Shown: positions 1 to 64,000 of the stretch, in pieces
Numbering within the stretch: the first letter of the stretch is position 1
Layout: every line of letters begins with the position of its first letter
Position numbers and translations under genes: made by a program
The notes under the pieces: model-generated
Seen by the model: only the letters and a program-made list of their open reading frames with translations
The model's database searches: none
Told to the model about the DNA's origin: nothing
NCBI RefSeq assembly: GCF_011683955.1
Contig: NZ_JAAQPI010000004.1
Span: forward strand, 496,001-560,000
Direction: 5' to 3'
From: Pseudomaricurvus alkylphenolicus
Lineage (GTDB): Bacteria; Pseudomonadota; Gammaproteobacteria; Pseudomonadales; Cellvibrionaceae
DNA: 64,000 bases

Positions 1-59
1 ACGAACTAAACAGCTTCCTATAGGAAAGGGTTTCTATATGGAAATACAACATTTTTAAA

Positions 60-776
60 TCAGAACCGTTCGCGAATAAACTCACGCCTGATTCTCTTTA
101 TTAACCCTTCTTTATCCATGTCCATTAATACGGAGCTTAAATCATCGACCAGATGCTTGTTTTTCTTATGGAGATAGTGATAAAGGTCGTAACGTTCTAA
201 GGGTCGGCCAAGCATTGTAATCCCGGTAATTCCATTGGCTTGCATTGCATTCAGACCACTCAGTCGAGAGGCTACGACAACTTCAATTCTTCCTCCTTTG
301 AGCATTTTAAAAAGTTGCGCATAGGTGTTGACCACTTGGATATTATCTCTCTCAGTTACCAAAGATCCCCTATCAACGAACTTAGCTCCACGCTGTATGC
401 CAAGCCTAAATGGCTTTAAACTCTCCCAGCCATTCACACTGAAGTGAATATCTTCCGTAAAAACCACTCCTTCCATGACATTGATGGGCACTGTAATGGG
501 AACCAGATTCGGATATTCTTTGTTCACTCCGCGTATGCGGTAGAGTTCGCCATCATAGACGCCGATATTGGATTCATGCAGAGCGCGAGCGGCAGGAAGC
601 TTCCTTATTTTTATATCGATTTGAAGGCGCTTGTATGCTTCTTTCAAAACCCTTTCGGATACAAGACAATTAATAGACCCTTCAACAGCTGAAAAAGTAA
701 GCGTTTTGTCGGCATATGATCGCATTGTAAGCACGCACGCAAGAATGGAAAAAACAGCAGCACCAGTGAATTTCAT
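60..776 (-). CDS. Periplasmic substrate-binding protein, SBP_bac_3-like
   Basis: About 238 residues with an N-terminal signal sequence (residues about 1-22, ending near SYA). The body resembles the extracellular solute-binding fold of polar amino acid transporters and their non-transport relatives. I place the start at the ATG at 776, which has an AAGGA-type ribosome site upstream; an in-frame TTG at 803 would add nine residues without a clear site. No permease or ATPase gene is adjacent, so it may be an orphan sensor or binding protein. It is convergent with nothing visible, and its ligand cannot be inferred. Confidence 0.7.
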   Translation of the reverse strand: MKFTGAAVFSILACVLTMRSYADKTLTFSAVEGSINCLVSERVLKEAYKRLQIDIKIRKLPAARALHESNIGVYDGELYRIRGVNKEYPNLVPITVPINVMEGVVFTEDIHFSVNGWESLKPFRLGIQRGAKFVDRGSLVTERDNIQVVNTYAQLFKMLKGGRIEVVVASRLSGLNAMQANGITGITMLGRPLERYDLYHYLHKKNKHLVDDLSSVLMDMDKEGLIKRIRREFIRERF

Positions 777-803
777 ATCGCTGATTTCCTTAAAAGCAGG
801 CAA

Positions 804-1335
804 CTTTGTATATTGCCCTTATCTATCGAACAGGGAATCCATATAGTTACGTATATCCTCTATAGGCAGCATACCGCTGATCAATCCTCGTCATCCCCGG
901 CGCTCCTATCTTCAATAACAATTATAGTTCTTTTGCAGGACGGTGCAGTGGTATTGGTCTTCTTTGTAAGCAAGTATTTGGGAAATTGTTTGGACCAAGA
1001 CCACCTTGGGCTTTTGAGGACAAAAAGAAGTCCTGTAGAAATGTATTTTTCTGCAGTGGCCTCATACAAACTAAGTCTAAGTCTGCGACGGAATCGGGTG
1101 TTTCACGATTATCAATCGAGATTCTTGATATCCTGTGGCGGGGTGTCAAGGTAGGACCAAGCTTCGGTTGAGCTACCGTTTTCCTGAGGGGATTACCGAA
1201 GAAAATCGCAAACACCACCGATTACTATTTATTGTGATCCTTAAGAGGATCAATCACAAATCAGAATAAGTCGTCTGAAAACCGCACGGCTTAAACACCG
1301 ATCATACGGCTGAAAACAATTAGGAAGAATATTGT
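804..1335. other. Intergenic region, no convincing gene
   Basis: About 530 bases between the binding protein and the GST. Short open frames exist on both strands, but none has a recognisable domain, ribosome site or sustained coding character. The only structure I see is the inverted repeat at 1232-1259. The upstream promoters of both flanking genes should lie here. Confidence 0.6.
1232..1259. promoter_or_regulatory. Inverted repeat upstream of the GST gene
   Basis: TTGTGATCCT at 1232-1241 is mirrored by AGGATC (1246-1251) followed by an ATCACAA-like arm. This gives a dyad with a short loop and a three-base bulge, about 75 bases before the GTG start at 1336. It could be an operator or an RNA hairpin in the leader. 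There is no T-run, so a terminator is unlikely. Confidence 0.35.
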
Positions 1336-2121
1336 GTGAATAATAACGTGACACTCTATACGCATGCATTGAGTCCCTACGGACTAAAGGTATTTTGGGC
1401 GCTTATCCACAAACGAATACCATTTGATATGGTCTGCGTATCTCCTCCCGAATTTCCAGAGCTGAGTTTTACCGGGCAGACAGTGGTTCCCGTTCTAAAA
1501 GTTGCAGAAGAATGGCGACTTGATTCCACACCACTGATCCACTGGTTAGATGAAATCTATACTGACATCTCACTGACCGACCATTCGAGCGACCGATATG
1601 AGTGCGTTGAAGCCCTGGATAATTGGGTAACCGAAACACTCATTCCGGTCTTCTTTCGCCATCTCATAGACGGTGAAAACTTTTGGAATTGGATCATTAC
1701 CGGTATAAAGCTCGCTTCAACAATGAACAAGACCACGGCTAAGGTGCCAAAATGGATGTACCTATTCTGGGGCTATGCGCTCAGGAGAGCTGAATTTCTG
1801 ACCAAATCTGCCGCTAAAGTCAATCATTACCCCAGTCTGGCGACGATGAATTCAGCCGTAATTGGTCAGCTTGAAAAACACATAGGCGATGGACCATTTA
1901 TGGGAGGGCATGAACGCCTGACTATCGCAGATATATCAACCTATGCTCAGATCTATGCATGTGCAGCGCCTTCATTGCCAGGTACCCCAGATTTCCTAAA
2001 CTCAACAAAAATTCGAGATTGGGTGGCTAGAGTAGAGTCCGAACGTGTCGGATTCAACTTCCAGCCGATTTATCCCGGTGCGCCTGAGTTTATCGCACTG
2101 GACACCAGCCAAACGCGCTAA
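1336..2121 (+). CDS. Glutathione S-transferase family protein
   Basis: 261 residues. The N-terminal thioredoxin-like half (about 1-80) has the LYTHALSPYGLKV opening, a cis-Pro region around TVVPVLK and the DSTPLIHWLDE element typical of GST glutathione binding. The C-terminal helical domain includes LTIADISTYAQIYA, the usual capping motif of this fold. The start is GTG, with AGGAAG eight bases upstream; no ATG is available nearby. It probably conjugates glutathione to, or isomerises, an intermediate of the neighbouring catabolic cluster. The substrate is unknown. Confidence 0.8.
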   Translation: MNNNVTLYTHALSPYGLKVFWALIHKRIPFDMVCVSPPEFPELSFTGQTVVPVLKVAEEWRLDSTPLIHWLDEIYTDISLTDHSSDRYECVEALDNWVTETLIPVFFRHLIDGENFWNWIITGIKLASTMNKTTAKVPKWMYLFWGYALRRAEFLTKSAAKVNHYPSLATMNSAVIGQLEKHIGDGPFMGGHERLTIADISTYAQIYACAAPSLPGTPDFLNSTKIRDWVARVESERVGFNFQPIYPGAPEFIALDTSQTR

Positions 2122-2368
2122 AAGAAAATAACTCCATGATGCTTTACTGCTCGTATTGCCAGAGAGCTAATTGACACGGAGAAAGTTTCGCAAGGATTTT
2201 ACGAATTCCGCCTCACTTTACAGGTATCGTTCTAACACCAGGTTACACACCTAAGTCAACAATGCATGACAAAAAATCGACCCCAAGTGTTGTCTCTCGT
2301 TGCTGGGAACCGGGGTACTATTGAATTGTTTTTAATAATGTGACAAAAGGTCAGGCCCAGGAGATACT

Positions 2369-3541
2369 ATGATCGAACGACCAGAGTACCGTTATATAGA
2401 TGCGGACAATCATTTTTACGAACCCGTCGACCGGTTTTTTTCCTATTTCGATAAGAAGACCATAGAAAAGGGTTTCAGAATAGAGACGATAGATAATGAG
2501 CGCCGCCTCTTCGTGGGGGACAAGCCAATGTTTTCGTCACCTCAAATGTTTTTGGATCACCCTATGGCGCCAGGGTCACATCTGGAGGTATTCACGACAG
2601 GAAGGTTTGACCATGAAGTACACGACACTCACGGATCCTTACCCATGGAAACTCCGGAGTGGACTGATCGTGACGCCCGACTCAAAGCGATGGATGCCCA
2701 GAATGTGGAGGCTGGAATTTTCTATGGATCACTGGGGTTACTTCCTGAAGATCAATTGGCCGAGCAAGGGGATAATGAGACCTTCTACAACTACCTTAGA
2801 GGTTACAACCGATACGTAGAAGAAGAGTGGGGATTCGACTATCAGAATCGTATTTTCGGTGCGCCACTACTGGCATTGGAAGATCGGGATCGAGCGATCG
2901 AGGAACTGGAATACGTTCTGAGTCGAGGAGCTCGAGTCATATTGATTACCCCGCGCCCGAATGCCCAACGTCAATCCCCAGCAGATCCCTACTTCGATCC
3001 ATTCTGGGCCCGTGTCAATGAGGCCAAGGTCACTGTTGTCGTGCATATTGGGATGAGCGCATACCATTACGTTGGCCAAGGAGCAGCCTGGGGAGAAGAC
3101 CCCACTCCTTCCGTCGTTGAGTGGACGCGCTTCCAAAGGTTCCTCGCCATTCAGGACCGTCCGATTATGGATTTCCTGGGCAACATTATCTTTAGAGGTC
3201 TTTTTCAGCGCCATCCGAATCTACGGGTGCTCAGCGTCGAAAACTCCACCAGTTGGCTGCCGTACTTCATGCGCAAACTCGAGGAGGAGCATGACCACCC
3301 GTTCAGCTCTCTGGAGACATTTAAGCAGCACGTCTACCATACGACAATGTCGACCGACGATATCGGCGAAGCCATTAAGCTGGTCGGTGATGACCGAATT
3401 GTTTTGGGTTCGGACTTTCCACATCCTGAGGGCCCTACGGAGCCGGATGCATTCCTTAAGTTTCTGGACGGGGTTGAGGAGTCGTCCGCGCGTAAATTCC
3501 TCCGCGGGACCAACGCCGATCTTCTATCGTTGACCGCCTAA
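2369..3541 (+). CDS. Amidohydrolase family 2 (ACMSD-like) metal hydrolase
   Basis: 390 residues of the TIM-barrel amidohydrolase-2 family, which includes decarboxylases such as ACMSD and related hydrolases. The opening YIDADNHFYEP supplies the N-terminal metal site, VVVHIG at about residues 225-230 supplies a metal His, and LGSDFPHPEG near residue 350 supplies the conserved catalytic Asp. A good ribosome site (CAGGAG) precedes the ATG. In this setting it could decarboxylate or hydrolyse an aromatic or cyclic intermediate. The exact reaction cannot be read from the sequence. Confidence 0.82.
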   Translation: MIERPEYRYIDADNHFYEPVDRFFSYFDKKTIEKGFRIETIDNERRLFVGDKPMFSSPQMFLDHPMAPGSHLEVFTTGRFDHEVHDTHGSLPMETPEWTDRDARLKAMDAQNVEAGIFYGSLGLLPEDQLAEQGDNETFYNYLRGYNRYVEEEWGFDYQNRIFGAPLLALEDRDRAIEELEYVLSRGARVILITPRPNAQRQSPADPYFDPFWARVNEAKVTVVVHIGMSAYHYVGQGAAWGEDPTPSVVEWTRFQRFLAIQDRPIMDFLGNIIFRGLFQRHPNLRVLSVENSTSWLPYFMRKLEEEHDHPFSSLETFKQHVYHTTMSTDDIGEAIKLVGDDRIVLGSDFPHPEGPTEPDAFLKFLDGVEESSARKFLRGTNADLLSLTA

Positions 3542-3560
3542 ATTTCGCCTTCCCAGAAGT

Positions 3561-3590
3561 AACGGTGCATCCCCAGCGGGGTGCACCGTT
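3561..3590 (+). terminator. Strong hairpin after the amidohydrolase
   Basis: AACGGTGCA pairs with TGCACCGTT around an inner CCCC/GGGG stem, starting 20 bases after the stop codon. A loose T-rich stretch follows about 20 bases later. It probably terminates the amidohydrolase transcript, though the lack of an immediate U-tract makes it imperfect. Confidence 0.6.
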
Positions 3591-3705
3591 ATGCTCGTCT
3601 GGAAATATTTTTATTCCCTCATAATGGCCTACTGATTGTTGGAGGCCTCATACTTCCTGCTGACTTACAACTAATTATTGATAGAATGAAATGGGTACTT
3701 TAGCG

Positions 3706-4377
3706 ATGAGTTTACAAAACAAAACCTTGGTGATTACCGGCGCTGCGGGTGGCTTGGGACGAGAAGTTGTGCGTGTGGCACAGGAGCAAGGTGCTGACGT
3801 TATTCAGCTGGATCTGACCTTCCCTGAAGAGTTACAGGCTGAAAATACTTACAGCGTGGATCTAACGGACACAGATGCGATTAAGGAGGTTTTCGCTCCG
3901 CTAGATGCCATCGATGGTTTGATCAATGTCGCCGGTGGCTTTGACATGGGACCCACCCTTTACGAGTTGACGCAAAATGGCTGGGACAAGATGTTCTCCA
4001 TTAATGTCACTACCGCCAGAAATGCCATTGCTGCGGCGGTGCCTAAGATGCTGGCTCAGGGAAGAGGTGCTGTGGTTAATGTTGGGGCGTTTGGCGCCTT
4101 GTCCGGCAATGCGAATATGTCGGCCTACTGCGCCTCCAAGAGCGTGGTGATGAATATGACTCAGAGTTTGTCTGAAGAGGTTAAGCACAAGGGGATCAAT
4201 GTCAATGCGATATTGCCCAGTGTTATCGACACTCCAGCGAATAGGGTCGCCATGCCCGAGGCGAACTACGAAGAGTGGGTAACGCCAACGCAGTTAGCTC
4301 ATGTGATGTGTTTTCTGGTGTCGGAAGAAGCCAATGGAATCCACGGTGCGTTGATTCCTGTGCGAGGATTATCTTGA
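3706..4377 (+). CDS. SDR family oxidoreductase
   Basis: 223 residues of a classical short-chain dehydrogenase. TGAAGGLG near the N-terminus binds the NAD(P) dinucleotide, NVAGG-like INVAGG follows strand 4, and YCASK provides the catalytic Tyr and Lys. I chose the ATG at 3706, giving the usual MSLQNKTLVITG opening; an in-frame ATG at 3691 adds five residues, and neither has a strong ribosome site. It probably oxidises or reduces an alcohol/ketone intermediate of the cluster. It converges with the TonB receptor gene. Confidence 0.82.
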   Translation: MSLQNKTLVITGAAGGLGREVVRVAQEQGADVIQLDLTFPEELQAENTYSVDLTDTDAIKEVFAPLDAIDGLINVAGGFDMGPTLYELTQNGWDKMFSINVTTARNAIAAAVPKMLAQGRGAVVNVGAFGALSGNANMSAYCASKSVVMNMTQSLSEEVKHKGINVNAILPSVIDTPANRVAMPEANYEEWVTPTQLAHVMCFLVSEEANGIHGALIPVRGLS

Positions 4378-4413
4378 GGGTGTCGACCCAGCGCCGTATA
4401 GAATTGGAATAGC

Positions 4414-4461
4414 GAGCACTGGTTAAGGTGCGCTCTAAAAAACGCACCTCCGCCAGTGCTC
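4414..4461. terminator. Nested inverted repeat between convergent genes
   Basis: GAGCACTGG (4414-4422) pairs with CCAGTGCTC (4453-4461), and an inner GGTGCG pairs with CGCACC around an A-rich loop. It sits between the stops of the SDR (+) and the TonB receptor (-), so it probably ends transcription in both directions. Confidence 0.6.
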
Positions 4462-4476
4462 ACTTAGCACCAGGCT

Positions 4477-6747
4477 TTAGAAATTGACGCCCAGCTTTAC
4501 ACCCCACAGCAGAGGGTCATTATAATTACCCAGCAGGTAATCAAACCCTGGAGCAACGGGTGTCAAAGCCGAGATATACTTTTCCTCTGTGGCATTGTTG
4601 ACATAGGCTTGGGCTTCCCAGCGGCCATCGGCTGACTCCCAAAGCATACGCGCATTAACCAGAGTGTGGTCTTCGGTGTAGCTGAAGGGGTTATCACCAA
4701 GGCCCGTGGTTTCATCTTCATAGGATGCGTCCAGCTGCAAAGTCAGCGTGCCTGCTTCTGCCATGTCGATGTGGTAGCGGATCACGGTGTTAAAGCTCCA
4801 TTCAGGCGCCGGCAATTCCGACCCGTCTAATGTGAAGTAGTCACCAAATCCCGCATTGGCACCCTGGCCAAAGTTGGAACGGTAACCGTTGGACGGGTCC
4901 GCACTCACTTCGCTGCCAAGATAACCAGCGCCAAGAATCAGTTCAAGGTTTTGGGTCAACGCCAAGTTGACTTCCAGCTCCGCGCCATATATCTCTGCGT
5001 CCCCCACGTTGAGCAGGACACCGCTGGGTGAATCCTCTCCAGTATAAACAATACCCTGTTTATCTGTGACGTCGGAATAAAAGACGGCGCCGTTAATACG
5101 AGCCCTTCCTGCCCAGGTCGTCGTCTTGAAGCCTAATTCGAAAGAGATCACCTCCTCGCTATCGACCGAAGTCAGTGCATCAATATCACCAAACAGGAAC
5201 TCTGTATTAAAATTGCCGCTGCGAAAACCGCTTGCAACAGAGCCGTAAACCAGATGGTCGTCCTCGCTCCACTGCAACGTTACCTTATAATCGAACTCGG
5301 TATTGGAGACCGCCCGTGTGTTTGAAACCTCATCTGTTAAGTCGAATGGCGTGCTGAGATCACCGGTGATACCAACCACTTCTTTTTCATCGTCGGTATA
5401 GCGTGCACCCACAATCAATGACCAGGTTTCGCCAAGCGGGTAATCCACCTGCCCAAAAAGCGCCCAGGACTGGGCATCAATAAAGGTTTCGGTGTCAGGC
5501 GCTCGGGTTTGCAGGTCGTCTACCGATGTAAAAGTCTCTCTTTCATCATCGTAATAATAGAGCCCACTCACCCATTGAATACCGTTATTCTCACCCGAAA
5601 GGCGGAATTCCTGGGTAAACTGCTCGGTGTCCGAACCATAATGATCATTAAACTGAAAGAAGCCACCGAGAACACCGCCAACGCTGGCATCTTCATCAGG
5701 ATTAAAGTAGCGCTCCTGCTTGTCCAGTGCGCTGATGGAAATCAATTCAAGATTATCGTTGATGTCCCAAGTGGCTTTGACGATCACGAGGTCAGTTTCA
5801 AGAGTGGAGCGCGCATCTCCTGCATCGACATCCTGATCCGTGGCGATGACGGTGGAAGTACCCGTATTCTGTACACCCGAGAAGTTGGTGCACAGACCGC
5901 TGCGTACGCGATCAACAGAACATTGCTCAAAGGTCACGGGATCAAGAAGCCCCCAGAGATTGAAACCTCTGAGTACATCGTCCTCGTTGGACTTGTCGTA
6001 GGTAAGCAACACAGTCACATCTTCGGTCACATCAAATTCGAGGTGCGCCCTGGCTGCCCATTGATCGATAACGCCAAATTTGCCACCGGTGGGGCCAATG
6101 TTATCCTGAAAACCATCGTTTTCGTAGAAACTTGCGGCGATTCTCCCACGAATACCTTCCGTCAACTCGCCACTGAGCGCCCCTTCAAACTTCTGGGTAT
6201 CGTATTTACCAAGCTCGGCCGTCAGATAACCTTCGAATTCAGAGGTGGGCTTACGGGAAATATTATGCACTAAACCGGATGTACTATTGCGGCCAAATAG
6301 CGTTCCCTGAGGCCCGCGGAGCACCTCAATACGTTCAACGTCGAGCAATTGACTGCCATTGTAATGTGCCGTCGGGCGATACACCTCGTCGAAGTAAAGC
6401 GCCACGTTGCCTTCGCCCGCCAGGGAGTCGTTGAGCGTCGAGTTACCCCTGATGGTCAGCTTACCCGTGAAGCTTGCTCCCGAAATTTTAACGTTGGGGG
6501 TTTGTGCAAAGATGTCGTTAACATTGTTGAACCCCATGTCCTCAATCATCTCTCCTGAAAAGGCGGACACAGAAATGGAAACATCCTGAAGATTAGTTTC
6601 GCGCTTCGAAGCTGTGACTACTATCTCTTCCAGGGCGAAAAGATCATCCGTATCGCTGGACTGGGCGCTCGCCATATTGGTTGTCAGTGCACAGGAAAGT
6701 ATGCTGGCAGACGTACCGATAAAACGTTTGATGCCGAATTGACTCAT
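4477..6747 (-). CDS. TonB-dependent outer-membrane receptor (1)
   Basis: 756 residues. A signal peptide (about 1-28) is followed by EEIVVTASKRETNLQDV, a TonB-box/plug entry of the type seen in proteobacterial catabolic receptors. The plug domain contains LRGPQGTLFGRN, and the remainder is beta-barrel ending in an aromatic residue (GVNF), as expected for outer-membrane insertion. It would import a larger or scarce substrate across the outer membrane using TonB-ExbBD energy. Its place between the amidohydrolase/SDR genes and the AraC regulator suggests it delivers the substrate of this cluster. No TonB genes lie in the window. Confidence 0.93.
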   Translation of the reverse strand: MSQFGIKRFIGTSASILSCALTTNMASAQSSDTDDLFALEEIVVTASKRETNLQDVSISVSAFSGEMIEDMGFNNVNDIFAQTPNVKISGASFTGKLTIRGNSTLNDSLAGEGNVALYFDEVYRPTAHYNGSQLLDVERIEVLRGPQGTLFGRNSTSGLVHNISRKPTSEFEGYLTAELGKYDTQKFEGALSGELTEGIRGRIAASFYENDGFQDNIGPTGGKFGVIDQWAARAHLEFDVTEDVTVLLTYDKSNEDDVLRGFNLWGLLDPVTFEQCSVDRVRSGLCTNFSGVQNTGTSTVIATDQDVDAGDARSTLETDLVIVKATWDINDNLELISISALDKQERYFNPDEDASVGGVLGGFFQFNDHYGSDTEQFTQEFRLSGENNGIQWVSGLYYYDDERETFTSVDDLQTRAPDTETFIDAQSWALFGQVDYPLGETWSLIVGARYTDDEKEVVGITGDLSTPFDLTDEVSNTRAVSNTEFDYKVTLQWSEDDHLVYGSVASGFRSGNFNTEFLFGDIDALTSVDSEEVISFELGFKTTTWAGRARINGAVFYSDVTDKQGIVYTGEDSPSGVLLNVGDAEIYGAELEVNLALTQNLELILGAGYLGSEVSADPSNGYRSNFGQGANAGFGDYFTLDGSELPAPEWSFNTVIRYHIDMAEAGTLTLQLDASYEDETTGLGDNPFSYTEDHTLVNARMLWESADGRWEAQAYVNNATEEKYISALTPVAPGFDYLLGNYNDPLLWGVKLGVNF

Positions 6748-7374
6748 TATATAGACCTCACAGTAATTAGTAGTTTTTATTCTCTCTTTGCCAGGTGCGA
6801 AATCTGACTGGGGTCTCTAACACTCCCTGTATAAGACCCGACCACGCATATGGTCAAGCCCGCTTTCGAGACTTCGTTCTGTCTTAGAAGGCCCAATTCC
6901 CACTTAGGCCAGAATACTCTAAGAACATCAGGTCCGCTGTAGCAGATTTATATATAGTTGACGGGACCTATCTTCACTGGTTGCCGCTATCATTCCCATT
7001 TAATTCAGTTTAGCGTATCCCTTGCTCACTGAATGTACGATTATCCGGGAGTAATGCTGCTGTACCCTCCTCTGATTTAAATTGCGTTGGAACCTCTTCC
7101 ATCGAAACCAATGACACTGTGTTGCCTTGCGAAGGCTAAGCGTGGACGAGGGATAAGAACTTACATAGAGTGTATCAACTCGGAATAGGTCTGATGTGAT
7201 CCCTAGGGGACCAAATTCTGGTATCAGATGACCTATCGCCAAGCTTGGATCTGCAGAACTGAATAACCAGGGGATGAGGTGCCCTCTAGCCCTGAATATT
7301 CGCTCTAATCTGCAACAGATGAATTGGAAAGGAGAACGCCGTAGCCTGGAGAGATAGCCGGTTGGTTCGATCAT
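6748..7374. other. Intergenic region between TonB receptor and AraC regulator
   Basis: About 630 bases. A 124-codon frame on the minus strand begins directly at the AraC stop codon, but its composition (many Arg, Ser and Cys residues, no domain) is not that of a real protein and it lacks a ribosome site. The promoter of the TonB receptor should lie just above 6748. I see no RNA gene, and no clear terminator for the regulator. Confidence 0.5.
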
Positions 7375-8436
7375 TCAAATACAGTGGGTCTTCCGAAATT
7401 GGCTGGGTGTGAGCAAGGTTGACCGCCTGAATGCCCGTTCAAACGAGCTTCGTTCCGTATAGCCCAACCGGTCAGAAATTGTCGTAACCGTTTGTTCCGT
7501 GTGTATCAAATAGTGTATCGCCAATAGAAACCGGCAGTAGGACAATAGACCGGAGTAGGAAACTTTGTTCGCCAGTAACTTTCTCTGCAGGTTTTTGGTG
7601 TTCGAATGTAACATTTCCGCTACCCGTGTGATGGGCAGCTTTGGATCTTCCGGCTCCTGGTTATGGTAAAAATCCAGAATCGCAGAGGCCACCTGATTGG
7701 TAAAGCGGTTTCCCCGGCAGCAATCATTAATCCCTTGCTCCAGATCCTCTTTGGCAATACTGAAAATAATGTGATTGCTGTTGGGCATTGCCACATCCAA
7801 CGTCTTGGCATCGAATACAATCAAGTTCGTTTGTGCGCCGTAATATACCGGTGATCCAAAGAAGTCCTCGCTGGGTTTCAATTCTTCGGGTTGTTGATGT
7901 GAGAAATAGACTTCTTCAGGAACCCAATCAACCCCCGCTGCACCCCGAATCAGGTTCGTATAACTACTGGTAATAAACTCATTGAACTGCCTGTGGGGTT
8001 TCAGGTCGGCATTATTAATTTGAAAACTCAGATACGCCCATTGGTCGATAATATGCAGCTGGATATCGAAATAGGTGATATAGAGGTTTTCATATTGAAT
8101 CAGTGCACCCAGACCCGCCCTCAAGGTTGAAGCAGCCTGTACCAGCGAGTAAACCGGCCCGTAGCGATGGAGATCGGGGGCCACCGAGTGCCTGTATACA
8201 ACGTAGGGATCTATACTTTCTTTCCAAGCTTCCTCCATGATCTCCAACTCGACGGCGAAGGGGACATAGCTGGGAATCGAGCTAAGATCATCCAGATCAA
8301 AGGAATATTTTTCTAGAACGGCGTCCAGATTGGCTCCCTGACTAATGAATATATGAATGAGTATGACAAACTGAGAACGTCTGATCATTGAGTGATTGCC
8401 GTCGTCGGCGAGAGAGAGCAAGGGCTTTTGACTCAC
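7375..8436 (-). CDS. AraC family transcriptional regulator (arabinose-binding-like N-domain)
   Basis: 353 residues. The N-terminal two-thirds resembles the ligand-binding domain of OruR/ArgR-type AraC regulators. The C-terminal region (about 260-350) has two helix-turn-helix motifs, with VAEMLHSNTKNLQRKL and ISDRLGYTERSSFERAFRRSTLLTPSQFR matching the AraC signature. The start is a GTG at 8436; an ATG 16 codons in is an alternative. It lies between the TonB receptor and the P450/ligase/oxygenase genes on the same strand, so it is the likely local activator of the cluster in response to its substrate. Confidence 0.88.
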   Translation of the reverse strand: MSQKPLLSLADDGNHSMIRRSQFVILIHIFISQGANLDAVLEKYSFDLDDLSSIPSYVPFAVELEIMEEAWKESIDPYVVYRHSVAPDLHRYGPVYSLVQAASTLRAGLGALIQYENLYITYFDIQLHIIDQWAYLSFQINNADLKPHRQFNEFITSSYTNLIRGAAGVDWVPEEVYFSHQQPEELKPSEDFFGSPVYYGAQTNLIVFDAKTLDVAMPNSNHIIFSIAKEDLEQGINDCCRGNRFTNQVASAILDFYHNQEPEDPKLPITRVAEMLHSNTKNLQRKLLANKVSYSGLLSYCRFLLAIHYLIHTEQTVTTISDRLGYTERSSFERAFRRSTLLTPSQFRKTHCI

Positions 8437-8643
8437 TGGAATACCAAATCTGAATAGGTTATCAGTAGTAGTTAACGATCATGGCTAGGAGTTAGGTCAG
8501 ATATCCACACCATGAGTCAGAGTATAGGTCCATCCCTGAGCTTTCGCTAGCTGGAGAAAGGCAGATTATCCCCCTAACCTGCCATCTGAAGATCACCATT
8601 CTCGACCTTTGGCTCACTATACATATTATTGATTTTGGTACCT

Positions 8644-9849
8644 CTAGGCCTTATGCAATAACAAAGGTAGGCTCGATAGACCACGCAGCGTGTTATTCAA
8701 TCGGCGTTGCGGCTCCCCCACCAACTCCAACCGATCGACCTTTCTGAGCAGCGCCGTCAGCACGGATTCCGCTTCTAACCGAGCCACCATTTGACCCACG
8801 CAGACATGTATCCCAGCGCCAAAACCCACATGGCCTATCGCGCGACGAGTGATGTCAAACGTATCCGGGTTATCCCATTTTCTCGGGTCTCGATTGGCCG
8901 CGGCAAGAAACAGCAGTACTTTCTGATCCTTTTGCAACAGGGTTTCTCCGACTTGGACCTCTCTAGTGGTGGTGCGAAAGAATGTCTGCACTGGCGACTG
9001 AAAACGCACCACTTCTTCAAACGCCGGCCGTAGCATCTTCGGCTGTTCTCGCAATTTCTGCCACTGTTGCGGGAAACAGGCAAAACTGTAGAGGGCACTG
9101 GTGATACCGTGAACGGTGGTGTCCAAACCGGCCGTTAACAGAGACCGAACCAGCATTCCGGCTTCTTTTTCGGTAACCTCACCGGCATCAGCCGCTGCAA
9201 ACACCTGGGCTCCAAGTCCATCGGCCGTCAAGGATTCCCGTTTGCACTGCTCCATGATCCAGCTTGATACCGTTTCTGCTTCCGCAAACGCCGCCTCAAA
9301 CAGTTCGTTGCGGGGTCCAAAGGCATTGAAGGTCATATTGGCATAGGGCAGTAGGTTTTCTCGCCCCTCTTTGGTCAAACCCACGGCATCCGGGAAGACC
9401 CTAAGTGGAAACACCTCCGCCAGGTCCATCACACCGTCGATGTGTCCACGGGCCAATACTGACTCGACCAACTTCTCTGCCTCCAGTTCAAAGCCAGCTC
9501 GCAGCTTTTCAATGGCCGTGCGAGTGAGAATTCTCTGCAACACACTACGGGTTCGGTTATGTAGCGGTGGATCGGCTTCCAAAATTATACTGGGCGGCCG
9601 CCAGGGTTCCTCTTTGTTAAAATTGGCCAGCCCACCACCAGCACTGGAGCAGTAGGTTTCCCAATCTTTTAACGTTGCATGAACCTGCTCGTAGCGAGCC
9701 ATCGCCCAAACGCGATACTTGCTCAACCAAACCACCGGTCCGGCTTCACGCAACTGCTCGTGAAAGGGATAGGGATCTTGTAAAAATTCCGTGGAGAAAG
9801 GGTCAAGATCCAAGACCGGAAAGTGATCAACGGTCGCTGTTTGATTCAT
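8644..9849 (-). CDS. Cytochrome P450, CYP199-like
   Basis: 401 residues, full length. The I-helix motif AGLDTT, the EEVVRFQSP (ExxR-type) K-helix and the haem-binding loop FGAGIHVCVG with Cys350 are all present. The overall wording (DPYPFHEQLREAGPVVWL, NAFGPRNELFEAA, QTFFRTTTR) strongly recalls CYP199 enzymes, which oxidise para-substituted benzoates, for example by 4-methoxybenzoate demethylation; that link is from memory. No ferredoxin or ferredoxin reductase gene is adjacent, so redox partners must be encoded elsewhere. AGGAG lies just upstream of the ATG. Confidence 0.93.
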   Translation of the reverse strand: MNQTATVDHFPVLDLDPFSTEFLQDPYPFHEQLREAGPVVWLSKYRVWAMARYEQVHATLKDWETYCSSAGGGLANFNKEEPWRPPSIILEADPPLHNRTRSVLQRILTRTAIEKLRAGFELEAEKLVESVLARGHIDGVMDLAEVFPLRVFPDAVGLTKEGRENLLPYANMTFNAFGPRNELFEAAFAEAETVSSWIMEQCKRESLTADGLGAQVFAAADAGEVTEKEAGMLVRSLLTAGLDTTVHGITSALYSFACFPQQWQKLREQPKMLRPAFEEVVRFQSPVQTFFRTTTREVQVGETLLQKDQKVLLFLAAANRDPRKWDNPDTFDITRRAIGHVGFGAGIHVCVGQMVARLEAESVLTALLRKVDRLELVGEPQRRLNNTLRGLSSLPLLLHKA

Positions 9850-9909
9850 CGGCTGCTCCTATTAACTCGTTTTTGACGACGTAAAGTCCTTTGGTGGTGA
9901 AAATCACCT

Positions 9910-11445
9910 TTATGAGTAAACTTCTCTCAGATCACGCTTTAGCACCTTGCCTGATGCATTGACCGGTAAAGAGCCTACGAAATGATAATGTTTGGGGCGC
10001 TTGTAAGGTGCCAACTGACCCTCGACATATTGATTGAGCTCACCTTCACCGATTCCATCCGCATCGGGCGTCAGTACAACAACAGCGCAAACAGCTTCAA
10101 TCCACTTGTTGTCAGGAACGGCGATAACGGCAACATTTTCCACCTTGGGATGGCGTAGCAGCGCCTCCTCAACATCCCGGCTGGCAACCAATACACCTCC
10201 GGTGTTGATCACATCTTTGATACGGTCAACGATGTACAGATAGCCATCTTCATCGATAGTAGCGAGATCCCCAGTGCGAAACCATCCGTCCTGGAACGCC
10301 TCGGCGGACGCCGTTTTGTTGTTCCAATAGCACTGGAGTAGTTGAGGCGAACGATGTACGATTTCCCCTTTGCCCCCAGGCTTCACATCGTTGAATTCCT
10401 CATCGACAACACGAGTCTCCACATTGATCACAGGTCGGCCTATAGAACCGGGCTTTGTCAAGTGGTCTTCATGCTGAAGACAGGTAGCCAGTGGCGAAAT
10501 TTCCGTCTGTCCATAAAGATTGAATAACCTTCCTTGCGGCATCAAGGTCAACAAATCGTCGATCACTGGAACTGGCATAATGGATGCACCATAGTAAAGC
10601 TTCTGCAGTTGGCTCAGGTCCTGATCACGAAAAGCCGGGCTTGCCAAGAAGTTTATCCACACCGTCGGCGGCGCGAAAAAGGCGTTGATGGAATATTGCC
10701 TAAACAAGGCAATACACTGCTCCAGGACTGGCTTTTCCACTAAATAAGTAAAAGCCCCCATGAGCAAGTAAGGCATGACGAAACAGTGCATCTGAGCGCA
10801 ATGGTAGAGCGGTAACGCAGCGATTTGTCGATCCTGACTTTTTATATCACAGTGGATAATGCAACTGAGGTGCTGCATAAATAGCGCTCTATGAGTTAGT
10901 ACAACGCCCTTTGGGTTTCCGGTTGTTCCAGAGGTATAAATAATCTGTGCAATATCGTCGTCCGACACATCATAGCCGTCAAGAACGACACCCGTCCCAC
11001 TATTGGCCATATGGATAATGTCCAAAACATTACCGCCATGCAGAGTCCCCATAACTTCGATGTCATTGTTTGTGGATAATTGGTCCACTGTGCTTTGGAG
11101 AAAAGTATCGTGGAACAACGCGCATGAACCGGAGTCCTCAAGCAGGAAGCATACCTCCTCAGCATTGAGCGAATAGTTAATCGGTACATGGATAGCACCG
11201 ATCTTGCAGCAAGCCAACCATAGGATCATATACCCATCGGAATTCATCCCCAATGCAGCAACACGATCTCCATGCCCTATTCCCTTAGCTCTTAGGTGCT
11301 CTGCTACATTATCTACCGCTTGAGCCAAGGCCGAATATGTCCATTGCCTGGCATAAAACTCTAATGCGACATTTTCCGGGTTTTTCCCGGCAGATCGTGA
11401 GAATGCGTCAAAAAGTGTGTTGCGTGTGGCCCTAGATACATCCAT
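9910..11445 (-). CDS. Acyl-CoA synthetase (AMP-dependent ligase) 1
   Basis: 511 residues of the ANL superfamily. The phosphate-binding loop IIYTSGTTGNPKGVV, the adenine motif NLYGQTE, the hinge RTGDLATIDEDGYLYIVDR and the C-terminal catalytic Lys in SGKVLKRDL are all present. I start at the ATG at 11445, preceded by AGGAG at eight bases; an upstream in-frame ATG at 11466 lacks a ribosome site. It should activate a carboxylic acid to its CoA ester. It lies between the P450 and the oxygenase-like gene on the same strand, probably in one transcript. Confidence 0.92.
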   Translation of the reverse strand: MDVSRATRNTLFDAFSRSAGKNPENVALEFYARQWTYSALAQAVDNVAEHLRAKGIGHGDRVAALGMNSDGYMILWLACCKIGAIHVPINYSLNAEEVCFLLEDSGSCALFHDTFLQSTVDQLSTNNDIEVMGTLHGGNVLDIIHMANSGTGVVLDGYDVSDDDIAQIIYTSGTTGNPKGVVLTHRALFMQHLSCIIHCDIKSQDRQIAALPLYHCAQMHCFVMPYLLMGAFTYLVEKPVLEQCIALFRQYSINAFFAPPTVWINFLASPAFRDQDLSQLQKLYYGASIMPVPVIDDLLTLMPQGRLFNLYGQTEISPLATCLQHEDHLTKPGSIGRPVINVETRVVDEEFNDVKPGGKGEIVHRSPQLLQCYWNNKTASAEAFQDGWFRTGDLATIDEDGYLYIVDRIKDVINTGGVLVASRDVEEALLRHPKVENVAVIAVPDNKWIEAVCAVVVLTPDADGIGEGELNQYVEGQLAPYKRPKHYHFVGSLPVNASGKVLKRDLREVYS

Positions 11446-11514
11446 GCTCAGCGCTCCTGGTTTCATTTCGAACGGTATTGATTGATAGTAAGTAGACCCA
11501 TTGATTCATCACTA

Positions 11515-12714
11515 TTATTCTGAAACCTTCTCAAGATCATTCAGTATCATTTTGTTAAAATGGTGATGCATTTTGTCCCAGAAGGGTGCGTAAAAGTGCT
11601 GACGGTAGACAGGCGATTTTCTGGCTCGCTGCACCGATTCAATGATGCGACCGTCTTCTTCGTTCGCTTCGTTAAACATACCGGTCAACATCTGTACCTG
11701 TTCATGATGGTCGCTGCCTTCTTCTGAACAGTTGGTGAGAAATGTATAGCGCATGGTAGTCTGAGCGGGGCCATTCGGTAACGCGAATCCGATCATGATG
11801 AATTCCGGAAAGACTGACACATAGAAGTTGGGGTAGAGCGTGCCAAACATGGTGCGCTCCGGGGCCAACTCCGGTTCTTTACCAAGATGTGGTAAACCAA
11901 ATGGAGGATAGGTGTTTAAGAAATCTGACTTTCTAAACTCCAGCGCCAGATAATTTTCATCAATCAGATCTTTCCATGCTCTCTGCTTTTCACCGGACAA
12001 CCTTGGTACTTCCTGCGATATCGCATAGGCGGCGTGCACAAAGTTTTCATGCAGAACATTGATGCACTTGTTCTCAAAAAACGTCTTCCAGTTGGTATTG
12101 GCGGAACAAGCGGCCGTTTGCAGCGCTCCATTCACAACGCTGCTTCCGAGTTTTTCCAGGTCATACTCATCCAATGACCGGATCAACGGTGCAATGTATT
12201 CGGAAAATGGCTGATGTTGCTCAGACAGATTGACAAACACGGCTCCTAAATAGGTCTCGCAGGATACCGCTATCAGATCCACTTCCATGTGGGCCAAAAA
12301 GTCGGAGTTGCCCTGGGGCGTTCCATCCCAGTAAGGCGTTTCGATAAGCTTGCCTTCCAGATCAAACTTCCATCCATGGTAGGGCGACGTCAGCTTTTCC
12401 TGATTGGTTGCTCGTTCTAAGGCAATTTCACAGCCATCGTAGGCACAAACATTGTGAAACACCCGAAGCACGCGGTCCATACCTCTGACCGCGAGCAATG
12501 GCATTTCACCGATATCGAATGGCAATACATCGCCGGGCTCAGGAACTTCGGCCTCGAACAAACAAGCCACCCAATTCTTTTGGTAAATAGCCTCAATTTC
12601 AAGTTGGTAAAAGCCATCGTCGGTATAGCACTTGGCGGGCAGCGTCAGTGCCCGTTCTATGGGTGCCCTGATGGTATCACGCACTTCACGAGGTAATAGG
12701 TCCTCTAATTGCAT
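11515..12714 (-). CDS. Ring-hydroxylating oxygenase alpha-subunit-like protein with a degenerate Rieske site
   Basis: 399 residues with the domain order of Rieske oxygenase alpha subunits. The Rieske pattern CxH-17-CxxH is present in spacing but reads Cys90-Ala-Tyr92 and Ser110-Pro-Tyr-His113, so one His and one Cys ligand are replaced. The catalytic domain keeps His222, His227 and a candidate third ligand Asp354, but the Asp/Glu that normally bridges the two metal sites (three residues before the first His) is Asn219. A conventional [2Fe-2S] Rieske centre is therefore unlikely. It may be an iron oxygenase with another electron source, or a non-oxygenase. It is co-directional with a CoA ligase and a P450. 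Confidence 0.88.
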   Translation of the reverse strand: MQLEDLLPREVRDTIRAPIERALTLPAKCYTDDGFYQLEIEAIYQKNWVACLFEAEVPEPGDVLPFDIGEMPLLAVRGMDRVLRVFHNVCAYDGCEIALERATNQEKLTSPYHGWKFDLEGKLIETPYWDGTPQGNSDFLAHMEVDLIAVSCETYLGAVFVNLSEQHQPFSEYIAPLIRSLDEYDLEKLGSSVVNGALQTAACSANTNWKTFFENKCINVLHENFVHAAYAISQEVPRLSGEKQRAWKDLIDENYLALEFRKSDFLNTYPPFGLPHLGKEPELAPERTMFGTLYPNFYVSVFPEFIMIGFALPNGPAQTTMRYTFLTNCSEEGSDHHEQVQMLTGMFNEANEEDGRIIESVQRARKSPVYRQHFYAPFWDKMHHHFNKMILNDLEKVSE

Positions 12715-13039
12715 AGCACTCGCATCCTCAGTCGTCGAATCCAGTGGAAAAGATAGGCATTGATCTTATCTCAACCGGAAGACCGGGATTCAGACCTTCT
12801 GAGACGTCATTTTGGCTCCAAATGACGAAATAACACACACTGTTTAGGGCCTTTATTTTGCACACGACAGGACAAACTAATGTCGCCTAGGGATATCATC
12901 GATACGGTTTTGGCTGCGTATCATCGTCCGAATACTACGCCGTCAATAACACTATCTAAGAAACGGTCTGCAATGTAACGCAGCATCTGTGGAAAACGCC
13001 GCAGAAGATGTCTGTAGACCTTCAGGGGAGAATAGAATA
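12715..13039. promoter_or_regulatory. Divergent promoter region with operator-like dyad
   Basis: This 325-base gap separates the oxygenase-like gene (-) from the second acyl-CoA ligase (+). Within it, positions 12805-12827 read CGTCATTTTGG, two bases, then CCAAATGACG. This is a near-perfect dyad with a one-base slip, a good candidate for a regulator site controlling both arms. Confidence 0.5.
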
Positions 13040-14557
13040 ATGCAAACGTTAGGGCAGATCCTTTCAAGTTCAGCTGCCGAGTACGGAGAGAAGATCGCCT
13101 TGGTGATCGGGGAAACGTCCTGGTCGTATCGAAGACTATCCGGATTAGCAAACCGAATGTCGAATTCCTTGGCTGAAATGGGTATAAAGCAAGGTGACCG
13201 GGTGACCCTCTACGGTGCCAACAGCCTTGAATGGATCGTCAGCTACTACGCGATATTGCAGGTGGGAGCGGTCGTTAACCCCATTAACGTCATGTTGACG
13301 GCAGAAGAAGTTAAGTATGTTCTTGGTGACTGTGGCGCTAAAGCCATTATCGCATCCGTGGAAAAAGGGTCGGCCTTGGTTGGGCAGTTGCAGGAAACGG
13401 ATGTCGAAGCCCTGATTCTTTATGGTAACGACATTCCTGCTGGTGCAGTTGCATTTGATGATTTGATCTCTAATGGCAGTGATCATTACGACATCAAAGT
13501 GCCACCGCTGGAGAGTCTATCCACCATTTGTTACACCTCTGGCACCACTGGCAAACCGAAAGGTGCAATGCTGTCTCATCGCGCTGTGGCAACCAATATT
13601 GCCATGACCAAATTGATGCATGGTCGCACTGTCAATGACGTCGCGGTAACAGCCCTTCCCTGCCCCCACGTTTACGGCAACGTGGTGATGAGCGCAATGT
13701 TTCAGAGCGGTGCGAAGCTGGTGGTTCATCCGGTGTTCGACCCCGATGTCATGCTGACGTCGATGCAGAAGCATCGCGCAACTGTCTTTGATGGTGTGCC
13801 GACCATGTATATGTTTATGTTGAATCATCCTCAGGCGGCCAGTTTTGATCTGACTTCCTTACGTCTTTGCACAGTGGGCGGACAGCCGATGCCGCCTGCA
13901 AAAATGAAAGCAGTCGAACACTTATTTGGTTGCAACCTGATTGAGTTGTGGGGCATGACCGAACTTGGTGGACTCGGCACAACCTTCGCATGGAATGGAG
14001 AGTATAAACACGGTTCGATCGGAGTACCGATTCCCTATGTCAGTGCTCGAATCGCAGACATTGACAATCCATCAGAAGAAATGCCACGAGGAGAAGTTGG
14101 AGAGTTGATGATCCGGGGTGGCATTGTAATGGACGGCTACTTCGGCAATGAACAAGCAACAAGAGAAACGATAGATCAAGATGGCTGGCTTCATACCGGA
14201 GATCTGGCCTCGATGGATAAGCAGGGTTACATCAGCATTGTTGATCGCAAGAAAGATATGATCCTGACGGCCGGGTACAACATCTACCCTGCAGAGATTG
14301 AGCGAGTACTGTCTTCTCACAGCGACGTGGCGCTGGCGGCAGTGGGCTCAGTCCCTGACGAACTGAAAGGTGAACTCGCTAAGGCCTATATCATTGCCAA
14401 GGAAGGTTGCTCTCCTACACAGGAGGAGATTATCACCTTCTGCAGAGAACACCTTGCCGCCTACAAAGTGCCGCGTGCGGTGCAATTCGTGGATGATGTT
14501 CCCAAAACCAGCACTGGAAAAATCATGCGGCGAGAGCTCCACAAACTCAACGCTTGA
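13040..14557 (+). CDS. Acyl-CoA synthetase (AMP-dependent ligase) 2
   Basis: 505 residues of the ANL superfamily. ICYTSGTTGKPKGAM is the phosphate loop, ELWGMTELGG the substrate/adenine region, HTGDLASMDKQGYISIVDRKKD the hinge, and TSTGKIMRREL carries the catalytic Lys. The start at 13040 follows AGGGGAGA; the frame is open 17 codons further upstream but without support. It heads a plus-strand run of ligase, aldehyde dehydrogenase and amidase with short gaps, so it is probably the first gene of that operon. The acid it activates is unknown. Confidence 0.92.
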   Translation: MQTLGQILSSSAAEYGEKIALVIGETSWSYRRLSGLANRMSNSLAEMGIKQGDRVTLYGANSLEWIVSYYAILQVGAVVNPINVMLTAEEVKYVLGDCGAKAIIASVEKGSALVGQLQETDVEALILYGNDIPAGAVAFDDLISNGSDHYDIKVPPLESLSTICYTSGTTGKPKGAMLSHRAVATNIAMTKLMHGRTVNDVAVTALPCPHVYGNVVMSAMFQSGAKLVVHPVFDPDVMLTSMQKHRATVFDGVPTMYMFMLNHPQAASFDLTSLRLCTVGGQPMPPAKMKAVEHLFGCNLIELWGMTELGGLGTTFAWNGEYKHGSIGVPIPYVSARIADIDNPSEEMPRGEVGELMIRGGIVMDGYFGNEQATRETIDQDGWLHTGDLASMDKQGYISIVDRKKDMILTAGYNIYPAEIERVLSSHSDVALAAVGSVPDELKGELAKAYIIAKEGCSPTQEEIITFCREHLAAYKVPRAVQFVDDVPKTSTGKIMRRELHKLNA

Positions 14558-14585
14558 ATACAAGACTCCTACCAGGAACCCAGAC

Positions 14586-16013
14586 ATGATCAATTTTGAT
14601 ACTGATTATTCCATGACTATTGACGGTAAACCAGTGTTTACCGACAAAACCCATCCCGTCTATAACCCCGCGAATAAAACCGAGATTGCAACCGTGCCAG
14701 ACTGTTCAGAAGAACAGTTGAACGCAACAGTTAGCAGCGCCCGTCGTGCGTTCCGAGCTTGGAGCAAATTACCCCTGTCCGAACGTCAGCAGAAGGTAGC
14801 CGCACTGGGTGAACTGCTGGAATCCAATGCTGAAGCATTTATGGCATTGCTTACCCGAGAACAGGGAAAACCTCGTTACGGTGCCGAATGGGAGATATAT
14901 GGCTCTGCCGCCTGGCTCAAAGAGATTGCCACCCAGACCTTGGAAGTCGAAGTGTTGGAAGACAATGCCCAACGCAAAGTGATAACCCGCTTTACGCCGC
15001 TGGGCGTCGTTGGCGCCATCGTCCCCTGGAATTTTCCGTTGTTGCTGGCTGTCTGGAAGATTGCCCCGGCATTGGTAGCTGGCTGCACCGTAGTGCTAAA
15101 ACCCTCACCCTATACGCCGTTGTGTGATCTTAAGTTTGTTGAGCTTGCACAGCAGGTACTGCCACCGGGCGTATTGAGCTGCGTGACTGGAGTCGACGAT
15201 CTGGGTAAATGGATGACCTCTCACCCGGATATTAACAAGATCGCTTTTACTGGCTCTACTGAGACTGGCCGTCATGTGGCACGCTCATCGGCGGAAACCA
15301 TCAAACGGGTGACATTGGAGTTGGGCGGAAATGATCCTGCCATTGTGTTGCCCGATGTCAACCTCGACACCATTGGCGAGAAGCTCTTCTGGTCGGCGTT
15401 CCAAAACAATGCTCAATTTTGCAATGCCACCAAACGGATCTACATACACGAGGACATCTATGATGAAGTTCGCGATGCAATGGTCCGTTTTATCAATGAA
15501 AACGTAAAAGTTGGTGATGGCGCAGACCAGGGTACCACCTTGGGTCCGATTCAGAACTCGATGCAATATGAAAAAGTGAAGGAGTACTTTGCCGACTGTA
15601 AGAGTAACGACTACAAATTCGCGTCGGGTGGAGAAATCGACGGCGATGCACCCGGTTGGTTTGTTCCCGTCACTCTGGTGGATAACCCTCCTGAAAACTC
15701 TCGAATCGTTGCGGAAGAGCCCTTCGGCCCCATTTTGCCGCTGTTGAAATGGTCTGATGAGGCGGATGTTATTGAACGTGCGAATGACACTATCTATGGC
15801 CTTGGCGCTACCGTCTGGGGCGAGGATTTGGAAGTGGTCCAGCGTATTGGTGAGCAGCTGGAAGCCGGCACCGTGTGGTTGAATGAGGTCCATCAATACT
15901 CGCCCCATCAAGCCTTTGGCGGCCACAAGCAGTCCGGACTGGGTTGCGAAAATTCCATCCACGGATTGCTGGAGTATTGCAATTGGCAAACGATCACTCT
16001 TTTTAAAGCGTAG
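14586..16013 (+). CDS. NAD(P)-dependent aldehyde dehydrogenase
   Basis: 475 residues, usual length for the family. The fold markers are PWNFPLL (about 147-153), FTGSTETG, the general-base Glu245 in LELGGND and the nucleophile Cys279 in NAQFCNATKR. The ATG at 14586 is 28 bases after the ligase stop. The frame continues open upstream across the ligase end, but that part is out-of-frame shadow. It oxidises an aldehyde to an acid, which the adjacent ligase could then activate. The aldehyde is not identifiable from sequence. Confidence 0.93.
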   Translation: MINFDTDYSMTIDGKPVFTDKTHPVYNPANKTEIATVPDCSEEQLNATVSSARRAFRAWSKLPLSERQQKVAALGELLESNAEAFMALLTREQGKPRYGAEWEIYGSAAWLKEIATQTLEVEVLEDNAQRKVITRFTPLGVVGAIVPWNFPLLLAVWKIAPALVAGCTVVLKPSPYTPLCDLKFVELAQQVLPPGVLSCVTGVDDLGKWMTSHPDINKIAFTGSTETGRHVARSSAETIKRVTLELGGNDPAIVLPDVNLDTIGEKLFWSAFQNNAQFCNATKRIYIHEDIYDEVRDAMVRFINENVKVGDGADQGTTLGPIQNSMQYEKVKEYFADCKSNDYKFASGGEIDGDAPGWFVPVTLVDNPPENSRIVAEEPFGPILPLLKWSDEADVIERANDTIYGLGATVWGEDLEVVQRIGEQLEAGTVWLNEVHQYSPHQAFGGHKQSGLGCENSIHGLLEYCNWQTITLFKA

Positions 16014-16076
16014 GTGAGGCAGGTATCCAGGCGCACTCGACTATTGTCTATTAAACCTGTAAACCCGGAGCCACCT

Positions 16077-17531
16077 ATGAGCAACTACGTTTACTTGTCA
16101 GCAACTGAGATTGCAGACTCGATACGACGCGGAGAGGTCAGTTCAACCGCCGTCGTCAAGGATCATATTGAGCATATTCGCAAGCACAATCCGAAACTTA
16201 ACGCTTTCGTTCTCTTGCTAGAAGAAGAAGCGTTAGAACAAGCAGCGGTGTGCGATCAGGAAACATTGGCGGGTATCTCAAGGGGTGCTCTGCACGGCGT
16301 ACCGATTTCGATTAAAGAACAATTCTGGATGTCGGGCACCAAAACCACGGTTAATTCCAATATCTTTGAAGATTGGACTGCCCCGGAAGATGCTCTGGTT
16401 GTAAAAGCACTTCGAGAAGCTGGCGCCATCATATTGGGTAAAACCAATGTTGCGAAGGAGTTGTCGGACTTTCAGGTGTCGGGCGATATTTATCCCGACG
16501 GTAAAAACCCTTACCAGCTGGATTATTCCCCAGGCGGAAGCGGCGGAGGCTCTTCTGCGGCATTGGCCAGTGGGATGGCGCCCATCGACCTGGGCGTAGA
16601 CTTTGGAGGATCGATCCGAAATCCCGCCAGTTTCTGTGGTCTCTATGGCCTCAAGCCCACAGATGGTGCTGTATCCTGCCACGGTATTTTTCCCAAGCTT
16701 GAAGATTATCGGGGCCATGTCACCCATATGATGCAACCAGGTCCGATGGCAAGATGTCCGGAAGATCTCGAATTGGTTTGGCACACTATTCGCGGCCCGC
16801 TAAAGGGTGACCGGGATGTCCCAAGGATCCATTGGAGCGGACAAGAAAGCAAACGACTGCAAGACTACAGTATTGCCTGGATTGACCGCTGGCCAGATTT
16901 TGATACCAGTGAGAACACCAAGTCAGTGATTCATGATGTTGTTAGCCGACTTACCGAATTACGTTGCCGCACGACACACTTCGAGTCTGAAGGCGATTTA
17001 CATTCACGATCATTGTCTGTGTTCTTTCGACTATTCGGTCAAATCGTGTCTCAGAATGTGCCCTTCTTTATCAAGCCACTTCAGAAGCACGGAATTAAAA
17101 AGGGTCTACTAAAAGGCGTAAAAAAGTTCCATTCAGACCTGAATACCGGCTTCTCGGATAGCTTTCTAGGTTATTCAGAAACCATGGGACTTCGTGCGGG
17201 AATTACCGATGAATGGGAGACAATTTTCGAATCGTTCGATCTTTTGATTTGCCCGGTCAGTTATGGTCCCGCCTATAAGCGATGTCGCAAAGGCGATCCT
17301 CTCGAATATCAGGGACAGCAGCTTAGTTATCTGAATTATGCGTTCCCGTTTTTGGCGTGTTTTAACGCCAGTGGGCACCCGGCAATCCATATTCCCTGTG
17401 GGCTCAACAGTGAAGGGCTGCCGATAGGCGTTCAGGTAGTCGGTCCGCTATGGAGTGAGGATCGTTTAATTCATTTTGCCAAATTGCTTGCAGGAGAAGT
17501 CGATGGTTATGTCAGGCCGGATGGATTTTGA
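16077..17531 (+). CDS. Amidase signature family hydrolase
   Basis: 484 residues with the complete amidase Ser-cisSer-Lys triad: Lys80 in PISIKEQ, the cis-Ser in GGSGGGSS near residue 155, and the nucleophile Ser179 in FGGSIR. I start at the ATG at 16077 with CGGAG upstream; a GTG at 16014 touches the aldehyde dehydrogenase stop but has no relatives in the added residues. It hydrolyses a carboxamide to an acid plus ammonia or amine, which would link the oxidative genes upstream to the nitrogen-releasing operon downstream. Confidence 0.9.
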   Translation: MSNYVYLSATEIADSIRRGEVSSTAVVKDHIEHIRKHNPKLNAFVLLLEEEALEQAAVCDQETLAGISRGALHGVPISIKEQFWMSGTKTTVNSNIFEDWTAPEDALVVKALREAGAIILGKTNVAKELSDFQVSGDIYPDGKNPYQLDYSPGGSGGGSSAALASGMAPIDLGVDFGGSIRNPASFCGLYGLKPTDGAVSCHGIFPKLEDYRGHVTHMMQPGPMARCPEDLELVWHTIRGPLKGDRDVPRIHWSGQESKRLQDYSIAWIDRWPDFDTSENTKSVIHDVVSRLTELRCRTTHFESEGDLHSRSLSVFFRLFGQIVSQNVPFFIKPLQKHGIKKGLLKGVKKFHSDLNTGFSDSFLGYSETMGLRAGITDEWETIFESFDLLICPVSYGPAYKRCRKGDPLEYQGQQLSYLNYAFPFLACFNASGHPAIHIPCGLNSEGLPIGVQVVGPLWSEDRLIHFAKLLAGEVDGYVRPDGF

Positions 17532-17601
17532 ATTGGAAAGCGAGTTTAGTGGCCAACTGAAGAGCTTCCAACAATAAGATGTAAAATCACGGAGATTTAT
17601 T

Positions 17602-18342
17602 ATGAGTTTAAATCTTACCAATCCCATAGCTGGCGAAGGTGGCTACACCACCACACTGCCAGCGGGCACTCATTGGTCGCTGGTAATACGCCGCGGCATG
17701 GGACTGACCCTCACCGACCTCGAAGGTGGGGCTAACGTTGGCCTGCTGATGTACAACCCCACGCAGTTGAGCGAAAAGTACAACGCACCCGACAGTCTCA
17801 AGTGTCAGCACACGTTTAAACTTACCCGTAGCCACTGTCTGTATTCCGATATGGGCCGCATTTTCTGTTCAATTATCAAAGACAGCTTTGGCTGGCACGA
17901 CACCGTGTGTGGCAACAGCCACGCCAGTCATATCGAAGCGTGCTGGGGCAACCGCGACTACCAAAACGACCGCAATGAATGGCAACAGAACGGTTACGAC
18001 AGCTTTTTGGTGGAGTTGGCCAAGTACGAGCTCACCCGTCGCCACATGGCGGCTAACGTTAACTTTTTCAGCGAAATCAGCACCGACGACGAGGGCAACC
18101 TGCAACTCAGTCGCCAGGCCCAGGCCGGAGACCGAGTCACCCTGCGTTTCGAAATGGACACCTTAGTGGTGCTGCACACCTGCCCTCACCCTCTCAATCA
18201 TGCGGATCAATACCCTCGCTCTCCAGTACAGATCACACTTGCTCCAACAGCGCCGCTGCAGGCCGACGATGAATGCCTGAACCTCTGTGACGAAAATCGT
18301 CGCGGTTTTGCCAACAACGCCCTTTATCACCTGGGTCAATAG
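17602..18342 (+). CDS. DUF1989 protein, likely carboxyguanidine deiminase subunit (UAAP-type)
   Basis: 246 residues of the urea-carboxylase-associated DUF1989 family. DSFGWHDTVCGNSH is the diagnostic motif, with His and Cys residues likely to bind metal or take part in catalysis. Paired DUF1989 proteins of this kind (CgdA/CgdB) were shown by others to deiminate carboxyguanidine to allophanate, so the older label urea amidolyase-associated protein is probably misleading. It is first in a four-gene operon, 70 bases after the amidase, and the composition turns visibly more GC-rich here. Confidence 0.85.
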   Translation: MSLNLTNPIAGEGGYTTTLPAGTHWSLVIRRGMGLTLTDLEGGANVGLLMYNPTQLSEKYNAPDSLKCQHTFKLTRSHCLYSDMGRIFCSIIKDSFGWHDTVCGNSHASHIEACWGNRDYQNDRNEWQQNGYDSFLVELAKYELTRRHMAANVNFFSEISTDDEGNLQLSRQAQAGDRVTLRFEMDTLVVLHTCPHPLNHADQYPRSPVQITLAPTAPLQADDECLNLCDENRRGFANNALYHLGQ

Positions 18343-18388
18343 GCCGGCAAGACCACCACCCTTATAGCGAACACTACAGGATACGACC

Positions 18389-19030
18389 ATGATAGTTCAC
18401 AGCAACTTAAGCCCTTGCAGCGCTGTCCATCGTCAGGTAATCGAGGCCGGCGACTATGGCATACATACCGTCAAGCAAGGTCAGGTACTGCGCATCCTTG
18501 ATCTCGAAGGAAATCAGGCCGCCGACACCCTGTTTTACAGTGCTGCTGACCCCAGTGAGCGCTACAGCGCCATGGACACCGTGCGTGAACAGGGCAACGT
18601 CTATCTTACCGTCAACTCTATTTTGAAAACCAACGAAAACAATAACATGTTGGAAATTGTCGCCGATACCTGCGGTCGCCACGACACTCTGGGCGGCGCT
18701 TGTGCCACAGAATCCAATACAGTGCGTTACGATCTGGAAAAGCGCTGCATGCACGCCTGCCGCGATAGTTGGATGCTGGCCATTCAGGAGCGCGAGGAGT
18801 TCGGACTGACGAAAGCAGATATCACTCACAACATTAACTTTTTTATGAACGTGCCCATCACCGCCGAAGGCGGCCTCACCTTCGCTGACGGTATTTCCGG
18901 CGCTGGTAAATACGTGGAGCTGAAAGCAATGATGGATGTGATCGTGTTGATCTCCAATTGTCCCCAGCTCAACAATCCCTGCAATGGCTACAATCCCACG
19001 CCGATTGAATTGCTGGTATGGGACCAATAA
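18389..19030 (+). CDS. DUF1989 protein, likely partner carboxyguanidine deiminase subunit
   Basis: 213 residues, second DUF1989 paralogue of the operon, with the strong signature [20 protein letters not shown]. This member and the preceding one would form the heteromeric deiminase that converts carboxyguanidine to allophanate and ammonia. The ATG at 18389 follows ACAGGATACGACC. Its stop lies 11 bases before the ATG of the carboxylase, which points to tight co-transcription. It could also be annotated as urea carboxylase-associated protein by name transfer. Confidence 0.87.
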
Positions 19031-19041
19031 CAGGTAAGACT

Positions 19042-22000
19042 ATGAAAATACAACGGCTTTTTAACACGGTACTGATTGCCAACCGTGGCGCCATTGCCAC
19101 CCGCATTATCCGTACCCTGAAACGACTCGGCATACGCGCGGTAGCGGTCTACAACGAGGCCGACGCCCAATCCCTGCATGTGCAGCAAGCCGATGAGGCT
19201 ATCAACCTGGGCTCCGGCAGTGCCGCCGACACCTATCTAGACGTAGAGAAAATTCTCCAGGCCGCCGCCGACACTGGCGCCGAGGCCATCCACCCCGGAT
19301 ACGGTTTTTTGAGCGAAAACACTGACTTCGTGCAGGCCTGTGAAGCTCAGAACATTGCCTTTATCGGACCCACCGCCCAACAGATGACACTGTTCGGACT
19401 CAAGCACCAGGCCCGCGAGTTGGCGATACAGGCCGACGTGCCCCTGGTGCCCGGGTCACCTCTGCTGCAGGAACTGAGCGAAGCCCTGGATTGGGCCAAC
19501 GACGTGGGTTACCCGATCATGCTGAAGAGCACCGCCGGCGGTGGCGGTATTGGCATGCAAGTGTGCCACGATCACGACGAGTTAAAAGGCGCTTGGCAAA
19601 GTGTGAAGCGCCTTGGCGAAAACTACTTCGCCAACGACGGTGTGTTCTTGGAAAAGTATGTGGCTAACGCCCGTCATATTGAAGTGCAGGTTTTTGGCGA
19701 TGGCCAGGGAACGGCGATTTCCTTTGGCGAACGCGATTGTTCCGCCCAGCGGCGCAATCAGAAAGTGATCGAGGAAACCCCTGCGCCAAACCTGGCTGAA
19801 GAAAAACGCGAGCAACTGCACCGTACAGCTGAACGCTTGATGGCTTCGGTTAACTATCGCAATGCCGGTACCGTGGAGTTTATTTACGACGTCGACAGTG
19901 ATCAATTTTATTTCCTTGAAGTGAACACCCGTCTGCAAGTTGAGCACGGAGTTACTGAGGAAGTGTGGGGCGTAGACCTGGTGGAACTGATGCTCAAGCA
20001 GGCCGCCGGTGTACTGGGCGACTTGCAGGCTTTGAAAGCCCAGTGCCAACCTCGCGGTCACGCTGTACAAGTGCGTGTTTACGCCGAAGACCCGAACCAG
20101 GACTTCCGACCCAGCGCCGGTTTGCTCTCGGAGGTGAGTTGGCCAGAGGCGGAGGGCCTGCGCATTGACCACTGGATTGAATCAGGCACCCAAGTACCCG
20201 CCCTGTTTGATCCCATGCTGGCGAAGGTGATCGTGCACGCTAACAACCGTGAAACAGCACTGGCCCGGCTCAACGCCCATCTAAGCGAGAGCGCCATCTA
20301 CGGGATCGAGACCAACCGCGACTATGTGCGCAGTGTTTTGCAGTCCCCGGTATGCACCGATGGACGACTGCTCACTCGCAGCTTGGCCACACACAGCTTT
20401 TACCCGGCGACCTTCCAGGTGCTCAATGCCGGCACCCAAACCACGGTCCAAGACTACCCTGGTCGTCAGCACCTATGGCATATCGGAGTCCCACCATCGG
20501 GGCCCATGGACTCCCTGTCCTTTCGTCTCGCCAACCAACTGGTGGGCAATGACAGTGAGGCCGCCGCCCTGGAAATCACCCTTAACGGTCCCACCCTGCA
20601 ATTCAACCGGAACTGCTGCGTTGCGATAACCGGTGCGTCAATAGAAGCCGAGCTGGATGGCCAGGCGGTAGCCTTGCAGCAAACCCTGTACATCAACGCC
20701 GGCCAAACCCTGCGCCTGGGCAAAGTGCAAAACAGCGGCAGCCGCTCTTATTTGGCAGTGGCCGGTGGTATCCAATGCCCGGATTACCTGGGCTCCAAGT
20801 CTACCTTTGCCCTCGGCCAGTTTGGGGGGCACGCAGGCCGTGCTCTGAGGGTAGGAGACGTGCTGCACTTCGCGCCCGATACCACGCAGCCCCCCATCCG
20901 TAAACTGAGCGACAGGCAGCAACCGTCCCTACCCAAGTGCTGGACCCTGCGTGTGATCTACGGTCCCCATGGCGCCCCGGACTTTTTCACCGACACTGCT
21001 ATTGAAGAATTTTTCAACCATGAGTGGGAGGTACACTACAATTCCAGTCGCACCGGCGTGCGCCTTATCGGACCCAAGCCTGAATGGGCGCGCGAAACCG
21101 GCGGGGAAGCGGGCCTGCACCCCTCAAACATCCACGATAACGCCTACGCCTTTGGCACCGTGGATTTTACCGGCGACATGCCCGTCATCCTCGGCCCGGA
21201 CGGCCCCTCCCTCGGCGGTTTCGTCTGCCCCGCCACGGTGATTCAAGCCGACTTGTGGAAGCTGGGCCAATTGAAAGCCGGCGCCAGGCTTCGCTTTCAA
21301 CCGGTGAGTTTGGCGCAAGCATTAGCGCTGCAAGAACAACAGGAAAAACTGATTGCCGAACTGGGCGACCAGCGCCAGATCGATGCCCCAACAGAGATCG
21401 CACCGCTCACCATTAAAGAGCTGGGCAGCCCCATCGTCGCCCGAGGCAGAGTGGCAGACGAAGAAGTGGTCTACCGTGTGGCTGGCGATCACTTCCTGTT
21501 GATGGAACTGGGTCCCCAACAACTGGATATAGAACTGCGCTTCAAAGTGCACGCCTTGATGTTGTGGCTGCAGGATAACCCGCTGCCGGGTATCAAAGAG
21601 CTCACACCTGGCATTCGCTCCCTACAGATTCACTACCAGCCGTTGACACTGGACATAGATAGCCTGCTCACTCACCTGCAGGAAGCCTGTGAGAGTTTGC
21701 AGCAGGATCAAGATTTGAGCGTTCCCTCGCGCATTGTACATCTGCCTTTGAGTTGGGACGACGACGCTTGCCAAGAGGCCATTAGAAAGTACATGCAGTC
21801 GGTGCGCCCCGACGCACCCTGGTGCCCCAGCAACCTGGAGTTTATTCGCCGTATCAACGGCCTCGACAACATCGAAACGGTCAAGCGCATTGTTTTCGGC
21901 GCTGCCTACCTGGTGATGGGGCTCGGCGATGTGTACCTGGGCGCACCGGTTGCCACCCCTCTGGACCCACGTCAGCGCTTGGTGACCACCAAATACAACC

Positions 22001-22668
22001 CGGCCCGTACCTGGACTGCGGAAAACTCCGTCGGCATTGGCGGCGCCTACATGTGCGTGTACGGCATGGAGGGCCCTGGTGGTTACCAATTTGTCGGGCG
22101 CACCCTGCAGATGTGGAACCGCTATCGCCAGACCGAAGCCTTCAGCAAGCCCTGGCTACTGCGCTTTTTCGACCAGATCCGATTTTACCCGGTGAGCCCG
22201 GAAGAGCTGGAAACCATTCGCCGGGATTTCCCACTGGGCAAGTACCCGCTGAAGATCGAGGAAACCGAGTTCAACCTCGCCGACTACAACGACTTCTTGC
22301 AGCGGGAAGCCGATTCCATTGCGGCCTTCGAGCGGCAGCGCGAAACGGCCTTTGCTGAGGAGCTGGCAGACTGGAAAGCCAAGGGTCTGCTCACTTACCA
22401 GCAGGACGAAGGCGAGGCCAGCGAGGCGCCCGAACTTACCCTGCCGGAAGGTATCACCGGCGTAGATAGCCCGGTGTCCGGCAGCGTTTGGGAAATTCTG
22501 GTGGAGCCAGGCCAGCAGGTGGAAGCCGGCGAGCCGCTGATGATTCTTGAATCCATGAAAATGGAAATTGAAGTGCACGCCTCCTGCGCCGGCCGTATCG
22601 ACAATATATTGAAAGACAAAGGCCAGGCCGTGACCGCCGGGCAGAGCCTGATGTGGCTGGGCGCCTGA
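19042..22668 (+). CDS. Guanidine/urea carboxylase (biotin-dependent)
   Basis: 1208 residues carrying all modules. These are biotin carboxylase (about 1-450; NRGAIATRII start, ATP-grasp with MLKSTAGGGGIGM), KipA/AHS2-type carboxyltransferase (from about 460), the AHS1-type part (to about 1070), and a biotinyl carrier domain with ESMKM (biotin Lys about 1173). It carboxylates urea or guanidine using ATP and bicarbonate. The DUF1989 pair upstream favours guanidine. The ATG at 19042 follows AGGTAAG, and the frame opens eight codons earlier without a ribosome site. Full length, no damage seen. Confidence 0.93.
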   Translation: MKIQRLFNTVLIANRGAIATRIIRTLKRLGIRAVAVYNEADAQSLHVQQADEAINLGSGSAADTYLDVEKILQAAADTGAEAIHPGYGFLSENTDFVQACEAQNIAFIGPTAQQMTLFGLKHQARELAIQADVPLVPGSPLLQELSEALDWANDVGYPIMLKSTAGGGGIGMQVCHDHDELKGAWQSVKRLGENYFANDGVFLEKYVANARHIEVQVFGDGQGTAISFGERDCSAQRRNQKVIEETPAPNLAEEKREQLHRTAERLMASVNYRNAGTVEFIYDVDSDQFYFLEVNTRLQVEHGVTEEVWGVDLVELMLKQAAGVLGDLQALKAQCQPRGHAVQVRVYAEDPNQDFRPSAGLLSEVSWPEAEGLRIDHWIESGTQVPALFDPMLAKVIVHANNRETALARLNAHLSESAIYGIETNRDYVRSVLQSPVCTDGRLLTRSLATHSFYPATFQVLNAGTQTTVQDYPGRQHLWHIGVPPSGPMDSLSFRLANQLVGNDSEAAALEITLNGPTLQFNRNCCVAITGASIEAELDGQAVALQQTLYINAGQTLRLGKVQNSGSRSYLAVAGGIQCPDYLGSKSTFALGQFGGHAGRALRVGDVLHFAPDTTQPPIRKLSDRQQPSLPKCWTLRVIYGPHGAPDFFTDTAIEEFFNHEWEVHYNSSRTGVRLIGPKPEWARETGGEAGLHPSNIHDNAYAFGTVDFTGDMPVILGPDGPSLGGFVCPATVIQADLWKLGQLKAGARLRFQPVSLAQALALQEQQEKLIAELGDQRQIDAPTEIAPLTIKELGSPIVARGRVADEEVVYRVAGDHFLLMELGPQQLDIELRFKVHALMLWLQDNPLPGIKELTPGIRSLQIHYQPLTLDIDSLLTHLQEACESLQQDQDLSVPSRIVHLPLSWDDDACQEAIRKYMQSVRPDAPWCPSNLEFIRRINGLDNIETVKRIVFGAAYLVMGLGDVYLGAPVATPLDPRQRLVTTKYNPARTWTAENSVGIGGAYMCVYGMEGPGGYQFVGRTLQMWNRYRQTEAFSKPWLLRFFDQIRFYPVSPEELETIRRDFPLGKYPLKIEETEFNLADYNDFLQREADSIAAFERQRETAFAEELADWKAKGLLTYQQDEGEASEAPELTLPEGITGVDSPVSGSVWEILVEPGQQVEAGEPLMILESMKMEIEVHASCAGRIDNILKDKGQAVTAGQSLMWLGA

Positions 22669-22702
22669 AGCGCCCCGGCGACAAAGAATTGGGAGTTACC
22701 GA

Positions 22703-24514
22703 ATGACAGCACACAACCTCAGCCTCGGCGCACTGCGCCAGGCCTACGAAAGCGGCAGGCAAACCGCGCGTGAACTGATCACCGAATTGCGTCAACAGGC
22801 CCTTGCTCAAAGCGACTACAACGCCTGGATACACCTCCTGAGCGAAGTCGAGCTGGAGCCCTACCTGGCGCGACTGGACAGTGAATGCATCGATAACCTG
22901 CCACTTTATGGTGTGCCCTTTGCCATCAAAGACAACATCGATCTGGCCAACATCCCCACCACCGCCGCCTGCCCCGACTTTACCTACACCCCGGATGAAT
23001 CCGCGGTCGTGGTGGCGACCTTGATTGCCGCCGGCGCGGTACCTTTGGGTAAAACCAATCTCGATCAATTCGCCACCGGCCTGGTGGGTGTGCGCTCTCC
23101 CTATGGCGAGGGCAAAAACAGTTTGAATCCGGACTACGTCTCCGGTGGTAGCAGCGCCGGTTCCGCCATCGCCACCGCCCTGGGCCAGGTGAGTTTTGCC
23201 CTCGGAACAGACACCGCCGGCTCCGGCCGAGTACCTGCGGTATTCAACAACCTCATCGGCCACAAACCCAGCAAGGGCCTGCTCAGCAACCGCGGCCTAG
23301 TGCCCGCCTGTCGCAGTTTGGACTGCATCAGTTTGATGACCCTCAATTGTGAAGACGCCGCCGCCCTGATGGACATCGTCGCCCAATACGATCCGGAAGA
23401 TACCTACTCACGCCCCAATCCACACTTCAACAGAGCACGGTATTTTGGCGGACATCCGTCTGATAGTTTCTGTTTTGCCATTCCCGCCGAGCCCTTCTTT
23501 GCGGGCAACCGTGAAACCCAGGCCCTGTTCGAACACAGCGTTGAACGACTCTGCGCCCTGGGTGGCGAAGTGAAGCGCATCGACTTCGAACCCTTCGAAG
23601 AAGCGGCGCGCCTGCTCTATGAAGGGCCCTGGGTTTGCGAGCGCGCCCTGGCCACCGAGGGAGTTCAGGCCAGCAAAATGCTGCCTGTGATTGCCGAAAT
23701 CATCAGTCAGGCACAAAGCAAAAGCGGCACCGACGCCTTCGCCGCCCAATACCGCCTGGCTGAACTCAAGCGCCACTGCAACAGCTTAATAGCCGAGTTT
23801 GATTTTGTGTTAACACCCACTTGCCCCACTCAGTTCACCCGCGCCGAATTGGCCGAGCAGCCCATCGCCCGTAACTCCGTCCTCGGTACCTACACTAACT
23901 TCGTCAACCTGCTGGACTATGCCGCCACCGCCGTACCCGTGGGTTTTACCCGCTGTGGAGTAGGCTGGGGCGTGACCCTGTTTGCGCACGCTTTTAGCGA
24001 TATCAAGTTGCTGACTTACGCCAACCTGCTTCACCGCGACCGCGCTTTGCCCTTGGGGGCCACCGGTATCAAAGCCCCTCCTCGCACAGCCACTCCCGGC
24101 CCGCAGACGCCGAGCGAAACCGTCGAGCTGGTGGTGTGCGGCGCGCACCTGGAAGGCCAGCCGCTGAACTGGCAACTGACCGAACGGGGCGGAACACGCC
24201 TGGCGCAAATCTACTCCGCGCCCGCCTACCAGTTATACGCGTTGAGCGACGGCAAACGTCCGGGCATGGTGCGCAACGAAGAACAAGGCGCGGCTATTGA
24301 GGTGGAAGTGTGGTCCCTGCCCATGGACAGCTTGGGCAGTTTTGTGGCCGCCATACCCTCTCCGCTTGGCATCGGTAAAGTGGAGCTGGAAGACGGCCGT
24401 TGGCTCAGCGGATTTATCTGCGAAGCCAGTGGACTGATCAACGCCATCGACATCACCGCCTTTGGCGGCTGGCGTGCCTGGCGGGCCCACAAAACTGCGG
24501 AATCAAAACCGTAA
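22703..24514 (+). CDS. atzF: Allophanate hydrolase
   Basis: 603 residues, typical two-domain length. The N-terminal amidase-signature domain has Lys76 (FAIKDN), the cis-Ser near 150 (SGGSSAGSA) and the nucleophile Ser174 (TAGSGR). The C-terminal domain (about 470-600) is the allophanate-hydrolase-specific extension. It splits allophanate to two ammonia and two CO2 (through N-carboxycarbamate), completing the guanidine or urea route started by the carboxylase 34 bases upstream. GGGAG precedes the ATG. Confidence 0.93.
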   Translation: MTAHNLSLGALRQAYESGRQTARELITELRQQALAQSDYNAWIHLLSEVELEPYLARLDSECIDNLPLYGVPFAIKDNIDLANIPTTAACPDFTYTPDESAVVVATLIAAGAVPLGKTNLDQFATGLVGVRSPYGEGKNSLNPDYVSGGSSAGSAIATALGQVSFALGTDTAGSGRVPAVFNNLIGHKPSKGLLSNRGLVPACRSLDCISLMTLNCEDAAALMDIVAQYDPEDTYSRPNPHFNRARYFGGHPSDSFCFAIPAEPFFAGNRETQALFEHSVERLCALGGEVKRIDFEPFEEAARLLYEGPWVCERALATEGVQASKMLPVIAEIISQAQSKSGTDAFAAQYRLAELKRHCNSLIAEFDFVLTPTCPTQFTRAELAEQPIARNSVLGTYTNFVNLLDYAATAVPVGFTRCGVGWGVTLFAHAFSDIKLLTYANLLHRDRALPLGATGIKAPPRTATPGPQTPSETVELVVCGAHLEGQPLNWQLTERGGTRLAQIYSAPAYQLYALSDGKRPGMVRNEEQGAAIEVEVWSLPMDSLGSFVAAIPSPLGIGKVELEDGRWLSGFICEASGLINAIDITAFGGWRAWRAHKTAESKP

Positions 24515-24547
24515 GAAAACAAAACTACCCACAGATATGGTTTAAAT

Positions 24548-25318
24548 ATGACAATAAAGATAGCCGATAAATGGTTCGAAATACGTAAATTGGGTGACGG
24601 CATTACTCATATATGGGAGCCTCATGTGCATCCATTGGTGCGTTGTAACATATGGCATGTTCGTGGCTCTGAGCGAGACATGCTTGTGGACACAGGGCTA
24701 GGTATTGCGAGTTTGAAGGAGGCTGCCCGTGAGATTTTTGATAAACCATTGGATGTTGTTACGACTCATACTCACTATGACCACATAGGTGGGCATTGTG
24801 AATTCGATAACTGCACAGTCCATGAGGCCGAAGCGGGGGAACTATCCAGCCCGGATGTAGAAGCCTCTTTGGAGGGTGATGCCGTTAAAGAATTTCTGGA
24901 TTCCATTGGCCAAACGGGATATGAAATAGAAGGTGATTTGATATCGCAGTTACCGTACGAAGGTTATGATCTCAAGCAATACCGTGTTTCTCCAACCAAA
25001 CCGACGCGTATTGTTAAAGATGGCGATACCGTCGACCTCGGTAATCGTCAATTCAAGATTGTTCATCTACCGGGGCATTCACCCGGAAGCATAGGTCTCT
25101 GGGAAGCATCTACTAAGATTTTATTTTCTGGTGATGCCATCTACGATGGTCCTCTGGTTGATAAGCTGCCAGGTTCGAATGTCGAAGAATATGTCGAAAC
25201 CATGTATAAGCTTCGTGAGCTGCCGGTGAGTGTCGTGCATGCGGGTCACGAGCCAAGTTTTGGACGAGAGCGACTTGTTGAGATCTGCAATGCTTACATA
25301 AACGGGAAGAAAGCCTAG
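24548..25318 (+). CDS. MBL-fold metallo-hydrolase
   Basis: 256 residues of the metallo-beta-lactamase fold. Zinc ligands are visible in THTHYDHIGGH (HxHxDH), HLPGHSPGS, FSGDAIYDG and the late VHAGHEP. The substrate is unknown; family members hydrolyse thioesters, lactones and phosphodiesters. It follows allophanate hydrolase by 33 bases but has a clearly lower GC content, so it may belong to the older surrounding cluster rather than to the guanidine operon. It converges with the MalT-like regulator. Confidence 0.85.
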   Translation: MTIKIADKWFEIRKLGDGITHIWEPHVHPLVRCNIWHVRGSERDMLVDTGLGIASLKEAAREIFDKPLDVVTTHTHYDHIGGHCEFDNCTVHEAEAGELSSPDVEASLEGDAVKEFLDSIGQTGYEIEGDLISQLPYEGYDLKQYRVSPTKPTRIVKDGDTVDLGNRQFKIVHLPGHSPGSIGLWEASTKILFSGDAIYDGPLVDKLPGSNVEEYVETMYKLRELPVSVVHAGHEPSFGRERLVEICNAYINGKKA

Positions 25319-25333
25319 GATCAGGGTGGCCAG

Positions 25334-25360
25334 CCTCAACATCCAGGTACCTTATTGAGG
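25334..25360. terminator. Weak hairpin between convergent genes
   Basis: CCTCAA (25334-25339) pairs with TTGAGG (25355-25360) between the MBL hydrolase (+) and the regulator (-). The stem is short and there is no T-run, so a terminator role is only possible. Confidence 0.3.
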
Positions 25361-25367
25361 ATTTGCG

Positions 25368-28016
25368 TTATGGAGAAACGATACCCAGTTTCCTCGCCGC
25401 TTCAACCGCAGCGATGCGTTTGTTGACTCCAAGCTTTCGAAACAAGTTCTTGAGGTGAAATTTGACCGTGTTTTCACTGGTCTCTAACCGAGAGGCGATG
25501 GTCTTATTGGGCAAGCCTTCTCTGAGCATCACCAGTATCTGGTGCTCCCTTTCGCTTAGCAGTGATGGTTTTGCGTCTTCAGACTGTGGCGACTGACCAG
25601 AATAAGTCATCAGTTTGGTGATTTTCTCAACGTGTTCTGGCATTGCCTCTTTCAGGTACTCCAACAGGGGTAACACCGGCGCACCCGTAGAAGCCACCCA
25701 CTGCTGTGCATTGGCGCGGTGAATCCAATCCAGCAACGGTAGCAGGTTGTTGGTCGCGCTTTCGGTATTGCCCTTGCTGAATTCATAGCCCGCTTTCCAC
25801 AGATCTTTTTCAGCGTTAAAGAGTGGGATGTTGCGCGTTTCCCAGCGATTGAGATGACGGGCAAACGTACTGCCCCGCTCCCGCTGCCAGAGGCATTGCA
25901 ATCGTAGTCTGTCGTATTGGTGATTCACTTGCCACCAAAAGGAGCAATCGCGCCAGTTGTCTGGCAGCTGAGGATTGACCGTCTTGGTCAGGTATTCCAA
26001 GGCTCCCGGCGCGTCCCCTTCTTTGATCATCAGCTCTGTTCTTAGAAGCAGCAAGTACAGCTGAAACCGGATTAAATCTCGCGTGCAGGCAACCTCCATG
26101 CCTTTTTCCAGCGCCTGAACCGCTTGCGCATAGCCTTTGCTGTCGTAGTTTGATCGAACTTCGGCTTCGTAGCCATATAGGTAGGGGTAGTGCCATCCGT
26201 CCCTGGCGGACACCAGTTCCAGGTACGGGTGGAGAGTAGCCTCGCACAATGCGCTTCTATTGGTGTAATAGTAGAGATCGGCGACCATGACTTTGCCGGC
26301 GGACGCCACGCCGCTGAGGGGACCATAGCCCTCTTCGGCCAACTGGATACCTCGTTGATAGTTGTTTTCCGATTGCTCCCAGTCCATGCGGTACCAATCG
26401 CACAGGCCGAGATAGTAGTAAAAGTAAATTCGGGCATAGGGTGCGTTTTCACCGAGGGTGTCTAATGCGTTATTGAGCTCGACGATGGCGCCGTCAATGT
26501 CCCCGATGTGCAGATGACTGGCGACGGCGCCCGTAAAGATCACCACCAGCAATTCATCGGGTTGTTTGTTCGGTGCCGAGGCATAGGCTTGGAGCTCTTT
26601 CACCTTTTTCGGATTCAGCATCGTGTCTTGATAGAGATCTACCACAAACTCAAGCGCCAGTTGCCCTGCCGAGTTGACGTATGGCTGCGACTCGGCGAGT
26701 GTTCGAACGGCCTTTAATTCCTCTCTGGCCTGCTGCAGCTGCCCGGCTTTAACCAGTAGGGTGACGCGGCAGGATTTCACCGTGATGCTCTCGTAATCCG
26801 GCGGAAAACACTGAAGCACGTTGCGCATCACGCCTTCGCCGATGGTTGACAGGGCCGTCCAGCCTCCGGCGTCCTGCAGGAATTCTTCCGCCTTTTGGTA
26901 CTCTTTGACCGAGCACAGTAATTTGATGGCGGGCAGTAGCTCCCCTTCGTTGCGGTACCACTTGGCGGCTTTGATGCGAAACCGATACAGCGCCTCGTCG
27001 GAGTATTTTTGAATACACTCCATTTCAAGAAAATTGCGGAACACCTGCTGGTAACGAAACTGTGGATGGCGGCCACCGCTTTTGATCAACAGGGGTTTTA
27101 AGCGAAGCAGCCGATCGAGCAGGTATCGGCCGTCGTTTCTGCTCCTAATACAGTCTGCCAGGGATACCGAAAAGCTCTCCAAAAATGAGGTTTCCAGCAG
27201 GAAGTCGTATTCTTCCGCCGACACATCGGAGAGTATTTGCTCGGACAGGTAGTCGGCAATCACGGAATGATCGAGTTGGTCATTGCTTAAGTAGTCGGAT
27301 TGACCACGGCCCTGTTCGTGCAGCTTCGCCAGCTGCAGGGCGGCGGGCCAACCGGCGGTTTTCTCCAGCAGCTCAGTGATGCGACTGTCGTTAACCGCGT
27401 CTTGAAAAAAGGCCGAGACCTCGTCTCGGTCAAAGATCAGGTCTTTGTCATCGAGCTCAGCCACAAGGCCGTGCAGTCGCAGTGAGGAAACCGGCAGATC
27501 CGGTTTAACCCTGCTGGCAATCACCAGTTGCCAATGCTCGGGCAACGCCTGAATAAGCTGCCAAACCACCTGATTGAGCGCGTCGTTTTCAACCAGGTGA
27601 TAATCATCGAGGAAAAGCACGCCGGGTTCTTGCTCGCTGAGTGTATCGCCCAGAGCGGAGATCACCAATTTGATGGGTGCTTCGATAAACCCCAGGCCAA
27701 TCACCTGTGCCAGTTCGCCAAGTTCAACACCGGCCTCTTTAACCGCCATCAATAGATAGGCCAGCAGTTGCTGCGGGTCGGCATCATCGGGGTCCAGGTT
27801 TACCCAGGCTTTGAAGTGTACCCGTTTGGTTTCATCCAACCACTGGCTGACCAGGCATGTTTTGCCAAACCCCGCCGGTGCCACAATCAGCAACAGGGGT
27901 TTGTTGATCTGGTCGTCGATGCGCTCCAGTAAGCGCTCTCGCCGAACCAGATCAATCTGATAATGGGGAATACGGACCTTGTAGTGTGAATTCCAGTTAA
28001 TGGGGACTTTGGGCAT
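25368..28016 (-). CDS. MalT-like LuxR family ATP-binding regulator (1)
   Basis: 882 residues of the large STAND/MalT class. The N-terminal NTPase has a Walker A at about 46-53 (APAGFGKT) and a Walker B-like VLFLDDYHLV; tetratricopeptide-like helices follow, and a C-terminal LuxR helix-turn-helix (LSEREHQILVMLREGLPNKTIA, ENTVKFHLKNLFRKL) ends the protein. Inducer binding to the sensor region should trigger ATP-dependent oligomerisation and activation. I start at the ATG at 28016, which overlaps the permease stop by 20 bases. It probably controls hydantoin module A, upstream on the same strand. Confidence 0.9.
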   Translation of the reverse strand: MPKVPINWNSHYKVRIPHYQIDLVRRERLLERIDDQINKPLLLIVAPAGFGKTCLVSQWLDETKRVHFKAWVNLDPDDADPQQLLAYLLMAVKEAGVELGELAQVIGLGFIEAPIKLVISALGDTLSEQEPGVLFLDDYHLVENDALNQVVWQLIQALPEHWQLVIASRVKPDLPVSSLRLHGLVAELDDKDLIFDRDEVSAFFQDAVNDSRITELLEKTAGWPAALQLAKLHEQGRGQSDYLSNDQLDHSVIADYLSEQILSDVSAEEYDFLLETSFLESFSVSLADCIRSRNDGRYLLDRLLRLKPLLIKSGGRHPQFRYQQVFRNFLEMECIQKYSDEALYRFRIKAAKWYRNEGELLPAIKLLCSVKEYQKAEEFLQDAGGWTALSTIGEGVMRNVLQCFPPDYESITVKSCRVTLLVKAGQLQQAREELKAVRTLAESQPYVNSAGQLALEFVVDLYQDTMLNPKKVKELQAYASAPNKQPDELLVVIFTGAVASHLHIGDIDGAIVELNNALDTLGENAPYARIYFYYYLGLCDWYRMDWEQSENNYQRGIQLAEEGYGPLSGVASAGKVMVADLYYYTNRSALCEATLHPYLELVSARDGWHYPYLYGYEAEVRSNYDSKGYAQAVQALEKGMEVACTRDLIRFQLYLLLLRTELMIKEGDAPGALEYLTKTVNPQLPDNWRDCSFWWQVNHQYDRLRLQCLWQRERGSTFARHLNRWETRNIPLFNAEKDLWKAGYEFSKGNTESATNNLLPLLDWIHRANAQQWVASTGAPVLPLLEYLKEAMPEHVEKITKLMTYSGQSPQSEDAKPSLLSEREHQILVMLREGLPNKTIASRLETSENTVKFHLKNLFRKLGVNKRIAAVEAARKLGIVSP

Positions 28017-29355
28017 TGATGCGTTGACTATCCGGTGACAAGTGTCTTGAATTTCGGTTAAGCACCCAGTAACTGAGGCCACCTGTAAGCATAGCATCAC
28101 AAGCGGGAACTGTTGTTATTTGCAGCAACGACTCTGAGCTCAACAACCCTGCCAAGATCCCGCAAACCCAGGCCAGGTAAGCACGCCAGTTAACCGGGGG
28201 TTGGCTGGCCAAGGTGTGCAGTTCATAGCGCGAGCGGCGCAACCGGTAAAAATCGACCAGATAAATGCCAGCCAAGGGGGGAATGGCAACCCCAAGGATC
28301 AGCAGAAAATCCACGAAATATTCCATGATACCCAGTAACCCAAAGGCTCCGCCCAATACACCACAGGCTAAGGTGATGACCCCATCAGGGACACGTGGCA
28401 GTACCTGTGCAATGCCCAGTGATGCCGAATAGAGGTTATTGGTGTTGGTGGTCCAGGTGGCCAGAATCATGATCACCAGGGCCGGGGCACCGAGCCCGGT
28501 CTGATACAAGTTGTTCATAAGGTCTTTTTCACCCGTCACCAGGCTCGGTATGCCTGCGGCGATCAGAATCAATAGTGAGCCGCTGCCGTAGCTCAACAGT
28601 GAGCCGATGAGGCTGTCTTTTGAACCTCTGGAAAAGCGGCTCATGTCGGAGACGATGGTGGCACCGACCATAAACGCCCCCACGATGGCCGATACCGCAA
28701 TGCTGAACTCAGACAACGGGCCCTTGTGACCTGGTATCGCGAGCACCTCGGCGAGGCTGTAATCCGACATCAATGTCACCACGCTGCTCAGCAGTACCAA
28801 TAACATCAGCGGCACAGCCAAACGTGACAAACGCTCGATGGCGCTAAACCCAAACACCGCGGTGCACACCATCAATAAGCTGCCGAGGGCGGTGTACAGT
28901 GCCGACGGAAAGTCGAGCGCAAACAGTTCCAGCACGGCCTGCTGGCAGGCTTGACCAAAGAGCGTGGCCGTCACCCCAAACCAGCCAAATAGGGAAAGCG
29001 ACAACAGCAGATTGACGTACTTGGCCCCCTGCTGACCAAAGGGAAATTGCAAAATATTGTAGGTGGACAGTCGGCACTTGGCACCGACCAGCATGGTAAG
29101 AATGGCGACCACGGTCAGAATTGCACCGGCGCAGACGATGGCTGCCAGCCCCTGCAGGGCGCCAAGGGCGAACATCACTTCAGCGCCGACCAAAAACGCT
29201 GGCAGGGTGATGGAAATACCGACAATCACCATGGCGATTTTCCAACCGCTGACGGTTTCGCGGTCTGGAATAGGACTGTTGGAGTGGTTGTTGAATGTGT
29301 TTGCTGTGGGCAAGGCATGCGCCGCTGCCTGCTCAAATTGAGTTGGGTCTTGCAA
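27997..29355 (-). CDS. NCS1 family permease (cytosine/purine/hydantoin type)
   Basis: 452 residues with about twelve hydrophobic segments. The opening VGISITLPAFLVGAEV and the later LPFGQQGAKY-type region match the nucleobase-cation-symport-1 family, which includes CodB and the hydantoin transporter Mhp1. I favour a TTG start at 29355, preceded by AAGGGAG at seven bases, over a GTG at 29409 with no ribosome site. Lying between a TonB receptor and a regulator and next to DUF917/HyuA genes, it is a candidate inner-membrane importer for a hydantoin-like ring compound. The ligand is inferred from context only. Confidence 0.85.
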   Translation of the reverse strand: MQDPTQFEQAAAHALPTANTFNNHSNSPIPDRETVSGWKIAMVIVGISITLPAFLVGAEVMFALGALQGLAAIVCAGAILTVVAILTMLVGAKCRLSTYNILQFPFGQQGAKYVNLLLSLSLFGWFGVTATLFGQACQQAVLELFALDFPSALYTALGSLLMVCTAVFGFSAIERLSRLAVPLMLLVLLSSVVTLMSDYSLAEVLAIPGHKGPLSEFSIAVSAIVGAFMVGATIVSDMSRFSRGSKDSLIGSLLSYGSGSLLILIAAGIPSLVTGEKDLMNNLYQTGLGAPALVIMILATWTTNTNNLYSASLGIAQVLPRVPDGVITLACGVLGGAFGLLGIMEYFVDFLLILGVAIPPLAGIYLVDFYRLRRSRYELHTLASQPPVNWRAYLAWVCGILAGLLSSESLLQITTVPACDAMLTGGLSYWVLNRNSRHLSPDSQRINAQSPH

Positions 29356-29426
29356 GGTTCTGCTCCCTTGGGACAAAAAAGGGGCTGCCCTCTCGCAGGA
29401 GGACAGCACAGAGACATCCGACAGGA

Positions 29427-31589
29427 TCAGAATCGGTAGGCAAATTCCACACCGTAGCTGCGGGGTTTGTTCATGGCGCGAACGAATCCACCGAGCTGCG
29501 AGAAGTCATTGGCTTGTCGAGTGTCGAGCAGGTTTTTGCCAAAGGCGGTGATTGTCCAGCTCTCGTGCTCAACGCCGACTCGAAGGTTGACGTATTCCTT
29601 GCTGTCGATGCCATACTGTTCTTCAAATCCGGGTGACGCTTCGGTGGGGAAGTTGAGCCTCAGGTACATGTCGCCCTGGTAACGGTAGTCCAGGCGGGAA
29701 ACCAGGGTGAGGTCTTCCGTTAGTACGCGTTCGTGTTGAAGACCCAGATTTACCGTCCAATCCGGCGTGGCGGGCGTGCCGATGCCTTCTCCCTCAATTT
29801 CGGTATCGATGTAACTTAGACCAAGTTCCACCTGCAGGTTGTCGGTGGCCTGGGCAATGACTTCCAGCTCGGCGCCCGAAATCTCACTCTCTGGAATGTT
29901 CTGGGTGATTCGAAACGGCGGTGTGGCGATGACGCTGGTGTTTTGTTGATCCGAGTAGTCAATGCGGTAAATGGCACCGTTAACACGAGCCCGGCCGTTC
30001 CAGGTTGTGCTCTTAAACCCGAACTCGTAGTTCTCCGTTGTTTCGGCGGCGGTGGGGTTACCGGTATTGAAGAAACCGGTACGGAATCCTTTTGCCCAGG
30101 TGCCGTAAATCATCAGGTCATCACTGATGTCGTAAGCCAGTTGAACCTTGGGCTGGAATTTGCTGTCTTCGTTTTCCAGCTCGCTGACGGTGTTGCCGTT
30201 TTCATCCAGTGTGGCGATGGTGTTGCCGGTGGCTGGGTCGAAATTTCGGGTATCGTAGGTGTTCTTGTCGTATCGACCGGCCAGGGTCAGCTCCAGTCGC
30301 TCGCTCAGATCGTAGTTGATCTGACCATAGACGCCCCACAGCTTGTCGTTGCGTTCGTCGAAACGATTGAGAAGATACAGCAGGGTTCCGGGAGCCGGAC
30401 CCATGACTCGACCCACACCCAGTTGGTTGATCGCTTCGCGTTGCAGGTATTCGGCGCCGAGTACCCAACGCAGGTTGCCGTCATCTTTCGAGGTTAGGCG
30501 AATGTCCTGGGTGTAGGTTTCGAAGTTGTCGGCCAGGTCCTGAAAGTCGTCTATGGCTTCTCCGGCGAGGGCGGCGCTCCCAAACACAGGCCCAAAGACT
30601 GAGGTGGCGGTGGGTGGTTTGTCCCAAGAGGCGGAGCCGAACAGGTCTTGTTCAATGTCCTGATAGCCCGTCACGCTGGTCAGGGTCGCAAAGCCCAGAT
30701 CCCAGTCCAGTTTGACGGATGCCTCGGTAAAGGTGCGGTTTTCCTCTCCGATAATGCCGCGCCTGGGCCCTGGAGTACGTGAGGAGTCAAAGACGTCGAT
30801 GAGGTCGGCGCTGTCGACTTTTTCCTGGTAGGCCGCACCGGCGTTAATGTCACTGTAGGCGGCCGATGCTTCCAGGGTCAGGTCATCACTGGCGTGAAAA
30901 ATCAAACGACCTCGGACGCTGGACTGGGTTTCAAAATCCAGGTGATCTCCGTCGGTGTCGTCGATCAATCCGTCAGTGTCTCGGTAGTAACCGTTCACCC
31001 GATAGAGCAATGTGTCATCGATCAGTGCCCCGGAGGATGTCGCTGACAGGGTTTTGTCGTCGCCTTTTCCGTAGCTCAGTTTTAACTGGTGCTCTGATTC
31101 ATTGGTAGGTTGTTTGGTGACCACATTAACGGCACCGGCGATGGCACCGGCCCCATAGAGCGCCCCCTGCGGACCCTTGAGCACTTCGATGCGTTCGATA
31201 TCGACCAGTGCTCCCTGGTTGATGGCGTCGAGGCTGCCGGCTTTTACCCCATCCACCACGTAGGTGATCGGCGCCCAACCTTGCTGACTGGTGGTCACCC
31301 CTCGGATGGTGATAAAGGTCACCCCTGCGCGAAAGGTTTCGCGGACCACCACACCCGGTGTCAGGTTGACAAAGTCGCCGATGTCGGTGATGCCGGCCGA
31401 TTCGATTTTGGAGGCATCGAACGCGGTCACGTTATCGGGAACGTCTTGCAAATTTTCCCCTCGATGCCGTGCGGTAACGATGATTTCTTCCAGGGTTAGC
31501 TCCTCAGCATGTAGCGCTTGGGGAGCAAACCCTATTGACGTTGCCGAAACGGTGAGGGCCAGCAGGGTTCGGGTAGTTTTCTGACTCAT
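29427..31589 (-). CDS. TonB-dependent outer-membrane receptor (2)
   Basis: 720 residues. A signal peptide (about 1-28, ending HAEE) is followed by LEEIIVTARHRGENLQDVP, then a plug with VLKGPQGALYGAGAIAGAVN and a barrel ending in EFAYRF. It would move the substrate of module A through the outer membrane. It sits between the permease gene and DUF917 on the same strand, giving a logical order of outer-membrane receptor, inner-membrane permease and cytoplasmic enzymes. Confidence 0.93.
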   Translation of the reverse strand: MSQKTTRTLLALTVSATSIGFAPQALHAEELTLEEIIVTARHRGENLQDVPDNVTAFDASKIESAGITDIGDFVNLTPGVVVRETFRAGVTFITIRGVTTSQQGWAPITYVVDGVKAGSLDAINQGALVDIERIEVLKGPQGALYGAGAIAGAVNVVTKQPTNESEHQLKLSYGKGDDKTLSATSSGALIDDTLLYRVNGYYRDTDGLIDDTDGDHLDFETQSSVRGRLIFHASDDLTLEASAAYSDINAGAAYQEKVDSADLIDVFDSSRTPGPRRGIIGEENRTFTEASVKLDWDLGFATLTSVTGYQDIEQDLFGSASWDKPPTATSVFGPVFGSAALAGEAIDDFQDLADNFETYTQDIRLTSKDDGNLRWVLGAEYLQREAINQLGVGRVMGPAPGTLLYLLNRFDERNDKLWGVYGQINYDLSERLELTLAGRYDKNTYDTRNFDPATGNTIATLDENGNTVSELENEDSKFQPKVQLAYDISDDLMIYGTWAKGFRTGFFNTGNPTAAETTENYEFGFKSTTWNGRARVNGAIYRIDYSDQQNTSVIATPPFRITQNIPESEISGAELEVIAQATDNLQVELGLSYIDTEIEGEGIGTPATPDWTVNLGLQHERVLTEDLTLVSRLDYRYQGDMYLRLNFPTEASPGFEEQYGIDSKEYVNLRVGVEHESWTITAFGKNLLDTRQANDFSQLGGFVRAMNKPRSYGVEFAYRF

Positions 31590-31655
31590 TGTGTGCTTCC
31601 TCTGGAAAGTCTCTTTATTGATCGTAGAGCTGCTTGTGGTTGCGCCGCCTGCGAT

Positions 31656-32783
31656 TCAGTCATTGGCGACGTTTTGGATGTCTGTGCCGCTGGGGGAGAT
31701 CAAGGTCTCCAACGGCACAAACGGTTCTTTCAAGCCAAAGGCCTGGGGGCCAAACACATCGAGAGCGGCCTGCGAGCGCATAATTGGCGGCACGCTGGCA
31801 CCGATCACCTTGACTCGCTGCCCGAACTTCAAGCTCTCTGAGGTAATGGGGGCCGCGGTTTCGGCGTCCAAAATGCAGATCAAATCGGGCACCACCGCAG
31901 CCAGTTTACCGTTCTTGTAGGCCACCAGGTTTTCGTTTTGGAATTGAATCGACATACGCGTGTCGCTGTCGTTGCTGCCAGTAATTTCGCAAAGCCCCTG
32001 GGTAAAGCCACCGGTGACGTTACGTTGTAAATCTGTAATTTTACCTTCGAACAGTACCTCGGCGTGGCGGTAGTATTCGGTACCTCGCAAGAACCTCAAC
32101 AATCGCTCAAACGCGTTGCCCTCTGCACGGCCTTCCAGAAGTGCCCGACCAATATCACGAGCCAGTGTCAGGGTTCCGCCAATGACCGCGCGTTTGGCAT
32201 CGGCGCCACTCATGGGGTATAGGGAAATCGCCGCCCTGCCTCCCATCTGCATGACCATCTGGCGACCTTTCATTTCGGTTTGTTGGCTGTCGCGGGCATC
32301 GATGAGGACCACTTCGCCGTGTTCATTGGCCATCGCCATCGGGCTCGCGTTCACCCCCATGACATGATAAGTCACCATTTGCAGCTCGGGAAAGGCCCGC
32401 CCCATGCCGTCGCCATCCACCAGTGGCAGACCTCTTTCGGCAGCCAACGCAACTGGCAGCATCGAGTTACTGCCACCCATTTCGGCCGCGAGAATAACGT
32501 CGGCGGGTTTGCCAGTGTAACGTTCCAGCGCGCTCACGGCGTCGTCGAGCTCTCGCACATCCATCAATTTTTCGAGCATCACAGAGGGGGCGCCCATCAT
32601 GGCCGCAACGTAGACATTGGCGTTGTCATCAAGGTCTTGAACATCAACAATGGTGGGGGCACCATAGCGTCGGAAGGCCTGTTTGCACAGCAGGCTGCCC
32701 ATGTACGGATCGCCCCCGCCACCAGTACCCAGAAATGCGGCGCCTTCGGCGATGCGGTCAATGTCTTCAAATTGCATTTGCAT
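31656..32783 (-). CDS. DUF917 family protein (module A)
   Basis: 375 residues with the family hallmark AAFLGTGGGGDPYMG near the N-terminus and the VDGDGMGRAFPELQM motif mid-protein. DUF917 members are usually encoded beside hydantoinase/oxoprolinase genes, and relatives have been linked to desulfuration of thiohydantoins in ergothioneine breakdown (from memory). It may act with the HyuA protein 18 bases upstream in the operon, in the place normally taken by HyuB. A second, clearly homologous copy lies at 37450-38535. GGAGA precedes the ATG. Confidence 0.9.
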   Translation of the reverse strand: MQMQFEDIDRIAEGAAFLGTGGGGDPYMGSLLCKQAFRRYGAPTIVDVQDLDDNANVYVAAMMGAPSVMLEKLMDVRELDDAVSALERYTGKPADVILAAEMGGSNSMLPVALAAERGLPLVDGDGMGRAFPELQMVTYHVMGVNASPMAMANEHGEVVLIDARDSQQTEMKGRQMVMQMGGRAAISLYPMSGADAKRAVIGGTLTLARDIGRALLEGRAEGNAFERLLRFLRGTEYYRHAEVLFEGKITDLQRNVTGGFTQGLCEITGSNDSDTRMSIQFQNENLVAYKNGKLAAVVPDLICILDAETAAPITSESLKFGQRVKVIGASVPPIMRSQAALDVFGPQAFGLKEPFVPLETLISPSGTDIQNVAND

Positions 32784-32801
32784 AGTTGTTTGTCTCCACC
32801 T

Positions 32802-34358
32802 CTAATTTGCGCTGAACGCCATGTCGCCAATGGCCTTGGCACGTACTCTGACCGCTCCGTTGGGAAGATACGCGAGCGGCAGCTCCTCCAGCTCCAGCAG
32901 TTTGACCGACGCTTTCACCGCACCGGACTGTATCGCCAGCTCGGTGGCTTCCCGTTTGGCTTGTGCCAGCACTTGGTCGCGGGGGGTTTCCTCGTAGGAA
33001 AATACCTTGTCGATCTCACCCCCCACTTGGGCAATGGCCGCACCGATGGCATTGGCTACGGAAAAGTGCTCTGGCTTGTACACTCGGCCCACGCCTTTGA
33101 GTTTCAGGTTCTCGTCCACCAGAATGGAGCCACCACCGACCAGAATCACGTCCACGTCACCGGGGCGGGTTTTCATGCGGTCGATGGCGTCTTCCAGCTT
33201 TTCGCGAATCGCGGACAAACCCCGTTCAACATCGGCGCGGGAAAGGGCACTGAGGTTTTCTTGGTTACCAAAGTCCGCCAAGCCGCCGGCGATGGCGAGA
33301 TCGGTGGTCGTCAGTGTGTCGCCCCCAAACACGAGGGCTTTTTCCTTGAGACGGAAGCCCACCGATTGAGGCCCGATCTGACATTGGGCGGTCATCTTCA
33401 CCTCACTGCCCCCACCAAGGCCGATGGCGAGTACGTCCGGCATACGGAAGTTGGTGCGAACCCCGCCAATATCGACATTGAGGGAGGATTCGCGGGGAAA
33501 GCCGTTAGACAGGAATCCCAGGTCGCTGGTGGTACCACCAATGTCCACCACCAGTGCATCACTGACACCGGCCAGCCAGGCGGCCCCACGCATGCTGTTG
33601 GTGGGCCCCGATGAGAAGGTCATAATGGGCAGCTCACGAACCACCTCCGCTTGCATCAAGGTGCCGTCATTTTGCGTGAGGTAGAAGGGCGCATGGATCT
33701 CAAGCTCCTGAAGCGCTTTCTCGAAGGAGGACACCACCTTTTCCGCATGGCCGGTCAGGCTGGCGTTCATGATCGCCGCATTTTCCCGCTCCAACAGCCC
33801 CAGTCGCCCAAAGCTTGAGGACAAGGTAATGTCACAGCCGGGGACGTGCTGGCGCAGTATGTCGGCGGCTCTGCGTTCCATTGCATCGTTCACGGGCGCG
33901 AACACTGAGGAAATCGCTATGCTCTTGATGCCCTTCTTGTGAATGTCCTGCCCCACCCGGACGATGTCCAACTCATCGAGAGGCGCGATTTCGCGACCAT
34001 CGTATTCGTAGCCACCCGGTGTCAGGTACCACTGCTCGCCAATCGCGGCTGCCAGATCCTCTGGCCATTCGGACATGGGGGGAATGGCCTGACAGCCCGG
34101 AAGGGACAGGCGAATGGCCGCCACCGAATTGAGCCCGCGGCGCTCGACAAAGGCGTTGGTAAATTGGGTGGTGCCGATCATCACCGCCTCAATTTGGCCC
34201 GGCAGGACCCCTGAGGTCAGCAGCACCTCGTGGATGGCGTTCACAATGCCGGTGGCAATGTCCTCGGTGGTGGACTGTTTGGTCGAGGCGATGACCTCAC
34301 GCCCCGCCATCAGTACGGCATCGGTGTTGGTCCCGCCAACATCTATCCCAAGACGCAT
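32802..34358 (-). CDS. Hydantoinase/oxoprolinase HyuA-type protein (module A)
   Basis: 518 residues. The ATPase signature RLGIDVGGTNTDAVLM is at the N-terminus, a second phosphate-binding motif VVDIGGTTSDLGFL lies mid-protein, and VILVGGGSILV follows, as in the sugar-kinase/actin fold of HyuA and oxoprolinase. The start at 34358 puts the IDVGGT motif at its usual place; the frame remains open 43 codons further but that extension is not conserved-looking. It would drive ATP-dependent ring opening of a hydantoin-like substrate. No HyuB gene is present; DUF917 follows instead. Confidence 0.9.
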   Translation of the reverse strand: MRLGIDVGGTNTDAVLMAGREVIASTKQSTTEDIATGIVNAIHEVLLTSGVLPGQIEAVMIGTTQFTNAFVERRGLNSVAAIRLSLPGCQAIPPMSEWPEDLAAAIGEQWYLTPGGYEYDGREIAPLDELDIVRVGQDIHKKGIKSIAISSVFAPVNDAMERRAADILRQHVPGCDITLSSSFGRLGLLERENAAIMNASLTGHAEKVVSSFEKALQELEIHAPFYLTQNDGTLMQAEVVRELPIMTFSSGPTNSMRGAAWLAGVSDALVVDIGGTTSDLGFLSNGFPRESSLNVDIGGVRTNFRMPDVLAIGLGGGSEVKMTAQCQIGPQSVGFRLKEKALVFGGDTLTTTDLAIAGGLADFGNQENLSALSRADVERGLSAIREKLEDAIDRMKTRPGDVDVILVGGGSILVDENLKLKGVGRVYKPEHFSVANAIGAAIAQVGGEIDKVFSYEETPRDQVLAQAKREATELAIQSGAVKASVKLLELEELPLAYLPNGAVRVRAKAIGDMAFSAN

Positions 34359-34480
34359 AGCAATTCTCTCTCTGGCTAGTGTGTTAGATAGGGTAGAGAG
34401 ACGGGGGGTGGGACTGATAACACTCTTTCGGGTAGGTAGGGGGTGGATGCGGGTAGGCGGTAGTGCGGCGTCCACGGTAA

Positions 34481-36631
34481 TTACCAATTATAATCCACCG
34501 TCACCCCATAGGTTCTGGGCAACCCATAAGATTGACCAAAGCCAACCGTGGAGGTCAGGACCTGTGTGCGATACACTTCATCGGCGATGTTCTTACCCCA
34601 CAGGTGTACTCCCCACTCCCCGTCGGCGGCACTCACCCCAAGACGAAAATTGGTCAACCAATAGCCTTCCTCCTTCGCTTCTTCGGGTGCGCGAACGATG
34701 TCGTAGGTGACGTCGTCTTTATAGCTGGTATCGAACAAGATGTCAGCGTGGAGGTTGTCTCCGATCACCCAGGTGTACTTGATATTGGCATTGAAGTTTA
34801 GTTCGGGCGAGTTCGGCAGTTCACTGCCTTCGGCCACACCAGGCAGCACCGAATCGGTCACCTCTGTGTCCAACAGGCCCAACCCCATACGGATGTCGAG
34901 AGATTCCGTGGCACGCCACAGAAAGTCGATTTCCGCACCCATCACCTCAGCGTCACCCGCATTGTCGATGCCAAACAACGGGCCAACCACCGAGTCAAAC
35001 AGTGGGCCGTAGATTTGAATGCCCTCGTAATCATACATGAACGCCGCACCGTTCAGTTGCAGGCTATTGTCCAGCAACAGGCTCTTGAACCCAACCTCGT
35101 AGGCAATCACGTTTTCCTCGTCAAAGCCGGTCAGGTTGCTGGGATCAAACGCTAATTGGCCTTGGAAGTTACCGGATTTGAATCCCTTACTGATGGAGGC
35201 GTAGACCAGTGTTTCTTCAAAACCGGTGTAGTCGAGACCAATTTTCCCAGACACATCCGTGACTTCGTAGTTGTTGGTGACCGGTGCAAAGGCCGCGGTT
35301 TCCGTACCCCCTTGGGAGGGCAGTGCATCAAAATAGAAAAAGGTGTAGGCATCTCTGAATTCTTTTTCTTCGTCGGTATAACGCAACCCCGCCGTCAGGT
35401 TCCAGCTGTCTTCGAACTGCCATTCCGTATGCAGGAACAGCGCTGCTGAATCGGCCTCTTGTGTATACTCATTACCCACAGAGTGAAAACCAAAGGGTAA
35501 ATCAGAGGTATCAAATCGATCTCGAGTGCTCACTTCGTCGTTTTCATAGAAGGCTCCGGCGATGACAACCAGATTGTCTCCTGTGTAGGTCAAGCGAAAT
35601 TCCTGGGAAATCTGATTGATGTCATTAAAGTATTCCGCATCCAGTTGAATAAGTGCGGAGCCGTCTCGATCCTCTACATGTTGACGCGAATAGTCTTCAT
35701 AGCCGGTCACTGAAGTGAGGGTCAAATTATCGGAGATATCCCAGTTCACCGTCAACGCGGCACCTTCGCTTTCGATATCCATAAAATTGTCGTCGCGACC
35801 CGCCGAGCTCATCGGATCGCCGGGGAAGAATGCATCATCCTCTTCGGTGAAGGCATTATCGACTTTCAATAGCCAGGTATCGGATTTATCTTTACCGCTG
35901 TGAACATTGAATAGCACATCCACATCGTCGGAAGGCTGCCAGTTCAGCATAGCGCGCCATGAGGTGCGGTCCACCTCACCAACGTGCTTACCGGTTGCAC
36001 GGTTGTATTGCTGGCCCTCACCCTGCTGGGTTGTCTGAAGGGCAAATCTGCCCGTGAGGCCCGGGGCGATTTCACCACTCACCGCCCCCTCAAAGGCGAT
36101 TAAATCGAAATTCCCATAGTCGATAGAGCCATAACCTTCAAATTCCTCTGACGGCTTTTTACTCACAAAATTAACCGTTCCGGCAGTTGTGTTACGCCCG
36201 TACAGAGTCCCTTGGGGACCCTTCAAAACTTCAACGCGTTCGACATCAAATAGCTGAAAAGTCAGCATAGCTGGAGAAACCAAATAGACTTCGTCGATAT
36301 AGATGCCCGCTGCCGGATTGTTGTTAACCGCGTAATCGTTGAGACCAATGCCGCGGATGCTCACATTGGGTATGCTGTTTTGAAAGGTATTGTTGATATT
36401 CAAGTTTGGGGTTTGGGCCGCGAGGTCCACGGGCTGGGTCAGTCCCAGCTCACTGATGTCATCACCCGTAAATGCAGTAACCGATATACCTACGTCGTTG
36501 AGGTTTTGTTCCCGTTTTTGTGCAGTAATGACAATTTCTTCGATTTCTAAGGCCTGGCTGGCTACCGGAGCCAAGGTGGCGGCCAAGATCGAGGCATGAC
36601 AAATTGATCTGCATAGAATTGATTTTTTCAC
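34481..36631 (-). CDS. TonB-dependent outer-membrane receptor (3)
   Basis: 716 residues. A signal peptide (about 1-28, ending SQALE) is followed by IEEIVITAQKREQNLNDVG, the plug motif VLKGPQGTLYGRNTTAG and a barrel ending in VTVDYNW. It belongs to the same receptor class as the two others in the window but is not a recent duplicate of either. It lies between the modules, upstream of module A's HyuA gene and downstream of the racemase, so it could serve either. Confidence 0.93.
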   Translation of the reverse strand: MKKSILCRSICHASILAATLAPVASQALEIEEIVITAQKREQNLNDVGISVTAFTGDDISELGLTQPVDLAAQTPNLNINNTFQNSIPNVSIRGIGLNDYAVNNNPAAGIYIDEVYLVSPAMLTFQLFDVERVEVLKGPQGTLYGRNTTAGTVNFVSKKPSEEFEGYGSIDYGNFDLIAFEGAVSGEIAPGLTGRFALQTTQQGEGQQYNRATGKHVGEVDRTSWRAMLNWQPSDDVDVLFNVHSGKDKSDTWLLKVDNAFTEEDDAFFPGDPMSSAGRDDNFMDIESEGAALTVNWDISDNLTLTSVTGYEDYSRQHVEDRDGSALIQLDAEYFNDINQISQEFRLTYTGDNLVVIAGAFYENDEVSTRDRFDTSDLPFGFHSVGNEYTQEADSAALFLHTEWQFEDSWNLTAGLRYTDEEKEFRDAYTFFYFDALPSQGGTETAAFAPVTNNYEVTDVSGKIGLDYTGFEETLVYASISKGFKSGNFQGQLAFDPSNLTGFDEENVIAYEVGFKSLLLDNSLQLNGAAFMYDYEGIQIYGPLFDSVVGPLFGIDNAGDAEVMGAEIDFLWRATESLDIRMGLGLLDTEVTDSVLPGVAEGSELPNSPELNFNANIKYTWVIGDNLHADILFDTSYKDDVTYDIVRAPEEAKEEGYWLTNFRLGVSAADGEWGVHLWGKNIADEVYRTQVLTSTVGFGQSYGLPRTYGVTVDYNW

Positions 36632-36673
36632 GACTTCTTCCTCATTGTTCTGTTGTTATGATCGAATAGAAAT

Positions 36674-37423
36674 TTATAGGCAGAGGCCTGGAAAGTCGTA
36701 TCCGACAATCCTCTTTGCACCAGGCCGTGGGTAAATACTTTTGCTGTGACTTAGCTGAGTTTTGACTAGGGCGTCAGCCACGTGCAGTGCCAGCGGAATG
36801 GGGTCGATGACCGGAACGTCTATGTTGTCTTTAAGCAGAGCCGCTCTGATCGCTTCCGCGCATCCAAGAAATCCCGTACAACCCAGGATGATCGCGCCTG
36901 CGTGATTTTGTTTAACCGCCTTATGGGCTTTGTCTGATAACGCGTTGGACAAACTGCCCAGATCATGATGGATGTCCAGAACTGGCACGTCGACGGCTTC
37001 AAAGGAGGCGTAGTTTTCTTGTAACCCGTATGCGGCCACCATATGAGCGATCATCGGCCTAAGACGCTCCAGAACGGTCAGGAAGCTGAAACGGTGCCCG
37101 AGCATACTCGCTACGTGCATTGCAGTCTGGCAGGGACCCAATACCGGTATAGAAACCACTTCTCGGCAAGCATTGAGACCGGGATCCCCCATGCAGTCTA
37201 TGATGATGGCATCGGCTCCCGCCTTTTCCGCGTCGATCGCCTTGCGGATGGTATCGGGAATACTCAATGCTTCATCAAATTCTGACTCAATGGAGGCAGG
37301 CCCTTCGTCAAGCAAGCTATGAGTCACCTTTAGGTCTTCGCGTTCAAACGGTATCACATCATCCAGGCTACGAACGCCTTGGGTGATGATCGGCGTTAAG
37401 ATGTGGATCTTCGAAACAGTCAT
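36674..37423 (-). CDS. Aspartate/glutamate/hydantoin racemase family protein
   Basis: 249 residues of the Asp/Glu racemase superfamily. The two catalytic Cys are visible in IIDCMGDPG and ILGCTGFLG, in the pattern of hydantoin racemases and allantoin racemases. The ATG at 37423 follows AGAGG at about ten bases. Its place directly after a DUF917/HyuA pair supports a role in interconverting enantiomers of a 5-substituted hydantoin or related ring before opening. It could instead be a malonate decarboxylase-type relative, but both Cys being present favours racemisation. Confidence 0.83.
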   Translation of the reverse strand: MTVSKIHILTPIITQGVRSLDDVIPFEREDLKVTHSLLDEGPASIESEFDEALSIPDTIRKAIDAEKAGADAIIIDCMGDPGLNACREVVSIPVLGPCQTAMHVASMLGHRFSFLTVLERLRPMIAHMVAAYGLQENYASFEAVDVPVLDIHHDLGSLSNALSDKAHKAVKQNHAGAIILGCTGFLGCAEAIRAALLKDNIDVPVIDPIPLALHVADALVKTQLSHSKSIYPRPGAKRIVGYDFPGLCL

Positions 37424-37449
37424 CTGCAATATCCTCTCGTTATTGTGTT

Positions 37450-38535
37450 TTACAGATCTTCTATGGGTACGAATTCTTCGCCGAGCCCGAAGGCTTTCGG
37501 CCCGAAGACCTCCAGCGATTGCGGTGTTCGCATAATGGGTGCCGCACTCACGCCCATCACCTTGATGCGCTGCCCGTATTTCAGTGCCTCTACTGGAATC
37601 GGTTCGGCTGTCTCTCTGTCCACCATACAGATCAGGTCAGGCACAATAGCGCGAAGTTCTCCATTCTCCCTGGCCACCAGATGTTCATTCTGAAACGCCA
37701 CCTCCATGGTTCTGCCGGAGCCATCCAGGGCGGTTAAATGGCAGTGACCAATGGAGAAACCCTTGGTGGTTTCCCGTCGTAAATCGGTCACCTTGCCGTC
37801 GAAGATGACCTTGCACTGATTGTAGTAAGGGGTTGTCTGCAGGTAGTCGACCAACGCTTCTACCGGGTCACCTTCTTTACGGCCGCGATTAATCGCCCGG
37901 CCGATTTCCAGCGCCAAGGTCATGGTGCCATGCACAGCGTAATCTTTTACTTGCTTACCGTTCATCGGGTAGCTCGACATGATCACACTGCAGCCCAACT
38001 CAATTGAGCTGACTCTAACGAGGTCTTCGGCTCGCTTGGCGGACCCGGTCTCGATCACCAGTGCATTGAGATGATCATCAGTGACCGCCAGCGGTGTGCA
38101 AGAGACCCCGTAAACATTGAAGGTGACCATCTGTATCTCCGGGAAGGCCCTACCCATCCCATCGGCATCCACAAGCGGTATTCCCAGTCGCGCTGCCGCC
38201 ATGATCGGCAGCATGGAATTCACACCTCCGATTTCAATGGGAATCAACGCATCAGCTTTGCGACCCAGTTTTTCTTCCATGCGTTTGATGGCCAGATCAA
38301 CGTCATCGCCACAGGCGGCTTTTTCGGTCAGTACGGTGGGTGCACCCAGCATGGCAATGGTCAATACTGTGGCATCATCATCCAGTTGATCGGGCTCAAT
38401 GATCTCGGGCATTCCGAATTCTTGAATAGCGCTGGTGGCCAACATTCGTCCGATATAGGGGTCTCCGCCACCTCCGGTTCCCAGAAAGGCTGCACCACGT
38501 CCGATATTTACCAAATCTTCTACTGTTAACTTCAT
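37450..38535 (-). CDS. DUF917 family protein (module B)
   Basis: 361 residues, clearly homologous along its length to the module A DUF917 protein: AAFLGTGGGGDPYIG opening, VDADGMGRAFPEIQM and the ending MRTPQSLEVFGPKAFGL. The ATG at 38535 is preferred to a GTG six bases upstream. It lies between the racemase gene (26 bases downstream) and its HyuA partner (34 bases upstream), so the three are probably one operon. The function is as suggested for module A and is not demonstrated. Confidence 0.9.
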   Translation of the reverse strand: MKLTVEDLVNIGRGAAFLGTGGGGDPYIGRMLATSAIQEFGMPEIIEPDQLDDDATVLTIAMLGAPTVLTEKAACGDDVDLAIKRMEEKLGRKADALIPIEIGGVNSMLPIMAAARLGIPLVDADGMGRAFPEIQMVTFNVYGVSCTPLAVTDDHLNALVIETGSAKRAEDLVRVSSIELGCSVIMSSYPMNGKQVKDYAVHGTMTLALEIGRAINRGRKEGDPVEALVDYLQTTPYYNQCKVIFDGKVTDLRRETTKGFSIGHCHLTALDGSGRTMEVAFQNEHLVARENGELRAIVPDLICMVDRETAEPIPVEALKYGQRIKVMGVSAAPIMRTPQSLEVFGPKAFGLGEEFVPIEDL

Positions 38536-38569
38536 AGTCACTCAACTGTATGTCTAAGGGAGTTTGCTG

Positions 38570-40123
38570 TTATTGCTTGCTGATCAAGAGATCACCGGCA
38601 ACCTTCACGCGCAGTCTGACAGCACCATCCGGGGCGTAGGCCAAGGGGGTTTCTTCAATATCCAGTACCTCTACGGTGGTTTCATCCGCCCCTGATGTGA
38701 CGGCTCGGTCGATAGCGTCCTGCTTCGCCTGCGCCAGCGCTGCTTCCCTGCCGACCTTGTCGTAGGAGATAACGCTGTCGACTTCGCCCCCGACTTGGGC
38801 GATGGATGCTCCTATAGCGTTTGCGACACCTGCGTTCTCTGGGATGATCACCTCCGAAGTACCTTCGATATCGCGATTAATCAGCACGGAGCCGCCCCCC
38901 ACCAGCACCAAGGGAATCGGGTCGGCACTGGTCTTCATGCGATCAACACCCTCGGTAACAATTCTGTGGATTTCATCCACGCTGCTCTGAACGAACTTCT
39001 CGGACAAATGACTGACCCGTGATTTATCGCCAAAGTCGGCATAACCCGCCGATACCGCAATGTCACTGGTGGTCAGGGTATCGCCTCCAAATACCAAGCC
39101 CTTTTCCAGCAACCGGTAGCCCACCGACTGAGGGCCGATTCTCACTCGGCTATGTTCAAGGCTGACCAAAGAGCCACCCCCCAAACCCATTGCCAGTACA
39201 TCGGGCATTCGAAAGTTGGTACGTACGCCACCAATGTCCACCGTCACCGAGGACTCTCTGGGAAAACCATTGGTCAGCATGCCAATGTCAGTGGTTGTTC
39301 CGCCGATATCTGCGACCAGTGCATTTTTGTAACCCGACAAGTACGCCGCGCCTCGCATGCTATTGGTGGGGCCGGAGGCGAAAGTCAACACAGGGTACTT
39401 CTCTACGAAGTCGGCACTCATTAAGGTCCCGTCATTTTGACTGATGTAGAAGGGCGCTTTGATGTCCAGGGCTTTCAGTGCCGAGCGAAACGAGTCCACC
39501 ACATGTCTGGACAATTGCGCCAAAGAGGCATTCATAACCGTGGCATTTTCCCGCTCCAGCAGCCCTGCGCGGCCAACCTTGTGGGAAAGTGTGACAGAGA
39601 CATCACCCATTTCGTTGCGAATGATGTTTTCTGCACGTCTCTCCATCTCGCCATTGACACAGGAAAAAACGGACGAAACAGCCACCGCCTTCACCCCTCG
39701 CCGTTTCAGTTCTCTGGCGGCTCTGGCGACGTTCAGTTCGTCCAACTCTGTATTGAGTCGACCATCGAACTGATAGCCACCCCTGATCATAAAACGGTGA
39801 TCACCCACCGCTGATAAGATGTCTTCGGGCCAGTCAATCAGCGGTGGAATGCCGCGCGCTGAGGGTAAACAAATGCGTATGATACCCACATCAAGCAGGT
39901 GCCTGCGCTCAACAAACGCGTTGGTAAAATGGGTTGTGCCAATCATCACGCATTGGATTTGGGAGGAGCTAACGTCTGACTCAACCAATACCTTTTTGAT
40001 CGCGCTGACTATGCCATCGCTGACATTTTGGGTCGTCGGCATCTTACAAGAGGCCATGACTTTGTCGCCGTTCATCAAGGCAGCGTCTGTATTGGTACCA
40101 CCTACATCTACACCTATTCTCAT
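38570..40123 (-). CDS. Hydantoinase/oxoprolinase HyuA-type protein (module B)
   Basis: 517 residues beginning MRIGVDVGGTNTDAALM, with DIGGTTTDIGMLTNG mid-protein and LVLVGGGSVLIN. It has the same architecture and nearly the same length as the module A protein, with obvious sequence similarity throughout. This is an anciently diverged paralogue, not a fresh duplicate, since many positions differ. It is the first gene of the module B operon, and its promoter faces the MalT-like regulator at 40376. No HyuB gene accompanies it. Confidence 0.9.
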   Translation of the reverse strand: MRIGVDVGGTNTDAALMNGDKVMASCKMPTTQNVSDGIVSAIKKVLVESDVSSSQIQCVMIGTTHFTNAFVERRHLLDVGIIRICLPSARGIPPLIDWPEDILSAVGDHRFMIRGGYQFDGRLNTELDELNVARAARELKRRGVKAVAVSSVFSCVNGEMERRAENIIRNEMGDVSVTLSHKVGRAGLLERENATVMNASLAQLSRHVVDSFRSALKALDIKAPFYISQNDGTLMSADFVEKYPVLTFASGPTNSMRGAAYLSGYKNALVADIGGTTTDIGMLTNGFPRESSVTVDIGGVRTNFRMPDVLAMGLGGGSLVSLEHSRVRIGPQSVGYRLLEKGLVFGGDTLTTSDIAVSAGYADFGDKSRVSHLSEKFVQSSVDEIHRIVTEGVDRMKTSADPIPLVLVGGGSVLINRDIEGTSEVIIPENAGVANAIGASIAQVGGEVDSVISYDKVGREAALAQAKQDAIDRAVTSGADETTVEVLDIEETPLAYAPDGAVRLRVKVAGDLLISKQ

Positions 40124-40352
40124 CGTAATTCGTCTTCCGCTGTTGGTTGAGAATTCAGTCTACGTTCTGATTTACTCCACTCTCAACGACCTTGAGGTGT
40201 GGGAATGGGGCTAAATCGGGCGGGTACAGCGACCTGGCGAGACAATTGAGACCTACCCGTTTGAGTAGTTCATAAAAGACTGATTGTTTATTGTTCTGAG
40301 TTATAAACCCTTGCGTCTTTGATCATCTGAGGGCTACTATCAGCGAGGAGAA

Positions 40353-40379
40353 ATGGGTCGATTCGAAAGTGGCTTATGA
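40353..40379 (+). other. Possible eight-codon leader ORF coupled to the regulator
   Basis: GAGGAG at 40345-40350 sits just before ATG 40353, which opens a frame of eight codons (MGRFESGL) ending in TGA at 40377-40379. That stop overlaps the ATG of the regulator (ATGA). The regulator's own ATG has no separate ribosome site, so translation may depend on this leader. Confidence 0.4.
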
Positions 40380-43114
40380 ACAAGAACACACACCCGCACT
40401 ACCAGAACCTGTTCCCCGTTTGGTTGATGAAATCAAAAGTTCATCCGATTCGACAGCGAGTGGATATTGTCGAACGCCCCTCGCTGCTTCGAAAATTGGA
40501 CCGATTCCTGGATGCGAAACTGACTCTGATCCATGCCCCGGCAGGCTATGGAAAAAGCACACTGCTATCGAGCTGGCGCCATCAACTTGGTCTCTCGGGT
40601 GCCACCGTCTGTTGGTTGTCGCTCGATCAGGAAGACAACGATATCCTCCAGATATTGACCTACATCGCATTTTCGCTGTCCGAAGCAGGGGTGAATTTCT
40701 TTGAACCACAGATCGGTGACGATTTGTATTCAAAAGACCTTTCAACACGAAATTTCCTCAGCATCATTACCCACATTGTCGATATTCAACCCTATAAAGT
40801 CGTACTGATTCTTGACGACTTTGAGTGTCTTAGCGATGAGGCGATCGACGGTGTAATCAAACCGCTGCTGGATTACGCCCCTGAGAACTTCCATCTTGCC
40901 ATTGCCAGTCGGGATGACCGCCGATTAAAAATCACCGATCTCGAGGCCCAAGGCATGGCGATGCGAATAAAATCTGAAGATCTTCGGTTTACCTTGGACG
41001 ATGTAGACAGCGTATTTGGTGAGCAGTTGAATAAGCGAACCCTGCAAAAGGTCTACCATGTCACCGAGGGTTGGCCGGTCGCCGTACAAATGCTAAAAAA
41101 CACCATAGGCTGTGAGCAGGATATTGATCACTTACTGGAAGAATTGGGGTCCAGCGACAGCCTAATCACCACCTATTTGTCTGAGCAGGTGTTTGAGAAT
41201 CTGGATCAGGATCTACAAGCGTTCTTGATGAACATTTCTGTTGTTGATCTAGTCAGTTGTGAACTTGCCGATCACTTGCGTGAAATGGATAACAGCAGAA
41301 CATTGTTCGATGCCGTCTACCCGGTGCGTTCTCTGGTGTTGCCAGTGGACCAGGTCGAGTCGACCTATCGGTTGCATCCCATATTCAGGGAATACTTGAG
41401 TAGTTTGCTGCATTCAACATGCCCTGATCGCGCGAGCAAGTTGCACTTGCAGGCCGCTTCCTGGTTTTCAAACGAAGGCGATATTGTCAAAGCCGTTACC
41501 CACTGTGTTCGGGCGGGTTGTCCCCAGCAGGGGGTGAATATTGTCGAACAGGCGGGCGGCCTCACCATCTGGCTGCGTGAAGGCCTGACACGGTTGCGAT
41601 CGGTCTTGCGGCTGCTAGACGAAGCGACGATTTCAAACAATCCACGCATGGTCATCATTCAATGCGTATTGGATATCAAGGATGCCAACCTGTGTCGCGC
41701 GCGAAATGGTTATGATTCAATGATTGAGCAATATGAGGCAACAAAGTCTCAGTATTGCCAAAGTGATCAGGACTTAATCAACCATGAGTGTATCTTGCTG
41801 GAATCACTGCTCGCCTTCTACGAAGGCAAGACTCTCTCGGACGAGTTTTGTCAACGATTACTCGATACTATCTCAAAAGTTGATTCGCACGAATACATGA
41901 CCATTGGTGTTCAATACAATCTGCTTTGTGCAACCTCGGTTTTAAGGGGGCTCTATCTGGAGGCTCTTGATTTTGGGAACAGGGCACTGGAGGCATTCCG
42001 ACAACTTCGCTCCATTTATGGCGAAGCCTATATTAATTTTCATTTCGGAGAAATCAGCTTCGCGAAAGGGAGAAGCCGCGAGGCAGAGAATTACTACCAG
42101 GCTGCCGTTAGCCTGACACGTAAACACTTTGCCGATGATAAAAGTATGAAACTGATTTCCAGTGTACTCATCGCAGAGCTGAAGTATGAACTGAATCAGC
42201 TCAATGCAATGCCCACACTGATCGGTTCGATACCCAAACAATTAGAAGAACATGAAGCCTGGTTTGACATATTCGTCGCGGGATATACCACCGCGAGCAA
42301 CCTGGAATTCAACCAATACGGAATCGAACAGGCACTCAAGCTCCTCGATCGTGCCGGAGTGTATATCCAGTCGCAGAACCTCAGAAGTGTCATGAATGTG
42401 TTGACCTGTCAGCGCATCGACTTGTTGCTTCGGGCGAAGAGAGATCAGGAAGCTCGCGATCTGGTGCACAATCTCGGGTTAACACTGGACATGTACACAG
42501 ACCCTCAAAGCAAGAATATCGCCTGGCGTGAGACGGATGCCGCAGCGTGTGTGTTCGCACGTTTGCAGATCAGAAATAACGAATTTGACACTGCCATTGC
42601 CACGATATCTCACTTCCATCAGCATGCGATTTCGCTTGGCAGCGTCAGATCTCAGCTTCGTTACGAACTTCTGTATTCACTCGCCTACCGAGGTAAGGGG
42701 GACATTCGAAGTTCCCTTGAACATCTAAGTCTAGCACTTTCTCTGTCAAGGCAATCGGGCTTCCTCAGGTCGTTTCTCGATGAAGGAGACGAATTGGCTG
42801 ATATACTTAGCATCCTAGTAGATCGTGTTGAAACTGGCGCTGACGCTCGCGACAATGTGGATCGAGCCAAGGAAATCCTGCGCGGCTTTAGCGGCGCCTG
42901 TAGTCAGGATGAACAACCCCCTCTGCTCAGTAGCCGGGAATTGGAAGTCATGCAACAGCTGGTACACGGGTCTTCGAATAAAGTTATCGCCAAGAAAATC
43001 GACATTTCAGAGAATACGGTTCGGTTTCATTTGAAGAATATATTCGCGAAACTACATGTTAAGAATCGATTGCAGGCGGTTTCGGAAGCGAGAAAACAAA
43101 ACCTTATCCCTTAA
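40376..43114 (+). CDS. MalT-like LuxR family ATP-binding regulator (2)
   Basis: 912 residues of the same class as the regulator at 25368. The Walker A motif is at about 54-62 (APAGYGKST), VLILDDFECLS is the Walker B region, helical repeats fill the middle, and the C-terminal LuxR domain reads LSSRELEVMQQLVHGSSNKVIAKK and ENTVRFHLKNIFAKL. It is divergent from the module B operon across a 250-base gap, the classic position of a pathway-specific activator. The ATG at 40376 overlaps the stop of a tiny leader frame. Confidence 0.9.
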   Translation: MNKNTHPHYQNLFPVWLMKSKVHPIRQRVDIVERPSLLRKLDRFLDAKLTLIHAPAGYGKSTLLSSWRHQLGLSGATVCWLSLDQEDNDILQILTYIAFSLSEAGVNFFEPQIGDDLYSKDLSTRNFLSIITHIVDIQPYKVVLILDDFECLSDEAIDGVIKPLLDYAPENFHLAIASRDDRRLKITDLEAQGMAMRIKSEDLRFTLDDVDSVFGEQLNKRTLQKVYHVTEGWPVAVQMLKNTIGCEQDIDHLLEELGSSDSLITTYLSEQVFENLDQDLQAFLMNISVVDLVSCELADHLREMDNSRTLFDAVYPVRSLVLPVDQVESTYRLHPIFREYLSSLLHSTCPDRASKLHLQAASWFSNEGDIVKAVTHCVRAGCPQQGVNIVEQAGGLTIWLREGLTRLRSVLRLLDEATISNNPRMVIIQCVLDIKDANLCRARNGYDSMIEQYEATKSQYCQSDQDLINHECILLESLLAFYEGKTLSDEFCQRLLDTISKVDSHEYMTIGVQYNLLCATSVLRGLYLEALDFGNRALEAFRQLRSIYGEAYINFHFGEISFAKGRSREAENYYQAAVSLTRKHFADDKSMKLISSVLIAELKYELNQLNAMPTLIGSIPKQLEEHEAWFDIFVAGYTTASNLEFNQYGIEQALKLLDRAGVYIQSQNLRSVMNVLTCQRIDLLLRAKRDQEARDLVHNLGLTLDMYTDPQSKNIAWRETDAAACVFARLQIRNNEFDTAIATISHFHQHAISLGSVRSQLRYELLYSLAYRGKGDIRSSLEHLSLALSLSRQSGFLRSFLDEGDELADILSILVDRVETGADARDNVDRAKEILRGFSGACSQDEQPPLLSSRELEVMQQLVHGSSNKVIAKKIDISENTVRFHLKNIFAKLHVKNRLQAVSEARKQNLIP

Positions 43115-43188
43115 CACGGCCAGAGATAGGGTATGAGTCGACTATAACAGGCCTTCTATTCGACTGCAGCCGTTTGATAAGTTTACAA

Positions 43189-43848
43189 CTATCTCAAGAG
43201 AAGCTGCAGCCAACGCGATATTTCCTGAATTTGCGGCAAGCAGACTTCATGCTGCATCGGGTAGACTTTATAATCAGGTTTAAGCCCTTTCTCCTGCAGA
43301 CTCTTGATCGCACGCTGCCCCAATATCTCCGGCACCACCGGATCTTGGGTGCCGTGGGAGACAAACACCGGCAACGACTGATTGGCGGTGTTAACTTCAA
43401 TGCTGTCGCTGGTGGCAAAGTAGGTGGAGAGCGTCATTAGCCCGGCCAGTGGCGCCGGGTAGCCTAAGGCGGCCTGATAAGCAACTGCACCACCCTGGGA
43501 AAAACCCGCCACGATAATACGCCGGCTCTCGACACCCCGCGCAAGCTCCCGATCAATCAAGTCTGTCACCGCGGCTGCCGACTGCAGAATTTGTTGCGTA
43601 TCGATTTTGCGGTCGATATCCATACTCAAAATGTCGTACCAGGCCGGCATCACCATGCCGCCATTGATGGTGACGGGAATGGCAGGCGCGTGCGGAAAGA
43701 TAAACCGCACTGCCATGTCCTCGGGCAAGTTTAACTCTGGCACTATGGGCGCAAAGTCATCGCCGCTGGCTCCGAGGCCATGCAACCAGATAACAGCCGC
43801 ATTCGCAGGGGTTTGTGGTTCGATTTCAATACAAGGGAGATAATTCAT
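43189..43848 (-). CDS. Alpha/beta hydrolase, phospholipase/carboxylesterase (EstB) family
   Basis: 219 residues. The fold markers are VIWLHGLGASGDDF (oxyanion region), AGFSQGGA with the nucleophile Ser, HGTQDPVVP with the acidic residue and MQHEVC with the catalytic His. It closely resembles small cytosolic carboxylesterases of Pseudomonas, which cleave short acyl esters. It converges with the regulator upstream. It is probably core chromosome and marks the left edge of the accessory region. Confidence 0.9.
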   Translation of the reverse strand: MNYLPCIEIEPQTPANAAVIWLHGLGASGDDFAPIVPELNLPEDMAVRFIFPHAPAIPVTINGGMVMPAWYDILSMDIDRKIDTQQILQSAAAVTDLIDRELARGVESRRIIVAGFSQGGAVAYQAALGYPAPLAGLMTLSTYFATSDSIEVNTANQSLPVFVSHGTQDPVVPEILGQRAIKSLQEKGLKPDYKVYPMQHEVCLPQIQEISRWLQLLLR

Positions 43849-44097
43849 TTGTTGTCACTTTACCAGGGTAATATTTCGCCATCGGCGTGCCGCAGGGTGC
43901 CGCTGCTCTTGAGCGAATGTAGATCGATTCGTTGCACCAGCGAGCTCGAATACCATGGTACCGCCGAAAGTTCATGCGGCCAGCTGGCAGCTCGAACCTG
44001 CTGTCGTATGGGAACAACCAAGTGATAAATCAACACCGCCGCTTTACTATACGTTGAGTATACATCAAAGTGGAAATTACACCCCAACCGTTGCCAA

Positions 44098-44260
44098 CTC
44101 ATCGTTATGAATCGCAGCAGTAAGCAGCCGGCCACCATTTTAAGATTTCACAAGGCCTTAATTAAGAGAAAGTACCGGATACTCTTTTCCGCGAAATCAA
44201 GGAGCAAGCCAGGCCCAAAAGGACCAGACGACGAATTGATTCGCCTAGTCGTCTCTATCA
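44098..44260 (+). pseudogene. Transposase remnant, 5' pieces
   Basis: Positions 44098-44125 match 49580-49607 and 44126-44260 match about 49700-49832 of the intact transposase gene, nearly base for base. An internal stretch between the two pieces is missing and so is the start. This is a deleted older copy of the same element. Confidence 0.85.
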
Positions 44261-44261
44261 T

Positions 44262-44483
44262 GCGTATTCTGGCCCAATTCGATCATTAATTCTGAGACTT
44301 ACCGATCATGGATTCTGGTTTTATTCGATCACTTTTTCTGGATTTCCAGAATCAGTGATCATATTCCAGAACTGATGATCAGATATTCCCAGTATCCCTC
44401 CTAACGCGTTAATTTTACTTGAATTTTGCCAGTCTTCTTGCCTTGACTTGGGGAAAGGAGAACTGGCAATGGCTAAGAGACGA
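44262..44483 (+). mobile_element. IS21-type left end with start of an istA-like gene
   Basis: Half-sites pairing ATTCTGG-like with GATCA-like sequence recur at about 44264, 44281, 44304 and 44326, then appear inverted at 44344-44380 (CCAGAATCAGTGATCA, CCAGAACTGATGATC). Multiple terminal repeats of this sort are typical of IS21 elements. AAAGGAG then leads into an ATG at 44469 beginning MAKRR, as istA genes do. After about five codons the sequence switches to a different transposase. Confidence 0.6.
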
Positions 44484-44809
44484 ATAGACATTGAGGAAGT
44501 TAAGGCCGTCCCTTTTGTGCCAACTTCACATCCCTTTATTGAACGAGCCATTGGCACTGTCAGGAGAGAGTTTCTCGACCACACACTGTTCTGGAATGCG
44601 AGGGATCTATCCCGAAAGCTAAAGCAGTACAATCGGTATTTTAATGAAGTACGTGGTCACCTATCTCTCAACGGCGTGACTCCGTTGCAAAAGTCTGAAA
44701 AAATCCAAATTCCAGAGAAGGATATCCGCAATTATGAGTGGGTTACTCACTGCAACGGGTTATTTCGATTACCAATAACTTGCTGAAATACGAACTCGCA
44801 CTCCACAGG
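44484..44809 (+). pseudogene. Transposase remnant, 3' piece
   Basis: This stretch matches 50245-50576 of the intact element, including the catalytic-Glu segment (SHPFIERAIGT) and the end beyond the stop codon. It is fused in frame to the MAKRR start, creating a 106-codon chimeric frame (44469-44786). The shared sequence stops at CTCCACAGG, which fixes the right end of the element near 44809. Confidence 0.85.
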
Positions 44810-45132
44810 GCCTTGCCATTACTGAGGGTGAGCGAGGCCGCCTTCAACAGGATTTGGGAACTTCACGCTTCATGATTTTGCGAAACCACGGCTTACTTGT
44901 CACGGCCGAAACGGTTCCAGATGCCTTCTTGCAGTTGTTTATGTTGCAACGCGCCTGCGAGATCCAGGTCTTAGCTCAAAGTGGTGGCGAAGCTACGATT
45001 GCGGTCAATCAACAGGTAGTCGAAGGTATTGATGCCCAGAGCGAAATTGTTCTAGAGGGGATGGGCGGTGACATTGCGTGGCCTGCCTTAATGCGAAAGA
45101 TGGACCGCCTGGATTCTTCCTACAAAACGTAG
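44809..45132 (+). pseudogene. Class II aldolase/adducin family protein, 5'-truncated
   Basis: The in-frame remains begin right at the IS right end and continue through SRFMILRNHGLLVTAETVPDAF, the well-known C-terminal signature of class II aldolases. The N-terminal two-thirds, including most zinc ligands, is missing. The IS copy evidently removed the 5' part. The fragment has no start of its own except a TTG at 44854, so it is unlikely to make a working enzyme. Confidence 0.8.
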
Positions 45133-45144
45133 GGTGTAAGCACG

Positions 45145-46020
45145 ATGGATATTGATGCATGGCGAAACTCAGGCGACCTGTTCGATTTCGGTGACTATCG
45201 TATCTTCTACAAGACCGAAGGGAGCGGAGTGCCAATTCTGTTCATTCATGGCTTTCCGACGGCGAGCTGGGACTGGCATAAAGTTTGGCCAGACTTCGTG
45301 TCTGGCCACTAGTGTATATGTCTTGACTTACTGGGGTTTGGATTCAGCGACAAACCGAAGCTACCGTATACTATGATGCTTCAGGCCGATATTGTTGAGG
45401 CGCTAATGGCGAAACTGGGTGTCAAATCAGCGCATATGATATGCCATGATTATGGCGACACTGTAGGTCAGGAACTGTTGGCCCGTGATTTAGAAGGAAG
45501 CTTGGGGTTTCAGGTCAAGACGATAAATTTGCTGAATGGGGGGTTATTTCCAGAAACTCACCGAGCCCGTAGAATCCAAACCATGATGCTGAGCCCAATT
45601 GGCCCCGTTCTCAGCCGAGCAATGACACGGAATATACTGGCCAAAAGCCTCCGGCCTACTTTTGGTAAGAACACACAACCTGAAGACAGCGAGCTTGACG
45701 CTTTCTGGCAGCTAATGTCGATGAAAAAGGGTCAACGTGTTCAGCACAGGCTTTTAGACTATATTAATCAGCGCAAAACACACAGAACACGCTGGGTAGA
45801 GGCACTGAAGAAATCATCGAGTCCAATCCGGTTAACGGTTGGACTCGATGACCCCGTGTCTGGTGCTCATATGGCTAATCGCTATCGAGAACTGATTCCC
45901 AACCCTGACATTGTGGAACTAACGGGAATTGGACATTATCCGCAAATGGAAGCGCCATCCCCGGTCATAGATTCAATGCTTGCTCACATCAAGGCATTTG
46001 AAGCTGCGCATGCAGTCTGA
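45145..46020 (+). pseudogene. Alpha/beta hydrolase with one in-frame TAG codon
   Basis: Read through, this is about 291 residues of a haloalkane-dehalogenase/epoxide-hydrolase-like protein. ILFIHGFPTASWDWHKV is the oxyanion region, HDYGDTVGQEL holds the Asp nucleophile, GLDDPVSGAHM the acid and GIGHYPQMEAP the His. A single TAG at 45310-45312 (codon 56) interrupts it; the frame is the same on both sides and all catalytic residues remain. An ATG at 45373 could start a shortened product lacking the oxyanion loop. It is probably a recent pseudogene, or a sequencing error. Confidence 0.82.
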
Positions 46021-46135
46021 ACTGCGATCGGATATGTGCTCACGGGTTGGTGCTATCGTGCCAACCTTTTTTGTCTTCCGGACATAGCATGTGCGGGCAC
46101 AGAAAATACAAGAACTCAGAAAATTTAGGACTTCT

Positions 46136-46960
46136 ATGGATACTGTCTCAGTCGAGCTCTTGTTATTCGCGGCTGCCCTGCTAGGTACAGGGCTGATTGC
46201 CGGCCTATTGGCAGGACTGCTGGGCGTTGGTGGCGGTATCGTGATTGTGCCGGTCCTGTTTCACCTTTTTGCCGCTCTGGGTATAGATACGGGCATCAAG
46301 ATGCAAATGGCAGTTGGTACCTCACTAGCCACTATCATCGCAACATCGCTTCGGTCTATAGACGGTCACAGACGAAAAGGAACTGTAGATTTAGGTATTC
46401 TGAAACTCTGGGCCGCGCCTATGATTATAGGTGTTACTCTAGCCTCTTATCTGTCCCGCTATATTTCAGGTGATGTTATGGTGGGGGTTTTCGGTAGTAT
46501 TGCCTTGTTGGTATCGTTGAATATGGCTGTTGGCAGCAGCGCTCTCCAAATCGCCAGCGAGCTTCCAGGACGCATTGCCCAAACGAGCATATCCTTTGTA
46601 TCCGGTTTTGTCTCAACAATCATGGGTATTGGCGGCGGTACGATCGGTGTTCCCATCTTGAGCCTATACGGCGTTCCTATTCACCGGGCTGTCGGGACCT
46701 CTTCAGGGTTTGGCATATTGATTGCCGTACCTGGAACAATTGGTTTTATCGTGGCCGGACTGGATGCGGAGAATCTACCCGTCGGCAGTATTGGATATGT
46801 CAATATGATCGGTGTCTTGTTAATTATTCCATCTTCGATGTTGGTCGCGCCCTATGGAGCAACCTTGGCTCACAGGATTAGTTCTGTGACGCTGGCCCGA
46901 GCTTTTTCCGTGTTCCTGGGTCTCACCGCTGTCCAGATGTTGGTTTCGCTCCTTTTTTGA
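46136..46960 (+). CDS. TSUP family membrane permease (TauE/SafE)
   Basis: 274 residues with about eight hydrophobic segments in two halves. Each half carries a Gly-rich motif: LAGLLGVGGGIVIVPVL near the N-terminus and IMGIGGGTIGVPILSLYG near residue 175. This is the sulfite/organosulfonate exporter TauE/SafE family. The ATG at 46136 follows AGGA, and an upstream GTG at 46091 is an alternative. It lies in the accessory stretch after the broken hydrolase, and the substrate (an anion such as sulfite or sulfoacetate) cannot be told. Confidence 0.85.
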   Translation: MDTVSVELLLFAAALLGTGLIAGLLAGLLGVGGGIVIVPVLFHLFAALGIDTGIKMQMAVGTSLATIIATSLRSIDGHRRKGTVDLGILKLWAAPMIIGVTLASYLSRYISGDVMVGVFGSIALLVSLNMAVGSSALQIASELPGRIAQTSISFVSGFVSTIMGIGGGTIGVPILSLYGVPIHRAVGTSSGFGILIAVPGTIGFIVAGLDAENLPVGSIGYVNMIGVLLIIPSSMLVAPYGATLAHRISSVTLARAFSVFLGLTAVQMLVSLLF

Positions 46961-47047
46961 GCGCTGTCTGAATTTTACCGCCTACCTACGTTCTTTGTAT
47001 CCTAATCGGGAGCAAACGCCGCTAAGTGACAGACAGGAGAGACGCCT

Positions 47048-47281
47048 ATGTCACTCTACAAACCCGGCAACACGTGGTGGGTGCGATTTACCGCCCCCAA
47101 CGGCCAGCAAGTACGCTGGTTAACGCATGAGGAAGCTGATCGCTTGCTCGAGGAATTGCCCGATCATTTGGCGGAGATGGTGCGTTTCACCCTGGCCACC
47201 GGCTTGCGTGAAGCCAATGTCACACAGCTCCAGTGGTCACAGGTGGATATGAACCGGTCTTGTTCAAATCTCGATTGGTGA
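47048..47281 (+). pseudogene. Tyrosine integrase, internally deleted and truncated
   Basis: 77 codons. Residues 1-23 are the integrase arm-domain opening (MSLYKPGNTWWVRFTAPNGQ) and residues 24-68 are the start of the catalytic domain (WLTHEEADRLL, RFTLATGLREANVTQLQW, containing the first catalytic Arg). The core-binding domain between them is missing and the HxxR...Y half is lost. AGGAG precedes the ATG. It is an inactive relic of the enzyme that probably inserted DNA at the nearby tRNA-Arg. Confidence 0.82.
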
Positions 47282-47282
47282 T

Positions 47283-47303
47283 TAGCACAAATCTAGCACA
47301 GTC
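47283..47303 (+). repeat. 21-bp direct repeat, copy 1
   Basis: A TAGCACAAATCTAGCAC-containing 21-mer directly after the integrase relic, itself made of two similar TAGCACA half-units. It recurs without change at 48653-48673. Such sequences often follow the 3' end of integrase genes. Confidence 0.75.
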
Positions 47304-47404
47304 GAAGATTTTGGGTGGTTTAGGGGCTGTCGTATTTGTAGCTGGAACTACTATGGTGTGCCGTTGAAAGCCGGTGTAAAGGTTCGTGCCTTTGTTTATA
47401 CGGA

Positions 47405-47438
47405 GTGCCACACCCGCACTCGGAAGGATGGACTCAGA
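47405..47438 (+). repeat. 34-bp repeat carrying the tRNA-Arg 3' end, copy 1
   Basis: Identical to 48522-48555. Its core CGCACTCGGAAGGAT (47415-47429) equals the last 15 bases of the tRNA-Arg gene (50751-50765, complement strand), so it is an attachment-site-like repeat. A shared CGTGCCTTTGTT lies just upstream of both copies (47385, 48502). Confidence 0.8.
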
Positions 47439-47505
47439 ACAGCCTTTGGGCTGTTCTGACCGCTGCGCGGCTCCCTTCGGTCGGTCCCGGCAGCTGTGCT
47501 GCCGG
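47430..47505. repeat. 76-bp triple-hairpin sequence splitting a tRNA-Arg 3' copy
   Basis: Three hairpins lie in tandem: CAGAACAGCC/GGCTGTTCTG (10 bp, TTTG loop), GACCG/CGGTC, and CCGGCAGC/GCTGCCGG (8 bp, TGT loop). The sequence separates two tRNA-Arg pieces that are contiguous in the real gene. It shares only its first nine bases (GGACTCAGA) with the other repeat copy. It may be a palindromic mobile repeat or a folded recombination site. Confidence 0.65.
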
Positions 47506-47532
47506 TCGAACCTTCGACCGCTCGGTTCGTAG
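47506..47532 (-). repeat. Partial tRNA-Arg copy (T-arm to anticodon arm)
   Basis: 27 bases identical to 50766-50792 within the tRNA-Arg gene. With 47415-47429 they make up the 42-base 3' part of the tRNA, interrupted by the 76-bp insert. It lacks the 5' half and is not a tRNA gene. Confidence 0.85.
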
Positions 47533-47736
47533 ACTAGCATGTTTTCCCGATATTTCAGGCACTTAGATGACATTATTTTCACCCATATACCCTTTGTAAG
47601 CCCCAATTTCACTGGATTACAAAGCGTGTTTTCACCCAGAATTCGTCGCACTCAAAACGTAGCAACGTACCTATAAGGTTGAAAAGCTGAACTCCTCGTA
47701 GTAATGTACCTACAACGCACGAAAACGGGGAATATC

Positions 47737-47994
47737 ATGACCATTACTACAGTCTCCAGTCGCGAATTCAATCAAGATGTGAGCAAGGTGAAGCGAGCTG
47801 CTGCCGCTGGGCCTGTATTTATTACTGATCGAGGCCAGGCCGCGCACGTGTTACTCACTATCGAAGAATATCGTAAGATCACCGACAGAGAAGAGAGTAT
47901 TGTTGATTTGTTGGCAATGCCAGACACAGCTGACATCGATTTCGAGCCGCCGCGCAGGGATAAAGAGCTCTACCGTCCGGCAGATTTTTCATAA
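47737..47994 (+). CDS. Type II antitoxin, Phd/YefM family
   Basis: 85 residues with the Phd/YefM opening (TVSSREFNQDVSKVKRAA), the GPVFITDRGQAAHVLLTIEEY strand-helix core and an acidic C-terminal tail that would bind the toxin. The ATG at 47737 follows ACGGGGA. The stop overlaps the toxin start by one base (TAATG), so the pair is translationally coupled. It would neutralise the PIN toxin and repress its own promoter. Confidence 0.88.
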   Translation: MTITTVSSREFNQDVSKVKRAAAAGPVFITDRGQAAHVLLTIEEYRKITDREESIVDLLAMPDTADIDFEPPRRDKELYRPADFS

Positions 47995-48425
47995 TGTTTC
48001 TGCTCGATACCAATGTTGTTTCAGAGCTGCGAAAAGCAAAATCTGGCAAAGCAGATAAAAATGTCGTCGGGTGGGCCAACGGTGTTTCTGCCACTCGTCT
48101 TTATTTGTCAGCGATCACTGTTTTGGAGCTCGAGACAGGAATTTTGCTAGTAGAGCGGCGTGATCCAGAACAAGGCGCCATCCTCCGGTCCTGGCTCACC
48201 TCTCATGTTTTACCTGCTTTTTCAGATCGAATTCTAGCAGTAGACACCGCAGTCGCGCAGTACTGTGCCAAACTTCATGTCCCAGATCCTCGTTCAGATC
48301 GCGATGCACTTATTGCTGCAACCGCATTAGTTCATGACATGACTGTGGTGACCCGAAATGTCGGTGACTTTGAACCCACGGGCGTTAAAATCTTGAATCC
48401 GTGGGAACAAGCTTTGGGCGAATAG
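47994..48425 (+). CDS. PIN-domain toxin, VapC/FitB family
   Basis: 143 residues with the four acidic PIN residues: Asp5 (LLDTNVVSE), Glu45 or Glu47 (LELETG), Asp104 (RDALIAAT) and Asp125 (RNVGDF). This is a magnesium-dependent ribonuclease toxin of the FitB-like branch. It is intact and paired with the Phd-type antitoxin immediately upstream. It lies between two copies of the tRNA-end repeat, suggesting the pair stabilises or rides on the integrated DNA. Confidence 0.9.
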   Translation: MFLLDTNVVSELRKAKSGKADKNVVGWANGVSATRLYLSAITVLELETGILLVERRDPEQGAILRSWLTSHVLPAFSDRILAVDTAVAQYCAKLHVPDPRSDRDALIAATALVHDMTVVTRNVGDFEPTGVKILNPWEQALGE

Positions 48426-48521
48426 CACGAGGCACGGCCGAAATTGCCGCGCCGCTTGAGCTGAATGGCTTATCAATGTCGGGGGTGATGCCTATTCTGT
48501 ACGTGCCTTTGTTCGTTTGAG

Positions 48522-48555
48522 GTGCCACACCCGCACTCGGAAGGATGGACTCAGA
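48522..48555 (+). repeat. 34-bp repeat carrying the tRNA-Arg 3' end, copy 2
   Basis: Identical to 47405-47438. The tRNA-like core is at 48532-48546. Downstream, CTCAGACCATA resembles 50590-50602 on the far side of the IS, hinting at a third, damaged copy there. Confidence 0.8.
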
Positions 48556-48652
48556 CCATATCAATTCTTTAATTTTCAACAACTTACGGCGTTTGCTCAT
48601 TCATTGCCGTACTTGAATTATCAATGACTTACGACTCACTGATATCCTGATT

Positions 48653-48673
48653 TAGCACAAATCTAGCACAGTC
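48653..48673 (+). repeat. 21-bp direct repeat, copy 2
   Basis: Identical to 47283-47303, 1370 bases away. It probably marks the end of a second integrase-linked unit whose integrase has been lost. Confidence 0.75.
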
Positions 48674-48783
48674 CTGATTTCCCAACCCAGCCTTAGCACC
48701 CTCACCCTATCGCCATACACATACCTTTGAGATTGACTGAAGACCCGTATTCGGACTATATTTGGTCCCCCGGGGAGGTGCTT

Positions 48784-49059
48784 ATGAAATTATCAGATCA
48801 CATTAAACCAATCAGTTACTTAAAGGCACACGCCGCAGAAGTCATACGCAACCTATCTGCTCAGAGGGAGCCGATGGTCATCACCCAAAATGGTGAGGCC
48901 AAAGCGGTGATACAGGATGTTAAGAGCTATGAACAAACGCAGGAAACTATGGCACTGCTGAAAATACTGGCGCTGGGCACACGCCAGATCGAAGAAGGTA
49001 AGGTTCAGCCTGCCAATGATGCTGTAGCGCGGCTTCGCAACCGAAGCAAAAAACGCTGA
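48784..49059 (+). CDS. Type II antitoxin, Phd/YefM family
   Basis: 91 residues: ISYLKAHAAEVIRNLSAQREPMVITQNGEAKAVIQDVKSYE is a clear YefM/Phd core. The ATG at 48784 follows GGGGAGG. An in-frame TTG at 48727 adds 19 residues without need. It overlaps the next gene at TGATG. It should bind and neutralise the ParE-type toxin and autoregulate the operon. Confidence 0.88.
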   Translation: MKLSDHIKPISYLKAHAAEVIRNLSAQREPMVITQNGEAKAVIQDVKSYEQTQETMALLKILALGTRQIEEGKVQPANDAVARLRNRSKKR

Positions 49060-49385
49060 TGAGTTACCAAGTATTTCTGACCGATGACGCCGCCTATGAT
49101 CTAGAGGAATTATACGACTATATCGAATATCATGACGCCTCCGAAAAGGCTGATTACGTTCTCGACAGAATTGAGGAGGCCTTTTTGAGTCTGTCTGAAA
49201 ATCCGGATCGAGGCGCTTTCCCCGAGGAACTCTTGGCAGTTGGTTTACGTGAATACCGGGAAATCTATTTCAAACCCTACCGCATTATTTACCGTGTAAT
49301 TACCGACAACGTTTATGTAATGGTGGTTGCCGATGGTCGCCGTGATATGCAAACACTGCTACAGCGCCGCTTGCTGAAAGCCTAA
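49059..49385 (+). CDS. ParE/RelE-family toxin
   Basis: 108 residues of the RelE/ParE fold. The opening YQVFLTDDAAYDLEELYDYIE and the REYREIYFKPYRIIYRV strand pair, then VYVMVVADGRRDMQTLL, are typical of the ParE branch (gyrase poison) more than of ribosome-dependent RelE. It is intact and coupled to the antitoxin upstream. This is the second toxin-antitoxin pair within 1.7 kb. Confidence 0.88.
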   Translation: MSYQVFLTDDAAYDLEELYDYIEYHDASEKADYVLDRIEEAFLSLSENPDRGAFPEELLAVGLREYREIYFKPYRIIYRVITDNVYVMVVADGRRDMQTLLQRRLLKA

Positions 49386-49467
49386 ATTTTGTAAATACTT
49401 AATAAATCCCGTCCAGTGCGAAATTTAATGCGGAAGCAATCTTTCTAACTCATGCCATAATTGCCAT

Positions 49468-50553
49468 ATGAGTGACTTAGCCAGACTCCTGTTTTACCTG
49501 ATTAGATCTGTTGTTATTTTACTGCACCCGGGTGGACTGAAGTCGATTGCCGCCGAGAATCCTATGCTGAGACAACAGCTCATCGTTATGACTCGCAGCC
49601 GTAAGCGATCGCCGACATTAACGGTTCCAGATCGCACTGTTTTAGCTGCGCTCTCACAGTTGATATCGAGGCGCCGCTTCTCCAAACTGGCTATTGTTGT
49701 GCAGCCGGCCACCATTTTAAGATTTCACAAGGCCTTAATTAAGAGAAAGTACCGGATACTCTTTTCCGCGAAATCAAGGAGCAAGCCAGGGCCAAAAGGA
49801 CCGGACGACGAATTGATTCGCCTAGTCGTCGCTATCAAACAGAAGAACCCAAGAATGGGCTATGACCGAATTACCATGCAAGTACTCCAAGCGTTCGGAG
49901 TCAAAATAGATAAGCATGTTGTGCGCCGAACTTTGGCCAAATATTACAAGCCACCCAATGACAATGGTCCCTCGTGGCTCACTTTTCTAGCGCAGACCAA
50001 GGACAGCTTATGGAGCCTCGATCTCTTTCGCTGCGAATCCATCAATTTGAAATCTCATTGGGTAATGGTTGCGATAGATGTCCACACCAGACAGCTCATA
50101 GGATTTGTGATTCATATGGGAGATGTCGATGGCACCACTGCATGTCGTATGTTTAAGCAGATACTTGGAAATCATCCTCCACCCGCCAGGATCAGCACCG
50201 ACCACGATCCGGTCTTCACTTATCACCAATGGAGAGCAAACCTCCGGATTCTAGACATTGAGGAAGTTAAGACCGTCCCTTTTGTGCCAACTTCGCATCC
50301 TTTTATTGAACGAGCCATTGGCACTATCAGGAGAGAATTCCTCGACCACACACTGTTCTGGAATGCGAAAGATCTATCCCGAAAGCTAAAGCAGTACAAA
50401 CATTACTTTAATGAAGTGCGTGGTCACTTATCTCTCGACGGCATGACTCCGTTGCAGAAGTCAGAGAAAACCCAAATTCCTGAGACGGATATCCGCGATT
50501 ATGAGTGGGTTACTCACTGCAACGGCTTATTTCAATTGCCAGTAGCTTGCTGA
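49468..50553 (+). CDS. Transposase, integrase core (rve) domain
   Basis: 361 residues. An N-terminal helix-turn-helix-like region is followed by the integrase catalytic core with Asp185 (LWSLDLFR), Asp245 (ISTDHDP) and Glu281 (HPFIERAIG), a DD(35)E arrangement. It resembles the single-gene integrase-core transposases related to IS481/IS3. The gene appears intact. Two broken pieces of a sister copy lie 5 kb upstream with few base changes, showing activity in this lineage not long ago. Confidence 0.9.
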   Translation: MSDLARLLFYLIRSVVILLHPGGLKSIAAENPMLRQQLIVMTRSRKRSPTLTVPDRTVLAALSQLISRRRFSKLAIVVQPATILRFHKALIKRKYRILFSAKSRSKPGPKGPDDELIRLVVAIKQKNPRMGYDRITMQVLQAFGVKIDKHVVRRTLAKYYKPPNDNGPSWLTFLAQTKDSLWSLDLFRCESINLKSHWVMVAIDVHTRQLIGFVIHMGDVDGTTACRMFKQILGNHPPPARISTDHDPVFTYHQWRANLRILDIEEVKTVPFVPTSHPFIERAIGTIRREFLDHTLFWNAKDLSRKLKQYKHYFNEVRGHLSLDGMTPLQKSEKTQIPETDIRDYEWVTHCNGLFQLPVAC

Positions 50554-50576
50554 AATACCAATTCGCACTCCACAGG
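49468..50576 (+). mobile_element. Intact insertion element with DDE integrase-type transposase
   Basis: Contains one transposase gene. The right end is set near 50576 by comparison with the degraded copy at 44484-44809. The left end lies at or upstream of 49468 and cannot be placed because the other copy is truncated there. I see no clear inverted repeats or target duplication. Confidence 0.7.
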
Positions 50577-50708
50577 CTGGATACTCGGATTCAGACCATA
50601 AATTTGCTGGCCACAGATCACGCGCAATGCACGATGTGTACATGCGTAAATTGGAAGAAGTGAACGCTACAAAGTGATTTTTTTGGGCCAGAGTTTTGGG
50701 CCAAGCAC

Positions 50709-50741
50709 AAAAAAGGGCCTACGCACTACACGTAAGCCCTT
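50709..50741 (-). terminator. Terminator of tRNA-Arg
   Basis: On the minus strand AAGGGC-TTACG pairs with CGTA-G-GCCCTT and is followed by a T-run (AAAAAA at 50709-50714 on the plus strand). It lies a few bases beyond the CCA end of the tRNA. Confidence 0.75.
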
Positions 50742-50747
50742 GATATA

Positions 50748-50824
50748 TGGCGCACTCGGAAGGATTCGAACCTTCGACCGCTCGGTTCGTAGCCGAGTAC
50801 TCTATCCAGCTGAGCTACGAGTGC
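50748..50824 (-). tRNA. tRNA-Arg (anticodon ACG)
   Basis: 77 nt including an encoded CCA. The acceptor stem GCACTCG/CGAGTGC, D-arm with AGCTCAGCTGGATAGAG, anticodon stem CTCGG/CCGAG with loop CTACGAA (anticodon ACG), and T-arm GGTTCGAATCC all fold properly. Its 3' end is the source of the attachment-like repeats at 47415 and 48532. Confidence 0.97.
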
Positions 50825-50836
50825 GAAGAGGCGCGT

Positions 50837-50865
50837 ATTCTAGTGATCCGGGCCTTATACGTCAA
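50837..50865 (-). promoter_or_regulatory. Promoter of tRNA-Arg
   Basis: TTGACG (-35; complement of 50860-50865) and TAGAAT (-10; complement of 50837-50842) are separated by exactly 17 bases. They are placed about a dozen bases before the mature tRNA 5' end. Confidence 0.8.
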
Positions 50866-50929
50866 GGCTTGTTTTACAGAGCGCCGAAAACCCAATAACT
50901 CATTTATATTCAATGGGTTACCCTACCCG

Positions 50930-51811
50930 TTAGCCCTTTTCATCTTCGTATATTGTAATCAGCGTCGAAAGATCTCTGTCAGCATTCCCGGCAATCGCGT
51001 GGTCTTTAAGCAATTCCACTCCCCTCAAGCTCATCGGTACCCGTTGCTCCTCTCCGTCCGCCAGGTCCACCCCCAGATTCAGGTCTTTTAGCAAGGTGGC
51101 GACTTTCCATTTAAGAGTGAAGTCATGATCCGCCATTTGCGGCGCAAGTATTTGGAATGGGATGGAGTCAGCAAAACCACCAGCAAGAGCTTCGGGCAGT
51201 TTGGCAACGTCAACACCCGCAGAGCGCCCAAGTGCCATCATCTCCGCAATGACAAGCGCATTGTTGGCCACCACCATCTGGTTACAGACCTTGGTCATTT
51301 GACCGGAGCCCGGGCCTCCCATATGAGTCAGGCGTTGGCACAGTGGATCAAATACCGGGCGAATGTTTTTTAGCGTTTTCTCATCTCCGCCCGCCATAAT
51401 AATCAGGCTGCCGTTCTCTGCACCCGCCGTACCACCTGACACGGGTGCGTCGATCCATTGCATGCCACATTGTTGCTGTAAGTGCTCAGCAAAGTCTTTG
51501 CTTTTTTGGGGATGAATGCTGGAAAAGTCTACAAGTACTTTACCCGGTGTCCCGTAGTGGACGATGCCATTTTCGCCAAATGCCATGGTTTCCACCGCGT
51601 CAGTCTCGCTCAGGCAGAGCATCACGACGTCAGAGCCTGTGACCAGCTCTTCGACGTCCTTAGCGGATACTGCTCCTTCCGCCACCAGGGCTTTGGCCTT
51701 TTCCGGTGTGCGGTTCCAGACGTGAACGGTATAGCCTGCCCCCAGTAACCGCGACACCATTCGCGACCCCATTAGGCCAATGCCAATAAATCCGATTCTG
51801 TGAGTGGCCAC
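50930..51811 (-). CDS. NAD(P)-dependent oxidoreductase, 3-hydroxyisobutyrate dehydrogenase family
   Basis: 293 residues. The Rossmann motif IGFIGIGLMGSRM opens the protein; DAPVSGGTAGAENG is the substrate-binding signature, and the catalytic Lys lies in GSGQMTKVCNQM. I choose the GTG at 51811, which has AGGAGA at the right spacing; ATGs at 51832 and 51853 lack sites. It oxidises a beta-hydroxyacid, or reduces a semialdehyde such as tartronate or succinate semialdehyde; the exact substrate is unknown. It marks the return to ordinary chromosome after the tRNA. Confidence 0.9.
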   Translation of the reverse strand: MATHRIGFIGIGLMGSRMVSRLLGAGYTVHVWNRTPEKAKALVAEGAVSAKDVEELVTGSDVVMLCLSETDAVETMAFGENGIVHYGTPGKVLVDFSSIHPQKSKDFAEHLQQQCGMQWIDAPVSGGTAGAENGSLIIMAGGDEKTLKNIRPVFDPLCQRLTHMGGPGSGQMTKVCNQMVVANNALVIAEMMALGRSAGVDVAKLPEALAGGFADSIPFQILAPQMADHDFTLKWKVATLLKDLNLGVDLADGEEQRVPMSLRGVELLKDHAIAGNADRDLSTLITIYEDEKG

Positions 51812-51853
51812 GCTTTTCTCCTGCAAATACATCGTCGCTGGATTATAGCGCAA

Positions 51854-51880
51854 AAGAAAAAACGGGGCCGAAGCCCCGGA
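51854..51880 (-). terminator. Rho-independent terminator of the molybdopterin gene
   Basis: On the minus strand CGGGGC-TTCG-GCCCCG is followed by TTTTTTCTTTT, a textbook terminator 30 bases after the stop of the molybdopterin oxidoreductase and ahead of the dehydrogenase start. Confidence 0.9.
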
Positions 51881-51910
51881 ATGTACACTGAGAGAGTGTA
51901 GTGAGAGTAA

Positions 51911-54208
51911 CTAAGCGGTTAGCATTTCCACTCTTGCCGGTACGAACTTGTGAAACGGGGTACCGATAAATTTGTCGCGATGCTCTGTTGCTGTAAGTTC
52001 GTTGGCGTATACGCCTGTGTCCATGGCATTGCCATCTTCACCTTCGAAGTACATACCCTGGCCATTTGGAACAGAGAGGGTGCCGGGTTGCATGCGGTCG
52101 TCATATGCCAGATCCACTTCGGTTTGTCCGTGCTCGGTTTGCAACCGAACCCTGGCACCATCGGGAATTTGCAAGCGCTGCGCATCGTCCGGATGTATGG
52201 TCAACGCCATCGCGGTTTTTCCTTTAACCCAGCGGGGGTCGCGTATGGCACAGTTGGCGGTATAGGCGCGACGGGAACCGGCGGTAAGCGCAAACGGGTA
52301 ATCTGGCGAGGTGTCCACCAACGGCTTGAGTTCGCTCAGGCTTTCCAATTCTTCCAGCAGTTCACCAATAACCAGACGTATCTTTTTATCCTCGAAGGGA
52401 ATACGTTCGAACGCTTCTTCATGGGAACCTACAGCAATGATCGCGCCTGAAGGGGAGTCCAGCAGTTTGTAAAACAGTTCAGTACCGGCCATCGGACCTT
52501 CGAATCCGGCTCTTGCCGCATACTTGGGGTTTTTCATAACAAACATTTGGCAAAGACCCCAGATAGCCGCAGTGGTTTCTGTACCCGGAGGCAAGCTTGG
52601 CCCCAGGGTTCGATAAAGCACATAGGACAGTGACTTTTTCACCTTCGAGTTGCTCATCAGAGCCTCAAAGAATGCCGCCTGATATTGCTCTATGCCTTGC
52701 TGCGCGGCTTCGGTCAATGAGTCCAGTTCGCCGTCTTCAAAAACGCCCAAGGCCTCTACCAAACGAGCGTGAATTTCAGCTTCAGGCAGTGTTCCTTCTG
52801 TGGGTTCAAACAGGGGGGCACGCAGGTGAAAGTAATTATCCGGGAAGTTGCGAGGGAAGAAAGTCGCCTCCCACTTTTCGTATTGCGATGCTGCCGGGAG
52901 AACGTAGTCCGCTTCTCGAGCGGTTTCCGTCATGGCTACGTCGATAACAACACTGCACTCCAACCTGCGCATGGCGCGGCGAAGTTTGTTGGCTTCTGCC
53001 AAGGAGTGCACCGGGTTGGCGCTTTCAACGATAAGGGCTCTTGCACGCTGATCACTATCGCTGAGTATTTCTTCCGCCAAAAAGTTACCGGGGAAAATAT
53101 TGCTGTGAATTGGAGCCCCAGTTGCGGGCAAACGATTGCGGCTCATCTCCTTTTCGTTTTCGTCCAACGCGCCAAATCGATCGGGCGGCAGCAGGTCAAC
53201 CAGCATGGCCGGCAACGCCAAGGCGCCGTCTTTCCCAAAGTTGCCGGTCGCCAACATTAGCAGCAGATTTAGATAGGATACTAGCGTGGAATGGGGAGCC
53301 ATTTGCACACCGATGTCCTCTTCCAAAGCGAAAGAATCAGCTGAGGCGATCAGCTTTGCGGCTTCCATCACCTGTATCGGATCGATGCCTGCGAATTTGG
53401 CGTATTGCGCGACGGGAATTTGGGTGAAGGTCTCGATAATTTTTTGGTAGCCATTCGCATGTTGCTGCAACCATTCGATCGGCAGCATGTTGTTTTGCAC
53501 AATGCGCCCCAAAATGGCCGCCAGCGCCCAGGCGTCTCTTCCGGGTTTTACCGCCAGATGAAGGTCCGCGTAGTCGGCGGTTTCCGTGCGGCGCGGGTCC
53601 ATCACGATGAGTTTGCGGGACTCGTCTTTACCAATATGACGAAGGAAGTTGCGGGCCTGATCCATGCCGTTGCTCATAAACGGGTTTTTGCCCACCAGCA
53701 TTACCACTTGTGCTTCGTGTACTTCAGGGTGAATGGTGTGGCCCAGCATGCGGCCAAACACCCAGGACAACCCGGTTTTCTCCTGGGAGAGCGCGCTGCC
53801 TTTGTACTTCACCCCCAACGCACTGAGTACAGATGGCGCATAGCCACCGCCCAAGTGATTGCCCTGGCCGCCACCGCCGTAATAGAGGATGCGTTCGCCA
53901 CCGTGCTCGTCTCGAACCGCCTTCATTTTGGCGGCAATTTCGGTAATAGCGGTATCCCAGTCGATGGGCTCATAGCTGCCATCGTCCTGGCGTCGCAGGG
54001 GCTGGGTCAGGCGATCTCGGCTGTTTTGGTAGTAGTTGATTCGTGTCGCTTTGTTGCAGATGTACCCTTGGGAGGCCGGATGATTTTTGTCACCCCGCAC
54101 CTTGATAATTTCGCGGTCGTTTTCGCCCCCGGTCTGAACTTCCAGGCCGCAGTTCACAAAGCAGAGATTGCAGGCGGTGCTCTTCCAGTCAGTGGCTGCC
54201 GTACTCAT
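51911..54208 (-). CDS. Molybdopterin-dependent oxidoreductase with N-terminal [4Fe-4S]
   Basis: 765 residues of the DMSO-reductase/formate-dehydrogenase superfamily. Cys13, Cys16, Cys20 and Cys51 (CNLCFVNC...CNK) form the [4Fe-4S] site. The molybdopterin domains follow and the dinucleotide-binding domain closes the protein (ALTIHPDDAQRLQIPDGARVRL). The ATG at 54208 has AGGAGAG upstream; the frame is open 37 codons more but covers the operator region. No electron-transfer subunit is adjacent, so it may be a soluble single-subunit enzyme. The divergent HxlR gene probably regulates it. Confidence 0.92.
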   Translation of the reverse strand: MSTAATDWKSTACNLCFVNCGLEVQTGGENDREIIKVRGDKNHPASQGYICNKATRINYYQNSRDRLTQPLRRQDDGSYEPIDWDTAITEIAAKMKAVRDEHGGERILYYGGGGQGNHLGGGYAPSVLSALGVKYKGSALSQEKTGLSWVFGRMLGHTIHPEVHEAQVVMLVGKNPFMSNGMDQARNFLRHIGKDESRKLIVMDPRRTETADYADLHLAVKPGRDAWALAAILGRIVQNNMLPIEWLQQHANGYQKIIETFTQIPVAQYAKFAGIDPIQVMEAAKLIASADSFALEEDIGVQMAPHSTLVSYLNLLLMLATGNFGKDGALALPAMLVDLLPPDRFGALDENEKEMSRNRLPATGAPIHSNIFPGNFLAEEILSDSDQRARALIVESANPVHSLAEANKLRRAMRRLECSVVIDVAMTETAREADYVLPAASQYEKWEATFFPRNFPDNYFHLRAPLFEPTEGTLPEAEIHARLVEALGVFEDGELDSLTEAAQQGIEQYQAAFFEALMSNSKVKKSLSYVLYRTLGPSLPPGTETTAAIWGLCQMFVMKNPKYAARAGFEGPMAGTELFYKLLDSPSGAIIAVGSHEEAFERIPFEDKKIRLVIGELLEELESLSELKPLVDTSPDYPFALTAGSRRAYTANCAIRDPRWVKGKTAMALTIHPDDAQRLQIPDGARVRLQTEHGQTEVDLAYDDRMQPGTLSVPNGQGMYFEGEDGNAMDTGVYANELTATEHRDKFIGTPFHKFVPARVEMLTA

Positions 54209-54278
54209 TGTTGTGCTCTCCTGTTTGCTTGAGCTTTTGCCAGAACTATCGATGTTTACAGTTTTTGAATATTGAATT

Positions 54279-54335
54279 GAGTACCATTTCGGTACCTTAA
54301 GGGTTATGGTAAGGTTCAATTTTGGTACCTGTCAA
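54279..54335. promoter_or_regulatory. Paired GGTACC operators and minus-strand promoter
   Basis: Two similar dyads lie between the divergent genes: GTACC-5-GGTAC at 54281-54295, and a related half-perfect copy at 54313-54330. On the minus strand the second sits exactly in the 17-base spacer between TTGACA (54330-54335) and a TACCAT -10, so a bound protein would block the oxidoreductase promoter. The HxlR protein next door is the obvious candidate. Confidence 0.6.
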
Positions 54336-54406
54336 TATACAATGCAGCCTAATTAGGACTCACCAGTCAGAACCGCAGCCTATTTGCACAATTAGAGGCC
54401 CCAAAT

Positions 54407-54928
54407 ATGCGCCGCCAAGACACCGTCGCCCAAGTCTGCTCCGTTGCCCGTACGGTTGGGTTTCTGGGGGATATCTGGACGATTTTGATTTTGAGGGACT
54501 GTTTTTTTGGTTTGACCACGTTTTCCGCGATCCAGAAGTCGCTGGATATCAATAAGAATCGCCTGGCTGAAAGACTTAACCGTCTGGTGGATGAGGGCAT
54601 CCTGCGCAAAAACCTCTATGACGAGAGCCGCAATCGTTACGAATATAAATTGACCCGCAAAGGCGTGGATCTGTATCCGATCCTGATGAGCATTGTAAAT
54701 TGGGGCGATAAATACAAAGCGGACGACGATGGTCCTCCTCTGCAGTATCGGCACCGAAGCTGCGGACATGTGATGACGCCGACGCTTTGTTGCAGTGAAT
54801 GCGGCGAAGCCTTGGATGCCAGACAGGTTCAACCTGTATTAGGTGAAGGCATCACACGTAAACTTGAACGGGGCGAACTCACCGGATTTGGTGGTGAGCA
54901 CTTCAAACAGTTGTTTGGAGGTTCATAG
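54407..54928 (+). CDS. HxlR family transcriptional regulator
   Basis: 173 residues. The winged helix spans about residues 10-105 (ARTVGFLGDIWTILILRDCFFG, then ITRKGVDLYPIL-like LTRKGVDLYPIL), as in HxlR regulators. The tail (about 120-140) contains CGHVMTPTLCCSECGEAL, an HxC/CxxC arrangement resembling a zinc ribbon, which could sense metal or redox state. It is divergent from the molybdopterin enzyme and probably controls it through the GGTACC sites. Confidence 0.9.
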   Translation: MRRQDTVAQVCSVARTVGFLGDIWTILILRDCFFGLTTFSAIQKSLDINKNRLAERLNRLVDEGILRKNLYDESRNRYEYKLTRKGVDLYPILMSIVNWGDKYKADDDGPPLQYRHRSCGHVMTPTLCCSECGEALDARQVQPVLGEGITRKLERGELTGFGGEHFKQLFGGS

Positions 54929-55213
54929 CACCAATACCTCATTTGCCTCGCCAGCCCCGCTTTCGAGCAGGTTGGCGCGGGAATCCTGGCCTCAAAGTCG
55001 TACCACTAATGGGCAGACTGCCCGTTCCTTTTCGGGATCAAAGAATAGATATCCCTCAATCTATGCATATTTATTATTTGTGTCCGTGAGGATAGATACA
55101 TATACTCTCTCGCACATAAAAAAATACTCCTGTAATAACTGTTCCCTATATAAGGTTATTACTTGAACAAAAATTGCGTGAATTATTGCTTTACTGATTT
55201 GAGGAATTTAGCC

Positions 55214-55501
55214 ATGAAAAAACTGACTGCTCTGATGCTGGCCACCACTCTGTACTCTGGCGCCACCCTGGCTTGCACCAAGCCCTCCGCTCCTGTACTG
55301 CCTGACGTAAACACTGCTGTAACGGCGCAGATGGTTAAGGCCAAGAACGAAGTTAAAGCCTACATGGCTGCTGCACAGGATTACCTGTCTTGCGTTAAGA
55401 GCACTGCGGATCACAACGCCATGGTTGATGACATGCAGAAGCTGGCCGACTCGTTCAACAGCATCGTACGTCAGTACAAGGCCCGTATGGCCGCCGCTTA
55501 A
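55214..55501 (+). CDS. Small secreted or periplasmic helical protein, unknown function
   Basis: 95 residues. A clear signal peptide (MKKLTALMLATTLYSGATLA, cleavage near residue 20) precedes a mature part of about 75 residues rich in Ala, Lys and Asp, predicted largely helical, with two Cys that could form a disulfide. The ATG at 55214 follows GAGGA. A strong terminator lies just after it, so it is a single-gene unit. I do not recognise a family. The C directly after LA makes a lipoprotein possible, but the lipobox is poor. Confidence 0.8.
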   Translation: MKKLTALMLATTLYSGATLACTKPSAPVLPDVNTAVTAQMVKAKNEVKAYMAAAQDYLSCVKSTADHNAMVDDMQKLADSFNSIVRQYKARMAAA

Positions 55502-55538
55502 TGCATCGTGCATAAGTGCAATCTGCTTCGGCAGTATT

Positions 55539-55565
55539 AAAAAAAGGGCCTTTTGGCCCTTTTTT
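55539..55565. terminator. Bidirectional terminator
   Basis: AAAAAAAGGGCC-TTTT-GGCCCTTTTTT lies between the small secreted protein (+) and the LysR gene (-). It has A-run and T-run on opposite sides, so it can end both transcripts. Confidence 0.92.
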
Positions 55566-55584
55566 GTTGCCTTTAAGAATATTT

Positions 55585-56493
55585 TTAACGTTTAAGTTGT
55601 GGTGCATCAGCCAGGCTGGATTTCAGAAAGTCCACAAAAGCTCTGGTTTTGGCGGGAATATTTTGCCGCTTTGGATAGAGCAGACTGATAGGAAAAGACG
55701 GGAGTTGGTATTCGGGTAATAACGATATCAAGCGTCCGCAATTGAGTTCATTCTCGATCGCGTAGGTGGGAAGTATTGTTATTCCCCCTCCTTCCAATGT
55801 CATTTCTTTTATGGCCTGGTGATCATTAGTGATAACTGATGATGGAACTCTTACCTCAATGACCTGTTGATCCCGAGTAAACGTCCAGTCAAGTTTGGGC
55901 GTACTCTGTGTCGGTTGCCAGACCAGACATTGGTGTTGCCGCAAATCTTGTGGCGTTTGCGGCGAGGATGTGCGGTTGATGTATTGTGGCGATGCGCAGC
56001 AGACCGCTTGAATGTGGCACAGCTGACGTTGCACCAACTCTGAATCCTGTAGTTTGCCCATTCTTAGGGACACGTCGTAGCCCTCACCGATAATCTCGCT
56101 GTATTGCTCAGTCAGGAACAGCTCTATGGTCACATCCGGACAATCCTGTTGAAACTGCGGTAGCAGTGACGCCAGACAACACCGGCCAAACAAGGGCGGC
56201 GCTGTGATCCTGAGCTTGCCGGTGGGGCGATCCTGAAATCTGGCCGCGACCTGCTGCGCCTGTTCATATTCCTCCAGCATTCGCTTGCTGTGTTCATAGA
56301 TGTGCCAACCCTCATCGGTGACTTTGAGCTGACGAGTCGATCGCTGCACCAGAATCACCCCCAGCTGCCGTTCCAGGGCGCTGATTTTCTTGCTGACGGA
56401 TGATTTAGCGATATTCAGGCGCTCCGCCGCCCGGCTAAAGCTGCCGGTTTCGATCACCTTATTAAAGATCAGCATGGCATCCAGGCTGCGCAT
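55585..56493 (-). CDS. LysR family transcriptional regulator
   Basis: 302 residues. The N-terminal helix-turn-helix (FNKVIETGSFSRAAERLNIAKSSVSKKISALERQLG) and the periplasmic-binding-like effector domain are both complete. It belongs to the large CrgA-like branch. It is divergent from the nitroreductase across 100 bases, the usual layout of a LysR regulator and its target, so it probably controls that gene and itself. The inducer is unknown. Confidence 0.93.
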   Translation of the reverse strand: MRSLDAMLIFNKVIETGSFSRAAERLNIAKSSVSKKISALERQLGVILVQRSTRQLKVTDEGWHIYEHSKRMLEEYEQAQQVAARFQDRPTGKLRITAPPLFGRCCLASLLPQFQQDCPDVTIELFLTEQYSEIIGEGYDVSLRMGKLQDSELVQRQLCHIQAVCCASPQYINRTSSPQTPQDLRQHQCLVWQPTQSTPKLDWTFTRDQQVIEVRVPSSVITNDHQAIKEMTLEGGGITILPTYAIENELNCGRLISLLPEYQLPSFPISLLYPKRQNIPAKTRAFVDFLKSSLADAPQLKR

Positions 56494-56593
56494 ATCGTTT
56501 CCTCAAAGAAACAAAGATATTCATTTTGACCCATAGGTTTCCAATGCGCCAGCAATTAAGCTGGAGTCACTCAGCACCTTTAGGATTGAATTC

Positions 56594-57280
56594 ATGCCAT
56601 CAGCAACCGTCACCGAAGCGATTCTCAATCGTAAGTCCGTCCGTGTCTTTAAAGACGCCCCTGTTAGCAAAGCGCTAATGACCGAGATCCTGCAATTGGC
56701 CGCGAAATCGGCCTCTGGCAGTAACCTGCAGCCCTGGAAAATCTATGCTCTGACAGGGAGCGATAAAGATCAGTTGATCCAACTCGTCCAGGAACGAGCC
56801 ATGAGCAATCCATTGGGAGAAGAGGCGGATATTCCGATCTATCCGGAGGTTTTGGAAGATCCATGGAATAGCCGCCGCAAAGCCTGCGGTGAGGTGATGT
56901 ATGAGGCTCTGGGTATTACCAGAGAGGATAAAATGGGCCGGCTGGGCCAGGTTTTTAAGAATTTTGAGTTTTTTGGTGCGCCGGTGGGGTTGATCGTCAC
57001 CATGGACCGCAGCCTCTCACAAACCCAGCTTATCGATGTGGGGATGATTCTCCAGAATATTCAACTGTTGGCTCGCGAACGGGGTTTGGATACCTGTGTA
57101 CAGGCCAGTTGGACAATGTGGCCCAAAACCGTGCGCGAAGTGCTGGCCATTGGGGATAATGAAATGGTGGTGGCTGGCGCTTCCCTCGGCTACGCCGATA
57201 CCAACGCAAAGGTGAACCATATCGTTCAGGCGCGGATGGAAGATGAGGAGTGCTTTTACTTGCGAGGTTTTTCTATATAG
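56594..57280 (+). CDS. Nitroreductase family protein
   Basis: 228 residues of the FMN-dependent nitroreductase fold. AILNRKSVRVFKDAPV supplies FMN-phosphate contacts at the N-terminus, SASGSNLQPWKIYAL is the family signature, and VAGASLGYAD closes the FMN pocket. It reduces nitro groups, quinones or enones with NAD(P)H. It is a single gene divergent from its likely LysR regulator. Length and motifs are normal. Confidence 0.92.
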   Translation: MPSATVTEAILNRKSVRVFKDAPVSKALMTEILQLAAKSASGSNLQPWKIYALTGSDKDQLIQLVQERAMSNPLGEEADIPIYPEVLEDPWNSRRKACGEVMYEALGITREDKMGRLGQVFKNFEFFGAPVGLIVTMDRSLSQTQLIDVGMILQNIQLLARERGLDTCVQASWTMWPKTVREVLAIGDNEMVVAGASLGYADTNAKVNHIVQARMEDEECFYLRGFSI

Positions 57281-57325
57281 AGGCTGTAAATTGCCGCCGA
57301 CACTATTGTTCGGTACATTTGAAAT

Positions 57326-57973
57326 ATGCCTTTTCAAGTGTACGAACTGGGTCGCCGTATAGAGACCCCCTGGCAATCCATCTTTCCGCCCCGCTCTGTG
57401 GATCAGTTACAAGAGCCGGCGGCGGCGGTACCTTTGTCTGCCAATGACCAGCTCAAGGAAAGCCAGCTGCCCCACGGCTCGGCGGGTGGAGGTAACGCGG
57501 AAGCGATAGAGGTGCTACGCGGGATTCAATCTTCGGCCGAAAAAGAGCGACGGCCGGTGTACCAGGCCGGCCAGATAATGTCGAAACCCGTCGTCACCTT
57601 GCCTTTGAGTGCAAGCCTGCGCCTGGCTCAGGATATGTTCCAGCGCCACGGCTTTCGTCATTTTCCCGTAGCGGACTCTCATCAGCGGGTGCATGGTTTG
57701 GTGTCTGATCGCGATTTGTTGGCGGCCACTTCTGAACTCTCTGCAGCTGGGCGGCAGTATCCCACCTCCGCTAAGGTCACCGCTGTGATGCACGGGCAAG
57801 TGCTGACGGCGTCGGCGGATACCAATTTACGCTATCTGGCGGAAGTGATGTTAGCTCACCACGTTGGATCCATGCCGATTCTGGATGAAGATGGACGACT
57901 GCAGGGCATGGTAACCCGCTCAGATATTTTGCGTACCATTACCCATCAGGTACCCATCGAGCTGTGGTCATAG
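57326..57973 (+). CDS. CBS-domain pair protein
   Basis: 215 residues. The first 80 are Pro/Ala/Ser-rich and poorly ordered. Two CBS motifs follow (about 83-140, GQIMSKPVVTLPLSASLRLAQDMF; about 155-210, KVTAVMHGQVLTASADTNLRYLAEVM), forming one Bateman module that probably binds an adenosine nucleotide. There is no fused catalytic domain, so it likely acts as an energy sensor for a partner protein. The ATG at 57326 lacks a strong ribosome site; the exact start is uncertain. Confidence 0.85.
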   Translation: MPFQVYELGRRIETPWQSIFPPRSVDQLQEPAAAVPLSANDQLKESQLPHGSAGGGNAEAIEVLRGIQSSAEKERRPVYQAGQIMSKPVVTLPLSASLRLAQDMFQRHGFRHFPVADSHQRVHGLVSDRDLLAATSELSAAGRQYPTSAKVTAVMHGQVLTASADTNLRYLAEVMLAHHVGSMPILDEDGRLQGMVTRSDILRTITHQVPIELWS

Positions 57974-58067
57974 GAGAAATAGAGAAAAAGGAGACTGCAG
58001 GGCGACTAAGAAGCCAAGCAGTCCCAAGAGGGTTTAGACACCCGTAGAGATGTAGAAAAATTGGCGC

Positions 58068-58445
58068 TTAGCTGGCCTTCTTCTTCAGATCGCGGCTGAT
58101 CACGTCCAGCTTGCGATTTACATCGTCAATTTTTTCGTTCATTTCGTTGTTGGAGGAGAAGGTAGCGTACTTCTTCAGCTTCTCGATGCGGCCTTCCAGA
58201 GTAGTGCGGCCGTCTTTCAGACGAGATTCAGCGTCATCCTGCAGCTTCTCGCCGCGCTTAACCAGCTCTTCGAAAAACTTCTGGCTGTCGGCGTTAGCCT
58301 TTTCGTAGCGGTTCTGTACTTCGTCGAAGGAACGACCGTAAGCACCCAGACCAGCCAGCCAGATCTTCTTGGCCAGTGCTTCGATGTTGTCAGCGCCCAG
58401 TTTGCTCAGCAGAGTTTCTTTTGTTTCTTCTTTAGCAGTTGCCAT
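58068..58445 (-). CDS. Phasin family protein
   Basis: 125 residues: IWLAGLGAYGRSFDEVQNRYEKANADSQKFFEELVKRGEKL is the phasin hallmark, followed by a charged coiled-coil tail. Phasins coat polyhydroxyalkanoate granules; some act as general chaperone-like proteins. The start is set at the ATG at 58445 (MATAKEE); the frame is open 34 codons upstream but that is promoter sequence. No PHA synthase lies in the window. A repeat array upstream probably controls it. Confidence 0.9.
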   Translation of the reverse strand: MATAKEETKETLLSKLGADNIEALAKKIWLAGLGAYGRSFDEVQNRYEKANADSQKFFEELVKRGEKLQDDAESRLKDGRTTLEGRIEKLKKYATFSSNNEMNEKIDDVNRKLDVISRDLKKKAS

Positions 58446-58560
58446 GTCGTAAGTCCTCAAAATAGTTTGGATTGGATGTTGGATAGCGTGTTGAGTCTGT
58501 TGCCAAGTTGCGTTCTGCGGACGCATTCTTGTCTTTCTGGTGAGCATGATAGGTACCGCA

Positions 58561-58640
58561 ATTAGAATCCGCGCCCTAATTAGAGTGGTCTTTCTAAATT
58601 AGAAACCGGACTCTAAATTAGAAGATTGACTCTAATTAAC
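58561..58640. promoter_or_regulatory. Array of TCTAAATTAGA-like repeats
   Basis: Five near-palindromic elements (AATTAGAA, CTAATTAGAG, TTCTAAATTAGAA, CTCTAAATTAGAA, CTCTAATTAA) recur at about 18-base intervals between the phasin gene (-) and the esterase gene (+). Regular spacing near two helical turns suggests cooperative binding of a regulator. It is not a known binding site to me. Confidence 0.65.
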
Positions 58641-58727
58641 CTGTCGACGGTTGCATTCGCTGGTGATTTCTACTTAAGTGTTGAAATGAAATAGGTTCGC
58701 AACAATTAACGGGAGAAACGCGCAGCA

Positions 58728-59822
58728 ATGGATATTCTGATGGGTCTGGTGGTGCTGGTAACCCTGATGTGGCTGTTTTGCTACCTGATTTGGTGGCTGG
58801 TGGACCAAAGGGAAAAACTGCATCGATTCGATCAGCCGGTGGGCCGGCATTTTGGTGGGGAGCAAGCGCCTCACGACGAACTTGAGCCGATCCGGGAGTT
58901 TTTGCGTGAGGGGTTGGATTCCATTCATCGCAAGCCCAAGCGGGAACGGCTGCAAAGCATGCGCGACTTTATTGATAATTTTAGTGAAGGCATTGAGATC
59001 GATGCCAGTATTACCGCCACCAGCGCCGATGGCGTACCCGCTGAGTGGGTGATAGCTGAAGGCGCCGATCCCTCGCGTCGTATGTTATACCTCCACGGCG
59101 GTGCCTTTATGATCGGCAGCCCCCGCAGTCACCGGGTGATTACCGAACAGTTCTCCAGAATCATCGGTGGCGCGGTGCTCGCGATTGATTATCGCCTGAT
59201 GCCGGAAAACCCCCGTATGGCCGGTGTTGAAGATTGCCGTACCGCTTACCGCTGGATCTTGAATAACGGCCCGGAAGGGCCGTCCCCAGCAAACTTTGTT
59301 GCTGTTGCCGGGGATTCCGCCGGTGGTAATTTAAGCCTTTCGCTCAGCAGTTGGGTCCGCGACCAACCACTGCGTAAACCGGATGCCGTGGTGGCGTTTT
59401 CTCCTGCCACCGACAGCACACTGAGTTCCCCTGCGCTGATTCAAAATGTCGACACCGATCCCTTGTTAGGGCCACAGTTTGGCTATCTGGGCAAGGTACC
59501 TAAGTGGTTGCTGTTTATGACCAGCTGGGCGGCGTCTCGCCTGCGTCCTGATAATCCGGCGATATCCCCCATCCACGACCATTTGCGTGATTTGCCGCCG
59601 ACGCTGTTGCAGGCGAGTGAGTGCGAAATGCTTTACGACGACTCCCGCCGATATGTCAACAAGGCAAAGGCTGCAGGCTCGCCGGTGGAGCTGCACACCT
59701 GGAAGCATATGGTGCACGTGTGGCAGATCTTCCACCCCCAGCTCACACATGCACGGGAGGCGTGGGATGAAATCCGCCACTTTTTCAATGAACTCGAAGG
59801 CGAACGTTCGAATGCGGCTTAA
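58728..59822 (+). CDS. Alpha/beta hydrolase, hormone-sensitive-lipase (HGG) family esterase
   Basis: 364 residues with an N-terminal membrane anchor (about 1-24). LYLHGGAFMIGS supplies the oxyanion hole, VAGDSAGGN the nucleophile Ser, and the acid and His lie in the last third (His in HTWKHMVHVWQ). It would hydrolyse short to medium acyl esters at the inner membrane. CAGCA precedes the ATG. It faces the phasin gene across a repeat array, which may coordinate the two. Confidence 0.9.
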   Translation: MDILMGLVVLVTLMWLFCYLIWWLVDQREKLHRFDQPVGRHFGGEQAPHDELEPIREFLREGLDSIHRKPKRERLQSMRDFIDNFSEGIEIDASITATSADGVPAEWVIAEGADPSRRMLYLHGGAFMIGSPRSHRVITEQFSRIIGGAVLAIDYRLMPENPRMAGVEDCRTAYRWILNNGPEGPSPANFVAVAGDSAGGNLSLSLSSWVRDQPLRKPDAVVAFSPATDSTLSSPALIQNVDTDPLLGPQFGYLGKVPKWLLFMTSWAASRLRPDNPAISPIHDHLRDLPPTLLQASECEMLYDDSRRYVNKAKAAGSPVELHTWKHMVHVWQIFHPQLTHAREAWDEIRHFFNELEGERSNAA

Positions 59823-59838
59823 GGGTCAGTGCCGATTT

Positions 59839-62049
59839 TTATAGCAACACATTTGCCATCCAGGCGATAACGGACGATACCCACCCCCACAGGGTTTCTT
59901 TAACGCTGACCCACCAGGACGATTGGTGCTGCAATTCCCAGTCGTCGTTCGCCTCGTCGAGAATATAAGCTTTAAGGTCGTCGGCATCCTGTTGGCTGAG
60001 AACATCCTTAAAGCCAACCATACCGAGTTTTTTCATCGCACCGTCGAGTACGATTTGGTCGAAGATATTGTAAAAACCCACCGGGAGACGGCGCAGATCA
60101 GGAATGCGCCCATTGCTGACCGCCTCGGGGCCATGGCATCCATAGCAGTAACGGCTGTATAACTCAGCGCCCCTGGCAAGGCGCGCTTCGTCGGTGGTGG
60201 TACGAGCAGGCGGTTGCTCTCGCTCTGGCCAGGGCTGGCGCGGTGGCAACGCCGCTTCGCCATTAAGTTTGAACGTCAGGATACGACTCGGTGGCGGCGA
60301 AGTGACCGCATCAACACCCGACATCAGCGCGCCTCCTCCACCCCATCCGGCGGCGATAGTGACATACTGTTCGCCGTCAACGCTAAAGGTAACGGGCGAG
60401 CCGATCACACCAGTATGAGCATCAAAGCTCCACAGTTCTTCGCCGGTTTTGGCGTTAACCGCCACCACCTCTTCGCCCGAGGTGCCCTGAAACACCAGAT
60501 TGCCTCCGGTCGCCAACAGGCCGCCGTTCCAGGCCAGGTCTCGCCTGATCTTCCAGGCGGCTTGTTGCCTGGCGGGATCCCAGGCCAGCAAAAAACCCTT
60601 TTGCAATTTCGGTAACAGCGTTTTATTCAGCAGATCAATGCCTGTCGTCATCACATGTTCATTGGTACCCGTATTCCACTGACCCCACTCGTGGATATAG
60701 TCCTCCACTTCTTTGTACTCATAAGGAGCTTCCATGGTCGGGATGTACACCAGCCCTGTACCGGGGTGATGAGCCATGGGCGGCCAGTTGTGTGCGCCAA
60801 ACGGGAAGGGGTAGATCAGGGCAGAGCCATCCGAGTAGTCAGCGCCGGGGTTTTCGACCGGACGACCGGTTTCCATATCGTAGTGACTGGCCCAGGTGAC
60901 CCGCGCAAAAGGCTCGGCGGAGAGCAGTTCACCATTGCTTCGGTCAATGATAAAAAAGAAACCGTTTTTGGGGGCGTGCCAGATCACCTTGCGCTGCTCA
61001 CCCTTCCAGTTCATATCCGCCAGCATGATGTGTTGAGTGGCGGTGTAGTCCCAGGTCTCGGCCGGTGTTTCCTGATAGTGCCAGATGTATTTGCCGGTAT
61101 CCGGATTGAGCGCCACGATGGAAGACAGGAACAGATTGTCGCCGCCTTCGGGGCTGCGAATACGCCGATTCCAGGGCGAACCGTTGCCGACGCCAATGTA
61201 GAGTTGGTCAAGTTCGCTGTCGTAGACAATAGAGTCCCATACGGTGCCACCGCCGCCATGCTTCCACCATTCGCCGCTCCAGGTCTTTGCGGCCATGATT
61301 TCAGCCTCGGTGCCCTGTCCCTCTCCAGGCTTGCCCGGCACCGTGTAAAAGCGCCAGATACGCTCTCCTGAATTGGCATCGTAAGCACTTACAAAACCAC
61401 GAACTCCATATTCGGCACCACCATTACCAATAAATACCTTACCCTTGGCAACCCGGGGAGCCCCGGTAATGGTATAGGGGTACTGCTGGGTATCGGCGGT
61501 TTGCACCGACCAGATCACCTTGCCACTGCTGGCATCCAGCGCCACCAACCGCGCATCCAACGTGCCCACAAAAACCTTGCCTTCATAGAGAGCCACGCCC
61601 CGATTCACCACATCACAACAGGCCATCTTGGCCCATTCTTTGGGCACTTGGGGATCGTACTTCCAGATCTGTTCACCGGTGCGGGCATCCAGCGCGTAAA
61701 CCACACTCCAGTTGCCCGTCACGTACATGACGCCGTCCACAATCAAGGGGGTGGCTTCCAGACCTCGCTTGTACTCGGTATCGAAGGACCACGCCAGACC
61801 CAACTGCGAAACATTGCCGGTGTTAATGGTGTCGAGGGGGCTAAAACGCTGCTCACGATAATCGCGACCATGGCTGAGCCAGTTGCTGTCAGACTGAGCC
61901 GGTATGGTTTCGGTATTGACTGCCTGGGTTGCCGCCTGAATAGATGCCGGTTCCGGAATGCCGTACGCAAACAAAGGGACCAGCAGTAGCGTTATCACCG
62001 ATGCCACGGCAAGAGATCGAATACGGGAAAGGTGGGCGGTCAAGGTCAT
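59839..62049 (-). CDS. PQQ-dependent quinohaemoprotein alcohol dehydrogenase
   Basis: 736 residues. A signal peptide (about 1-30) is followed by an eight-bladed PQQ propeller with the vicinal disulfide Cys144-Cys145 and the catalytic Asp334. The C-terminal cytochrome c domain has CYGCH (near 650), and a final hydrophobic helix is present. Residue 336, two after the catalytic Asp, is Thr rather than Asp, which points to calcium, not lanthanide, as cofactor. It oxidises an alcohol in the periplasm and passes electrons to its own haem. PQQ synthesis genes are not in the window. Confidence 0.93.
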   Translation of the reverse strand: MTLTAHLSRIRSLAVASVITLLLVPLFAYGIPEPASIQAATQAVNTETIPAQSDSNWLSHGRDYREQRFSPLDTINTGNVSQLGLAWSFDTEYKRGLEATPLIVDGVMYVTGNWSVVYALDARTGEQIWKYDPQVPKEWAKMACCDVVNRGVALYEGKVFVGTLDARLVALDASSGKVIWSVQTADTQQYPYTITGAPRVAKGKVFIGNGGAEYGVRGFVSAYDANSGERIWRFYTVPGKPGEGQGTEAEIMAAKTWSGEWWKHGGGGTVWDSIVYDSELDQLYIGVGNGSPWNRRIRSPEGGDNLFLSSIVALNPDTGKYIWHYQETPAETWDYTATQHIMLADMNWKGEQRKVIWHAPKNGFFFIIDRSNGELLSAEPFARVTWASHYDMETGRPVENPGADYSDGSALIYPFPFGAHNWPPMAHHPGTGLVYIPTMEAPYEYKEVEDYIHEWGQWNTGTNEHVMTTGIDLLNKTLLPKLQKGFLLAWDPARQQAAWKIRRDLAWNGGLLATGGNLVFQGTSGEEVVAVNAKTGEELWSFDAHTGVIGSPVTFSVDGEQYVTIAAGWGGGGALMSGVDAVTSPPPSRILTFKLNGEAALPPRQPWPEREQPPARTTTDEARLARGAELYSRYCYGCHGPEAVSNGRIPDLRRLPVGFYNIFDQIVLDGAMKKLGMVGFKDVLSQQDADDLKAYILDEANDDWELQHQSSWWVSVKETLWGWVSSVIAWMANVLL

Positions 62050-62215
62050 AGTTCGTTATCAATTTGTAAATTTGAGGCGAGTCTAGCACGTCGCTTTCTA
62101 TAGATTAGTACAGAGACATGGCGTCATTTGACATTTAGCGCCATAGGAGACCTGGCCGCAGATTTATGAGAGGATTCCCGCTTTATTTAGGCACCTGGCC
62201 GGGAGAACCCCATTA

Positions 62216-62929
62216 ATGACCCAATTACCATCTTATGACTGGCTGAATACTTTTTGCGTAATTTGGTTTCTGTTGTGTTGGGTCAGCTACAGCCAGTTTG
62301 CCAAAGCCATGGCCAAAAAAACTCACAGCCTGTCGTCGCTGCTGCATTTCTACCGCATCGACTGGATGCGCCGTATGCTGGACCGGGATCAGCGCGTCAG
62401 TGATGCGTCACTGATCAGTAATCTGGAGCGCAACGTTAACTTCTTTGCCTCCACCACCCTGCTGATTCTTGCCGGTATCGTCACTGTGCTCAGTTCCACC
62501 GATGATGCCTTTACCATACTGGAGCGGTTGCCGTTTGCCATCGGTGTAAGCGCGACTGCGTTACAACTCAAGCTGCTGCTATTAACCGGTGTGTTTGTCT
62601 ACGCTTTTTTCACCTTCACCTGGTCCATGCGCCAGTATAATTTTTGTTCCTCTCTGCTCGGTGCCGCACCAATGCCCGATGACGCATCAGTGTCCGATGA
62701 AGAGCGCGACCGCTACGCACTCTACAGCGCCAAAGTCATCGACCAGGCAGCCCATGCATACAACTATGGGTTGCGAGCCTACTATTTTGGGATGTCGATT
62801 CTCGCCTGGTTTATCAACCCCTGGTTTTTTATCGCCGCCGTTGCGTTTGTGGTCGCGGTACTTTACTGGCGGGAATTTCACTCGAAACCGCTGAAGTCCA
62901 TGCTGAAGATTTACAACCACCAGAAGTAA
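62216..62929 (+). CDS. DUF599 family membrane protein
   Basis: 237 residues with about four hydrophobic segments. The body (FYRIDWMRRMLDRDQRVSDASLISNLERNVNFFASTTLLILAG) matches DUF599, a membrane family of unknown role common in gammaproteobacteria. The ATG at 62216 is the natural start. It is divergent from the PQQ dehydrogenase and converges with the SDR gene. Nothing in the context fixes a function. Confidence 0.88.
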   Translation: MTQLPSYDWLNTFCVIWFLLCWVSYSQFAKAMAKKTHSLSSLLHFYRIDWMRRMLDRDQRVSDASLISNLERNVNFFASTTLLILAGIVTVLSSTDDAFTILERLPFAIGVSATALQLKLLLLTGVFVYAFFTFTWSMRQYNFCSSLLGAAPMPDDASVSDEERDRYALYSAKVIDQAAHAYNYGLRAYYFGMSILAWFINPWFFIAAVAFVVAVLYWREFHSKPLKSMLKIYNHQK

Positions 62930-62933
62930 GGGG

Positions 62934-63695
62934 TTAGCACCCCGTCATCCAGCCGGTCAGGCGACGTCGGACAAACCAGGGCAGGAGTTTATCCACACTG
63001 CCCCATAGATTGGCTTTCCAGCCCAGCCAGTAACCAACCTTTTTGCCTTCGGCTGCCACCAGAATCGCATCGGCAACATCCTCTGCAACCAGCTCCACTT
63101 TCATCACCGAGGTGAGGCGTTCGGGGATCGAGCTTCCCATGCTGGTGTTGACAATGGGCGGTTTAACACAGGTAACACGAATGTCGTGCGAGGCCCACTC
63201 CAGGTTAAGCGCTTCGGTCAAACCATTTACGTAGAATTTGGTGGCGCTGTACACGCCCAACAGGGGTACACCGTGAATGCTCGATGCGGAACACAGATTG
63301 ACCATGACCGCGCCCGAGGTCTGTTTCAACAATGGGAAGGCCAACTGCGCCACCTGTGTGAGCCCTTTCACGTTGATATCGATCATCAGGTCATGTGCTT
63401 TTGGAGCCACTTCGTGAAAGTGCCCACCAGTCAGTACACCGGCGTTGTTCACCAGCAGATGCAATCGCCCACCGGAGTGCTCAGCAAAGTGTTGCAACGC
63501 GCTGTGGATGGATTTAGATTTTGTCACGTCGCAATAGCCCCCGCAGGCACTGGAAAATTCGGGTGCCACAAGCAGTTCGTCAATGCCTTTTTGATTGATA
63601 TCGTAGAGGCCAACCCTCCAACCTTGCGAGGCAAGTTTCCTGGCGGTAGCCAAACCGATTCCCGAGGCGGCGCCGGTAATAAAGGCGGTTTTCAT
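62934..63695 (-). CDS. SDR family oxidoreductase
   Basis: 253 residues of a classical short-chain dehydrogenase. TGAASGIG binds the cofactor, VNNAG follows strand 4, Ser in LCSASSIHG and YSATK complete the catalytic set. It resembles NAD-dependent enzymes acting on lipids or steroids, but the substrate cannot be told. Its stop codon lies four bases from that of the convergent DUF599 gene. Confidence 0.9.
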   Translation of the reverse strand: MKTAFITGAASGIGLATARKLASQGWRVGLYDINQKGIDELLVAPEFSSACGGYCDVTKSKSIHSALQHFAEHSGGRLHLLVNNAGVLTGGHFHEVAPKAHDLMIDINVKGLTQVAQLAFPLLKQTSGAVMVNLCSASSIHGVPLLGVYSATKFYVNGLTEALNLEWASHDIRVTCVKPPIVNTSMGSSIPERLTSVMKVELVAEDVADAILVAAEGKKVGYWLGWKANLWGSVDKLLPWFVRRRLTGWMTGC

Positions 63696-63909
63696 AAATG
63701 CTCTCTCTATTTTTCTCTGTTTCTGTGTTTGTGCTTACGCCTTACTGTAAAAAATCATCGGCACTATTCGAATGTGACCCAGGGCCAATTTGTTTGTGAA
63801 TTTCGGCCAAGCCTGTGTGAATCAGTGGTCACAGATAATTAACAATCGGCGCCATGGTGTCCGGCTTTTTCCGGTACACTGCGCGGCGATTTGCTGTGAG
63901 GAGCCCGCT

Positions 63910-64000
63910 ATGTTGTCTTTTGATCTGGCCACGTCCCTGATGTCCACCGGTCTGCGTTCGGCCTACGGCATAGGCGCCAAACCTGCCGGCCGTAAGCCGG
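63910..64000 (+). CDS. Start of a gene running off the window, possibly GST-domain protein
   Basis: The ATG at 63910 follows GTGAGGAG, and the frame stays open to the window end (30 codons, MLSFDLATSLMSTGLRSAYG...). The opening recalls bacterial proteins with a glutathione S-transferase N-terminal domain, but too little is visible to be sure. Confidence 0.5.
   Translation, partial: MLSFDLATSLMSTGLRSAYGIGAKPAGRKP

Follow-up and report, generated by a model that had tools for sequence, protein, structure and literature searches.

P0001, a protein of 399 amino acids encoded on the reverse strand at positions 11515..12714 of a 64,000-nucleotide stretch of the Pseudomaricurvus alkylphenolicus genome (hereafter the window), is a Rieske-oxygenase-like protein by its domains and predicted fold, and is very probably cluster-less. 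The family to which it belongs forms a single clade within the superfamily of Rieske non-heme iron oxygenases and, as far as sequences can tell, has dispensed with the cluster. Throughout the five groups of Rieske oxygenases, the residues coordinating the cluster and the iron are described as highly conserved and as an identifying feature (PMC10952381). Members of the family discussed here very probably do not bind a Rieske [2Fe-2S] cluster, and the ligands of the catalytic iron are kept in 24 of 24 members, a pattern that favours a presumed metal-dependent role. A conserved clade that has the fold and the iron site, and neither the cluster ligands nor the bridging acid, represents a naturally occurring knock-out of the route by which electrons reach the iron. 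The reading that we prefer, and to which we give somewhat better than an even chance, is that of a cluster-free iron oxygenase that operates independently of a reductase, with its electrons arriving either with hydrogen peroxide or with the substrate. The family makes reductase-free oxygenation by the Rieske fold testable, which would be of use in biocatalysis, a field in which the compatibility of redox partners has been named as an obstacle (PMC12445004).

Altered cluster ligands and intact iron site

The open reading frame of P0001 could be placed exactly, and its product matches both the Rieske domain (PF00355, E 2.5e-11) and the catalytic Ring_hydroxyl_A domain (PF00848, E 4.2e-17) above the Pfam cut-offs. 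Solved Rieske oxygenases are relatives at the sequence level. The best NCBIfam match is GbcA, the glycine betaine monooxygenase, which has the same domain order, but the score of 112.9 bits falls far short of the equivalog cut-off of 670 (NF058607), and the family differs from GbcA by the loss of ligands. Of the features that mark a Rieske alpha subunit, the fold and the 2-His-1-carboxylate site are present in P0001, and the CxH...CxxH motif and the bridging Asp/Glu are absent.

The changes are concentrated in two boxes. Box I, canonically CxHRGx, reads C90-A-Y92-D93-G94-C95 (12430..12447, reverse strand; codons TGT for C90, TAC for Y92, GAT for D93, GGC for G94 and TGT for C95), and box II, canonically CPYH, reads S110-P-Y112-H113 (12376..12387, reverse strand; S110 TCG, H113 CAT). 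In the alignment with YeaW and HcaE of Escherichia coli, Y92 takes the place of a ligand His, S110 that of a ligand Cys and N219 that of the bridging Glu/Asp. The region from 12034 to 12060 on the reverse strand encodes N219 (AAT), the iron ligands H222 (CAT) and H227 (CAC), and the family-specific E223 (GAA); the carboxylate ligand D354 (GAC) lies at 11653..11655 on the same strand. The first-pass annotation, which had read the four cluster positions as Cys, Tyr, Ser and His, had regarded the 2-His-carboxylate set as intact and had seen Asn219 in place of the bridging acid, is borne out on all of these points by the codons and the alignments. C95 (12430-12432) stands at the position where bc1-type Rieske proteins, with their CTHLGC box, have a disulfide cysteine, and Tyr112 occupies the place of its partner cysteine.

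The same positions were compared in 24 near-complete family members and 20 canonical oxygenases, 18 of the latter from family-carrying genomes and the other two being YeaW and HcaE. Partial or broken sequences (L034, L059_1, L066, L067, L018 and smaller pieces) were left out of this comparison and of the tree, as was L037, which is the same gene as L012. Position 92 is Tyr in all members and His in all canonical proteins, position 93 is Asp as opposed to Arg or Lys, and Cys at position 95 is invariant in the family and found in 0 of 20 canonical sequences. Position 110, invariably Cys in the canonical set, is Thr (11), Val (9), Ser (2) or Gly (2) in the family, and position 219 is Asn in 24/24 members, against Asp (12) or Glu (8) in the canonical proteins. 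E223 is again common to all members and to none of the canonical proteins. His113, His222, His227 and Asp354, on the other hand, are identical in all 44 sequences. D93 and C95, which define the box CxYDGC, together with E223 are invariants beside the ligand loss that the earlier reading had not mentioned. Six fragments were tabulated apart; L034 and L059_1 have Tyr92, Cys95 and a residue other than Cys at 110, L059_1 has Ser at 223, and in L066 positions 222 and 223 are Arg and Gln.

Position 90 is Cys in all 20 canonical proteins and in 17 members, and Val in the other 7, so that the family can do without this last Cys as well. With C90 missing from these seven members too, no usual four-ligand cluster can be common to the family. 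A different metal site in the place of the cluster, with C95, Y92, H113 and sometimes C90 as ligands, would account for the invariance of the first three residues and for the restriction of C95 to the family; we nevertheless find it improbable, since position 110 is variable (Thr, Val, Ser or Gly), the seven members with Val at 90 are left with three of these candidate ligands, and C95 may be conserved for structural reasons. Similarly, the loss of two cluster ligands and the bridge from every member might indicate a non-redox protein, in which a ligand is bound or hydrolysed at the iron or in the empty pocket, or which acts as a scaffold. This is unlikely, because H222, H227 and D354 are retained in all members although these relatives share no more than 35-51% identity with P0001, and such retention implies that the metal site works.

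That cluster and bridge had been lost jointly, as a functional change and not through decay, had been proposed from the single sequence; the joint loss is seen in all 24 members, and purifying selection (below) favours a change of function over decay. Relatives with a CxYDGC...TPYHGW pattern, which the first-pass annotation had expected, were found as well, among them a paralogue in the same genome that is 51% identical to P0001 and carries CPYDGC, TPYHGW and NVLHENFVH. Whether close homologues keep the two lost ligands had been put forward as a refuting test; H92 or C110 is kept in none of the 24. A local mutation is ruled out by the paralogue, which has the same states except for Thr in the place of Ser110, and by the presence of Tyr92, a residue other than Cys at 110 and Asn219 in all 24 members. 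It follows for annotation practice that names such as "ring-hydroxylating oxygenase alpha subunit", when assigned automatically, can cover proteins unable to bind an ordinary Rieske cluster.

Evolution and predicted structure

In a tree computed from an alignment in which the ligand columns were kept, the 24 members form one clade with a branch support of 100/100 against 18 canonical proteins, from which a long stem (1.07 changes per column) separates them. The ratio omega was 0.08-0.30 in nine of 11 pairs, those with finite dS, the top value stemming from a pair with a dS of 0.04. The family is under purifying selection. Values of pN for the Rieske-like domain are about those for the catalytic domain; the two are alike in constraint, and the Rieske-like domain must therefore still have some role. 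Stops inside family matches from three other genomes (G148, G472 and G477) could be cited in favour of gene decay, but for P0001 itself decay or an error of sequencing has a negligible probability, as the window copy is open throughout, its substitutions are common to 24 members and selection is purifying; decay is thereby discarded together with local mutation.

The AlphaFold2 model of P0001, a single-chain prediction, has a mean pLDDT of 84.3 and a pTM of 0.88, and is weak only at the loops 220-236, at the active site, and 375-378. Three structures share the best match within one Z unit: CntA (Z 34.0; 342 residues at an rmsd of 3.0), the stachydrine demethylase 3vca (Z 33.9; 364 residues at 3.4) and 3n0q (Z 33.7; 363 residues at 3.5); the alignment to CntA extends across nearly the whole length of the model. 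CntA and stachydrine demethylase are placed in Group V, which has been linked to quaternary ammonium substrates (PMC10952381). The predicted similarity to CntA/YeaW and stachydrine demethylase includes the whole-length fold, the H-H-D iron site and the fold of the Rieske-like domain, at about 22% sequence identity; the family differs in that H92, C110 and the bridging Glu are replaced by Y, by T/V/S/G and by N, and in the new D93, C95 and E223.

Distribution of the family

A scan of a genome collection with one genome per species (84,980 species) yielded 11 relatives at 32-50% identity, from Gammaproteobacteria (including the isolate Leucothrix arctica), alphaproteobacterial MAGs, Actinomycetota and one Latescibacterota MAG. 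More members were found through the genomes of these first relatives, and the family as a whole is spread over Alpha- and Gammaproteobacteria, Actinomycetota and Latescibacterota. Its occurrence is sporadic in the surroundings of the window genome, with one positive in six genomes of its genus, one in 144 of its GTDB family (E<=1e-40) and one in 369 of its class, and also in the order of G145 (1/298). It is more frequent in the alphaproteobacterial order of G150 (10/16, E<=1e-90) and the family of G147 (3/17); all of these counts hold at the thresholds used and include the centre genome among the positives. Among viral contigs, 16 stretches fitted a pattern and none of them encoded a relative. 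On plasmids, 917 records matched, and the 20 matches listed were 24.6-28.6% identical. Among the titles and abstract openings listed by searches of the open-access literature, none described such a family; subscription papers were mostly outside this scope, and the outcome is no proof of novelty.

Broken or partial copies were seen in L059 (3064-4274), where an intact copy is present as well, in L034 (3855-5069) and in L066 (9611-10252), which suggests recent duplication and loss in some lineages. In Leucothrix arctica (L011, 1-15285), the family gene has as neighbours genes for a TauD-family protein, for a heme-oxygenase-like protein (Haem_oxygenas_2) and for a 2252-aa protein that falls with AMP-binding enzymes in blastp, an ensemble resembling a cluster for a natural product.

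Electron supply

Electron transfer in CntA depends on the bridging Glu205; the E205 mutants that were made were all reported inactive, and another study is cited for the loss of activity in E205D and E205Q (PMC7948474). With Asn at the bridge and two cluster ligands absent, both known parts of the electron path are gone in the family. The question is then whether a cluster could be supplied by another protein. The NdmCDE complex, the caffeine N7-demethylase, provides the precedent: NdmC is an oxygenase chain without a Rieske cluster of its own, described as lacking the cluster of the N-terminal core Rieske domain, and the Rieske domain of NdmD supplies one and is essential for electron transfer to NdmC (PMC10380055). 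The family differs from NdmC in that the fold of the Rieske domain is kept and conserved. If the family functioned in the same style, the cluster of another protein would dock and donate electrons to the family iron, and YeaX-like reductases are indeed encoded in five of the seven genomes searched, including that of Leucothrix arctica (31% identical). We consider this route unlikely. The bridging acid is Asn in every member, and the E205 mutants of CntA are inactive. Rieske motifs in the called neighbour genes of 27 loci occur only in two ordinary oxygenases (L063 and L065), so that a Rieske-domain reductase of the NdmD kind was not found alongside, neither by motif at these loci nor by phmmer with YeaX at 25 loci.

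Leucothrix arctica also bears on partner subunits. Six genomes were searched with PF00848, a model that other kinds of oxygenases would escape, and in this isolate (G146) the family protein is the sole match, which further speaks against supply in trans. The Latescibacterota MAG G148 has a single match too, but a stop codon interrupts this copy and part of the genome may be missing from the MAG, so the argument from a lone match rests on Leucothrix arctica; the other four genomes gave 8 to 22 matches. A heteromer with a canonical alpha subunit can thus be rejected as a general need, and a mixed trimer with a canonical subunit of the PF00848 type is excluded in Leucothrix arctica unless its genome record is incomplete.

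The absence of a reductase gene near the family gene, in contrast, proves nothing. Genes resembling YeaX, HcaC or HcaD were not detected at E<=1e-8 near 25 family loci, apart from which a weak HcaD match (9.2e-7) occurs in L033, and they were equally missing near the 20 control loci around canonical oxygenases, for which reason this argument was dropped.

Proposed mechanism and gene neighbourhoods

In the reductase-independent oxygenase that we propose, the mononuclear iron would still function as an oxygenase centre, but the two electrons would come in with a small molecule and not through a chain of reductase and Rieske cluster. CntA is reported to oxidise carnitine with H2O2 when the reductase is absent (PMC7948474), and the peroxide shunt of naphthalene dioxygenase is reported to proceed at the mononuclear iron with no involvement of the Rieske cluster (PMC6678576). 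Taken together, these observations indicate that the remaining hardware is in principle enough for peroxide chemistry. In the leading version, H2O2 would be the oxidant, and the peroxide shunt known as a side reaction of Rieske oxygenases would have become the main reaction.

A possible source of peroxide is suggested by the genes around family members. Neighbours were counted at 25 family loci and at 20 control loci hand-chosen from canonical matches, with genes called by a custom script. The family set includes the partial members L034, L035 and L067; two near-duplicates (L013, L043) and a broken copy (L066) are not part of it. Since family loci extend up to about 10 kb on each side and controls about 8 kb (control L093 is only 3.8 kb in total), the comparison slightly favours the family, and the loci are not independent. 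Under these conditions, a monoamine-oxidase-like flavin gene is present near eight of the 25 family loci and none of the controls (E<=1e-20; Fisher one-sided p 0.005), with a weak match of E 6.5e-9 in control L085. The best PDB relatives of the neighbouring oxidase are a monoamine oxidase and putrescine oxidases. Its gene directly adjoins the family gene on the same strand in L015, L016, L033, L036 and L058, with an overlap of a few bases in L033; it overlaps the broken family copy in L059, is separated by one gene in L017, and in L067 is partial and on the strand opposite to a partial family gene.

In several lineages, this co-encoded flavoenzyme could supply the peroxide and at the same time make the aldehyde or imine that serves as substrate. 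Peroxide use with an amine oxidase as the source in several lineages is a tentative proposal. Seventeen of the 25 loci, that of the window included, have no amine oxidase nearby, and the single match in the window genome (E<=1e-20), with 27% identity, is encoded on the same contig at a distance of about 350 kb; the coupling is therefore not universal, and the oxidase may be just another step of a pathway. Carried to its end, the peroxide version would turn the family into natural non-heme peroxygenases on a Rieske-oxygenase fold that have abandoned NADH, reductase and cluster, some lineages obtaining both H2O2 and substrate from the monoamine-oxidase-like enzyme; E223, which is peculiar to the family and adjoins an iron ligand, would then provide acid-base catalysis. 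We regard this more specific proposal as rather doubtful. To our knowledge, no natural 2-His-1-carboxylate peroxygenase has been described.

Within the reductase-independent reading, the peroxide version competes with one in which an electron-rich substrate gives O2 all four electrons at the iron, as in extradiol-type and other 2-His-1-carboxylate dioxygenases, after which hydrolases would take the cleaved product. This substrate-fed version is a rival solely to the peroxide version, and we rate it nearly equal, that is, equally tentative and slightly less favoured. It requires no oxidase at the 17 loci that have none, and three kinds of hydrolases recur near the family and at no control locus: an alpha/beta hydrolase (5/25), of which the best NCBIfam matches, all below cut-off, are PcaD-type enol-lactonases, a metallo-beta-lactamase-fold (MBL) protein (5/25; Fisher one-sided p 0.04), and an amidase (4/25). 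The conserved residues, however, so far give no sign of direct substrate binding to the iron, and canonical Rieske oxygenases are not known to bind their substrate to the iron, which counts against substrate-fed chemistry.

Other neighbours that were restricted to family loci encode TetR regulators (5/25), LLM proteins (4/25) and GNAT proteins (3/25). ABC ATPases (8/25 as compared to 2/20 for controls), M24 peptidase/creatinase-type proteins (4/25 and 1/20) and aldehyde dehydrogenases (2/25 and 1/20) are less specific. At L009, on the same contig as L036, an agmatine-deiminase family gene comes next after the family gene on the same strand, and the gene that follows we read as encoding a putative nitrilase-type N-carbamoylputrescine hydrolase. 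Near the paralogue in the window genome (L020, 11227-18273), a single 1015-aa CofC-CofG-CofH fusion for F420/FO synthesis, with all three parts above cut-off, adjoins an NADPH:F420 reductase gene (npdG) and two genes for LLM-type proteins. This locus suggested F420H2 as an electron donor, which was set aside as a main rival since LLM neighbours occur at just four of the 25 loci.

Gene context in the window and possible substrate

Downstream of the P0001 gene, on the same reverse strand, lie an AMP-binding, acyl-CoA ligase-like enzyme (9910..11466) at a distance of 48 bp, a cytochrome P450 (8644..9849) 60 bp further, and an AraC-type regulator (7375..8436), all assigned by Pfam. Facing the P0001 gene are eight genes on the forward strand with gaps of at most 70 bp. 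They start with a second AMP-binding enzyme (12989..14557; Pfam), an aldehyde dehydrogenase by Pfam (14454..16013), of which the start codon is uncertain and the 25 NCBIfam matches listed are all below cut-off, and an amidase (16077..17531) that was recognised by clustering, its NCBIfam matches being below cut-off. Loci L060, L061 and L062 carry relatives of this amidase close to their family genes.

The next genes form a single same-strand run (17602-24514) of a DUF1989 pair, a urea/guanidine carboxylase and an allophanate hydrolase. The two DUF1989-type proteins are encoded at 17602-18342 and 18389-19030 (together 17602..19030), the first recognised by Pfam and the second grouped with it by blastp. 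The urea carboxylase family protein at 19018..22668 scores 1847.8 bits with TIGR02712 (cut-off 1303.85), and the allophanate hydrolase-like amidase at 22703..24514 has the domains PF01425 and AH_C. DUF1989 beside such a carboxylase is a marker of guanidine degradation, and if this rule holds, the gene at 19018..22668 encodes a guanidine carboxylase. The eighth gene (24548..25318) encodes an MBL-fold protein, identified by Pfam and blastp, that shares 51% identity with an MBL-fold protein encoded close to the paralogue in this genome; at 24.5 kb, it is outside the range in which neighbours were counted and comes in addition to the five loci mentioned above.

On the basis of these neighbouring genes and of the nearest folds, a cationic nitrogen compound, such as an amine or a guanidino compound, may be the substrate of the family, and in the window the product may be passed on to the guanidine/urea operon; this assignment is tentative, and short of an even chance. 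A similar arrangement is known for the methylguanidine hydroxylase MgdH, also an iron oxygenase encoded with a guanidine carboxylase pathway, although MgdH differs from the family in being 2-oxoglutarate-dependent and its operon has guanidine riboswitches (PMC12508155). In the window, no guanidine riboswitch was detected at the Rfam gathering threshold, and none in the region 7000-26000 at E values up to 5.

Further along, between positions 29427 and 39946 of the window, two genes that blastp groups with putative TonB-receptor-like proteins each stand beside a pair of mutually related genes, and this region looks like a duplicated module.
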